Of a stretch of DNA of 64,000 bases, positions 1 to 64,000 are shown one piece after another. Source of the stretch: Diprion similis. Its lineage: Eukaryota; Arthropoda; Insecta; Hymenoptera; Diprionidae. The DNA lies in NCBI RefSeq assembly GCF_021155765.1, contig NC_060116.1:11036001-11100000 (forward strand). Reading direction: 5' to 3'. Both the position numbers and the translations under genes were made by a program. The notes under the pieces were generated by a model. The model was given only the letters and a program-made list of their open reading frames with translations. It was not told the DNA's origin and made no database searches. How positions within the stretch are numbered: the stretch's first letter is position 1; each line of letters opens with the position of its first letter.

Positions 1-121
1 TAAAAATTGACTCGCCACGATAATGTGTGACTCAAAGGGTTAAGCAGTAGCAGTCGACAGAAGATTTCAGCCGGATATTCATAGTCACGTTAGTCAGGGT
101 AAATACTCATAAATCTTTCAG

Positions 122-1077
122 CTAATTCTCGGGCTTGGACTTCCCATGGAGGGTGGCCTGATCGTCGGATACGTTGTGAAGAACAATTACAACCTGCCTT
201 ACAACGCCACGTCGTACTTGAACCCCTACGTGCGCTATGAGAGATCGATTTACGGGGAGGATTTGCTCGAACCCGATGCTAAGGCTGACCGAAAAGGTAA
301 TAAATATCACAAGCTGTTCAATAATAATTTGGAATCGGCTTGCAGTCGACTGTCAGTTTGCTCTAGAGAATCGTTTTGCAGGAAGTACGACACGTTGGGA
401 AACTTACAGGATGTTGGAGTCGGCTTTCAATATTTTTGGGAGTGGAAAGTCCTGTTTGTTAAGGGCGATTTGCGAGGCAGCCGAAGGAGAGTCGTTCAAC
501 GAAAATCATGGACTTTTCGGTGAACTTCTCCATCTCTTTCTTACGTAAGTCAAGTGTGCCAGATAACACAGTTTTAAAGTTAACGGCATTATATACGGTG
601 TAATGCGTAATAGGCCCGCTAAATATTGGCGGATCAATTTCCACCCCTAAGGCACACAAAGTTGACCCAAAATATCGCTAAACGGTAATTGAGTCAGTGC
701 CGTTTTGCTCTTCCGGTAATAAGCCTTGTCGCATTTGCGAGCTACTCGTTAATAAACTTGGCTTTGAAATAATTCTGCCAATCGCGATTACGATCTGTCC
801 AGCTCACTCGTTTGATATCGTTCTTTGCCTCTCTGCTCATTCCTTGTGAAAGGTCGAGATATCCCGGCATTCAATTTGACGCCTTTTAGTTGCTGCTTAA
901 CGACCGTAACTATCTTATTCCAGACCATCCTTGACTGCAGAAGAATTCTTGGAGAGCACCGATCAAGAGTATCTTGCGGCTGAGTCACTTGGCCGAAGAT
1001 CTTTGGAAAAATGCCGGGCATTTTTTCCGGAATGCAAGACTAGTCCTCTAGAATATTTCACCGAGTCGGAAGATTAA
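122..1077 (+). CDS. DM4/DM12-family protein, gene A (5' end missing)
   Basis: Partial gene; coding exons 122-296, 382-544 and 924-1077, joined by GT-AG introns with matching phases (1, then 2), stop TAA at 1075-1077. The joined frame gives 163 residues. Seen in it: a first exon opening 'LILGLGLP' after a CAG acceptor at 119-121; a glycosylation-type 'LPYNAT' motif (residues 25-30); 'RWETYRMLE'; the C-x5-C signature 'CLLRAIC' (Cys 83 and 89); and a last exon with 'CRAFFPEC'. This is the DM4/DM12 layout, a family of presumed secreted proteins of unestablished function. The signal-peptide exon must lie before base 1. It differs from genes C to I in lacking the phase-2 intron before the C-x5-C exon and in having an 85-bp phase-1 intron further upstream. 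It is most similar to gene B. An AATAAA lies at 1254. The exon-2/exon-3 junction is the least certain part. Confidence 0.82.
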
Positions 1078-1253
1078 TTCCGTAAGGTCACGACCCGCGA
1101 TGTAGAGAAGACTTACCATAATTAATTTCTTCAACTAATATTTAAGGTCGAGCCGCGTGGATTCGAAGATCGGTATTTTGTGTCTGATCGTCTGACAGGA
1201 ACATTTTCTACTCAATCTCGATTCGATCACGCTTAGAATATTTTCATCGCATA

Positions 1254-1259
1254 AATAAA
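1254..1259 (+). other. Polyadenylation signal AATAAA, gene A
   Basis: Canonical hexamer 177 bp after the stop codon of gene A, the first good one downstream. Inferred from position only. Confidence 0.45.
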
Positions 1260-1773
1260 GACGAAACGACTGTAACTTATGGGTGAGAAATAAAAGCGGG
1301 ATCACCATTTGGCAGATCATTTACAGAGAGAAAGAGAGAGAGAAAGAGGGAATGAGACAGGGAGTAAAAGTGTGCTGTGAAGTTAATGTCGCTCGTTTAT
1401 TCTTTTACGCTTTTAATAAGACAGCTATATAAAGGCAAGCTCCTGATAAAAGTTATATCAAGGATCTACGAAGAAGATATTATCTTGATAGGTTAATAAA
1501 ATCGATCGTTCCACTTTCGATGCCGAAGCGATAATGGGAAGAGGAGTTTATCGTCATTGCCACCCACCTAATAAATTTCTGTAAATTCCTTTGCACGCCA
1601 ATTTTCAGCATTCGCGACCAAGTCATGCCACGGACATCGTCCTTGTTTCGAGGACCGATCGTCCGGGCCAAAGGTGACACGTCTACTCTCCTTATAGGCT
1701 TCAACGCAGCGATTTAGGGGTCGTGACAAATGAATTGTAGTGATCCTCGAGAGTCTGACTTTTGCCCGTAATC

Positions 1774-1776
<3 letters not shown>

Positions 1777-1799
<23 letters not shown>
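1777..1799. repeat. (AG)n microsatellite
   Basis: Uninterrupted AG dinucleotide run of about 23 bp upstream of gene B. Confidence 0.9.
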
Positions 1800-1805
<6 letters not shown>

Positions 1806-2376
1806 CAGAAAGCGTCGGAGGATGAAGTGGAAGAATCGGGATAGTAAAAGATGCTGCATCTTCCGGGAGCAACAAATTTCAGGCCGTTACATCAGAGAGC
1901 AATCTATTGTTTACTACGATACGACGTTATCTAAATGGAAGAGATTAAGACTCTCCGTCTTCTCTTCCCGTGATGCGGTTTGCGGCTGACGTTTTATTGG
2001 CCGTCCAGTCACTCTCCAGCGTCTCTGGAGTGACACGATATCGAAACTGAAAAGAACATAACGATTTTTTATTGCGCCATAGTTCGCAGCTGACTCGAAC
2101 TTCGGGGTCTCGAGTAACTGCGCCACCCGAGGACCGTTAGATCGAATTTATCCGAACCAGAAAGGTGTTTTGCGAGCATTTCACACCTCGCGGAGGTGCT
2201 AATGGCGAGCCTTATTCCGGCGGTCCTTCCACGCGGGCGCGGCTTAGTTAACGGTGGAAAAAAAATCTCTCACACCCGTTGTCTTCTTTACTTCGTAACT
2301 GTCTCAACCGAGACTCCCGTCGCGAGTGAACAACTCTCTGACGCTTTGTAATACGGCAAAAACGTAAACTGAGACC

Positions 2377-3770
2377 ATGCGGTTCCCGGTCGCTTTGCTC
2401 GCGACAATTTTCAACGTCGTATTCGCGAAGTATAACGAAGGCATCGAAAATTCATCCTACAACGACACGGCGGACTCAAACGACGATTTATTGTCCCGAG
2501 AGAGGAGAACTCTAGTTTATCCAAGCAGCTCTGACATGCTGGTGAGTAATGGACGAAGTCTGATATTTCGCAAAGCACGCTGCCCTGCAGTGGTTCACAC
2601 TCTTGGGTCTGGTCAAGGATTGGACGTGAGGTTATCCTGTGATCGCGATGACATCCTTCCACTTATTGTTATCAATCGGTGCGGGTGAGGTAGAAGCGAG
2701 AGACAAGAAGAATCTTCGTCCTAAATCCTCACTGCCAAGGATCAGGTTACACCTGTACCTTACCCAATCCATTTCGTTTTCACAGCTCATTTTTGGTCTC
2801 GGTACTCCGCTGCAGCTACAGCAGGAGAACGTGATCGTCGGTGCCTTCACGAAGATGCTCTACTCGCTTCCGGACAATTCCACCTACTACACGGAGCCCG
2901 GGGTCTACTACGCGAGGTCGACCAAGAGCCGGTGGAGCATATACAAGCTCTTGGAAACGGCGTCCGAAGTTTTTGGATACGGTGGAAAAGGGTGTATCCT
3001 GAGGTCGATCTGCGAGGCAGCCAATGTCCCTTTCAACGCGAACCATGGACTCTTCGGCCAGCTCGTCCACGCCTTCCTCACGTAAGAATTATGCCGTCGT
3101 AGGTATGAGAGAACGTACGAGTTAAGAGGAGGGCGTTCGAAGGCACTTTTCTTGCCCTTTTTCGCGAGAATATAAATAAGGTAAACCTCGTGCCGAGTCT
3201 CAAGTCCGCGAAGATTTTTTCACGCAGAAAGTTTAGCGTCCTCGTGATGTTTCCATCGAGCCAGATGATCGGTGGAAAGGGATTCGAGCCGCGGAAAGCC
3301 CGCTAGACCATGAAGAGCTGGAGGAGACCGTCTCTTATTTTCTTTCCACGCAGACCTTTTTGTGCCCCGCTAAAATGTGCAAATCGTTATTTAGTTTGAC
3401 TCGCATCGTCGACGAAACGGCGCCGCCTGTGCTTTCACGGGCTGCCTCTTAGAGTGTGTTATACGCCGGGTCAAGAATCTTTCCAAACTATTCATCGTTA
3501 TTTATTTTCCTAGGAACTTTACTCTTCTTTTCATTATTTCCCAAAGCTTCGCATTCGTCGCCGGAAAAATACTCACCGGTCCTTAAATTTAATCTGTCAA
3601 TTGATTTTTTACGCAGACCTTCGAGCACGAAGGAGGATCTGGACGAGTACGATGATCGAGATTATCACGCTGCAGAACGCCAAGGTCATAAGGACGGAGA
3701 TCACTGTGCCGAGCTTTATCCCGAGTGCAAGGAAAGCATTCTTGACGTATTTACAACAATCGATCACTGA
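2377..3770 (+). CDS. DM4/DM12-family secreted protein, gene B
   Basis: Three coding exons, 2377-2541, 2786-3081 and 3617-3770, give 204 residues with stop TGA ending at 3770. Intron phases are 0 and 2. The ATG at 2377 follows 'gagacc' and opens a signal peptide (residues 1 to about 17, 'LLATIFNVVFA'). A dibasic site 'RERR' (41-44) precedes 'TLVYPSSS'. Exon 2 begins 'LIFGLGTPLQ', has the N-glycosylation motif 'LPDNST' (84-89 region) and runs without an intron through 'RWSIYKLLE' into the C-x5-C signature 'CILRSIC' (Cys 125, 131). The last exon holds 'CAELYPEC' (Cys 184, 191). Compared with genes C to I, the intron before the C-x5-C segment is absent. It is closest to gene A over the whole middle region, suggesting a recent duplication. 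Known for the family: signal peptide plus conserved cysteines; function unknown. Confidence 0.9.
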
Positions 3771-5472
3771 TTATGGTCCGATCTTCTTCGTCCCACGAAC
3801 GTTTCTTACTCTTTCACGGGGGAAGTTTCAAGCGGATGACCTTCTAGTCGGGAATTACCAAGATTCGGAACGAAGCAGGCATACCTCAGGATCCAATAAA
3901 CATAGTTGAATCAACACTAGATCGAAAAAGTATTTCAAAAATCGCACCCATATGCTGGACGCGAGTGACGAGCGTGACGCGTGATGCGTGATGATTTTCA
4001 AAATAGTTTTTTTGCAATTGCCTAGATCGACTGTGAGTACGGAATAAGTGAAAAGATGAAAAGAAAATAACTCGAAGTAAGTTGAAGACGATTAAATAAA
4101 GAATGTTTTTATTATATATATACTGTATAGTCGCTGATTATTATAATCGAATATTTAAGTCACAGGTGGCATCCGTACCTTCAATTATAGAACCCCTAAG
4201 TTCCCGTCCTGCGATTTATGTGCGCTGTGTAAGCATCGAAGAGACAAATGAATGGTTATGACCAGGTTACGGTGGGGTGATCCGAATGATCTCATAAGCC
4301 GCAGAATGTTCGGAACTTTGACCGTTCCTGAGAAGACATTTCTGCGGCCATTTGCCATTCAGCCAGAATTCTTTACCGACTTCTGGCTTAATATTGCAAA
4401 CTTGAACGTTGCAGTGACTTTCGTGCGAGGAAGTGAATTCGCTAGTAAATATCTCAGTCAGCCCTAATCGATCCACGCAGCCAAATGTTTTCCAACTTCC
4501 ATACGCGTCTTTAATATAGATTCACATATTTATTCTCCTTATACGAATCGACTCATCACCATTTCGAGCGGAATAAAGTGCATCTTTCATAAACGGGGGA
4601 AAGGAGAAACTGAGCAGAAGAATGGAAGAGAAAAATCGAAGGTAAAACACGTGAGAAACTGGATGTGCACACAGCCACCGGGCTCGGTGCAATGTCAATA
4701 TGTATATCTGACCGGCGAGTAGTCGGGTGTAACGATCTGTTTGAGAAACATCTTCTGGGAAAAGCGTTACATTTCTCGTTTTCCGTATACCTATACGCCT
4801 ACTATGCACGTTCGCCTAATAATTCACGGTTCTCAACGGTAAAAGATGGAGGTTCTTTGCGAAAGAGAACGTGACGCTTATTTCTTTCAAGATACGTTTA
4901 ATACTTATACAAATGAATTTCAAATACGAGAATTATGCGAGTATAAATTTGAAGTTTCGTTTGAATCATTACGCGGTGGATCGGAGTTTTTTTTTCAACC
5001 TTTCTGAAAAGTCATTCGTATCATAAATTATAATAAAGTTGAAACTTTTAAAAAGTTTCTTTTACCCTCGTTTCAACACTTGCCGAGGTGTCGGCCAGCC
5101 GTAGATATAATTAACGCACGTGCAACGAGCCGTGTAGCGAAATCATTTCTCTCCTCGGATGTGAAACTGCTGCAGGTTTAAACGGGGAGTGCAATTAACG
5201 TTTCGCTACGGCGTGCGTTGCATTTTGAATGGAAGAAACCTTCGGTACAGCTGCGCCCACCTGCGCAAGAGCTATCCACGTGACGTATTAAACGAATGTG
5301 TACTTTTAGCGCCTTCGTAAAATAACGATGTGGCGATGACAGCGTCGGGAATCGTCAGGGGCGTCGGGCAAGCCTCAGCCAACGAGCGTCGAGCTTCAAT
5401 TACTTGGGTAAATACAAGAATCGCCCGAAGTGCTGTTGGTTATGGCTCAAACGACGGCGCTACTTCGTAACG
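3771..5472. other. Intergenic B-C
   Basis: No further gene recognised. It contains two AATAAA signals (3895, 4095), two adjacent hairpin-forming sequences (4298-4348 and 4361-4388) and otherwise unremarkable AT-rich DNA. Short frames on both strands at 4252-4476 look like chance products of the hairpins. Confidence 0.55.
3895..3900 (+). other. Polyadenylation signal AATAAA, gene B
   Basis: Hexamer 125 bp after the stop of gene B; a second AATAAA is at 4095-4100. Either could be used. Confidence 0.5.
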
Positions 5473-7134
5473 ATGTTTCGCGTGGATCTTTTACTAATTT
5501 TCTCCACTCTTTCCCTGGTCAGGGGCTTGTCAGTTTTATTGTATCCCCAAGGCACAGTGTTTCAGGTTTGTATTTCTCAGACATATCTCATTCCTTCCTC
5601 GCCGGCCACTTTTACTTTGCCAACTCGACTACTCGTGTCCTTTGATTTCCTGCTGCACGATATCCCAAGAAAGGGATGAAATCCTAAGGGTGGCGTTTTT
5701 TAAATTGCCCGTTAACTTTTCCCTTTAACGTAGTTTGGAATGTCCCAATTCATTATTGAAAAGGAAATACCCCGTAAATACGAGTATCACGATGAAACAC
5801 CGCTCCTCTGAATTTTTCAACACCCCTGCATTACAATTCATTTCTCAGATCACGTTCGGGCTCTCGACTCCTGTGGAACTGAACCTGCGGAATAGGGCGA
5901 TGGTCTACTCAGTTGGCTTTCAACTTCAGTTCACATTGCCTTATAATTTGACGCAATTTGAACCGACTATACTTCCTGCAAGATCTACCAGAGACTTGAC
6001 GTTGGAGGACACTTACGCGAGCATCGAGAACTTGCTTGACGAGTAAGAAATTGAGGGTTACCAATACATTCAGCTAGCGAGCGGTTAAACTTTACATTCA
6101 GGAAAAAAACATCATATTCAGTTCTAAGACTGCAATTGGTAATGTACTGTACCCACGCACCCGAAATACTCAGCACATGGCCTACGAAATAATGCACCGA
6201 AACAATCTAAACTTCGTGCAGTTTCTATGTATGCACGTATGCATATACGTATAGGCATCCACCGCCATCGCATGAAGTTATTCGAGAACTGGATAGTTTC
6301 ACCGAGCGTATGAACATAAATAATTTAACGGTTAAAATTGCATAAACTTATAAGCTAAGTTGGAATAGGTTCTCAGTTTTGTACAAGCATGCGAGTCCAT
6401 AATTTGCGATAAAATTTCATCGAGGTTGCACGTAGAATATAATAATATGCTCACACTCGAGTAGCTTCAGAGTGGCGAAATGAAGGGAGACTTAATTACT
6501 GCACGACGAAGGAATGGAAATTGATTAATTTACAGGAATGGCTGGAGCGACGGACGAGCATGTCTCCTGAGAAGTATCTGCGAACTGGCCGAGAGTCCGC
6601 TCGAAAGAGACGGGCAAGACTTCGTCGAAGAAGTCATCCACTTGCTTCTAACGTAAGTTAATTAGTTTCGTCGAGCCCAGCCGTTCGGCAAAGGCTAATG
6701 AACGTGACAATCCTCAATGAACACGATGGAAACGTGGCTAAAAGTCACTAATAGATGTCTACCCCCTTCGGTGCGAATGTATTACCGTTTCAACGTCCGA
6801 GATAATTGTTTCTATAGTGAAAAATTAAATTTTTACAACTATCGTAACGGCGGCAATATTCTACCGGGAATTTCAACTAAATTTTAAATCTTTCGACTCC
6901 TTGTCCTTTTCCCACCGGTGTAATAACGTCAGTCAGCAGTAAAAACTTGGCGATTCCAGACCGTCGGAGGATCTGCCGGAGGCCTTTGATTTCAATCACC
7001 GAAGCGTTCACGAGATGTACCACGAGGCGGAGAGGCTAGGCAAGAAAGGCGGAGACTGCATCTTGGCTTATCCTGATTGCATCAAATCGCCGTTGGAATC
7101 CTTTACGGAAGTTTTACGACTGAATCCGGAGTAA
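5473..7134 (+). CDS. DM4/DM12-family secreted protein, gene C
   Basis: Four coding exons: 5473-5565, 5849-6042, 6536-6652 and 6960-7134. Intron phases are 0, 2, 2; the product is 192 residues; stop TAA at 7132-7134. I chose the ATG at 5473 rather than the in-frame one at 5404 because it starts directly with a signal peptide ('MFRVDLLLIFSTLSLVRG'). Unlike the other complete genes there is no acidic pro-segment or dibasic site: the signal peptide runs straight into 'VLLYPQGTVFQ'. Exon 2 has 'FTLPYNLT' with a glycosylation sequon and lacks the second polybasic cluster. Signature cysteines are 'CLLRSIC' (105, 111) and 'CILAYPDC' (168, 175). AATAAA lies at 7303. Family assignment is firm; function unknown. 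Confidence 0.9.
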
Positions 7135-8056
7135 GAATCTAGTTACATCAGACTGAAATTGTTTACGACGTAGAGACGCGAGGAAATCTCAATGCGTTGG
7201 TTTGACCGTTCCAGCAATTTCACACAATCTTTTAACTCTCCCGAATTCCTTCGGGCATACATTAACACACAAACTGTAATCAACATGAACGACTACGCTT
7301 TAAATAAATATTCTAAATTTCTATAAACAATCGAAAAGAAACATTTCCTTTTTTCCATCAATTTACTACCGCTTATCCCATGCACAAGGCAACGAGCACC
7401 GTATCTTATAATGCCGAGGAATAAAGACGGGGAAATAAATTGGCCAACAAGTTTCCCTTGGCTTACGGCAGATGGGCGCGAGGGGAGATTATATCAAAGA
7501 AGAGATCCAGCATCTACATTCGCGGAGGTCACCAAAGGTCACGATATCGTTAAAGCCGCGGGAGCCTTTTTTCTAACCGGAAATTCGAGCCAAGCAAGGG
7601 TGCCGGGTATATTTTATTCGCCAATGAATGAATGCAATACCCGAATCGGAGTGATAAATAGAGCAATCCCCCATGCTTGCAAGCATTCAATGCGAGTTGC
7701 CACGTTTCGTACATTTCATACAGGTTTTATAATAATCGATTATTACTCGGTACGCTTGTCCTGATTTCACATCATGTCCCGTTCCTTCGAGCAGTGACGT
7801 CATAGGTTATAATGTCAAGAGCAAGCAATTGTGAACAAACACCCTCCCCGGTTTGAGTCTTGACTCCGGTCGACGTCCACAAAACTGGTTTAAAGCAAGC
7901 CACGTTTCCGACAACAGATAACTGGCAGCGAAGTGATGCCTTCGTATTATTTTTGACAAGTACCTGCAGTGTTTTCTTTAATCTTCTCTGAACTTTACTG
8001 AAGAAACTGTGCCTAAGTTTTTGGTGAAACCCGTGCAATTTAAGGATCCAAAAATA
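7135..8056. other. Intergenic C-D
   Basis: No gene or repeat recognised beyond the 3' end of gene C and the expected leader of gene D. An open frame at 7411-7764 (117 codons) shows no family motif and no splice-compatible continuation, so it is treated as chance. Confidence 0.5.
7303..7308 (+). other. Polyadenylation signal AATAAA, gene C
   Basis: Hexamer within 'taaataaata', 169 bp after the stop of gene C. Confidence 0.5.
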
Positions 8057-9972
8057 ATGAAAATCATTGATGTTCTGCTGACTTTGACCGGACTGTCAGT
8101 TGCGACTTTGGCGGAATATGATGGCGGCGAAATAAGAGACAAGAGACAAATCTACTCACCAATTTTGGTCGAGCCTTATGGAGGAACGTTTAAGGTAATG
8201 AAATGAAAAATTGCATCATTAAGCGTGACGACGTGTGAGGATAAAAAAATTATAAGTGCGCACTATATCCGTTACACGGCTTAACGTCAAAGAAATTAAC
8301 GAGCCAAGTACTATTTGCACGTCATCACCAACGACACGTGGGTGTAAAGTCTCCGCGTGATCAATAAATTAGCGCCTCACGGTTGTTGGGTAAATAATTG
8401 ATACGTGAACTCGATACCGCGTGATGGTTCGTCATTGAAAGTTAATGAGCTGATTTGCGCGATACCCTCAGCAAGCCGGTTACAACGTTGAATTAAACTT
8501 GAATAGCGGCGGATGTATAGATTGTGAAATTTTTACGAGTTTTATGGTCGTACGTAAGAGACCTGGTGCATGTGGCTTCGGGAAACATATGAGAGCGAAA
8601 AGTTGTCCGCAGGGGTGAATGACATTGGAAAAAAGTTACGCATTCGAGAGACCAAGGAAAACCGTTTCCTCGCGACTTCTATAATATTTTCTCCATGAAA
8701 ACTATATCCATCGGTAGACCGGAAACGAGGGTAGTCTTGGAGGAAAACCGACACGGAGGTGAATAACTTGTAAAAAAGAGTAAACTTTTACGGCGAAGTA
8801 ATATTGCTGCAGGCCAACAAAAAACACACGATACCTGTCTATTCAAAAAGTTGAAACACATAGAAAAAGAAATTCTGCGCGGTTTTGATGCCACGGGTTT
8901 CGAATGTTACACCCACCAAGCTGGGAAGCATTGAGCCCAGAAAAACCTCGGCTGTAATTTTTCCTCCTTTTTCTATCCGTCCGCTCGTCGCTCTATCGCC
9001 GAGTATTTTTGCCTGTGAAATATGATTCGACAAAATGATTTTACGCGCGTTACTCATCCGAAAAGAGTAAGCCACTCAAGCTGTTTTATTGACTTCCCGT
9101 TCCGATGCGATGCAAGCTTCCGTGGCACCCCAAGGTTTTATCGTCGCTTTCACCCCGCGTCGCATCGCGTGCATTTCCTCACAGTGAGAAAGCGATCGAG
9201 GCGTTAAAGGCACGAAAAAAGCTCCCTCGAGAACGATATGTACCTGAATTTTCCGCATTATTTCCAGCTCATCATTGGTATAGGTATACCGATCGCCCTG
9301 CCCGGTCGTTCTCTGGTCTACGGTCAAAACATGCAGTTCCAATACCCTCTTCCGACCAACGCCACCTTCTTCACGAATTTGTTCTCGACATCGAGTTCAT
9401 CTGGCCGCCGTCGTCGCAGCTCTTCGCGTTACGAGAGACAAATCGCTTACAGTATGTTGGAACAGCAATTCGACAGGTTGTTATCTATACATAGTAATGG
9501 CTAATTTTCGATGACTTTTCGTCCTTAATTCTACAACACAAATATCATGCTAATATCGACTTAATCGTAGCTATTTCTCAACGCGTATTACCGGAGTCCT
9601 TACGTTGCAGGAGCGGTGCCAACGGCAAGGAGTGCATAATGCGAGGCATTTGTGAAGCTGCGGAGACTCCGCTTCGCCAAGAAGGTCTGGTCGGAGAGCT
9701 TCTTCATCTGCTATTGACGTACGTAGACAGGATTATTGATAGTATCCTGACCCTGGCACAAATATTGTTGTGGTACTGGAGAGGGGCTTGCTTTATTATA
9801 ATTACTTCGTTATTTCAGGCCCGATTACGGTGGTAATACTTCCGTCGACGAAGATTACGTTAATGCGAAAAAGGCCGGAATACGAGGCGAGGATTGTGCG
9901 GCATTGTTTCCGGGCTGTCCGCACGGTTATGGAATACTGGACCACGTGTCAACTACAAAATATGTCAACTAG
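8057..9972 (+). CDS. DM4/DM12-family secreted protein, gene D
   Basis: Four coding exons: 8057-8194, 9268-9476, 9611-9718 and 9819-9972; phases 0, 2, 2; 202 residues; stop TAG at 9970-9972. The ATG at 8057 opens the signal peptide ('MKIIDVLLTLTGLSVATLA'). The upstream in-frame ATG at 8009 would bury it. A dibasic 'DKR' (28-30) follows. Exon 2 starts 'LIIGIGIPIAL', has 'YPLPTNAT' with a sequon and carries a strong tetrabasic 'GRRRR' (92-96) in a serine-rich stretch before 'YSMLEQQF'. Signature cysteines are 'CIMRGIC' (124, 130) and 'CAALFPGC' (178, 185). The first intron is about 1.07 kb; the others are 134 and 100 bp. No canonical AATAAA is close after the stop; the nearest seen is near 10928. 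Function unknown. Confidence 0.9.
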
Positions 9973-11251
9973 GTTAAGAACAATGTGATTGGCATAAACA
10001 AATCCCAGCTTTGAATATCGTGCATTGGATTATCTCACTGGTCCAGATTGCACGTAATTGATAGTATCCCAGGACCTCCGTAAGGCACGTCCACCACTTC
10101 TGTCTAGCCATTTCCAGTCATTCTCTCCGAGCGTCCAAGTGCGTCGGTACAACACAGTCGAAAAGTTTTGCCAAATTTCTAGGTCGTCGAGGAGAAAGAG
10201 AGGAAAAGTTTCGCGGTGACCGTAACGACCTATGGTATACTCTTTAACGGGGAAAGAAAACTCCTTGAAAACATGTGCGGCCAACCTTGATGACCTTACG
10301 ATGGTTACGCGAAAACTTGGTTCTAACGCAGCGAGCCAAGTATACCAACCATTACTACGACATCAGGATCGTGTCGTATTGACACTAGACGCGGGATACC
10401 GAGTATCACGCTAAACCAAACGAATTAGCTTTCGCTAACAATAAGTTGAGGAAGAACTGAGCATGCGATCTCACTCAGTCGACTCACGTGAGAGTTTCTT
10501 CTTAGTCGAGGACTTGCAAGTCATTCTTAGTCGAATACTTGCTCAGAAGTTACCGATAAAAGATCTCGAAACGTTTTCAAATACAAAAATGAATCGGTTG
10601 TAACCAGTTACGCGTTACCTTTCAATCTTAACGAAGTTGACGGTTGTCAGAGGGAGTCTTACGTATGCATGCAGCGAAGGTAAGTGCATCCGCAAATATA
10701 ATATGCATCAGGCTATTTTCGTCGGACTTAACACTCGCAGGGTTTAATGGTCAGAGCTTGAGGCGCTAATGGATGGAGATGACGTGACAGATTCCTCCGC
10801 GTTATTTGGTCTTTCTTTCATATTATGCATAGAGCGTTGCAGACTCGGCAAACCACGAGAAGTAAGACGACGCAGTGTCTGCAGAGTGTTGCATTGAGAA
10901 GAAGAGTCGAAACGCGAGACGGGACGGAATAAACTGCAATCATTCCGGGCCGGTGTGTCGGATAGATTTGTGCAAAATTGCTCCGCTTAGTGGGGGCTCC
11001 AATTAAATTAACCATCCAGTGTGTATTGCACGGAATCAACGTTTATTGCTGCCAGGCGGTAATTGGTGCACCGGAGGCCGCGGTATAACCCCAAGACAAA
11101 TCAGGCTCTCCGGAAACTGTCTCAGAAAGTCAAAACTAATTTAACTAATTCTCCTTCTACGTCCACGCGCTAGGGAGTTCACGTACACGTGCACACACTC
11201 GTCATGGTATACTTTGGATAGCGGAGAAATAGGCGAGTCAGTCGGTGAGTA
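9973..11251. other. Intergenic D-E
   Basis: No gene recognised. An 84-codon minus-strand frame (10030-10284) and short plus-strand frames show no motif I can name. A near-direct repeat 'cttagtcga-gacttgc' occurs at about 10501-10546. The right end should contain the promoter of gene E. Confidence 0.5.
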
Positions 11252-13114
11252 ATGAAGCTCGTAGTCTGGACGGTTCTGCTTCTGTCGATCCTCGTGGTTG
11301 TTACGGCAACCGGCAGGTTAAGAGCCAAAAGAGTGGTGGGGATCCGAAGAGGTTCGACATTCTTCGTGAGTATTAACTTATCTAATCGAGCAACTTGAGG
11401 GGGTGTCCTGGTCCATTTCGACAATGGCCTATACATCTCGAAATATCGAAGTCAACGTATCTCAAATTCTGAACAAAAACACTCCAACGGATTTTCCTTA
11501 GATGTAGAAATACAGAAATGGCATGGATTCTATAAATTCGTAAAAGTATTTTTATTCAGAATTTTGTTTCGAATGGCGTTTAGAGGACTTCAATACTTGG
11601 AGATGTATACTTCGACGTCGAAACCGATTAAAGCACCCCCTTAATTCGAGGAACGGTTAAGGCGTGCCAAAAAATATCGATCGATTGATGGAAAACGGGA
11701 CAAGCTTTGCAAGTTTTTTTTTTTTTTCTTTCGCCGACGTCTTAGCTCAGGATGAACTTTAAGGATATAGTACTGAAGTCTACGACAATCTTCGCACACG
11801 TGGCTGGGTTCAAAGTGACATGGCCCGTCCCGGCTGGCGATGGAATTCCGAAGAGAAGATCGATCAGAGCGCTGCACGATGATTTGGAATTTCTGTTCAA
11901 CAGGTAATTCGATCAGTTGTTGAAAATATCGGGCATGAAGCGAGACCGAGTTTTGGCTTTTTCACATGTCAGTGGGGCATCCTCGTCACCGCGAAACAAG
12001 GGGATCGTTTGGCCGGATTTTTTCCTCTTCATACATTCGTTCTCTCTTTTATTACCCCGGCGGACGAATGATATTTGAATATCCAGGAACGAGAGGATTT
12101 CGCCGAATCATGGAAAAAGTTTTCACCAGTCGCGTTGTTTCTCTTTTCAATATTTTTAGTGCCAAGGGGGCTCGGCTGGCTGGTGAGTCGGACTAAAGAG
12201 AGAATTGTTTGTTTGTTTTCTCCATTGTTCTTCGCTTCGCCGTTAGTATATAATATCCAAGCAACGCGCTGTTTCTGCACAGGAGAAAAGTCGGACCAGC
12301 CATGGAATAACAAAACTCTACGATTGAAAAGAAAAGCTTCAGTGCTGGGCTGCGCTGTTCGTGATCGAGAATTCTCGTCGTTAATAATATAGTGAAAACT
12401 TTGCCGGAACCAATCCGTCGACGTAAAACATACTTGAAACTCCTTTTCACGTTTACTCTTCCATTGCGATGACTACGAATATCACGTAGGATACTGGCAA
12501 TACTAATTAAATGATTACGGGTATTTAGGTTTGAAGGATATTTGCTCCTAATCGAAATAACAAGTAAATATATTCAAATAGTTTATATGACGGTAGATTA
12601 ATGTAATCGTTTCCGAACGTGAAGTTCTCATTGACAGATTGTTACACGAGTGTTGATTGAAATTTGTTAAAAATAACTCGCGGTGTGAAAGCGTGGTTAA
12701 CTGGCATGTATTTGAAATTGAAAGAAAGGCAAAGTTACAAGGAAGGGTAAAAAAAAGACAGGACAAGGGTCGTAAATTTGTAGAATGCAAAAGTGATGGA
12801 GAAAAATGCAGCTATTTTTTCAATTCTTTTCAGACATGGTTTTGACGGGAAATCCTGCCTCTTAAATAACATTTGCCAAGCAACGGATTACGTTAGTCAG
12901 AAAAGCGGAGTCATGGCGAAGATTGTCAGACTCTTTCTGAGGTTAGTAAGCATTACGACTAATCAAGCCCCACTTGCGAAGCATGATACTACGAAATTAT
13001 TCCAGATACTCGAGTGACGGCAATTATACTTCAACACTAGATGCGCTGAGCTGCGATGACTACAGAAGTATTTGTCCTTTGGATTTCACTGGGATTGATG
13101 CGTACTTGGAATAA
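11252..13114 (+). CDS. Divergent DM4/DM12-family secreted protein, gene E
   Basis: Four coding exons: 11252-11365, 11746-11903, 12834-12941 and 13006-13114; phases 0, 2, 2; 162 residues, the shortest of the array; stop TAA at 13112-13114. The signal peptide is 'MKLVVWTVLLLSILVVVTAT'. A dibasic 'AKR' (25-27) is followed by 'VVGIRRGSTFF', where the usual FPEGS motif is lost. The exon-2 acceptor is set at 11744-11745, because the alternative AG five bases downstream hits a stop at once. Exon 2 has 'VTWPVP' and 'PKRRS' (73-77). Signature cysteines 'CLLNNIC' (99, 105) are present. The last pair is 'CDDYRSIC' (143, 150): spacing kept, but the family's Y-P is replaced. Identity rests on gene structure plus cysteines. 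AATAAA at 13269. Confidence 0.83.
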
Positions 13115-14049
13115 ACAGAAAGATTTTTTATTACATGTATTGTTTTCACTAATTCTGTAAGAAAACTTTTAGTTTTTTGACAATACCATTTTCGTGCAAT
13201 AACTATTATCTAATGTGTTTCAAACTCTGAGTGGCAATTATAAATGTAAATATTCACATGCATGTGGCAATAAATCAATTCTAAACTACAAGGAAATGCG
13301 TTGACTACGGCAAAATGAGTATTCATTGACGTCACGAGATTTTTTAAAATATTACTATTCACCACTTGCAGTATTATTCCATGCTCTCGGAATTAGCACG
13401 ATGAAAAAAAATCAGTGATACGTTTAACCGGTTGTCAGAGGGGAGAAGGGGTGAGGAGTTGAGTGTATTCGACGTTGGCGGTAAGGATGTTACTTGGACC
13501 GCCATTAAACGGACATTAACGAGTCTTGCGTGAAGATGGGATAAAATGAGGAGTCGAATCATTAATTCGTTTCATCTTCAATAAACGTCGTGTTGAACAA
13601 GGACCATCCGTCGGTTCGCACGTCGGTTGAATCCCTCAGTTTTGATAAATTGCCGCCTAGTTTTGCACGAGATAAAACAACTATTAGTGCAGTGGTGGCG
13701 TCGGGCGGCTGACCGCGTTGTTGAATCAACGAATTACCAACTAAACGTAAAAATGTAGGCGAGTGGAATAACCGTTGGATCCTATCGTTTCACCCAGTAG
13801 CATGAGGCCTAGGCACCAAACGTCGACGAATATCAATACTATTCACACGCGTCGAATGCCGTGTTCGCGTATTACTGTAGTCGTGTAATCATCATTCGAG
13901 AGACGTAAAAAGCCCGAAGGTAGTACACGACGTTTAACAAGAATATACGGTAACTGATTAAGAAGAAATTAATATCGAGGAAGTAAAAATAATAGTCGCG
14001 AATACCCGACACATTGATAATTGCGCAAACACACGCTCGTTCATTCAAG
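13115..14049. other. Intergenic E-F
   Basis: Contains the 3' end of gene E and the upstream region of gene F. No other gene, repeat or clear core promoter seen. Confidence 0.5.
13269..13274 (+). other. Polyadenylation signal AATAAA, gene E
   Basis: Hexamer 155 bp after the stop of gene E. Another AATAAA overlaps the stop codon itself (13110-13115) but is too early to be the likely signal. Confidence 0.45.
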
Positions 14050-15860
14050 ATGGGCCGACAGCTACTAAACAACTTACTCTTCGCCATGACTTGCCTAAAC
14101 TTCGTGTTCGCCAACTCGACGGAATTCACTAAAAACCTCGAAGTTCCGGATACTGGAAGAATTCTTTCCAGACGAAAGAGGTACTTGATATTTCCACGGG
14201 GCAGCAACATTCAGGTAAAAAATAATCCCCCCATGAACACGTCGAGTCCGGTTGTGCCCCCTTAACTCAGACCCCCTTCACAGCTGGTCTACTGTCTAAC
14301 TATCGAGGCCTATGGAAGGCCCGACGACTTGGTCTTGGGCCTGACAGCAGCCATGGCCTGGGAGCTGCCCTCCTCGGTCGACGAGAAGGTGGTGGACTTG
14401 TTGCACCGAAGGAGTCGCAGTGTCGTGTACCCGAAGATAGAAGCATTCCTGCAATCGTGAGTATATCGTGAACATAGTCGAATCGATCAGAGCATTCTTA
14501 CTGCTGTACCTTGTAAGATGAACCTGATCGAGTAACGAAATTTGACGTCTCAGGTCGTTGGTTCGACGGCGGTGCAGGAATGTTACTCTGAAAAATGTAG
14601 TCCGCTTAAAAGCTCCTGGGACTAGCAGAAGTTATTATTCATACAGCTGCGCGGTGCCTTGCTCAGAGCCCCGATGACGAATGCAGGTCACATTTTGATG
14701 CTAGTCTCGGGACGTTGCGGAAGCCCGAAAGTTAATAATAGTTAAGGCCAGGAAATCGTTTATAAGTGAATTAAACCCGCTTTAGTGGGTCAGCTAGCCG
14801 GTGGAAATCTTTTTTAATTCGTTTTTTTCCTGTGCAGTACTTGCAGAAGTACTCGTGTAATTGTAAGTATAGATGCGTTCCGCAAGTACAGTAGATACGT
14901 TTCTTCACTCGCGAGGTGATTAATTAACCTTTCCATCGTCTCGGGAACCCGGAACTCACTTTGCTTCTCGTTAATTCTTGACTCTGATAAAAGCTCTGTT
15001 CACAGGACCGGTCTAGACGGCCGTGCCTGCGTTCTAAAGGCACTCTGCGAGGCCGGAAAGAGGAAGAAATCAGAAGTCGGCCAGGGGACCTTCGTACAAG
15101 AAGTACTGCACGCCGCCTTCAGGTGAGTACTACACCACCTCCAGAGTTTTCAAGTCTTTAAATCGAAGCACGTATCTGGATAAAAAACCTCAAAATCATC
15201 AATCTTACAAGTATCTTCACCGCGGTGAAAAATGGGGACGAATGTATAAATCCGCCGAATGACTTGAAACTCCCTCAAGATACGGATCCTCCTTTTTCTC
15301 CTACTTCTTCTTCTACTTCATCTCATACCCTTTCCCCTGCTTTCTTCCAACGGGCCAACCCTTCGCCCTTTTTCAAACTTCCCTTATCCTAAGACGTGGC
15401 ACATAACCCCACGGCTATACGGACTTTGTTTACTCGCCCTGCAGCGGCTAGAAATAAGGTTATACCTTTATGCTACAACAGGATAGTATTATTATTATTC
15501 ATTGCTATTTGTTGAGCTGACTTGTCGTTTTTATCGCCGTTCCATTTTGCGAAAAACACGATCTGCAAATATTTATCAGAACGCGAGGTTAGCCCGAAAT
15601 CTTTTCGCTTACAATTAGACGCTTCAGTAATCCTTTGACCTGGTTTCGAAACTGATTTAAATCGGCTAGATAAGACCTTGAGAAGTTTTGAAGAATCAGT
15701 CATATGTTCCACCCCAATTCCTGTTAACAGCTTGCCAAAAGATGGATCGAAATTCGACTCGGTGGAACACCAGATTTATGACTACGCTCACTCGACTCAA
15801 GAAGATTGCGAGATGCTGTATCCAACGTGCGAACATTCCATCTACAACGTTGAATTTTGA
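14050..15860 (+). CDS. DM4/DM12-family secreted protein, gene F
   Basis: Four coding exons: 14050-14214, 14284-14456, 15006-15122 and 15731-15860; phases 0, 2, 2; 194 residues; stop TGA ending at 15860. The ATG at 14050 is preferred to the in-frame 14014 because it opens the signal peptide ('LLNNLLFAMTCLNFVFA'). A consensus furin-type 'RRKR' (41-44) is followed by 'YLIFPRGSNIQ'. Exon 2 starts 'LVYCLTIEAY' with an extra cysteine (59), has 'AMAWELP' and ends with 'HRRSR' (96-100) before 'VVYPKIE'. Signature cysteines are 'CVLKALC' (121, 127) and 'CEMLYPTC' (178, 185). It is clearly the closest relative of gene G (same exon-2 cysteine, AW-x-LP, HRRSR and YPKIE motifs). The first intron is only 69 bp. 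AATAAA at 16260. Confidence 0.93.
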
Positions 15861-17076
15861 ACCCCAAATTCAATCGGCGACGCCCTTCTGACAGACGAAT
15901 TATGCCGTTCACGTGATGGATCTACACTGCAATGAAGAACTTGCCGCAAACTTTATCGAAATAATCTCGATGCAGATAATCAGACTGATTTTAATTCGTT
16001 AATATTGCCGGCAACTTGTTCATAATTAGTTACGTACTACGCAATGCAATTCTGTATAATATGCGCAGTCTTCGTTTAAGATGAGAAATTCTACGAGTCA
16101 GACAAATCTATAGATACATTTATGTATGTATATATATATGTATACATACCGACCCTATTCGAATCGAGATATCCAGAGGCTTTTAGAAATATTAAATGAA
16201 TTTTATTTCAGCTCGTAAATCGTGAAGTCATGTATAACTAATGTATAAGAAGTAGAAGTAATAAAATAATTTTATTAGACAGTTTCCTGACTTTCATTAT
16301 CCATTATTCAATAGTCATCCTACCGTAATTGGACCGTATCTTCCTTCCTGTTTCGTATTTTGATGTAGCAGTGAAGGCAGTCGACTGATAAAATAGTAAT
16401 CACCTTTCGCGATGACTACCCAGTTTATTGGTCAAATTACCGTTGCGCTCTTAGGCAGCTTTCGGTTGTCAAGCGAGGCCAAAGCTTGCGGAAAAACTTT
16501 GGCACTGCATGTGGTCTTGATTAAAATTTATCGAACCAACAGGCAGAAATGAAAAAGAAGCTTTAAAGCGGAGAATTAATTCAAATACATCTCGTTGTTT
16601 TCGGAGTAGGTTTCCCAAGTGTTTATACATTCAGCGTGAGGAAACGTTTGGTTTCATTTCAATTGTTCGATGTGGGTTGGGTGTGAGTTTTTGAGTCAAC
16701 AAATCTCGCCGATTTATCAAATTACTTCATTGTTGATGGCTCCGCGATCGAATTCAGGGTTTCACCGAGTGAAACCCCCACGTCCTGCAGCGCTGTTTTC
16801 CGATTCACCTCAAACACGAGCCTAATTTTCACGAGAATTGATTCGCCAGTTTGGTTTATTGTGAGAGTTGATTAACAGGGTAACGCCAACATGGCCGAGG
16901 CTGTGGTACCGTTGTAACTGTCTCGCTTACCGCGTCCAGCCGTCCGTCTATCCTCTAGTAACCTCGCTCTCTCTGGGAAACGAAGCTGTCTAAACAAGTG
17001 CGGTGTGCTGATTCAAGGGTGTCGCTAGATCGTCGAGTACAAATCGTAAAATTGAAGAAAGAAAGAAGAAAAAAAA
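15861..17076. other. Intergenic F-G
   Basis: No additional gene seen. The left part is the AT-rich trailer of gene F with a short TA/TG-rich patch near 16120-16150. The right part is the upstream region of gene G. Confidence 0.5.
16260..16265 (+). other. Polyadenylation signal AATAAA, gene F
   Basis: Hexamer about 400 bp after the stop of gene F, in 'gtaataaaataa'. Confidence 0.4.
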
Positions 17077-18296
17077 ATGACGCGCCCGAAATGTCCCGGC
17101 TCTTCACTGATACTGCTTATCGCATTCGCCGAGCTTTGCGCTGCGGCTTACACCAGCGTTTCGTTCGTGAACAGTACCGATAAACCGCGTCCAAAACGCG
17201 AGGTGGACAAACTCGGTGATCCATATCGATTCCTCATTTTTCCAGAAGGCAGCAACGTTCAGGTACGACGATTAAAGAACTCGCCGCGAATTTCCGCGGC
17301 TCGATTTTCTGTAATCTGGCATTTTTATTTCACAGCTAATCTACTGCATGACTATCGGCACCTACGCAAAACCTCAAGGAATATTCACCATGGGTGTGAC
17401 TGCTGGTCTGGCTTGGCAATTGCCTCACAGAAACTCTGGAGTCCACCGAAAACCAGCCGAGGTCTATCACCGCAGGAGTCGACGAGAACTGTATCCGAAA
17501 ATAGAAATGCTGCTGAAGGCGTGAGTGCGATGAAATTATTATTCAATTCGCGATTTCGAATGATAAACAGAAGTCGAAAGCTCCGCTATACTTTTCCGTC
17601 GACCGCAAGTTTCACCCCCATCAGTTCACTCTCACATCCCTTCTCACGGCAGACACGCGACTCGAGCACAAATGCTCGGTACCTTGGAAGTCAAGGCACA
17701 CTTACAAGACGAACGAGTACCCACCCCCAGTAGGCACTTGAAGTTTCTCTCAAGTTCTCTTCCGCGGAGAATATTGGCCGAGAGAAAAGAGCGCGGTGGT
17801 GGCGCCGTAGTTTTGTATTTATAATATCGGTTGACCCCCATTGCAGCGTAAGACAGGTGGCTCCAAACTTCTCGGCAAGTGTTCTTGAAGGGTAGGGAGC
17901 GTCGCTTTTTGTAGTCCCAGCGAGCTTTCGAAAGCTCTAAAAATCTCTCCCTTTACAGTCAAGGAAAGGACGGCAGAGCCTGCGTACTTAAGGCGCTCTG
18001 CAAAGCTGGCCAACGAAACCGAAACGCGACTGACGTGGGAAAGGGGGGCTTCATGAGGGAGATGATGCACTCGATATTCACGTAAGTCACTCGCCATTTT
18101 CCTCACTGACTTTCCACCCCTCCTCACTCTGTTCTTTGACCGAGCTCGCCGAGATCGCGACCCAAAGTCCACTTATTCCTCTAGATTACCGGGAGGATCG
18201 TTCCACGAGGATCCCATGACTCAGTACGAGAGAGCCCACTTACAATCAGACGAGGACTGCGACCAGCTGTATCCCACTTGTCTCGAGAACATATGA
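17077..18296 (+). CDS. DM4/DM12-family secreted protein, gene G
   Basis: Four coding exons: 17077-17262, 17336-17520, 17959-18081 and 18185-18296; phases 0, 2, 2; 201 residues; stop TGA at 18294-18296. The signal peptide is about residues 1-24 ('LILLIAFAELCAAA'). A dibasic 'PKR' (39-41) precedes a spacer and 'YRFLIFPEGSNVQ'. Exon 2 opens 'LIYCMTIGTY' with an extra cysteine (66), has 'GLAWQLP' and a strong 'HRRSRR' (107-112) before 'ELYPKIE'. Signature cysteines are 'CVLKALC' (132, 138) and 'CDQLYPTC' (190, 197); the protein ends just four residues later. A continuous open frame runs on through the first intron, but the conserved second exon is in a different frame, so splicing is required. 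Closest paralogue: gene F. AATAAA at 18553. Confidence 0.93.
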
Positions 18297-19890
18297 GAAG
18301 AGATTTTCTACCTGCCCGGCTCCTCCTCACATGCCGCAACGCGCCGACGGATCGCCCCTCGAATTCACCGACAAATTGAACGTGTTTTCCTACAAGAAAA
18401 AACTTTCCCTGAACCTCGAGGATCGAGTACTTCGCGATAAATGTAGCAATAACAACAACGGATTGCCACTGTGCATCGTTAACGCTGTTTCAGAAACAAG
18501 AAAAAAAAATGTAAAGATTTTTGGTTACCGGTGATCCGAAGTGAGCCTTGACAATAAAGATCTAATATTTGTCAAATTGATTGAATTCAACTGGACCACT
18601 TAACTCGTGCGAAACCATGCTAGCCGTCGCGTGTGACGTCAAGTGTGACTAGATCCTGTCTCCTGGTAGTGATGTCCTTATTGGAGCAAATCCTGCCACG
18701 TGCGAGGCGGGCTGGGCTGTATTAATCATAATTAACCATAATTAGCTACCCTTGCACCCGAGCGGTGCGTCTCCCGAGGGTTGAGGACTAGTGTGACGGG
18801 TACCTTAGAGCTGGGACACAGTACGTCGACGTGGTGAGAAATCTTCTTAATTTGCAACGGAGCTCCGTTGTAAATCGGCGTGTTGTTAGTCCGCCACGCT
18901 GAGAAAATTAACGTCCTCGTGGTGGCTGGTTTCGGGTGCTATACATTATTTTCATAGCGCGAAACGACGCGCTCTGTTTAATTTTTCACTGCCAGGGTAG
19001 GGTTTTTATCCGGTGCCTACGCCGGCGCTACAAGCCACTCGATCTGAAACAAGTGCTGGTTCGGGTAATGCCGGGGGCTTGCCGACTCGCTGAGGGAAGG
19101 GAAGGGTTTAATGGGGTGCAATAAGGGAAGGAAAGAGAGGAAATTAGTGGCTGTTACACTGCGAATTAATTTTAATGAATTGCGCGACTTATGCACGGGT
19201 CGTCCGAAAGGAGTTAAAAAAATTTATACGCACATTTTTGGTATTATCAAAACTCAAACGATCCGATTGCGCTAGCTGGAGCTGCAGGTGAAAGTTAAGG
19301 AAATTAGTACAATCAAGACCGGGCTAATCGCGGTAGGTTTACGTCGTTCTTTTGTCTCACCGTGAAAGCTCCGGGTAGTGCTGCAAGCTGGGTGAGTTCC
19401 TGAGGGACGTAATCTTGAAAATCAAATTTAAACGTAATTTAGAAGAAGGCTTCAAGAACGAGGGAGAAATCGTGAGGAATTCCGCTCGGCAATTTCGGAT
19501 TTAGACTGAAAATAAGATCCGGTGTAAAGCGCTTTCTTCCATCGCACGGGGCACGGTCCATAATTTTTTTGTTTCCTTACTCACCCTCTTGAGTCGAGGG
19601 GGTTGGATCGCCGGATAATCGATTCCCTCGAAAGTAACGAGCATCGTCCGAATACGGTGGAGCCTAAAACCCTACGAGACGAGGTAAAAAACGGTGGGAG
19701 AGTCCGAACGACACGTTAACTGGGTCTACAAACATCACGATCGGTAAATAGTCCGGGTATAAGGAGGAAGGAGATTGGCGGGGTATTTTCGAGGGAAGCA
19801 AAGTTGTCCGTTTGCGTTCACGGCGAGCGTGTGAGGAGTCGTTGTGTTGAGTTTGAAATCTCTCTCTCACTCTCTCGCTCTCCTCTCGCG
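18297..19890. other. Intergenic G-H
   Basis: Trailer of gene G, then about 1.2 kb with no recognisable gene, and a CT-rich 5' leader ('ctctctctcactctctcgctctc') directly before the ATG of gene H. Confidence 0.5.
18553..18558 (+). other. Polyadenylation signal AATAAA, gene G
   Basis: Hexamer in 'acaataaaga', 257 bp after the stop of gene G. Confidence 0.5.
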
Positions 19891-21905
19891 ATGAAGGCTT
19901 CCCTCTTTTTCGTATTGATTCACGCATTGATCGCGGGAGTGTTGTGTCGCCGAGAAGGGAGCGGAAACACGCAGGCGACAAATATGATGAGCTCTGATCA
20001 CGACCTTCGGGAGGACGAGAAAGGGGATAAGGTTCTTCTGTCCAGGAAAAGAAGATTCCTTAGTTTTCCGGAGGGTAGTGCTTTCGTGGTGAGTTAAGAC
20101 TCGTTCCGAGCTTCGTGATTTCCGACAGTTTTTTTTTTTTGCGATCGGGGTTGGGTTTGATCGCCACCGAATCGATCGAGTCATTCAGGCTTCCTGGAGC
20201 GACGGACAATGATGAATAATCAGAAAAGGAAATCAGAACTTTCCCGGAACATCGTCACCTGAGTGGCGTGATTCGACGGATCTTAATTGCCTGAATTTTA
20301 ACCAGAGGAAATTGTTTATACGAGAAATTCTGTTAACGACGGTTCAATTATTCAGAGACTGCTTGTCGTCTTTTTGGAATATCAACGACAATTTTAATTC
20401 CCAGTTGCATGTTTTTATTTTCAATTAAACCTGATCTTTTTCCAGTCAACCTTGTCCATCGTTAAAGCGCTCCAGTTCACGCAGAGCCCACCGACTAACG
20501 TGATCATCGAGTTCGACGTAATTTGGCCGATTCCGAGCAACAACAGACGCCTTTTGGGACCTGAGAACCGGATGTCCGTCAAAAAGAGAGTCTACAGGCC
20601 TTCTTCACATTGGCGAGTGCATCGTCGTCAGAAGAGGGACTTGTATTCCACCTACGAAGCTGCTCTCGAGAGGTGAGCATGAATGCAATCGGAGTTTAGA
20701 GACCAACGTGCCTGCTTGTGGAATTAAATCAAGTCGAGAGTTAACCTTGTATCCTTCCTAAATTCTGTCCACTATAAACAAACAATTTGTTTATTTGAAC
20801 AGCTGGTCACTCAGGCAAGAGTCTGACTTTGTCAGAGAGTTTCCGCAGTACAGTGGGAAACGAATGACCCTAGTTTTTTTCAGTAACATTAACGATAAGT
20901 CTCGCTATTTTATTGTTGTACTCGACGTTCTCATAATACAGCAATCATAATGTTTAATGGACCGTTTAAAATTCATTTATGTACCCGAATGCGTGTATCA
21001 TAAAACCCGCAGTGGCCCGAATAACTATTTAAATGACGTTCAATGCCGATGCTATCGGCAACCGTTCATCTAGATAATTTGATCGCGATCAATATCGCGT
21101 GTCTAATGGTATAAGAACAGGTGCACCATTCTAAGACCATTTGCCACAAGTAAAGTTGAAAAGACGTCTTTTTTTATTCCTTTATATTTACGTAAAAAGG
21201 TTATACGTTTAGAAAATACAAAATTTCAAACAATATTCCTGAAATAGATGAATTTCAAACGTTTTTAAAGCGTTTTTAAAGCGTTTTCAAATAAAGAAAA
21301 AATTTGTGGATACGACCTTATACCATTAGACACGTGATATAATATAGATTGAAATTTTTCATTTCACTTGAGGCAGTTTTGATTTCGATTTAAAACGTGG
21401 ACGCGGAAAAACTGTTGGAAAGAATGCGTGGGTGGGAGAACAATGTTTCGATATTGGCGACAAGTACTATTGGCTACAACGTGAGTGACGTTTAATTATT
21501 CGGTACGTTAGTGAAAACGTTGAAAAATTCCTATCCTGTTGCAGCCAGGGTTTGCCAGGCAAGGAGTGTATACTGAGGACGATTTGCGAGGCACAGAGCG
21601 TTCTTTCACCTCCGGGAGTTTCATTTTTGGAGGATATGCTCAGAATACTTTTGAGGTGAGTCGAAAGTGCTTTTTTCTGTCAATTTTATTTTTTTGTTTT
21701 GTTTTTTTTTTGAGCCTTAACTGGAATGGCGATGGAATAATCTTCACCTTGTGCGTTTTGTTACAGCAATGTTGCGAGGTCGGAAAACGAGATCGACGAA
21801 TACGATTTGGCGTATAAATCGAGGAAGGATTGCGACCTGAGATACGAATGTCCGTTCTCTATACTGGAACTCCTTTTATCGTTTGATCAAAATTTGTACA
21901 CTTAG
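19891..21905 (+). CDS. DM4/DM12-family secreted protein, gene H
   Basis: Four coding exons: 19891-20088, 20446-20672, 21545-21655 and 21767-21905; phases 0, 2, 2; 224 residues; stop TAG at 21903-21905. The ATG at 19891 opens the signal peptide ('MKASLFFVLIHALIAGVLC'); the in-frame 19804 ATG would precede it with a charged stretch. A long acidic pro-segment ends at 'RKRR' (52-55), followed by 'FLSFPEGSAFV'. Exon 2 has 'VIWPIP' and a dense 'HRRQKR' (125-130) before 'DLYSTYEAALE'. Signature cysteines are 'CILRTIC' (150, 156). The last pair is 'CDLRYEC' (201, 207), one residue shorter than in every other copy and without the Y-P. The third exon's upstream intron (20673-21544) holds a possible MITE. 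AATAAA at 21957. Confidence 0.9.
21098..21334. repeat. Inverted-repeat element (MITE candidate) in gene H intron 2
   Basis: An 18-bp perfect inverted repeat, 'cgtgtctaatggtataag' at 21098-21115 and its reverse complement at 21317-21334, encloses about 200 bp of AT-rich DNA. The match extends outward ('atatc') with one mismatch. It has no coding capacity. The size and terminal repeats fit a non-autonomous DNA transposon; target-site duplication not resolved. Confidence 0.5.
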
Positions 21906-21956
21906 CCAAATTTTTTATTTAAATTTCATGTTTTCCACATAACTTATGCAACAATG

Positions 21957-21962
21957 AATAAA
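21957..21962 (+). other. Polyadenylation signal AATAAA, gene H
   Basis: Hexamer 52 bp after the stop of gene H. Confidence 0.55.
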
Positions 21963-23441
21963 GAAAATTAATTGAAAACTTTGTACAATCCTTCCATTGT
22001 TATCATCTCACAACTCGTCACGGCCAGATGTTGGTAGGAAAAATAAACGTAATGGTCCATGTCTCGACTATGGATATGAGAAATTCCGCTACCTTAGTAA
22101 CGACACTTTTGCTACTAAATCAGGATATACGGTTCTCCATAAATTCAAGGTAACGAGACATTTTACGTAGATCAAGTTTGTTTCGTTATACGATGTGTAA
22201 AATCTGTTTGCAAAATCATACTTTCCGATTTAACAGCAGGTAAGAAACCTACTGTCGTTAAATCCGTAACGATCTAAACTTGACGACTTTAGCTACGGTA
22301 AAAAATTGACGACGAAAATTTTTCTCATCGTATCGAATGACGAGTAACTAAATCATATCACACGTCCTCACATCCCGCATAGAATTCGTCAATGCACGAT
22401 CTTGTCTTACGTGCTCAAAAATAACCGACGTTGATCTTGACCGTTAAGCTTACGCCAGACCGTAACAGTATCGGTAATTAGCGTCTCGCAAGTTCTCGAA
22501 AAAATGTCCCGTTAACTTCTTACGAAAACAGAATCACTCGGTTACCAACGCCACGCTAATACGGGGGTCAGTTTCTGGCTGCACGTTAACTCCAACGTAC
22601 GGGTCACAGATGAGCAAAGTGTTGAACTAGCAGCGTCTGGCAGTGTCCGCAGGCTCGGTGAGTAATCCTTTGACACGAGGTTTAGTCGTTGAAACTGATC
22701 GTATAAGTTTGCTTCATCTGCACGGGATTTCCTCCCTTGCGTCTTGGAAACATCCGTACTTTTTTTTCACTTGTAATTCGCATCTCGAGAGATCAAAGTG
22801 TTCTCTACTCGGGAAAGATTGCCGCGAGCAAAAAGAATGTATTTCTTCGAATTCCCGCTTAGTTGAGAAGCGATAGACGCCTCAGCGGAACGGTAGAAAT
22901 TCCACGTTCGAAAACTCAGACTCGATCATGGCAATAAAATCTCCCGTTCGTCAGACGAGACGCGCGTTGACTTTGATTCAAGGGAAGAGGCCGATCGGTG
23001 GATTCAAAATGGCAGGGAGGAATGCGGGCCAATTTTGAACAGACTGAGGAGTCGTGGCTGGGGTTGGTGGTTTGGCTCTGCTCGAAGTGGTAAATTCGCG
23101 ATTGATAGGCATCGAGTATCTGCAATTTGTTCCTTGCAAGTTCTACCTTGTTCGACGTGCGAATCCCACACTCAACGCACGAGCTCAAATTTCGCGGGCA
23201 CAGAATGCTTTTATTACCCTTGTACAAGAGATTTGGGCCTCCCTATATTTTTCTCCAGGGGTGAAACTGTGTTCTCGGTACGTTACATCCTACATCCTAC
23301 ATCCTACATCGCTTCAGCGCTAGAGACTAATGCCGGGAGTTAGAAAGATTTCCAAGTATCGATTCCGCCCGCGTTTCTCCCCTGCAGAGTTCGCGAATCA
23401 CCGAGCAAACCCCCCTCCCCGCGCCCCCCTCTTTGTCTTTG

Positions 23442-23449
23442 TATATTTA
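23442..23449 (+). promoter_or_regulatory. Possible TATA box of gene I
   Basis: 'tatattta' lies about 110 bp upstream of the gene I start codon, a distance that would allow an 80-base leader. Position and composition only; no initiator was confirmed. Confidence 0.25.
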
Positions 23450-23556
23450 GAAGAACTCCGAAGATAACTCGGTCCATAAAACACGATTCGACCGAAATTA
23501 TACGACCTCATCCGTGTCCGCCGGCAACTATATCCGATCCCTTTTTACAGGCAAAC

Positions 23557-26500
23557 ATGACCGGAAATGGAATGATCTTTCTTCTCCTTGGCCTTCTCGG
23601 CGTCATTTTTATCTCATCGGCGGACGGCGGTTCCGGAGAAAAGCTTCTCTCGAGGAGAAAGCGCTACGTAGTTTTTCCCGAGGGATCAAGTTTTTCCGTG
23701 AGTAGAAACTGTTCGGCGATAAGTGTCAGCGCCAATTGAATTCGCGTTAATTGTTTTCGGTTCAAACTCAGATCGCTCTCTGCATGACCGTCCACACTAT
23801 CACCTCAGACAATATTTTCACCGAAGGCCTCAATTGGGGTGTCTCATACGATTTGCCGAACGAAAGCAAGCCCGCCCTCGAGCCATTTCTCGACTTCAGA
23901 AAGGACAAGTTAGTCCCCGGAAAGTTCGCCTACAAGGATCCGAAGAACGGATATGCGAACGACCTGAAGTACGCGAGCTGGAACGATGACAGGAAGTACT
24001 ACGTATCAAGTCCTAAGAGGTACTTCAAGTCGGACAAGTATTACGTGCACAGAAGACACAGGAGGGATCTCTACAACAAGTTGGAAGTGATAATGAACGC
24101 GTGAGTGCAAAAAACTTTACCTAATTTCCTTATTTTCAATATTGTATAACATAGAAATCTAATCTTAAGATTAACGTGAAAAATTAAGTATTTTCCTCTA
24201 TTTACACAGCTTTAACTAACTTTTTAATTTATACTCTAGCCGTGTTGCTATAATTTTTTTTAAATTCGTTTCCACAACGTTTCGGCCACCGTAAGCGATG
24301 GTAAATGTCATGGTAAAAGTTTGACAGGTGAAATATGCGGCATCCGGCGTCTCAGAAGCTTTCGGAATAGCTCGCCAGTTTGAAATTTATCACTTTGTTG
24401 CTACGACCGGAGACTTTAATTCGTTGAATTAATTCGCGCATTCATAGCAGGCTCGACGTGACACCCATTCCTGGGTTGATCTACAAATCAACTTTTAGAC
24501 ACGACAGGAACGTTATATTTTATCCTGGATCATCGTCGTCGTTGTCATTGCTTTAATTGATCGAGAATCTTCGTGCAGATGCGCGGAATCGCACCTTTTT
24601 ATCGATTGTTTGATAGATTGGCTGGATTGATTGAGTTTTGATAGATACCTCTAATGAAAAAGTCTAAGAACCAGTTCCAAGGCGGAGACGGTGAATCAAT
24701 AATGGCGAAAAGATCTCTATATACCTGCATCTGAGTAATTGGAAGGTGCTTTATATCCCGGGAAGGTGTGATGACAGTGAACGATAGTTTCCAGGATATG
24801 CATATTAATCAGTAACCCGCGGGGTAGCTTTCCACTCATGACGCGAAATTACCGAGGTCTGGTCCTTTGCCGTTCGATTGAATTTCAGGTACAGCTCTGT
24901 CAGAGATGGTTGAATTTGAATTTGAACCGTCGCGCCTCGGCTCCGTGTTTTTAATTGCCTCGTTGCTTCAAACGGTGCAGCCATAAGCTGCTAAGCTCTC
25001 TGCCGAAATCACCATAATCACCTTGATAAAGTTACCGCTTACACATAGCCACGGCATGCTTAATAACTTTTTAATCATCATCCATCCTCTGGGATACGCT
25101 GATCGTATTTTCGCCCTGAAATATTATCCAATCTTCGTGTAAAGTTACAAGCGCTAATATAAAGGAACAAAATCTTATTTTCCCCCGAGTTAAGCTAGGG
25201 GTGATTATTTTACATTTCACACTTTCAATACACTTACCGCAGCTTTTCGTCCTACGAATTCAGTCTATTATGAATTAGGTACACGTCTAACGGAGGAATA
25301 AATAAACTTTTGAATTATACACTACACCAGTGTATTGAATTTTTAAATCCGTTAGGAATAATCGAATTTTAATTCCATTATTCGGTTTGTCTAGTCGGTG
25401 TAGATATTCCGCTTCAGGTAGAGATATATTCGCGGCCAACCCGCGTTTGGTATATATTATCGAGAAAGTAATTTGATCATTCTGTAAATATTCATGGGTT
25501 CCTGGGTAAGCTGACAGAGGTATACGGTAGGGGAAGGCGCGGGGTTGACGGGTGGAAGTAAATTTTCACTAAAAAATAAAGGAAGCATTGCACGAGGTCG
25601 ATTCGATCAATCCGGAGCTTCGAGGACGCGCGGCTAGCCGACTGGTGAGAGCATGTCCCTCGAAAAAGAGGTCTTATAAATACCTTCCTACTGCGCAGGT
25701 AATTAATCGCTCGAAAAGGAAATCAAAGATTCGGTGTAGCCGGTGAGAGCCGAGCTTTCAAAGTAATTTTCAATCCGAGGATCGTTCGTTTCGTGGAAAG
25801 AGTCTGCAGGCTGAAAAGCGGGGCTGCAAGACGTCCCTTGAACGTCGACCCTGGAAACGACCTTATTTCGGGGAACAAGGTCCGGGCGAAAATAATCAAG
25901 CCCCGACCCCCGCCTGAGGGAATAAATCTGGCCATAGCCCAGAATAGAGGAAACTATTTCCCCTAGACGCTGCAAGCTCTGGTGGAAGTGGGAATAAATG
26001 GCCTGCCAGCCACGTTCAGAAACAGTCTCTTGCCGCGCCCTGCCCTGGAAAACCCCCGACCCCTAAAAGCCACCCCCGCGGCGTCCCGACGCCCTCAACC
26101 GCACCGACCACCCGGACAATCCCAAGGCGCTCTTGCACCACCGCTGAATGCAACGGTGTCTGAATTCTAAACGACGACGCTTACGTGGGTATCCGAGCCG
26201 GCGGAACCTCCGGGCGGGGGTGAATTTCAGTCGTAGCTCGAATGCGGATTCTTAAGGGGAAATTAGACTGTACTTTGAGTTGATTGGGAGCTGCATTCGG
26301 TGTTTGGGCCAATCTCGACGCGATCATTGTAGGTATGCAATAGTTCTGCTTGCTCGTATTATTCGAGTAAGCCGAGGGGATGCCGAACGGTACGAGGGTG
26401 AATCCTCAAGAGGATCACCGTCTCTTCGGTGTAAGTATCGATGCGTATACCGCGGGGGAGTTTGAGCTGCTGAGCTCGAGCTCTTTGAATTTCGGAGATA

Positions 26501-29500
26501 GTGAAGGATCGGCTCGATATATACGCGTGGTAAACATTCGCGCGTTGCCGTTGAGCCATTCGCAAAATACGATACTCGGTGAGTAGGAGTACGTATACGT
26601 TTCGTGAATTTTTTCCCCGAAGGACTTTCATCCTCACGCTCTGGCATTCCGGAGGAGGTTTTATTCGAAACCAGAAATTCATTGAACCGTTTATTCGTCG
26701 AGGTGCAAGCTCGGAAAAAGGGAAATTTTTCCAAATTTTTATCTCAAGAATTTGTACGTTTTTTGAAGAAAAATAATTTTCTTGCTATTTATTTGACAAA
26801 GTATTTGACGAGTTGGCAGTATCTTACTAGATTCCAAAAACCAGTTTCAAAGTACGTGGTCAAGTGAATAGACATTCGGTTTTTAAAGTAAAAGCTTGGT
26901 TTTCTCGGTTAGACGTATTCGACGACTTTAACTTACCTTAAGATTACTGCAAGTTGATCAGTCTGACCCAATCAGTCCTCCAGTCTGCACAAACAATCGT
27001 GAGCCTGAAGTCTTTGCGATCGTTAGAATCCGATTTAACACACTTTGAAATCGTATTTGCGCGGGTAACAAATTCCTCGTCGCGGTGATTGCTTTCCACC
27101 AATCGTAGGCAGCACATAGGTGTGCAGTGATGTGGAATTACGCCGCAAGGAAGGCTTTGTTCGGTTAAATTTGGAAATATCATTAAGTTCCGAGTGTACT
27201 CGAAACTCCTGCAAAGACGGTTTTTCCTTCCACACTTTAAGGCGACACTCGACGTGAAATGAACCGGATTATCACGGTCTGATCGCGAAGTAAACAAGCT
27301 TGATAAACTCCTGATTTCGCTCAACGACGTAACAACAGCGTAACTTTGGCTCTGCGGAGATCTTGGATTTCGTTTAAAATTTATTTTTCAACAGACTGGA
27401 ATCAGCGAGACGATCGCACGTCGATCAATACACTTCCGGGAAATATCTTTGATTGTTTGATCCGCGTGTCGCGATATCGGGACCGTTCACAGCCGGCGGT
27501 GATCCCTTTCTGAAGTTATCACATCTCCTGCGACACCCGAGAGAAGTCGAGTGATTAGAATTAATGGTCCACACGCTCTCGGAAATTGCCGATTCTAAAC
27601 TCGAATTTCAACCGCAAACGTCGGCTCGTTTAAAGTTTATAGGAAATCATGCGGACTGTGATTATACGTCCGCATGTAGTCGCGTCGTTGAAGGAACTGC
27701 TCGAATGAGTACTTCCGAGATTCTGCCGTTTACAATTCCCGAAGCTCGACTTGTCGCGTCTTTCTATCCCGACTTTGTCTACTCGCTTGGCAAATCCAGG
27801 TGTTAGAGGTCATCAACTCTGTGGTGAACCAAATTTTCTAGGGCCTTAACTGAAGCCGTATCATCGATCAGAGTTCTAGAATGGATGGAAAAAAATTTGG
27901 AAGAATGTGCTTAATATTATCGTTTAAAATTGATTTCAACCCCGCTTTTCAGGACTAAGTAACGTCGAGCTCGTCTGATTTCAGGATGGGATTCGATGGA
28001 AGAACTTGCGTGCTAAGGGCACTGTGCGAGGCGTCGCAGCGATTGATGCCCAAAGGGAACACCTTGATCGAGGAAATGATGAGAATCACTTTTTCGTAAG
28101 TTGGATATGAGATTTTGGTTGATGTATGAGAATTATTAGCAATGCAAATTATTCATGTACCCGAATTGGGAACGTTTATTGATTGTTAGAGCGATGTGGA
28201 TGACTCTCGAAGCTCAATATCTCTGCATGCGAAGTGTATTGATGCGTATTTGAATCGGAATCCAAAGAATGAGAAAGAAAAGAAAATTCCAAGTTCAGGA
28301 AAAAATTGCTACATCACATAATAAGCTTTTATTACGCCATCTAAGGCGGAAGAAGATAATCTTAATTATCGGTGCTCTTGTAGAATTTAATTCCATTTCG
28401 GTTAAAGCGTGTATAGAAAAAGAAAAATCAGGAAAACGTTAGTCCGGAAACCACGACGTTGCGTTATGATCTTACAGCTCGGTTTAATCGTAGCCTACGT
28501 CACGAAACGTGACGTCATATCAAAAATATGCTGCACGTTTCAACGTATACCGAGTGAGTTGAAAAAACAAGCGTTAATACTCTACGCATATTAAAAAATA
28601 TGACAACGATTGTATTTTTCAATCGATGGTACAAACAAAATTAATTCAATACTTTTCTATCGCTTCTGGGTCTGATATTTTCCTATAAAGGCGTTTTTCA
28701 CTCACGATTTCACGTTTCTGAAAAAGTTTCGAATTCAGTATGAAGTTGATAATTTGCATTTACCCGTATACACATACACATAGAGAGTAGAAGCACTGCT
28801 CGTTTGTGTAAGTTAATTAACTCGAATCCAAGTTAATTTTGAATTGAAGGGCGCATAAGGATGCATTCTAAAAACTAAATTAAAAACGATCCCGCCTGGC
28901 TCTCCAAATCACCTCGCACCTGGAGACGCTCCGGATCCCGGTTGGCTCGGCTTGATACGCCGTCGAGTGTGCGCCGTTTTCGATTGCTAGGATCTATCCA
29001 ACTGGCAGACTGATGGACGGATAAAACTGAGATATTGCTGGATATTAGAAGTTCGGAGCACCGAGGATCACGCCGTGAAGGCAATTGCCGATATTTCACC
29101 GCGATTCATCCCCGATTTGTCCGCGTGACGTGCAGTGTCGAACAATTCATCAGAGAGTCGTCCTATCTCCTAGTTTTTTTTTCTTCATTCTCCTCGTTCT
29201 TTTCCTCGCCCAGACTTTCGTGTCAGACTCATCACGAGCATCGAGAACTAAACGGTGCCGATCCGAATCGATTAATCGCCGATTCGTTGGTCGAGAATTC
29301 ACTCGACTGACGAAAAATTGTTTTCCCGTTGATCGAACTTCCTTTTTTTTCCAGACTGCCCCTGAAGAGGGTCTTCTCGTTTGAACCCCCCGAGCATCAC
29401 ACCTACGACGCGGCGCATCGCGCCGGCCACCAGGGCCGTGACTGTACGAGAATGTTCCCTGCCTGCAGCTTCTCTTTGATTGATATGGCCCTCGGAAATT

Positions 29501-29610
29501 ACAACAGTCCCGAGGCCAGCTACGACCAGATTTCCAGCGACACCGGAAGTCTCGGAGACCTCGCGAATTCCAGGACGGAACCGCCGGGCGGAAGGTATAT
29601 CATGAAGTGA
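23557..29610 (+). CDS. DM4/DM12-family secreted protein with insert and C-terminal extension, gene I
   Basis: Four coding exons: 23557-23697, 23772-24100, 27985-28095 and 29355-29610; phases 0, 2, 2; 278 residues, the longest of the array; stop TGA ending at 29610. The signal peptide is 'MIFLLLGLLGVIFISSA' within residues 6-22. 'RRKR' (33-36) precedes 'YVVFPEGSSFS'. Exon 2 has an extra cysteine ('IALCMTVH', Cys 51), 'YDLPNES' with a sequon, then an insert of about 45 residues rich in K and Y, ending at 'HRRHRR' (140-145) before 'DLYNKLE'. Signature cysteines are 'CVLRALC' (165, 171) and 'CTRMFPAC' (224, 231). A 47-residue tail rich in S, N, G and P follows. Introns 2 and 3 are large (3.9 and 1.26 kb). 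The phases and motifs make one gene more likely than two, but transcript support would settle the long intron. AATAAA at 29762. Confidence 0.86.
24101..27984 (+). other. Large intron 2 of gene I
   Basis: A 3.9-kb intron between phase-2 exons. I see no DM4/DM12 exon inside. It holds a GC- and proline-codon-rich patch at 25980-26160 with a 62-codon frame lacking an ATG and any known motif, and short A/T-rich stretches elsewhere. Confidence 0.6.
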
Positions 29611-29761
29611 GATCGAGTGAAGCCAAGATTGGACCACTTTTATGTTGCATTTCCGTATTATATATAATATGCTTCGCTTATGACGAATCGAAAGTTCATT
29701 GAACCTATTTGCTACAATGTTAGTGAGAATGTAAGACCAACGCCATAAATTTTGTGTTGAT

Positions 29762-29767
29762 AATAAA
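29762..29767 (+). other. Polyadenylation signal AATAAA, gene I
   Basis: Hexamer in 'gataataaataa', 152 bp after the stop of gene I. Confidence 0.5.
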
Positions 29768-31628
29768 TAATTGTATATATACGTATAATATAGTGCACGT
29801 ATGATACGAGAAATTTTTACGATTTGTGCTCGTAATGAACGCTGCTAGAATTAGCGATGAGGTAGAATTATAACTTTCATCCATGTAATGTAGGAATATG
29901 GTGACCTGCGGTGAAACTTACCGTATAACAATCGTCTGAATATAGTCCATCTGGCCACTTTGGTTAATTGGAAAAATTATAATTAGTATGATATAACTAA
30001 CTAACACTGCAAAAAAGTAATGCAGAAAAATGTCTTTGCTTTTTTTTCTATCCTGCAGTCACTGATTGTTTCAATTGTAATGTATGACAATGGCTTTAAC
30101 CAATCGGCGCATAATATATGGTCGCAAGAAATAATAACCATTAGGGTTGGAGTTCCTGCATTCGTCCCTTGAGTTGAATTTTATAACAAATTATCAACTT
30201 CACTGGAATAACATCAGATCTGAGAGAAAATTTTACTCCTACTGCAGACTTTGTGTGAGGGTGAGTAAGCGTGTTATTAATTGGCATCCGTATTCCGTAC
30301 GAACGTATTGCTGTCTTACGTATGCATACGTATGTATATGTACGTGTATGATTTCGGTGTTGGCAAACTAGTCGAATATAATTAATCACAAGCGGTACTG
30401 CAGCGGGAAAAGGGGGGAATGGAAAGGGTGGCGGGACAATATAATATATATATATAACACATAAATGCAGAGCAATTCTAATTTCAAATATTGCTTTAGT
30501 TCGGAACTTTGTCTCTCGCGATGTTCCTCTATATTATTATGCACCGTGAACTGCAGCAGAGATTCATCGGACCGTAAGGCGGACTATCTGCGATCTCTAA
30601 AACGTCGAATTTTAATTTTTCACTTCTTTCCTGTCGCCAATAAAGGTTCGACGCTGTACAATCCAAGAGACAAAGTTGGCGAAGGTCTTTGGATATCGGA
30701 AACGACATTTTTGTTGATTGAAAAACGCTGCACTTAGGTCTTATAATAATTGTCTGAGGAAAAGTATAATTGTTGACATGTATTGTATATACATATATAC
30801 ATTTATAAATATATATGTATATCTATATGTATATGTATATACAATAATATATACATACTGATGGTTATTTTTTAAACAAGAATTTTAACCGCACGTTTAT
30901 TTAATCGTTTTACATACGTGGATAAGTGTGTTAGAATCATGTAGACGCTAGCTTACAAATAAAGTCATAGTTTATCCATATACAATGTTTAAAGTACTGG
31001 TTTCAATTAAATTGATACTTCATACATAGCATTATTTTTATTTCTTCTTTCTTTATCGTTATTTTACCTCCTTTTATATTCTTATCTCCTCCCCCCGTCG
31101 CTTCTTTCATTTTTATTTTCCCCGTCATTTTTCTTTTCTCTTCTTCTCTTTTATCGGGAGCGGAATAATGTGAGGAATAGACGGATTTAAGTGCCATTTG
31201 CCCGGACGTGCTGCAGTCCAAGTATACTAATACAAATATACGTTCACGTACCAAGAGAATATACCATTGCAGCACTGCGGAATGAATTATACAAATGTCA
31301 AAAATACCATCAGAAATTACTATGAAGAATTTCAAAAATTCACGGATAATGGAGAAAAAAATTTCTTGAGTTTGCGCGCAATTCGCAGAGTGAAAAGACG
31401 CCTCGTTTAGGTACGTGAAGTAGTAGCGTGACTCTAGACGTCAAAGGGCAGATGGCAATTGCGGCGATCAGACGTAACAGACACAGACATGATGAATTAA
31501 CAGACAAACAGACAGACTAGCTTGCGAGAAGGTAATTCTCGATGATTCGTTGTTTATTCAAAACAAGTATTCTTATAATATAGATATAGACCAATAGTTA
31601 TAATGTATTTTAATAATTTTTTTTTCTC

Positions 31629-31680
31629 CTTCTTCTTCGTTTTCTTCTTCTTCTTATTCTTCTTCTTCTTCTTCTTCTCT
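31629..31680. repeat. (CTT)n pyrimidine tract
   Basis: Slightly interrupted CTT/TTC repeat of about 50 bp on the + strand. Confidence 0.8.
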
Positions 31681-33331
31681 TGTGTTATGTACATATGTAT
31701 ATATATAATATCTCTTTCATTAAAGCATCGGTAATTACAATTACGTTAATATAACCATAATTTCAATAATGTAACAGTAATGATGATAACCGTCGTAATA
31801 ATAGTAATAATAATTATCCGAATTTTAATAATAAAGGTATTAATAATAATAATAATAATATTAATAATAGTAACGACAATAATTATAATTGGAGTGGTAA
31901 TAACAACAACAACGGTTTAGTAATATCGCCCAAATCAATTGGTAAAGCGCCGATGCAGATGTACAATTTCAATCGCATTACATGCAGTATAATTATGTGT
32001 ATAAACAACTTGAAAGAAATTTAATTATTTATGAATAATCGGTACTGCCTTACAGAGAAAATGAAAATAGATATCTTTAACGGTCTTGCTGACAATTAGA
32101 TGATCATACGACGGTCGATCGAGCACTTTTGCCTAACAATAAAATATTGAAAAGAGCGGCACTCGCGACTGATCGGCCGTCCCCATCATAATTACGTATA
32201 ATAATTACACACGCTTCATTTAATATCAAATATTACGCTCAAAGCACCATGTACCTTTTTCCCCTCTCTCTCTTTCTCTCTTTCAGCTATTTCCCTCTTC
32301 CACCTATTCACTTTATATCTGGTATAATATTGACACGTTTGTTGTACGAAGTTCATATTTATATTATATCATAAAGTTTTCTTCGTCTCCTACATCATCG
32401 TCATATTTTTTCCTCTTAATTTTCTCAGATTTTATTCTTCGCTTACGTCGATGCAATCACCTCGCGCTGTACACGTTCATAATTATACACAATATATAAT
32501 ATTCTGCAAATTAAACACGCGGTAAAAATATTGAAAAACCGTTTGGAAAATCCAGCACACATCAATGAATTTCTTCTTTTCTTCAAATATAATATATATA
32601 TATGTATAATAGGTATACAATTTTTTTTACTCATTCAAAGACAACAATTTTGATGCGGTTGTGCTTTTATCGCGTCGCGCGGAGCTTTCACCTCCCATAA
32701 TTCAAATTCGAGGACTTGCCAATCCTGAGAGAGAGAGACAATGGTTTTGCCGTTCCCGAGTCTCTCTGACGGACAACAACTCCGGCAGCTACGATAACCA
32801 CCGTCAATGTCGGCCGATAGTTCATCCCTTATCTCCAAAGGGTGTGTCTCGACTGCCTTATTTATTCCCCCAAGTCATCATCGCGACGACGAGTCTGCAT
32901 CGTCTCTCCAAAATTTTCGCAAGACATGAAATAATCTCAACGATCTGAAATTTCATAGCGTGAATTCGATTTTGCACCTTTCTCCCTAAATTTTCCTCCC
33001 CTGGATTTTCGTTATTATTGCGTCGTGTTTCTTTAATTTTCTCTTTTATTTTTCTTTCTTTATCGCGAGGTTTTCTTTTCCAATATCCTCGCCACAAATT
33101 CCTACTCTGCATCGTAATTTCCCTGTATCGCGTAACAATTTTTTATTTATTTAGTTTCAATTTTTAATCATTATTTTTTTATCTTCATTTTTTTTTTCTT
33201 ATTTCATCTTCACTTTATATACTTATACAAGAAGTTTAATTAATTTTTTTTATTTTCTTCGCATCTACGTTTATTCTTTCTCAGTATAGAATTTTCGTTA
33301 AAAAAACAATTTCCCGTTCGCTAGCTGGTTT

Positions 33332-33334
<3 letters not shown>

Positions 33335-33379
<45 letters not shown>
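33335..33379. repeat. (AT)n microsatellite
   Basis: Uninterrupted AT run of about 45 bp. Confidence 0.9.
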
Positions 33380-33384
<5 letters not shown>

Positions 33385-33889
33385 GTTATGTACTGCGATG
33401 GTAATCAATTGTACAATTTTTTAACAGCAATAATATATTACTGTGCATCGGTAATTAAAATAATAGTTTTATACCTGGAATAATAACAACGTCGACAATA
33501 AATTTCATAATAATAATAATCACAATAATAATAACGACGATAATATAATAATAATAAAAATGATAATAATAACATTGATTAGCTATATATACGTACAACT
33601 ATATGTAGAATACTGTACAGATTTATAGCCCTATATTTTGCCAGATGAGATACGCAGCGTGATAAGTATAGAGTTCACGCCATTGCTCGATTTTCGTGAC
33701 TGGTCTTCGATCACTTTTCAGTTTCTCTTGCTATTGAGATCGATAATTTATTCCCATCACACGATATTCTATACAAGCATTTTCATTAATAAAATAGAGA
33801 TTTCGATGTCAACGGAGGTTGACAGATATTAAACTATTGAAGCAAAAACGAGTTATATATTTTCATTGGCTAGAATTTGATCGAACGAC

Positions 33890-33893
<4 letters not shown>

Positions 33894-33926
<33 letters not shown>
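33894..33926. repeat. Poly(A) tract
   Basis: 33 consecutive A residues. No retroelement body is recognisable to its left, so it is called a simple homopolymer. Confidence 0.9.
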
Positions 33927-33929
<3 letters not shown>

Positions 33930-34323
33930 GCACGTCGAAAAATTATGAGGCCTGACGTGGTTTTTCTGTAAATTGATAATTTTACTATCGCAAATGATGC
34001 TGACCGTTTTTAATAATACGATTTTAATCACCGTGATCTATATTTCAGATTTGATTTTTACAACCGCGACAAAAGCTAGAGACTCTTGATATTTACGCCG
34101 AAAAAAAAAATCACCTTCGCGCGATATATCGACTGGCAAAATTAGAGTTAATATATATAATTATGTATAATATATACGTGGCAACTATTACCGTCGAATA
34201 AATGAGTAGAAAAAATGTGGAACTCTTAATTACCCGTAATTTTATCGTAACGATATAAATATAAGGATACGATAACTTATGTGTACAATATATATGTATA
34301 CATACACACACACGTATATATTT

Positions 34324-34394
34324 TTATATATATATATATACTATATGCAGTATATATACACACACACAAACACACACACACACACACACACACA
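34324..34394. repeat. Compound (TA)n/(CA)n microsatellite
   Basis: Alternating TA run (34324-34341) followed by a CA/CACAAA run (34358-34394). Confidence 0.85.
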
Positions 34395-34670
34395 TGCATA
34401 TATACATATACATATATACTTATTGTTACTCCGTCGAATCCCCCGATCTCTCCGGGAGATAACGGAAGAACGAATTATAATTAATGAGTTTATTCGTCAC
34501 TCGCTTATACTTATACAATACAAGGATAGTCTTACACGATGTAGATATATCATATATGTATAATTTATGCATGTCATGTAATATTAAATGTATGTATAAT
34601 CGAGAAGAAGCCGGTTCAACTTCGGTATTATCGCTTCGTAAGTGTTCATCACCCGCTGCAACTTGATGAT

Positions 34671-34722
34671 ATAATAATAATAATAATAATAATAACAACA
34701 ACAACAACAATAATAATAATAG
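34671..34722. repeat. (TAA)n-(CAA)n compound microsatellite
   Basis: TAA units switch to ACA/CAA units and back to TAA over about 50 bp. Confidence 0.85.
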
Positions 34723-35592
34723 AACTAAAAAATTGGACACCCTACCGCCGAATATATCGCAATAACGTGGTAGAAAATGAGGCGTAAAAAAATTCATCGT
34801 ACGTATAATTATATCACGCAACGGTGTGCAATATCTATCGTAGCTTGGATTTTTGCAAAGATTGTAAAGGAACCAGCATCCTCGAGGCTGGGTGGCGCTC
34901 AAGTTAGCTGGCAGCAGTAGTAGTCTGATTGTCTTAACAATACTATCAATTTTAGTTTTATTATTTATTTGTTAAATTTTTTTTTTACTTTTCTTTCTGT
35001 CTTCTTTCTTTTTGTTTTTATTTTTATTTTTTTTTATTTTTACACAAACTCCGTTTTTATTTCTTTCTCGTGTCTGCGTGATAAATCTTCGTTATTACAT
35101 ATCCATGCCTTTCGCTATGATGAACAATTTTCTATTTTCATTTTTACTATTCATTATTATACTGCAGAAAGAATTCCGTTTTCATTTAATTATCGGTTCG
35201 TTATAACATCTGCAAGTATTTCCTCGCACTATAGTTATGTCGATTGTTTATGGTGCGTGTAAAATCTTTAATTATTACGGTTATGCTGCAGCGTTCGGGA
35301 TCCCGGACATAACTAGCTCGTGTTTTTTATGTAAATATTTATACGGTGGTGAAGGTGATTTGTCAACTTATACATTTCATACTTCTTCACTACTTAAGAC
35401 TTGTGTGTGTTTGCAATTTTATTATTTATTTCCTTTTCAATCAGTTTAATTTAATAATAATTGTGATTTTAACCTGTTTCATTTACATACTATATTATTT
35501 ATTGATACATGTATACCTATGTTGTATAGCTGCGGCGTTTACTCTTCTGTTCAGTAATTCTACGATCCGTGGAAACTCTTGTCAATATATAC

Positions 35593-35598
<6 letters not shown>

Positions 35599-35624
<26 letters not shown>
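35599..35624. repeat. (GT)n microsatellite
   Basis: 13 perfect GT units. Confidence 0.9.
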
Positions 35625-36273
35625 TGTGTCCTATTTACAGATTTGTATTATTATTATCACTATCATTATAATTATTGTTATTAATATCATTATACTGCTA
35701 ATACTGCCATGTCTAATTCTATTATAATATTACATCATTATTATGTATTATAAATTCATTACGTTTCAGCCTTAGCTTGGTTTTCTTTTCTTTTATTTTT
35801 TATTATTATTTTTTTTTTGTTGCTTTTTTTCGTTTTTATTTTTTATGTCATTTTCTTATTACAGCTACTATTTATCATAACGCGTTACATCTATGTGCAG
35901 CTTATTCATCCAATTACATTATGCCACCTGTTTCGCAATTCGTTCTGTTAATAGGTATACGCATATGGTCGTTTGATCGTAAACGTCAAGCGGAAGTTTC
36001 CAATTATTGTATAGATGTATGGTATTGATTTTGCCTGATCATTAATTATGTGTACTTTTAGATGGCTCTAAGGCGGGAGAAAAATCGCGCCATTATTGTT
36101 ATTGATAATATGTTTTTCCTGTATCATATAAAGCGAAATGAATCAACGTAACTCGGCTGTCAATTTAAAGACAAAGAAATACTTGATATCAAAATGAGCA
36201 ATTTATTGTGTTCCTGACTGCGTTGAAAGGTCCTGGGATTTACTTTGACCAAACTGTGTAATGAATATTACGC

Positions 36274-36297
36274 ATATATATATATATATATATATAT
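36274..36297. repeat. (AT)n run at the left edge of the palindrome
   Basis: About 24 bp of AT, mirrored by a similar run at 36945-36967 on the other side. Beyond the two runs the flanks are unrelated. Confidence 0.85.
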
Positions 36298-36946
36298 TAG
36301 ACTGTATCAAAAAAATTGGCTATTTTTTTTTTTTAATAATATACTAGAAATATTGTTCAGGATAACGAAAAAAGGCGCCTGTTTAAATGGGAGCTCTTAA
36401 TTTTAATACTAAGAAGTGCCTCATCGCGATTTTCTACTTTCCATAAGAACAACATGGCAAAAATGGTTCTTGCTCCTTGCGATTTTTATAACTAGATAAC
36501 GACGCGTCGTACAAAAAATTCATAAACATATTTTTGTAGGAAATTGAACGTTCTACAAAAGAGGTCTCTTGTCATTTTACGATAAATCTACTCCTTCAAA
36601 AGTTATTTGAGGTCCTTCGTTGATGTTTGACCTCAAATAACTTTTGAAGGAGTAGATTTATCGTAAAATGACAAGAGACCTCTTTTGTAGAACGTTCAAT
36701 TTCCTACAAAAATATGTTTATGAATTTTTTGTACGACGCGTCGTTATCTAGTTATAAAAATCGCAAGGAGCAAGAACCATTTTTGCCATGTTGTTCTTAT
36801 GGAAAGTAGAAAATCGCGATGAGGCACTTCTTAGTATTAAAATTAAGAGCTCCCATTTAAACAGGCGCCTTTTTTCGTTATCCTGAACAATATTTCTAGT
36901 ATATTATTAAAAAAAAAAAATAGTCAATTTTTTTGATACAGTCTAA
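36297..36946. mobile_element. 650-bp near-perfect palindrome (foldback/MITE-type element)
   Basis: The left arm 36297-36614 and right arm 36629-36946 are reverse complements with no net length difference and one mismatch that I can find (ttGGcta against ttGActa near the ends), around a 14-base loop (36615-36628). The termini read 'ttagactgtatc' and its complement. The element sits inside a (TA)n tract, as expected for insertion at TA. It has no coding capacity. Its symmetry implies a very recent origin, gene conversion between arms, or an assembly artefact. Confidence 0.8.
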
Positions 36947-36967
36947 TATATATATATATATATATAT
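36945..36967. repeat. (TA)n run at the right edge of the palindrome
   Basis: About 22 bp of TA. Together with the left run it probably represents the original target split by insertion. Confidence 0.85.
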
Positions 36968-37418
36968 CCATTTGCTTCGTGGTAAACTGTAGCATATATC
37001 TTTCTCCGCTCCTTGACAACAATTTTGAAATTTCACGTAGCTTCTAAGACAAGTTAATATTTTCGAATATCCGTATATCAGTCTAGCGTTGCTTCAAGAT
37101 TTGAAGAAATTATTTCACCTCGGCCAGATTAACAACTCGCAAGCTGCACTCGTGTATAGAGTGTGATAATTAAATAAATTCGTTCTGTAAACGCATGCAG
37201 TTGGTATTTCAAATATATTATACGTATATTATTATGTTATTATTTTATGGAGGTTTTTTTTTATCAACTAAAAACTGTACGTATATTTATTATACTTCAT
37301 TCTGATTTAATTAATTATCATTTACAATCATTTATCGTAACTCAATTCCATGCATTAATTGTGCCGTTGTATGTTGTGTTTGGAAATATTTTAAAGAAGC
37401 TGAATTTCTAATAATTAT

Positions 37419-37434
37419 CCCCCCCCCCCCCCCC
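37419..37434. repeat. Poly(C) tract
   Basis: 16 consecutive C residues in AT-rich surroundings; the complementary strand is poly(G). Confidence 0.85.
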
Positions 37435-39020
37435 ATCCCCTCCTGCCCATCCTTCCCCACGAGGGTGATCAGCTACATGGGCATAATTAGTAGATACGTA
37501 TAGTTCTAATTTACCTTTACTTTTTACTTCACGTCTATTAATCGGCAGTTTTTATGTAGCAAAAAATGTTTCTGGCCGTGCTTGAATTGTGCTTTGCGTT
37601 CTTTTTATGTAAGTATATATAATATTTGAATTCTCGATTGGGTCGGGGTAGAAACGGGTGATTATTTAATCCCGGGCGAATAGTTAAATAGTTCCATCAA
37701 ATAATGACAAATCTCAAGACAGCTATATCTATAATTATGTATAATATATTATAACGTTATATGTTTTATCATAAGTATATTATAATATAATAATATATAA
37801 TGATTCTTTAGTGCCGTAAGAAGAATGTGGTGGTTAGGTAAGCTGTGGGTAATTATTGGCGCAATTATCTCAAAGTTCGTTCAGTTTTCGCGTTATAACT
37901 CAAGGTAACTATATTATATGTATATTACAAGCAGCTTGGCACTTGAGCTCGTGATCGCTTTATACGCGTAAAAAATAATAACTAATCAATGTTTTGTAAT
38001 TAGATGCCGGTTTAGTGAAATTAGTTATAAAACTCGCAAAAATTGAACGCGGATAAACATTCGCGCCGCATAATAGTGTAACTCCCAGGAAGACATTCGA
38101 TAGTTTTTAAGTCGGTGGCTGTCTTTTTAATGTTTAAGATGTACAAGTATAGGTATAACTTATAGTTTATATATTTATATTATATAGCGATCATGTGAGC
38201 TAATTTATGGTTATGTAAGTTATCGGTATAATAATATACGCGTAAGGTGTAATTCAATGATTTGAATTTAACCCCCTTATTTTTTATGCCTAAAAACAAA
38301 CAACAAAACAACAATTCAACAGTAATATTATATCCAATAATAATTAGCGCGACGAGTAGAAGTTATTCGCAAATCACTCACCGCGCCAACGATGATCATA
38401 TTCAACGGCAATAATTTTTAGGGGTGCAAATTATTTTCCGGGGGGAGCCACGACTCGACGACTGCATTATGCTACAAACGCGGGCCGAGCCCCGCTCAGA
38501 TTCCGGAAATCAAGAGTTTGGTACGAAATTATTTTCCTGCTCGTCCGAGAAACTCTGTGCTGCTGTCGTTATATCGATCCTGCCGAAAGCCTGTGGGAAC
38601 TAGCGACGTTAAAGCCACCATTCCTGAACTTATCCCGTGGAATGCTTCGTCTACCTTCGCAGAAAAGGGCGAAGCGACGCGACGACAAGGGGATGGAAAT
38701 TTTCTTACCGCCCGAGCGAAAAGACTTTCGCCAAATTTTAGCAGTCACCGATATAACGATCCTCGATTTTACGTCGTTACAATTTGTTTTTTTAAATACG
38801 CTGCAAGCTCGTTTCGCACTTTGTTCGTCTCGAGTGAGCAGAAAATGATCAGATATACCCTTAAAAGTAACGATTTAAAGCTGTGTCACCATATCAAAGA
38901 GGCTCGGCCCGAGATTTCAAAAGCAGTTACGCGTTTCCTCTTTACGGCAAGGGGATTGGCCGATCATAGATATTCATCTTCACGCAATTTAAATTGATTC
39001 GCATGTTACATTCGTTTCAT

Positions 39021-39124
39021 ATCTATCTATCTATCTAACTATCTAACTATCTATTTATCTATATATCTATCTATCTTACTATCCGTTTATCTACCTATCT
39101 ATCTATCTGTTTACCTATCTATAC
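39021..39124. repeat. (CTAT)n tetranucleotide repeat
   Basis: About 100 bp of CTAT/ATCT units with scattered CTAA and TTAT variants. Confidence 0.85.
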
Positions 39125-39838
39125 AGTTTACATTTTTTCTCTCTCATTCGCGCTGCACAGGCAATCGATTTAATCTATTTAAAACTAATCCAGCCCTTCG
39201 GACTTTGATTTCCTTCTGAAAATTTAGAGGATTTAGAAAAGAAAACTACGATCACCGGGAAAGCCCGAAAATTGTCCTGTATATTAAAACTTCTTGGCAA
39301 TATCAAAACAAATCTCCGGTGAAAAAAAAAAAAAAATCAAGTTTATCCAAGATTCTCGATCACCGATAATTAATTGATTTCTGTCAAATAATATGCTTCG
39401 AGTAGTTATAAATAATCTACAAATAATAAAAGAACAACAAAATCACCCAAGGAATGCACACCGTGTGAATAAAAAAATAAAACAGATAAGAAAAACTCGT
39501 TCAAAATGTAAAAAAAAAAAACGTTTCAAAGTACCTAAGTAAATCGTGTAAATATTATAACTTGCACGCGGAGCAAGTTTCACACCTTCTTGAATTGCGT
39601 TGGAACAAGTTTCAAATGCGATTCGCGTTCAAGCGAACCTTCCAAGTGCCGTAGAATTTAAGAAGTATCCTAACATTGCTGAACTCATAACCGACACGAA
39701 TTTTTGTTTCTGAAAAAAAAAAAAATTATATTTTTCCTATGCAAAGAGCTGAGCCTCGCTAACTGGAGATAACCTTCTTTGATACGTTTTTACAATCGCA
39801 TTCATGCGTCAAAATATCATCATCCATACTGCACGCAA

Positions 39839-39841
<3 letters not shown>

Positions 39842-39892
<51 letters not shown>
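39842..39892. repeat. (TA)n microsatellite
   Basis: About 51 bp uninterrupted TA. Confidence 0.9.
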
Positions 39893-39898
<6 letters not shown>

Positions 39899-41825
39899 AT
39901 ATGTATTTATTATTAAACTGTTACAATGCGCAGAAATATGTAACAAAAACATGAACATTTCTGTCCTTCTTAATCATTTCTTAACCGTTTCTTCTCCCCT
40001 CGAGGTAATTCCTCAAAAAAAAAAAATTTTTTAAAAAGAAAAAATTAAAATTATTAAAAGAAAATCTTTTCCACGCACGTCTAGCCTAGAGAGACAGCTA
40101 TAATGACGTGTGCGGGCGGGTAGTTTTACCTCGTCGCATATTGGTTCCCGATTTATACTGTTAAGAGTTAACCGGTTCCCTGCGAACTTCCCACCCTCAC
40201 ACAGGAGGGACCGACGCGGCGGCGGAAACGGCCCATCCCCTTTGCCAGGAGGCGACAACGATGGCCGTTTGAGAAAAACGGCGCCTAGTTTTTAGCAGCC
40301 TCGCACAGTGCCCGCGAAATCTGGCGAGTAATTTACCCCTTGCTGTGGAATAAGGGTGTTCTTCATTTTCACGCATGCACCGAGAGAAATTTCTAATTTT
40401 GGTTAACGCACGGTGCTTGAATATTTTTATTCTTACTCGTGCCGGAAAAACATAGGTTATGAATACTAAATTAGTTTTTTTTTAAATTTTATTCAATTTC
40501 CTTTGATTTCGGAAGATTTCAAGCGATTTTTAATCCAATTCTAACAATAATTCAATTTTCCTTCGATTTTAAATTATTTCAAGCAACTTTTAGCTGTTTC
40601 AAGTGATTTTCAACCGATTTCTTTGGACTCGCTTCACATAAAGTGGTCTTCACAAGAAGTGAACAACCTCTGGCTCTTTCACTATGATCTATCCTCGAAC
40701 CTCGAATATGTATACTGTCTTGCAATTATTGCGGTAATACACGAAGTTGGTACAACAACAAAATAGTTTTAACGCCTCGTTTAAGGGCAAAATATTAGCC
40801 AAACGAACAAAACCAATGATTTTTAAGCAATCGCAAAATTAAGTATCGGCAAAATAATTATACTAAATATTTACTTGCGCCATATTTTCTTGTAATTCCA
40901 ACAGTTTTAAAAAGTTTCATCTAATTACAACAAACGAAATCTCTTCTCAGTGTGCAGTGTGCAGATTTCACATCGCGGAAAATCGACTTGCATGTGTACC
41001 GGAAAATGATGAGCCGGGCTCCCCTGACACACGCGTGCATATTTATATACTATGTAATAGTTTATATAATGATTCAATGTATGTTACACGTGAAATCGCA
41101 TTCGCGATTCTTATAATTACCTGCATTCACCTCCGTATATTACATCTACCTATATGTCTATGTGTGTTAATTATAAAATAACGCATATATATATATGTAT
41201 ATATATATATGTGTTACCGCATGTGTACGCACGACCAACAACGCAATGTTTTTCTAGCTATGTACAAATTATCTGCATTATATATATATATATATATGAA
41301 CATATATATACGTACGGCAAGTGAGTGAACGATGAGTGAGTTTATGGATGAGATATTAGATGATGCGGGACTTGAGTGATTAGACAATCAGATGCCCGCC
41401 GGAACTCCACGAGACCTTAGGATTACAAAATTTCACTCAATTTCCCCTCTCCAATTCATACGCTCGTGGTTTTAATTTCGGGCAGGTTTTACAATATATA
41501 GATATTATCAAGAACGTAATTTTGTCGCGCATTATTGTTACTATTATTAGTATAGTAGCAATAACAGTATTAAAATTTAATATTACTGTTATCGATATCA
41601 ATGTCATTTTTTATTATTTTCATCTTTTACTCTTCTTTTTATCCCCAGAATTTCTCCGGACGTAACATTATTGAGGGTCACCGAGATTGATCAAGAATGC
41701 GTTTCCCTCGTAGATGTATTATGTACTTGGATGATTACTCGTTCAGGGTTATCACCCTTATCGTCATTAGTATGATAATCATTATCATTATAATTATTAT
41801 TTCATTATTATCAATATCATTATTA

Positions 41826-41846
41826 TTGTTGTTGTTGTTGTTGTTA
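41826..41846. repeat. (TTG)n microsatellite
   Basis: Seven TTG units. Confidence 0.8.
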
Positions 41847-43440
41847 TTATTAGCATTACTAGTGTATTATAGTATCGTTTATATTCATCGTTTTTATTTT
41901 TCTCATTTATTTTCCATCATCCTTGTAATTCCAAAGAAATGCTGAAAACGAGAAATGAAATGATATTGGAGAGATAATGAATGGAAGAAATGACACATAA
42001 AGGTACAAAAAAAAAAGTTAAACCACGAACGTTAAAAGTATAACAATACAGTATGTATCCGATATAGAAATTTTTAGTCGTTCCGAGGGAAAAAAAATTT
42101 TGGACTCGCGTAGAAAGGCCAATTGCATGAGATATTTCGCGTCCTACTTGTTTCGTGTGGGGTCGCGTATAGTATACAAAGTTGGGGAAAGAAAGAGGGA
42201 TGAAAGGAAAACGCAACTGCGCTACGAAAATTGAAACGGTATATCTTCGGATCACGATCGCGATAGAGTAACGCCTTGCAGGCATACCATGTATACGTGT
42301 GGGGAAAATATATAAATAAAAACGGACGGTGACGGGTAAAGTATGAGAATATTTTAATAAAGAATTCCAATCCACATGTAATTTATTACAAGTAATTTTC
42401 TTGAGATATTTTTTTTTTTTTTTGTTTTCAATTTTTAATGAACAATGAATAATTTGTAATCAATACTTTGCGTTATGATTCACAATATACTCCGTAAAAT
42501 ACAAGCTTAAAAATATCAATTTTCGGCAGTGCTGGAGGCGTGTACCTCATTCAACTAACCAGGTAGAGACCAACGCGTCAAAAATGATTATGAAATATGT
42601 CTTGGCTGAAGGAGGGGGAGGTTGTCTTGCCGAAATGAGACTAGCGGCACCGTATTCTTGGGGTATAAAAAAAGGCGGAAGAAAAATAGGAAAGGAGCGT
42701 GGAAAATTTATGACGTCGAAAACACACAACAGATAGAAATTACGGGAGAGGAGAGAGAGAGCGAGAGAGAGAGAGAGGGATACGGCAGAAGGTATCTGGT
42801 ACCTGTGACACTGAACAGAAGAATATTTCTCCAGAAAAATAGCCCCAAGATGTTACATACGTTGTGGCATAAATGTGAATGAAAATATGAAGGGAATGGC
42901 CCCCGAGAAAGAGCTGGAGATGAGAACCAGATGCTTCGACCACCGCGGATATCGTAATTATAAATGAGGCGAAACTGGAAATAAAATTACTGAAAAATAT
43001 TGTTTTTCTGGATAATGATTGTGAACGCGCAGTGAAATTCAAATGGTGAAAAATATAATCGTTATCGTGTATATAACCTGCTGATAATTTTTTAATCCAG
43101 AGAACTTCACTGAGGACCTAAGGATCTAAGTAACATATAAAATAGTATTTAAAATTGTTATTCATATTAGCGTTAAAATATTATACATAGTTGTCTTATT
43201 AGTGTTGTTATTAATATTCGATTATCATAATCATTATTATTTATTATTTATTATTATTGTTATTATTATTTTTTTATTTTATTTTACCTCCTTAATCCTT
43301 CTATTAAGAACAATATTCAATATTATAGGATGTGTTGTTATATCAATTCATTTATATTTATTTAGCTGTAGCATTGCGAGGAATTGGTGATTAACCGTCT
43401 CTTTTTCTTTTAATTGTCCATACACCACCGCGAAATCATA

Positions 43441-43458
43441 TTTTTTTTTTTTTTTTTT
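43441..43458. repeat. Poly(T) tract
   Basis: 18 consecutive T residues on the + strand. Confidence 0.85.
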
Positions 43459-44311
43459 ATTATACATGAGATGTAGTAAACGATGCAATGCGTGAACAAT
43501 GTACATACTCAACGATTATTGTCACGTTTTTCGCGTGAGAATAACCCGTCGGGGAGGATGATTTTTATCAATTTACGCATAATATTATAATTTCATTATG
43601 TATTCCATATGTGTCTGAGTTTGTGTGCGTGTATGCGTGTATGTGTGTGTGTTTAATATAAAAAATTTAATATTATATACTACAATTACGGCTACTTAGC
43701 AATTGATTAAAATTCAAGTGTTGAATCGTACATCGCAAGTGTGTGTGTACAACGCGTACACCTATAATTATTACTTGTTGTTAAAACGTAATCAGAGTTC
43801 CCAGCTTTTCCTCTTCATATATATAACGTATTATATCTGACTATCGATTACCTTACCTAAACTTCGTACGTGTCTGAGCAGCCTGGAATATGATTAGTAT
43901 TGTTTTTTTTTTCTTCTTTCTTTTTTTTTCTTCTTCTTACATTAGGATCATCATCATTAGGTACTTAACTAATACTTCATACGTAATATTTATTTAATGA
44001 ACGTAATAATTTGTCTTCATTATTATCATTATACGTCATTTAAAGTAGGTATATATCCGTCTCCATCTCCGTCCGCCCTTTGTCCGTTTTTCATTATGTA
44101 TTATAGGTAACGTGATGTCCCCTGCAATTCGTCTTTTACACAGCCCCAACCGTGTATTAGATACATATACATGATTACCACGCCGGAGTTATTCAAGTTG
44201 TATGCAAAGCTACTTCCTCCGTAATATCGTCCTCGGCTTCTTCCTTCCTCCCCAGCGACGCCCCGTCATTGTTGTCTTTGAAGAAATTATTACTTTTTTC
44301 TATCTATCACG

Positions 44312-44342
44312 TTGTTCTTGTTGTTGTTGTTGTTGTTGTTGT
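44312..44342. repeat. (GTT)n microsatellite
   Basis: About ten GTT units, one of them CTT. Confidence 0.85.
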
Positions 44343-45051
44343 CGTTACTACTTTTAACATTATTATTAACATTATTTTTTTATTTTTTTTTACCGTTATC
44401 ATTAATGTTATTATTATTATTGTTATTGTTTTTGTTTTTTTTACTGCTATTGTTATTATTTTTTATTATTATCGCGGTATTTAATTATAGTTATTATTCA
44501 TCCATTTATTCATACGTAATTAAAACTTTACCATACAACGTTACACTTTATTATATGAGCAAATCAATTTTTTCTTTATATCTCTACTTTTTCATTATAT
44601 ATCCCAAAGATAGTTCGAACTCGATGATTTCCCCGGCGTTTTCTCGGCTTCTTGTATTAGGTATGCGATCATATAATGCGGTGCACTTGGATCCTCGTAA
44701 TCATATGTCGGTGAGAGAGTTGATTAAGTCGGTAAAATATTTCTTACCTTGACACGCACGTACGACATATTCCCGGTATCGCATGCCTTGCAATTATATT
44801 TCAGCAAGGGATTCATTTCTTGCTCAATCATGATCGTTCTAGTTCATCGGGTAAACATGAAAAGCCTGGCATCAATAGATTGTCATCTTTTGTTCTTACA
44901 TATTTGCAGTCTGCGTAGCAAGTACTTTTTTCACACTGTATTTCTACTTCCTCTCCTGCCTTCTCTTCTATTCTTCCTCACATATATCTATTATCATCCG
45001 CGTGATCGGTTCTTATACATTATTAATCGTATGGTATTAGTATCATCATTA

Positions 45052-45092
45052 TTACCATTATTATTATTATTATTAGTATTATTAATATTATT
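45052..45092. repeat. (ATT)n microsatellite
   Basis: Imperfect ATT/AAT repeat of about 40 bp. Confidence 0.75.
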
Positions 45093-46487
45093 TATTTCAT
45101 TACTAATAGTAATAAGATGGTTATCGTTATCGGTATTATTTTTATTATTAGTTTTCATTATTATTATCATTAATGTTATTCGTCACATTTTTTTTTTTTT
45201 TTTTCATTTTAATTTTATTGTTATTAGTTTTATCGTTATTTTTAATTATTAACATTATTTTTAATAAGTATATTACTAGCTTCGTAATTATCATTATTCT
45301 TACAGAAACGAAAAGCACTTTGCGTAGAAATTCATGGATCAAAATCTTGTGGTATTTTGTTTCCAGAATGCCCCAGTGTCGTTTAATCAATCCATTTCCA
45401 ATTATCGAATATGGGACACTCAATGCATGGTAATCAACGTTGCAAGACCTTACCGGACACAAAATAGTTCGAATTCATAACCTGAGGTTGAGACGAATGA
45501 AAAGATTCCACCATTCTACTCGACGGAATTCATTCGTGGGTATCGAGTAGTTGACCGATGTTACGAAAACCTTCCGATCGAAGTGATTTCCGCCTCTGAC
45601 GATAAAGAAGATGACAATGCTGAGGCAATTTCCGCGAATGTCCCGTACACTTCCGGTTTCGATCGTGCCATGTTTTTTACATTGTTTTTGTTATTTTTCT
45701 ATGATTTAGTCATGTTTTTCATTTTTCAATTTTAGTTTCTTATCTATACCGTGTATGTATATACTGTCTTTACAATAATTTGGCACGATTCTCCCCTCGT
45801 TGAATTTAAAAAATTGAGCTTTGAACGTTGACGAGTCGTTTGGCAGCGGCGAGGCCAGACGTTATAGTTGAAAATCGAATTTTGGTAAAACTGTTTCGTT
45901 TTTCCACCTCTTAGCTCTTTTTCTTTTTTCTCTACCCACTCTCACGCCGTTTAAGGTATATATAGATATATTATATATGTATCGTGGAAATAGAGGCCGT
46001 TTCAGAAATCGATACAGACGCTGCTTTAACGTTGCCTCGGGGCGATTTAATTCTTCTATAAAACGGGCAGTTTGAATAGATAAGCCCCGTTGAAGCCAGG
46101 CCTGATCTCTTTGCGCGAATTAATCAGATTTACAAAAATATTCGCTCGCCATCGAGAGTTTGGCACTTGTAATATTACACGTTTACAGTCACGTTTCGAA
46201 TTCAGGTATATTTCAACGCGGATTCAAGTGAGTGTGCGTGAATAACCGAAAGCATATCGTCAAACGAATAAGTACCAACGTAAACGAACGTGACCACGCA
46301 ATTTCCTTGAGAAACTTTGCATGCGGTTGTGAAATTTTGGTCGTCTTCGTTACACGAGTGTCGATGCGACGACGATTCTTCGGTTTGAAATCACGCAGTG
46401 CGAACAAAAAACCGAGAGGAAATTTGTCGCTCTTCGAATTCTTCAGGATCCATCATCGCTGGCTTGGACAGCGCGGATTTTTCACGT

Positions 46488-49400
46488 TTAATCCTCTTCC
46501 GGACCCATGTTCATCAGCATCATCTTCTTCTTCGCTATTTTACTGTACTTTATGTCGATGGGTTTCGTCGTGTCGTAGAGGCTCGGTGCTTGGAGAATAA
46601 TCAGCGCAGTACCGAGGACACAGGCAAGGGTGAACAACCAGAGGAATATTCTGTCCAGTACCATAGCGACGTATTTCCAGTCTTCTTCGACCTGGTAACA
46701 GACAACGAAGTACACTTGAGATATCCGGCAAAACGCATTGGAATGCCACCTTCGACGGTGACGAGGAGGTCCCGCGCTCTTTTTCAACCGCGTCTCAACT
46801 TCTACACGTAATTCGAATTATGGTATTCAGAACGCGCCTCACGGCGCCAACTTTCATCCCCCGAGACCTTGGCGGAGGAATTAAATTCCCGCAGATGGTT
46901 TCATTCTGTCGCGACGACGCGCGACGAAGGCTCTCCTCACCTGCACCGAGTTTAGGTTAAAATACACGCACACGGCTGAAGTAGTGCATTTTTTATTTTT
47001 TTCATTCAAAAGCTTTATTTACCTCACGATTTTTATTGGGATCAATCAATGGGATTAGGATTTTACCTTTTTTCGAACTTGAAATTCGATTTTTCATTCG
47101 AAATTTACGATTTCAAAAAAAATCTAATTAACAATACGAGATGTAAGAATGAAAATTGAAATTGGGTTCGTGGCGAAGATGATGAACTATCTAACAATAT
47201 TGTACACAAATTTGAAGTAAGTCGGTAGATTCGTTTCTGTTGACGCGAAATGATTGACGTTATTGTCAATAATAATGCTTCCTATCAATTGATTCTATGA
47301 AAAAAAATATTCAAATGAAGCTCGTGTTACGTACTTCTGGATGAAACGTACCCTAATCGAACTGGATAATGGTACTCAAGCTATGAATTTCAAAAGATCC
47401 CCTATTTTTTCGGCTATCTACTCGTATTTAATACCCCATTAATGAGTTCCACAGGAACCCAAGAATTCTGTATATTTGCATGAATTTGACGATAGTTGGC
47501 AACGTTTTGACAAGGTATAAAAAGTACCGTAGTTTTTTGGAGTGGGGGTGAAAACTTGGAAGGATGAATACTCGAAATGACCAATATATCGAAATTTAAA
47601 ACATGCGAAAATAAAGTAAGGAAAGTCGAATTGTCCGAAATCTTGACTTTCTTTTCTCAAGTTGGAAATTCCGATATATCATCCATTCCAACTATTCACC
47701 CCCACCCTATTTTTCTTCCGCAAAGCGTGGACTTCCGAACACACGTAACAGTATAGTCCAAACTCATTTCTCCGCACATATGCGTTTGGAACTAGGAACG
47801 ATTACCGTTTGACAGTGAGAAGAGTTCCAGAAGACGATGCGGGCAAAGTGATCCAATCGTAAGAGCGCAACAACACAAGTATACAAGGTATATAAAAGCA
47901 AGCTGCCGGCTAGACTCACGCTTTCGAATTTGTCCTTGTTCTTGGCGTGTTGAGCAATGAATCTGGCATCCTCGACGGTCTTCTCGATTTCCCGGATCAT
48001 CGGCTTCTCGAACGTCGGACTGACGTCGTCGTGGCCGCAGCCGGGGCTCGCCGGGCTGAACAGGTCGTCGTCAGCCCCGGGTAAAGGCAGCGCGGGGTGA
48101 GGCTCGTCGAAGCACGGTCCCATGGTGGTGACGACGGCTATGGGGGCCGCGTCGAACCTCGCGGTTGGCATGGAGGGCACGTCGTAGTCGGCGCTGTACC
48201 TTTTCGCGCCGTACTGCATGTACTTGTCCATTTCGGCCGGCAGGTGAAAAACGTCCGTGAGCATACCGTCGGAGGGTTTGCCGTCGTCGTCACCCTCCGT
48301 CGGGTCGTCCTTCTTCGGCCTCTCGATGAGTAAAAACTTAGGCAACACTTGTATAAACACAACCCGCACCCACTTGGCCATCTTGTGCGTGACCGGCGAC
48401 CGGAAGTTCACGTTCAACACAGCTATAGTCACGACAACCGAAAACGTCACTAGCACCATAGTGAACAACAGGTATTTACCTAAAAGGGGAACGGTTAGGG
48501 ACGTCGGCGGGATTATCTCCGCCAGTAGTAAGAAAAACACAGTCAACGACAGGAGGATCGATATCGACAACGACACCTTCTCACCACTGTCACTCGGCAG
48601 GTAGAACACGAGAACCGAAAGGAACGAGATACCCACGCAGGGTATTATCAGGTTCACCGTGTAAAACAGCGTCTTTCGCCTCAGTGTTATGTAGAACATT
48701 ATGTCCGGATAGGGCTCCTCGCAGCATATGTAAAACTTCTCGTTCCTAACTGCAGGCACTTTTATTATGTCCCACTCGACGGAGATGTAATAGTCCGTCA
48801 GGTCTATACCCAAGTCGATGTCGTTCGAGTCTTCCGATTGCTGAAGATGACGGAGATCCACCTGCGCACACAAACGTTTCATTGTAACCGATTTGAATTT
48901 CATTTTCGTATACATATACAATATACATATATAACATTCTTCTCACCCTTCAAGGTTCAAAGAGACAACTTTCGCAATTTTTTACACTCCGACATCCGGT
49001 TAAAGACATCGAGCTTTCAGCTTCGCCCCTCGTCGAGTGCTGAGAAAAGGAATCTTCCCTGTATACGAGCTTTCAGTCGTTTACGCCTCGGGAAGGATTT
49101 CTTCGAGCCAATAGAAATGCTAAGGGTAACCTAACGACGTTTATACCGTTGCAATTGAGAAGCGGATCGCTCAAGCGATAGGAATCTAGTCTATGCTGAA
49201 AATGATTTGCCTCCGAAGGGGTGGCGCCGAAACGTTCCGGCAGCAGCCCCGCCCAGACGTCGCTGGACCCAGTCAGTCGGACCCCACGGGAACCGGCATC
49301 GATCCCGAAGTCCTCGACCGCAAGCCGCTATTGTTTTTCAAGAAAAAAGGTTAGCTCCATACGGAGGGCTGAAAGGAGCCGAGTAATTGTCAAAAGCTCT

Positions 49401-52400
49401 TATCACGATTCATGAGTTCATTGTTTTAGATATTATGAAATTTGAAGTGAGCGAAGAAAATTCTGTTTCAAGGAAGAGCAGACTCTCTTGTACACCTCCA
49501 AGATATGATCCTTTCAAAACCGGTTCAAATTTTATAGAATCCCTTCGATAGTCGATAAGGGTGTGTGTGTTTTAAATTTTTTATTTGAATCTGTTTTAGT
49601 TTTAATTAAACATTGAAATCATGACGTGTAAAGAAATTTGGATACCCCTGAAGGTTTGTGGAAAATCAGCAAAACGTTAGTTTCTCAGATTTCTCGAAAA
49701 CTTTACCTTTTTTTACAGTAACTTTCATTGTGGAGCCGTATGTTTAGTTTAGAAACTATGAATTCCTTCTATTTTCGATCTTCCGTGAGATTAGATATAC
49801 ATATATGTTATATAAATATGCAATAATACTGTTTACTTAATTATCAAATTAGAGTTTTCTTATTTTTATAAACCTGTTCAATGGCACCCGAATTTTTGCA
49901 TCTTAGAATTTTCAAATTTACCTCAAACAGTTTCCAAGTTATATAGTCAACTGAAACTCAGACATTCTTAATTCAAAAATCTACAAAAAATTAAATATCT
50001 TCTTCTGTTAAGCGACAAGAAACGTTTCACAAACTTTGAATCTTTCTTGAGAAAGTCAGCTAGTTTTAGTCAGATCAATTACCCTCTAAACGGCCCGTAC
50101 AAATATATATCCCAAAAAAAGAAAAAAACATTTCACCTTAATTAAATCCGCAACGATTTTTCAGACCTCCGAGGATCCACAGCGCCTGCGGCGATAGTTC
50201 CACCGCGTATTTTAAACCTCTTTTTCATCAGGAGTAAAAGCTTTTCGCGTCCGACGTGCAAGAGGCGAGCACGGATACGTGGCTGTATTTACAAATTATT
50301 GTCCCGGGGACAGGTAACAAGTTCACCAGGCTTGCTCCAGCAGATTCGATCTGATCCGAAGTGCGACAACGTCGGATCCAATCAGCCTTCGAACCATTTC
50401 AAGTGGTCCGACTCACCTCAACTCTTTTCCACCGTCCGGTTCCCCACAGGCTGAAGGGGATGAATATATCCGACTTTCCCGCTTCACGGTTAGCTAGCAA
50501 AACTAGGATAGAAATATCGCTAATCGACGACCTCGTCGCAAACTTTCGTAACAGCTGTGATTAACTCCTGCGTTGTTTCCCTCGTCAATGTTTGCTCACG
50601 GCGATGAGATTCTTAACGTTGTTGTTCCCACCGTCGTTTTCACCGCAGCGCACAATCATTGTATTACACCTACGTCTATTTGCGTGCGTATAAACTCACC
50701 GTGTAACCATCGTACGTCCAGGAGCCGAACTTCATGAAGCAGGTCTGTTCGTCGAACGGAAAATACTCGACGTCTATCTCGCAAAATGACTTGTAGATAG
50801 CCGGAGGCTTCCAGACGACCTTCCCGGTGTGATGCAGAATCGCTTTCGTCATGATGGTCACCTCGTAGTTGCCGTCGGCGCTGAAAGTAACAGGAACAGC
50901 TTCACGTTTGTCTTTTTTTTCTATATTCGCCAACAACACTTACTCGCGAATTCGGTAAATCCCCCCCCCCCCCCCCCCCCCTTCCTCACCACCGCGATCA
51001 GCTTGGGGTGAATTCCAGAAGGCATAAAGAAATGCCCACCATCGTGCGAGCAGTAGTTTCGAGCAAAAGCCGCACGCCGGGTAATAAGAATTCAATAAAA
51101 TCTTGGGTCACGTATTAAGCTTTCAGATGGTCTGCCTGACTGGGTCTCCTCGCGGATGGCGTTCAGCTGCAGAGGAAAAAAGGACGGCCTCTGGACGAGG
51201 TGAAAGGGAAAGGGGCGCGGGGGTTGAGCTAGGATCGATACGGAGTGTGGGTACAGCTGCGAGTCCGGACCGCATCCCGCTATTTCTTAAAGCTGCAAGT
51301 GTGCCTTTTCTTTTTCTTTTTTTGCAGAAAGGGGCAGCGAGTCGAGGGGAAATGGCACGTGACCCAACCCAATTAAGATTGAGATGGTCGTAAATTTGAC
51401 CAAGTTATTACGCGGCTAAGTAAGGCTCGAGCTGCCTATAGACAGATTCGTGTAAATCAAGCGGTGGATTTCGCTGTCGCAAAGTCACTCTGGGTCGAAG
51501 ATTTTACAGACTGGTGATTAACGTTGCTGAACCGTATCGCGAAGAACTTGAGAATAGTTTTTTGCTGAAGAACGAATTGTAACGAAACTGTTGAATTATT
51601 GTCGAAACAGTAAAGGGGGACGATAGTTGGAAGACATGAAAATTGGCATGGCTTGTTGTGAGTCAGCATCGAGACGTGATTTAATCAGCACGAGTCAATG
51701 GGCCATGAATGCAACGGTGGACCTAAGATAGCGGAGAAATTTGAACGAGACGTGTATCGTTGAAGAATAAAGTAGCCCCACTCGCGATACCGCAGTGCTG
51801 GGAAAATCTACGCGTGACCTGCACCTTCAATGCCGAGCAATGGTGTAAGAATCTGGCATTTATTGAAGTTTATACTCTTTGTATTACAACGCATGTTCCC
51901 ACGATATTGCCGACTCGGATCTCTGAATTACTGACAGGAAATTGGAAATGATTGAAAATCATAAGCGCAGAGGAAAATTTGTAGGACAACGATGGTATCA
52001 TCTTGGAATTGATACCGCTCGTTTGTATCTCCTTGAAGTTTTCATCAGACCTGATGAAGGTCGAATGAAATATTGGTAGGTAGACATACACGGCTTAGAG
52101 ATAAAGTTAATTACCTTGAAAGAGTACAAATTGGCAATCGAGGGTAACCTGACAGGAGTGAAGCCTCGAGTTGAACCGAGAAACGAAATTGAGTTTTCAC
52201 CAACCGCCCGATAAAGCCTTCGCCGACAGTCGCTCGCCTCGGCAAAAAAGGAGTGCGAGCCTAAACTGAAGTTATTGATTTTAGAGAAGAGAGCGGCATA
52301 CCGTGACGCGTCTCCGGAGGCAAAGATGGCTCGCGAATTTTCCCTAGTTCGTATATCCATCAGGGATAAAAAGGTTTCAAACCAAGAGCCGGTTGATTAG

Positions 52401-53851
52401 CCGCAGCACTTTGTGCCACATCAGCGTCTGTTAAGCATCGGTCCACACATCGGTGAAGCTTCGCTCGTGTCCGAACGAAAGGACCATGTCAGCTATGATC
52501 CGCTTCTCCATCCACTCCAGGGGATGGACTTAAACACGAATAGCAACACGGATGACCAACCGCAAGTTAATCGGTGGCAAGAGTCAGTTGCCGGAGGAGC
52601 TATCTCAAACTCCGGTTTAAGCCCAGAATGCACGAAACAGTTCGGAACTGGCGAACCCTCGGAGGTCCGAATCCTGGCCGAGGGTGCGTCGTACCTTCGT
52701 CAGAGATGCGTAAACGCGCCAGATCGCGACTCAAGGCACGCCGGTTATCCATAAATTCTGATCCACCTTCCGCGGGGAAGAGTGAAAGGTTGAATGGAGC
52801 CAAAGGGTCCGACTAACCACTGATCGCCCGACCTTCCTCGCGTGACTCAGAGCTTTCGGCCAAGTCAGAGTTCGAAATGAAAATCAAACTTCGAAGACCA
52901 GTGAAATGCCAGTTTTGACATCAGCTTGACGAAAGTTGGAAGTCTAGCCGTCTATTTATCAAGGAATTCCTCCAAGGAATTCGGGTCCTCGTGTAACCCG
53001 TTACCGCATCTGCCAGTGAAGTCGAGGACCGAAACACGCTGTAAGGGGGTGAAAGCACTGCACGTAGAAAGCACACGCGCCTCGTTCGCAGGGTTCGAGA
53101 CGCGGGCGGAGGTCAGGGGGTGTAAAAGCTTCCAAGCAGCAACAGGGCGACTCCCTATTCGCTACTTGGTACTCGGTTCTTGGGCATATATTAGGCCAAC
53201 GTCACGCTGCCCGTATCGTCGCCGGCGTGTACCAAGACAGGTAGAAGGCACGGAGTTCTCCTTGCGGTGCGCATGGAGTAATAAGTTTTGCGTCTGCGTA
53301 TCCATCCATAATAATAAACTGAGAACATGCTACGAGGCCGCGGAGTCTGCAGGGCTGTTTGTTACAGAATATCTCATCTTATTCAGGGCTCTTCTAGCTC
53401 CCGGCTCGCGTCGCGCAGCTCTGAGGCCCATGGACCTTCTACATCGCTGAAATTTCCTTCACGTTTCAACGCTTCAGGGTATAATTTTAATACAATAATT
53501 ATAATGAAAGCGATAGTAATTTTAATCCATCTGCAACGCAGGTATATATTCGAATACGGGCGTGTCTATACGGATCGAAGCGTGAAAGTAAGTTCCAAGG
53601 GACATTATACCGCATAAAGATTGGTGTATTTGACTGATTTTTTTTCTTTCTTTCTTTCTTTTTTTTTTTTTCTTCTTCGCCAGTCAAATATACGGGGTCT
53701 TGTATGCTATCCAAACCAGACGACGCGACGGCTGCACGGGAAGGAAGTCAGGATCGATAAGTTATACTCTGGCAAATATTTCGCGCCAAGCTTCGAAGGG
53801 AGGATTCGTTCAATCCTGAAACATCCTACGCAGTGTCTTCTAGGTATATAT

Positions 53852-53913
<62 letters not shown>

Positions 53914-55684
53914 CAAGAGATTCTTGAGGTCAGCGTTTTATTCTCTGACGACGTCAGGCGCCGTTACTAAAACTGGGAAACGAGGCACTGCACAGGCGGC
54001 ATTAGAGAAGTGAATGTCGGAGATAAAAGAGCGAGGCAGAGTTCAAACTGGTTGGAGTTGAGTGCAGGGCTTAGTGAAGTAGGTTAAGATTAGTTTACTC
54101 GTTACTTTTGCCTCGGAGCGAATCGGTCATTCCAGAAAGAGGTTGAAAAACGCATAGCGTCGCAGCATATACGCGGAGTCCTGGGATCTCCGAGTGAAAG
54201 ATGAGATTTGAAATTTGTATTTCCCTCGCTGCGCCGTTTCTCTTGTTGTACCGTGTAGGTGCTAATGATGTTTGCGACCCTGCTGCATGTTTGATGATAT
54301 GCTCACGGGACGGAAGACGTCGTAAACAATTAAGGAACTAAGGTTTCCTAGTTCCGAGTTAAACAATTATCAAGATTTGCAGAGTCTGATGAGCACGAGT
54401 GTCGGGCTAATAATTAGGCGGAGTTGGATTTACTCCACTTATTTAATCCAAACTGCGGAAAACGTTTACCGACGGAATGAAAAGCTTCGGTATACGTCAA
54501 CTTTTGCAGTTCAACAAGCACAGCTAGCCTGCCTGAATCTAACCAACTAACTCCCTACAGACGTGTCTATCGTTTTTCCGTTCACTCACCCAGAATTCAC
54601 TAGCTATAGCGGGCAGGAGAATATCTACGATGAAAAAATTTAATCACCCTAACATTTTATTGCCACCACTTATACGAATATTCTATATACGAATATTCTA
54701 CGAAATTTAGGAACATGAGTAATATATGTTCAATGAGACTCTCAATGTTTATTTTACCGAAATGTATGTGGAAGTACATCTCGCAAATAGATTCGAATAT
54801 TGATAGAAATAAAAGACACATCTCCGCAACGCTGACACGATGATACTACGACGTACAGAGTAGAAATTTATTATTCCCGTCGCAGTAAACATTTACTCAC
54901 TCTTCTCCAATTCCAACAGTCTTATCTCTCAGACTCGATGAACTCGAAAAAATCCAAAAACATCGTGACGAACTTTACATGCGTTGTTTGCCGATCATTT
55001 TGACAAAAGCCATGGATGCTTGAATTTTCCAACACCTTCGCAGATCCTACACATAGATGCATCGGATTCCGCACTCACGTAAACTCTTATCACGTACGCA
55101 TAACGCACTGTCTAGACCTGAGACAGGCTAGCGATAGGGAATAGGTGCTGTACCGAATCTCTGTTCGTAACAGCCAAGAGGGTTCTGACCTCCATCTTGT
55201 CTTCTAGTTTCTGAATAAGAACCAGTTCATAGCAACAACAACGGGGTCTAATCTCCCGCTCCTGGGAACGACATAATAGGCATGTTTGGCTGGGTGTTAT
55301 TGTTCCAAGATGCCTCTACGCGAGAACAGTCGGAACCCTTCGAGGCAAAGTAAATTCCGAGGACGAATACACGCTGTTTGCATTGCTGACGTAACATCGC
55401 CACCTCGAGTTCCCTCATTACTCAATTGTTCCGAGATCCAAAATGTTGATGCGAGAAGTCTGACGACTGGCTTGAATTTTTTATCCTAATATTGTGAAAT
55501 CGCAAAGTGATTTTTGCCCTTGATCTTAGCAGTTCGAAGTCGAGTGATTCTAACGTAATTCTTTGGGTACTCACTTGTTGTAAAGAACGATGTCGGGAAG
55601 CCAGATGTGCTCCGATGGAACGTGAAGAGTGTCCACCCCGCCATAATCGTCCGGATTCCACTTCAGCTTGTAGTCATTCCACTC
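46488..55684 (-). CDS. nAChRalpha1: Nicotinic acetylcholine receptor alpha subunit, alpha1-like (N-terminal exons missing)
   Basis: Ligand-gated cation channel subunit of insect synapses. Minus-strand coding exons, 5' to 3': 55684-55575 (110 bp), 50880-50700, 48861-47920 and 46691-46488, joined with phases 2, 0, 0; stop TAA at 46490-46488. The 478 residues seen include loop-A '[10 protein letters not shown]', the Cys-loop (C-x13-C with 'FPFDEQTC'), loop-B 'SWTYDGY', loop-C vicinal cysteines '[10 protein letters not shown]' that define an alpha subunit, TM1 '[18 protein letters not shown]', TM2 '[13 protein letters not shown]', TM3, a long cytoplasmic loop with '[13 protein letters not shown]' and 'SPTFEKP', and TM4 '[17 protein letters not shown]'. 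The loop motifs and 'FRSPVTH' point to the alpha1 type; alpha2 is the main alternative. The signal peptide and the first ~75 residues were not found up to 64000, so the gene probably continues out of the window. Introns are 1.2, 1.8 and 4.7 kb. Confidence 0.92.
47542..47706. repeat. Decayed inverted-repeat element in receptor intron
   Basis: The left end 'gtgggggtgaaaacttggaa' and following 'ggatgaata' resemble the reverse complement of the right end (about 47665-47706: gggggtgaa, tggaa, ggatga, tatcg-aattt) with several mismatches. It is about 165 bp, non-coding and MITE-like, lying in the intron before the last receptor exon (46692-47919). Confidence 0.4.
48862..50699 (-). other. Receptor intron between Cys-loop exon and TM1-TM3 exon
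   Basis: 1.84 kb, AT-rich, donor 'ACG|gtgagt' and acceptor 'cag|GTGGAT' on the minus strand. No other exon recognised. Confidence 0.75.
50961..50981. repeat. Poly(C) tract
   Basis: 21 consecutive C residues on the + strand (poly(G) in the transcribed sense of the receptor gene), 80 bp upstream of the Cys-loop exon acceptor in transcript direction. Confidence 0.9.
53638..53676. repeat. (CTTT)n/poly(T) pyrimidine tract
   Basis: Pyrimidine-only run with four CTTT units, flanked by 10-bp inverted repeats 'tatttgactg' and 'cagtcaaata', so it may form a hairpin with a pyrimidine loop. Confidence 0.75.
53855..53910. repeat. (TA)n microsatellite
   Basis: About 56 bp uninterrupted TA, the longest in the window. 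Confidence 0.9.
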
Positions 55685-58600
55685 CTTGAACAAAAATATC
55701 AATAAGATTAATACCTCTTGGGATATCGGAGATTGAAAATCGTTATTTCTTTGAGAAATTTTTCGAGTGGAAAACTTGAGCAAAACACTCTGAGACCAGT
55801 GGATCAAAAGTTGGAGTTTTTAGGCCTCAAACTTTGGATATAGTTCGGGTGAAAAAGCAAGGGACAGATGAGCTGGATTAGAGAAGCTAAACTCCTATCT
55901 CGATCGCACGCTTCCACTTTTGCTACTATATAATGTTAATTTGATTAATCTTGCGTGAAAATTGGAAAACTCTGGATCCACTTTAGTTAGTCTAAGCAAA
56001 AGGAAGGTCGAAGATCACCCCGAAAGATAAGGTGTAAGCGCTTGTTTGAGCATTTACAAAAAACTTTCTATTCAAAGTTTTATCCTCGATGAGAAAAAAA
56101 AAAATTTCACGATCCTCATTGGGAGGGAATGAAAACGAATATAAACCAGACGGCGCTCAATGACAGTCGATTTCATCGCCATTACACACTAACCTGAGTG
56201 AAACCGAATTCTTTTGAAGGTTCTTTCGAACATAAATTGTAATTGTGATCAGAATTCGACTGACTTGCAATTTTTCTCTAAACGCGGGAAGAAAATTTTA
56301 TCCGCACCTGATTCGAAGACGACAGTTTCCGCCTAAAGGACAACATTTTCGAGTGAAAGTCACGTCATCCCCGAATCACATTAGTTTCAAATACTCGGAA
56401 GGGGCAATGAAAGAAAAAAAGGCGAGGCAACCAAGCAGAATCGTATTTCTATCACATTATTTGCAAGGAAGTACCGTCAGATGTCGACTTTCACCTCTCC
56501 GTTCGTTAATTTGATACGCAAATTTGATTGACGAAATGAAACATACGGCCTCGAGGGGCGAACCTAACGAGGCAAAATTCCGTTTCCCTCCATGCTCAAG
56601 CTGGTCAATCGTCCTAATATATGCCAGCCTAATTAACTGCCTGTCTTGTTGACGTCGAATGTTTCACGGTCGGGGATCCTCGTCCAGTTTTACATTACAT
56701 TAATTACTTTCCCAAATTCCTCATGTCATTTCCGCTATTTGGTGATTAATGTTCATTGGTAATAGAGAAAACCGGATCTGGTAGAAGGTTGCAGCCATTA
56801 TACATGAAGACTTTAATCCAGCACAGAGTCCAGCAAAAGTATTTCGAGCTCTTGTGGCCAGATTCCACTTCTCGCTCCCTGCAACTTTCAAAGGACAATT
56901 TTGCATTTTGAATCATAGAAAGCTGCCGCCCATTCTGCAAGAATTTGCAATTTTATGCGAAAGAGTGAAGGTTGGGGCGGTCGGCGTAGTGCTTATCTCC
57001 CTTTTCTCAATTTTCCGGTAAAAGTATAGGGAAATCTTGAGGGGTGAAAAGAGAAAGACGAAGATAGTCTCCGGAGGTTGATCCTTGAAAATTCGCACGC
57101 GACTGAAGTAGTGGCCTACTTAGCTCCAGAGAGAAGACAAAGAGCCGGCGTAGGCCGCGGAATTCGGGGACCTCGGATAACAAGGAGGGGAGAGAAGCCA
57201 ATATTTGAGATCTTGATGGCGTAGGACGTATTTATTTGTAAGTCTAAGAAGAGCCGCCGGAAGTCGCGGGCCCGTAGCGACATCGCGTATATTACCAGCG
57301 GGGTGAAAACAGGTTCGCTTCGAATCCCTGCCTGCAGTACGGTTTGGAATTTCAAAGGAACTGATATCGTCCCGCTCACTTGTTGACGACGAAATCCGGA
57401 TCGCAGAAAACTCGGCGAGAGAGTCGAGACCGAGACTGAAATGCGACGATGAGGGCTGCCGGAGGCTGTAGGGTGGAATTTGGCCGGGTAGTTGGTCTTT
57501 ATTGGCATACAGCGAGGAGCGCGTTTCTCACTCGTTCTCTCCTCCTCGAGTCGTGGCGAAATGTTTCGCTTCCTTTTGTCGTCCCTGGATGAAATTCCGC
57601 TCCGTCTTAACCTGCGGGGTGATTATTTCGACCGTTAAATCGGCTCGAATATTTACTGCGTTCCGAATTAAGAATATATTAATTCCACAGCTGACAGAGT
57701 AACACTAGGAGCTACTGATGCACGCAAGGAATTCTCGTATAGGCAGATTCAGATTTACGTTAATGTAAGAATAGACAGATCGGTGATGGTGGGGGTGTGA
57801 AAATGAAAAAGAATGGGGGAATAGGAGGGTCACAATGCCGAAATTTCAAAGACGCAAAATTCTGAAAAGCAGGAAGTTGAAAACTGGAAAGATCACAATG
57901 TAGATGGGTCAAAGTTCACGAAGCCAAATTAATGTCAAAGTGAACAAGAATATAGCAAGTTAAAACGCAAGTATAATAATCAGTCGACTTCTGACGATTT
58001 GTTATCACGGTTTCCTATACCTACGCCACCTTTCTAAATTTTGACTTTATGTATTTCGACTTTTTACATTTCAAGATTTTACGGAGAAAATTTTCGCATC
58101 TTTGAAAATTCGACATTGTAACTCTTCGCTATTTTCTAATCCTTCTGTTTTCTCAGTTTCATCGCTTTCCCAAAAGCAGTACGCAAGTGCTTGAACACAA
58201 ATAAAGTTACAAGTATAATATGTCTGATTTCTTGATTACAGCGACTTAACTCAAGCTGTATATATATTGTATAGTTTACATCAACTTACTGGCTACTTCG
58301 CAACGAACTACATTGCCAGTAGCTGATGGCACTCCACTTTTCTAATACCTTTTCCCCGATCGTTGTTTATTCGTTTTATTTTACTTCACTTCACACCCCC
58401 GGCAGCGAGGCCAGCTGCTGCGACACCTCGACTTTCGTCACCGAAAGGCGATATAAAGTTTTATCGTGGCCCTCGCGTTAAGTACCTCTCGGTAATCGTG
58501 ATCGGGAAAATTTCCATATCTCTCAAAGCTCTCAGATCCGGCTTATTGTTGGTTCGAGGCACTCTCTATAGAGCCTGCAGGCCTTGGGGTAGCAAAACTA

Positions 58601-61600
58601 TCTCTAGTCGAAAAGTCTAGTCGATAGCTGAAGAGTATCTTCCAGTGATCGTTTTCAATTCCACCTCTCACGAAACATCACACATTCAGCAGTTGTTGAC
58701 ATCTGTCAGCCGGAAGTCATGAGAGGCTCCAAATCAAGACTGACGTATATTTCGTACGCAATATACGACTTGGAGAAAAAAAATAAATAAATAATAAGCT
58801 CTTCTCATTCTGCGCGAATTTCCCTTTACACTCGCGAATTATATTTCCTGAAGCGTTAGTATAGTTATAGCCTCGCTGGCAAAAGGAATAAAGATTGTCA
58901 GTAAATTGTGAACGAAAACTTGATAACCGTGTCTGCACAACGATCTTGATATATTTCCACATTTTTCCACAATCGCAAAGTACGAAAACGAAAGGTCGAA
59001 AAAATAAATGAAACCGATTAAATCGTGAGAAAACGGCCGATTGGAACTGCCAAGCTGTTTCAGGGTTTCAGTCCAACTGTCTAATGTCCCAAAGGGTATC
59101 GGGGTTAAGTCATTCCGAGATACCGGCCAACTTCTTTGGGAGAATCGCAAACTCGACCCTGTCGGGTCGTTAACGAGTGGATTGGGGGCTCCGGCTGCGC
59201 GGTCTTGTTTCGAAGACTTTTCGATCGTCGAGTTTAAGGGGCGCCTGCCTTAACCTGCGGGGTCTTTCTTGATTCAGGTTGTTTCCATTCGTTGATTTGT
59301 TTGCTTCCACTCGCCTCCGTCGAACGATCCACTTCGAGAATTGTTTACCCTTCGGATGCTGGCAGGTTTGTAAAATCGTCTTTGCTTTCCACGATGATTC
59401 ACCATGATTTGAATTGATCGTTAGATAGGGGTTGCAGTCGCGATTTAGACGTCAGTTTGCCGCAAGGTCTCGTCTCTATAACACTAGATCCCTAGGGCTA
59501 GAGTCTAATTGAGAAACTATATCCGCGTCGTGTCCTTCCTTGTGGCTGAGGGGTGGGGGAAACCGAGAAGAAGGTACCTAATTAATAAACTTACCCAGCA
59601 GATGTTTCGGCTTAAACGCAGGCGTACGATAAACGTGATTAATCGACTCTGTGCTTGATTGATCGAGAGACGGATGTTGTCGCGGTTACGTACGCCGCAT
59701 ATCCTCTTCATCGTAGTTCCCTTGAAACGCGGCATGCGCGTAACTCAACCATTCAGCGATCAGAAGTGTGTTAAGCAAGTGCCAGAATCGTTGCCCCCGC
59801 GTATTGAATGAAGGAAAAATATCGACGACCTGCACGATGGTTGCGGATTCTTCCTCGGGCAGATCCAAATTCCGGAAGTATTCCCGCGCCTTTGTCTATT
59901 CCCCAACTCTTATCAACCTCTGAACAGTCACGACATTCCCAACTGATTCGGGAAGCTAACGAGTGTCAATCGAGAGAACGAATCCGGGGGCACGCCGGTG
60001 TTATCGAGGAAGAAAGCTCACGGGGAATGCGAAATAGAACATGCCGAGAGGGAGAAACGGACGTAAAAACGTCTCGGTAGGTACGTGTTCGTTATACGAG
60101 GCGCGGGGGTTGAAATTGAGGGGGTGAGATAGCTCAGATCGGATTATATCGGTGCGGGAATCACGCGGTGCGTCTGCGTCTGTTGCACACACGTGTGGCA
60201 TGTACACGAGGGTGTAAGTGTGACAGTCGATAAATTTTTGCGGAAAAACGAGAAAACTAAAGTTTATTGTAGAGGGCTTGGCTTTCGACATCCCGGCACA
60301 TAGCGCCCCTCTCAAACGCTCTCGAATACCTTCTCTCGCCTCGTTTCTTCCAATCCCGCCAATTTTCTCTCACCACCGTTTCGAGATAAATGAAACTAAG
60401 CGAGCCTTTTTCTCTTTTATATCTATATGTGTGTATAGGTATCATACAGTATGTATAGTGTGTATACTTTGCCCGCCAGGTTCACTATCAAATTTTAAAT
60501 TGGTGATAAAGAATCCATAAAATTTTTCCTTTTATATACAGCCTTCTTCTGATCGTTTTTTATTTCTTCATTTTTGATTCGCCGAAAAAAAAGGATACTG
60601 CACCAGGAATTGGAGCGAATTTAAAAATCCGGAAAGCCTTGCGAAAGCGAACGCGAATGATCAACCGGTGAAAATATATCACGTAAAAGTATAAAAATCG
60701 TTCCGCATCGTCGGAATTTAAATTGGAATTAACGTGTATCATGAATGTCAGAGTTGAAAACAAATCCGGGCAGGTCGAACCGCGTGATTTTATTGCCGAT
60801 ATTTGCATGCAAACAACGTTCGATGGGAGCGGAGTTTTATTTCCATCGATCATTGATCCCACTTCCTGAAACGTTTCGCTATATACATATACTTACTTAT
60901 ATCCGCGTGTAATTGATATTTGGCACAATTTGAAGAATAAAAAATAACGTCGTACAACAGCGTGAAGTGTGGCATCAAGCGTCACGTGATTGGACGTAAA
61001 AAAGGACGGATGGAAGCTTTGCTTCCGCGTCAATGCTCGCACGCAAATTCTGTAGTAGCAGACAATACGGTTTTCAGCCGGTTTACGTACACCTTGTCTC
61101 TCGGAAAGTGAGATCCTGCGTTAAATTCAGGGGGATGAGATAATCTGCAGGGGGAGGACCGGGTGTTATTCCGCCAACTGCTACTCGCTCCGCGGCTTGT
61201 ACATCGTCTCGGCGTAGCTGCTGCCAGCTGCCAATTTCGACACCCCCGGTATCAGCGCTCAGCTTTTGAGTAATATGTATATGAAATCCCCGTGTACCGT
61301 TTATACCGTGAGACTCTTTCATACAGAGTTAATTTATCGCGTACAGTGAACCCGGATGAAAACTTATACCACATTTCGCAGCCCCCTTTATCAACCCTTG
61401 ATTACCCCAAGTCGATCCCTCCGATTTGATTTTTTTTAATATGTTATAGTAGACTGAAAACTACGCGACAAGTATTTTTTTTTCGTTTTTTGTTTGCCAT
61501 TAGACACTTTAAGGGGGTGAAACCGCCCTCCAAAGTAAGGAATGTCAAGGGGTGATTTGGCAGTTATCTTGTTTTTTAATTGAGAAAATTACATTTTTTG

Positions 61601-62788
61601 TTTATCGTTATGAGAAAACTTTTCCAGTTGGATTTTCGATTGTTGGATTAAATAATATTATGTACTTGTGAGTGACCACCTGGATTATTTTTCTGTACAA
61701 AATTAACAACTGTCATAAGATAAAAATTACTTTTATGTTATTAATTTGGATCAGGGAAGCTGTTCGCGTGAACTGGTGAAATGATTAGGCATACAAAAAA
61801 GTGGGATGTATCAATTGAACGATTTTTAAGCGTTTGATAAAACCATCGGGAAATAGTGAACAAATTCTCATATTCACCAGCGAACAAATATTATTATCCG
61901 AGGGTAAGAATATATTCACATGTTCACTGATTTACAATTCAAATGGATCCCAGCAGACGTATTGATTACGTCACAACCTGTACATCGTATCGAATTAACC
62001 GACGTGTCCCGGAGAGCAACAAATCCTTCGTATCCGTTGGAGTAAATGAAAAATAATATCAATCGTTCCAACGAAGGAAGAAAAAAGCAAGGATAACCCA
62101 TTCAGGAAAACATATTACATACAAAATTGTTATCTCATATAATCTTATCTCGACTTTGAGCAGTTAGGGATCACGTACTATTTATATTTCCGAAAGATCA
62201 ACAACACTGATACAGACACGGACTCACCTTGCTCAGTCTTCGCAACTTCAAAACACACATATGTAAACACACTGGCTTCAGTTTTGCCCCTCGAGTCACA
62301 GTGAGCGGACGCAACTCGATCTTGTTGGGGTAACTATTTGCGGCGTGTTCGGTATTCGCGTACGAGTGGAAACATGAATTGACCGCAATTCTCGGCCTTT
62401 CGCATTTCGAGTGGTAGCTGTTCCAAATCTTCGGAGTGAATTGAGGAAAATAATTTGTGTGTACCCTTAAATTTTGCCGATCTTTTTCTGCGGTTTCTAA
62501 TTTTCTATTTCCTTCAACCCGCTGAAACGCTTCGTTCGGTTTTGGTAGAGATCATCGGAACTGTGTGTGGTTCAACTCGGTGTTTTTTATATCGTGAGAG
62601 TGATTATTAGCGACGGTTTAACTGATGCCAACTTTCCGTAATAATAATTATATAAATTCGCAATTAAATCGAACAGCTGAGTTTGAAATGTGGTGAAAAT
62701 TTATGCTCGTGATGTGCAGTGCATCCGATCAAGTCGACGTACTCGCGAGGGGAAAAGACACAGGAAACTCTCCCCGCAGGAGCTGACA
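55685..62788. other. Non-coding DNA upstream of the receptor exons
   Basis: I searched for the conserved upstream receptor exons (the small 'TTN-W-[VL]-E' exon and the 'RLYDDLL' exon) on the minus strand and did not recognise them. Apart from a decayed inverted repeat (57831-58120) nothing can be supported. It is probably the next receptor intron. Confidence 0.55.
57831..58120. repeat. Decayed inverted-repeat element
   Basis: 'cacaatgccgaaatttcaaa' and following 'gacgcaaaatt' (57831-57861) match the reverse complement of 58090-58120 (acaatg-tcgaa-tttcaaagatgcgaaaat) with a few mismatches. Internal sequence is AT-rich and non-coding. A G-rich flank at 57786-57820 resembles the end of the element at 47542, so the two may belong to one family. 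Confidence 0.45.
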
Positions 62789-62813
62789 ATGAAGCCTGCC
62801 GTCCTCGTCATAC
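62789..62813 (+). CDS. Possible first coding exon of an unidentified + strand gene
   Basis: An ATG at 62789 in a fair context ('gctgacaATGAAG') starts 'MKPAVLVI', like the beginning of a signal peptide, and after 25 bases meets a strong donor 'gtgagta'. No second exon is recognised before 64000. Very short, so this could be chance. If real, it would be a gene divergent from the receptor gene. Confidence 0.25.
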
Positions 62814-64000
62814 GTGAGTATAAACATACCTATATACCTACACCTGTTATACGTCTAATGTAGATAATGCTATTTATTACACTCCGTACACACGCTGAGA
62901 CTGCCGTCAACGGCGACAATTGATTGGCAACAACGAAACCTTATTTCACGCTACATTGGCGAGCCCTGATCGACGTTAACGATAATGCTTCAGCTACCGG
63001 CTGCACATCCTGGTAAAGCCTCGGTGTTCTCATCAGCCTGAAATAGTCTTTCCTCGCATTTTCTCACCTATTTAGTTACCGTAATGCAGCTTAATATAAG
63101 TAATCAGAGATACGGAGGGCAGGTAGAGGTTGGTTAGCTACTTTTTTTGAACTGATTTGAGTATTTTTGATGCCACTTTAGAGTAGAAGCGTGGAGAGCT
63201 GAATCTCAGCTCGAAAATGATGGAAAGAATGCGGACATGATTCATAACATAACAAAATTCGACTAAACATTTGTATCATTTGTTACATTTCCGTTAATGA
63301 ATATGACACAAATTGTTCAAATTTCAACACTTAAGTTGTCATATCAACATTTATTTGTAATTTATACTTTTCGTTTTTTTAGCAATGCATTAAAAAATGG
63401 TTTAATCAACTCAAAACTTTTAGTGGATCTGCTGGGACATTTTCTTTCTTACCGTGTAAAGTTCTATCCGCCGAGTTTTGGCGAAAACGTGAAGCCAATA
63501 ACGGATGAATCGAACTCATAATTTTCGATTAGATCGGAATTCTGACAAAGTTCGTTAATTGGTTGCTGAATATGTATGATTTTATCGTCGGAGTAGGTAG
63601 TCTGCACAGACGTGAATACAAACACCTGCAGAAAGGTGTATAATTTAACACCGGTTGAAAACGAGGCTTGAATTATTGGAGAGTAAATGTGTATTTTATA
63701 GGCAACCGCAAGTCCTCCAGCTGGAGCAGCGGAAAACGGACTAATTGTCTCGGTTTATTTCCGAATCCTGCAGCCTTGCCGGAGCGTCGGACGAATATTT
63801 GCATCTGTTTTAACCCGTATCAAACATAAACTCGTCCCCGTTCCTGAGGAAGTAAAGTATTATACGTGTAAGCTCCGCCTCGTCCGCTTAATGCTTGGAA
63901 ATTCGTTAGCACCTCTTTCAATTCCGCCTCACGCCTCTCACCGAGTGTCGTCCCGAAGCAATCATCTTTTAATTGTATTTCGTTGAAGCTACCTATTCAA
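62814..64000. other. Right end of window, no supported gene
   Basis: AT-rich with no recognisable exon. The 74-codon frame at 63297-63521 has no motif. It could be the first intron following the candidate exon at 62789. Confidence 0.45.

What the first reader, a model, noticed from the sequence alone, without database searches (positions are those of the whole stretch)
8057..29610. Two conserved polybasic sites suggest these are processed precursor proteins
Genes D to I have a dibasic/furin-type site after the signal peptide (DKR, AKR, RRKR, PKR, RKRR, RRKR) just before or near the mature '[YF]xxFPEGS' segment. They have a second basic cluster late in exon 2 (GRRRR, PKRRS, HRRSR, HRRSRR, HRRQKR, HRRHRR), always just before a short helical-looking stretch leading to the C-x5-C exon. 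Cutting at both would release a middle segment of about 50 to 105 residues and a C-terminal four-cysteine domain. A two-site layout held across six diverged paralogues looks selected, and I do not know of it being described for this family.
Basis: partly seen in the sequence, partly recalled or inferred. Interest (0 to 1): 0.7.

Follow-up and report, generated by a model that had tools for sequence, protein, structure and literature searches.

The report
Furin-type sites, insect DM4/DM12 genes
A row of probably secreted insect proteins of unknown function carries one enzyme-cutting signal at the same place in most copies and a second one in about half of them, so they are probably trimmed, and some perhaps split in two; this has not been tested at the bench.

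Summary
I read both regions in 14 paralogues: A-I, four just upstream, one elsewhere.

Site 1: 13 of 14 have R-x-x-R before the hairpin segment (C has none). Of 11 copies with a recognisable xx[FY]P segment, R-x-x-R abuts it exactly in 9; G's lies 10 residues earlier. D, E and C2a have the motif but no [FY]P, so their register is untested.

Site 2: R-x-[KR]-R in 6 of 14, R-x-x-R in 9 of 14; nothing near in A, B and K5; only a dibasic pair in K1 and C2a.

Neither is expected by chance (0 of 3000 shuffles). All 16 R-x-[KR]-R in the stretches counted lie at the two sites, none in the four-cysteine domains. Site 2 in E-I falls within one residue of the Pfam match start.

Most likely a furin-like convertase removes a propeptide in most members and, in a subset, also cuts between hairpin segment and helical domain. 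Cleavage is inferred, not shown.

The parts
8057..9972 (+). gene D (DM4_12): exons 8057-8194, 9268-9476, 9611-9718, 9819-9972
   Evidence: (Pfam E 1e-20)
8135..8146 (+). gene D site 1, RDKR, directly before QIYSP (no [FY]P segment)
9403..9417 (+). gene D site 2, GRRRR, 15 residues before the helix Glu
11252..13114 (+). gene E (divergent DM4_12): exons 11252-11365, 11779-11903 (11746 also possible), 12834-12941, 13006-13114 (other acceptors also possible)
   Evidence: (E 8.7e-9)
11321..11332 (+). gene E site 1, RAKR (no [FY]P segment)
11848..11868 (+). gene E site 2, PKRRSIR (minimal R-x-x-R)
14050..15860 (+). gene F (DM4_12): exons 14050-14214, 14284-14456, 15006-15122, 15731-15860
   Evidence: (E 1.2e-16)
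14170..14181 (+). gene F site 1, RRKR, directly before YLIFP
14404..14418 (+). gene F site 2, HRRSR (minimal R-x-x-R)
17077..18296 (+). gene G (DM4_12): exons 17077-17262, 17336-17520, 17959-18081, 18185-18296
   Evidence: (E 3.6e-18)
17188..17199 (+). gene G site 1, RPKR, 10 residues before FLIFPEGS
17468..17485 (+). gene G site 2, HRRSRR
19891..21905 (+). gene H (DM4_12): exons 19891-20088, 20446-20672, 21545-21655, 21779-21905 (21767 also possible)
   Evidence: (E 7.7e-13)
20044..20055 (+). gene H site 1, RKRR, directly before FLSFPEGS
20620..20637 (+). gene H site 2, HRRQKR
23557..29610 (+). gene I (DM4_12): exons 23557-23697, 23772-24100, 27985-28095, 29355-29610
   Evidence: (E 8.2e-24)
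23653..23664 (+). gene I site 1, RRKR, directly before YVVFPEGS
24048..24065 (+). gene I site 2, HRRHRR
122..1077 (+). gene A (DM4_12), exons 2-4 in the window (122-296, 382-544, 924-1077), exon 1 upstream of the window with REKR before YLVYP; no site 2 near the helix
2377..3770 (+). gene B (DM4_12): exons 2377-2541, 2786-3081, 3617-3770; site 1 RERR at 2497-2508; no site 2
   Evidence: (E 2e-24)
5473..7134 (+). gene C (DM4_12): exons 5473-5565, 5849-6042, 6536-6652, 6960-7134; no site 1, minimal RSTR at site 2
   Evidence: (E 7.3e-21)

Best explanation
These are secreted DM4/DM12-family proproteins. After the signal peptide is removed, a furin-like proprotein convertase cuts after R-x-x-R at site 1. 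This drops a short variable propeptide, so that in most members the mature chain begins at the conserved xx[FY]P segment. In a subset (clearly D, G, H, I, K2, K4; possibly C, E, F) the linker between the beta-hairpin segment and the helical four-cysteine domain has acquired or kept a second R-x-[KR]-R or R-x-x-R site. In D-I a cut there would give a hairpin chain of 41-109 residues and a separate four-cysteine domain of 83-133. Shown: gene models, motif positions, non-random placement, coincidence with the Pfam border. Inferred: secretion, the enzyme, both cuts, and what the pieces do.
For: Site 1: with the segment defined by rule, R-x-x-R abuts it in 9 of 11 (null mean 0.18) and R-x-[KR]-R in 6 of 11 (null mean 0.04); 0 of 3000 shuffles reach either. 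Site 2: R-x-x-R in 9 of 14 (null mean 1.3) and R-x-[KR]-R in 6 of 14 (0.15) within 20 residues of the helix anchor; 0 of 3000. All 16 R-x-[KR]-R motifs in the stretches counted lie at the two sites: 10 in exon 1, 6 in exon 2, 0 in 1428 residues of 15 C-terminal domains. R-x-x-R is absent from those domains against 4.28 expected, 23 of 3000 shuffles as low. Site 2 P1 is within one residue of the Pfam match start in E, F, G, H, I. The gene I exon 2 model has a hairpin, then a mostly low-confidence stretch, then a helix starting within the cluster. RXRR furin sites separating peptides are documented for fly Drosocin/Buletin and Baramicin A (passages read).
Against: A, B and K5 have no R-x-x-R near site 2 and C has no site 1, so neither cut is needed family-wide. 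In C and D site 2 lies 6-7 residues before the Pfam match start, not on it. The gene I model is poor (pLDDT 54). In gene B, which has no site 2, strands and helices follow without a long linker (pLDDT 73), so the two parts may be one fold. Plain dibasic pairs are not depleted in the C-terminal domains (6 against 7.17). No signal-peptide or convertase predictor, orthologues or proteomics were at hand.
Confidence: 0.57

Rival explanations
1. Only site 1 is cut. The site 2 cluster is an uncut basic linker at the border of the helical domain, serving as a helix cap or as a charged contact surface.
For: No R-x-x-R near site 2 in A, B, K5, and only a dibasic pair in K1 and C2a. The cluster runs into the first helix in the gene I model (helix 97-109; cluster at exon residues 93-98, derived).
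Against: In six genes the cluster has the R-x-[KR]-R form, and no such motif was found outside the two sites in the stretches counted. In D, K2 and K4 it ends 12-15 residues from the helix Glu, not at the cap.
Confidence: 0.3
2. The similarity of the clusters is shared ancestry of tandem duplicates, with no processing at either site.
For: The genes are a tandem array with the same intron phases in C-I; F and G are 44% identical in exon 2 upstream of the cluster. The residues of the helix just after the cluster are also shared (2-5 of 7).
Against: F, G, H and I share 20-44% in exon 2 upstream of the cluster but 3-5 of 6 cluster residues (the cluster is short and was picked because it is alike). 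Site 1 keeps its register in 9 of 11 paralogues while the residues before it differ.
Confidence: 0.13

Closest known systems
DM4/DM12 family, Pfam PF07841 (DM4_12)
   Same: All nine genes match: eight complete models at 8.7e-9 to 2e-24 and gene A by its exon in the genome search. Four cysteines in the C-terminal part (for C-I).
   Different: The Pfam model covers only the C-terminal part (86 positions); hairpin segment and site 1 lie before it and site 2 at or before its start. No paper on processing of the family turned up in my searches, which cover open-licence papers only.
Drosocin/Buletin and Baramicin A precursors of Drosophila (PMC9233930, PMC8423362; passages read)
   Same: An insect secreted precursor split at RXRR furin sites into separate products.
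   Different: Those are antimicrobial peptide genes with proven products; here no product is shown, and the C-terminal part is a four-cysteine domain. No sequence comparison was made.
Insulin-type two-site precursors (recalled, no call)
   Same: Two basic sites bracketing a middle segment.
   Different: The middle segment has no cysteine in D, E and H and one in F, G and I, so two chains held by several disulphides are not indicated.

Membership tests
DM4_12 (PF07841) | match to the curated profile over its cut-off of 22 bits | tested here: met
   Genes B-I 36.4-86.5 bits; gene A exon 51.1 bits at C12:11036393-11036548
DM4_12 (PF07841) | four cysteines in the C-terminal domain | tested here: met
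   4 Cys after site 2 in each of C-I, 4 Cys after residue 25 in B; the four-cysteine description is in PMC12825958 (passage read)
furin-processed insect precursors | R-x-[KR]-R or R-x-x-R at a domain or segment border | tested here: met
   site 1: 9 of 11 abutting the segment; site 2: 9 of 14 near the helix. The family definition is recalled except for the RXRR examples
furin-processed insect precursors | cleavage shown in vivo or in vitro | not testable with these tools
   no proteomic data held
furin-processed insect precursors | N-terminal signal peptide | tested here: inconclusive
   Hydrophobic starts are visible in the models, but no predictor was run; start codons of K1, K2 and K4 were not settled
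insulin/relaxin superfamily (definition recalled) | paired cysteines in both chains flanking a connecting peptide | tested here: not met
   middle segment of D-I has 0 or 1 Cys

The most novel reading that the evidence does not exclude
DM4/DM12 genes form a family of two-product precursors: convertase cutting releases a free beta-hairpin peptide and a four-cysteine helical domain, and paralogues have switched the second cut on and off. One array would thus yield both one-chain and two-chain secreted factors. In F, G and I the single cysteine of the hairpin could pair two such peptides.
Probability: 0.25. Interest if true: 0.6.

Novelty: new member of a known kind. Interest (0 to 1): 0.35.

Why it matters
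DM4/DM12 is a multi-copy family (24 exon matches in this genome, 19 marked over the cut-off), and its domain is called of unknown function in the one paper I opened that names it (PMC12825958). Knowing where the mature chain probably starts, and that some members may be cut in two, tells an experimenter which fragment to express and which form to look for in proteomes.

Tried and rejected

Rows left out of the 14: K3 (exons 1 and 2 not found) and the matches at C2:8286890, C2:11013012, C7 and C10 (exons 1 and 2 not modelled; those at C2:11013012 and C10 are under the family cut-off). In what was read upstream of the helix at C2:8286890 and C7 there is no polybasic cluster near it; C7 has a lone KR farther off. 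Limits of the rows kept: exon 1 of K1, K2 and K4 was cut at a place of my choice; exon 2 of C2a was started at a Met inside a longer open frame; exon 2 of K5 was joined by eye without settling the splice sites; the C-terminal domains were cut to start behind the cluster and lack the last residues of C, H, I and K3. A and K5 do have one R-x-x-R (RYER) in exon 2, 30 and 65 residues from the helix Glu.

The site 1 test (R-x-x-R 12 of 14, strict 9 of 14) placed the segment start by eye, for D, E and C2a right behind the basic site; it is replaced. The tree has no starred branch and long branches for E, C2a, D, C. On it the strict site needs 4 changes (bootstrap 3-5, shuffled mean 4.8, 172 of 500 as low), the starred branches force only 1; the four genes without a site (A, B, K5, C2a) need 2 (20 of 500 as low), so they may be partly related. 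Alignment A3 misaligned hairpin rows and was not used; A1, used for the model, also misaligns the tails of exon 2 rows.

Full report
What is there. Its first 30 kb hold nine tandem + strand genes, A-I. Eight are complete in the window and give proteins of 151-278 residues; splicing by GT-AG has phases 0/2/2 in the seven four-exon models (C-I), gene B has one intron fewer, and exon 1 of gene A lies upstream. All nine match Pfam DM4_12. I read both regions in 14 genes: A-I, upstream K1, K2, K4, K5, and C2a on another contig.

Site 1. Thirteen of 14 exon 1 sequences have R-x-x-R, ten of them R-x-[KR]-R; gene C has none. To test the register I defined the segment by rule, as starting three residues before the first [FY]P; 11 of 14 genes have one. 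R-x-x-R ends exactly at that border in 9 of 11 (A REKR, B RERR, F RRKR, H RKRR, I RRKR, K1 RQIR, K2 RHVR, K4 RPIR, K5 RRKR) against a null mean of 0.18; R-x-[KR]-R in 6 of 11 against 0.04; 0 of 3000 shuffles reach either. In G the site is RPKR 10 residues earlier. D (RDKR), E (RAKR) and C2a (RQKR) have the motif but no [FY]P, so their register cannot be tested this way.

Site 2. R-x-[KR]-R is present in D, G, H, I, K2, K4 (6 of 14). R-x-x-R within 20 residues of the helix anchor is present in C, E and F as well (9 of 14). A, B and K5 have neither there and no dibasic pair in exon 2 (A and K5 have an RYER 30 and 65 residues away); K1 has RR and C2a a KR 23 residues from the helix Glu. Null means are 0.15 (strict) and 1.3 (loose), 0 of 3000 reaching.

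Specificity. In the 14 exon-1 and 14 exon-2 sequences and 15 C-terminal domains as I cut them, the strict motif occurs 16 times, all at the two sites. The 1428 residues of C-terminal domain hold no R-x-x-R, against 4.28 in shuffles (23 of 3000 as low), while dibasic pairs are as frequent as expected (6 against 7.17, and 12 against 12.27 for any two basic residues). These domains were cut to start behind the cluster, which favours the result slightly.

Domain border. Site 2 P1 and the Pfam match start are 68/69 in E, 100/100 in F, 112/111 in G, 130/130 in H and 145/144 in I; the match begins at profile position 3 in E and 2 in H. In D they are 96/103 and in C 79/85. For gene I exon 2 AlphaFold2 gives a hairpin (2-25), a stretch mostly under pLDDT 50 (33-93) and a helix (97-109); the cluster is residues 93-98 by my count. 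Mean pLDDT is only 54, so this is weak. Gene B, with no site 2, gives three strands followed directly by three helices at pLDDT 73.

Evolution. A tree of 15 C-terminal domains has no well-supported branch. On it the strict site needs 4 changes (shuffled mean 4.8), but a single origin is not ruled out. Within F-I the exon 2 sequence upstream of the cluster is 20-44% identical, the six cluster residues 3-5 of 6, the next seven helix residues 2-5 of 7. Orthologues were not available: the genome tool says that G000 has no relatives here, and the other collections are prokaryotic, viral, plasmid or metagenomic by their descriptions and were not searched.

Reading. Site 1 processing is likely. Site 2 processing is plausible in about half of the genes read and has no recognisable site in at least three. 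Furin-cut precursors with several products are known in insects (PMC9233930, PMC8423362; passages read), so the mechanism is ordinary. What would be new is its application to DM4/DM12 proteins; eight paper searches found nothing on their processing (open-licence papers only).

Noticed in passing
window 2786-3081 and 122-544: Gene B has no intron between the hairpin exon and the C-x5-C exon, and gene A has an intron at another place there (after DRK), so the A/B type differs from C-I in gene structure as well as in lacking site 2.
   Followed up: partly
window 11252-13114: Gene E is a divergent copy: its Pfam match covers only profile positions 3-56 of 86, its last exon lacks the usual stretch before the second cysteine pair, its tree branch is very long, and its exon 2 and exon 4 acceptors are uncertain.
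   Followed up: partly
L035:6788-7255 (- strand): Upstream copy K3 has exons 3 and 4 close to K4, but no exon 1 or 2 was found, so it may be a partial gene.
   Followed up: partly
window 14284-14457, 17336-17521, 23772-24101: F, G and I share a single cysteine at the same place in the hairpin segment (a fifth cysteine beyond residue 25), which could link two chains.
   Followed up: no
window 47764-48942, - strand: Open frame of a ligand-gated ion channel subunit (Pfam Neur_chan_memb E 5.2e-56, Neur_chan_LBD 3.1e-10).
   Followed up: no
L040:4879-5244: Long simple repeat reading GERERGRE near a distant DM4_12 exon on contig C7.
   Followed up: no
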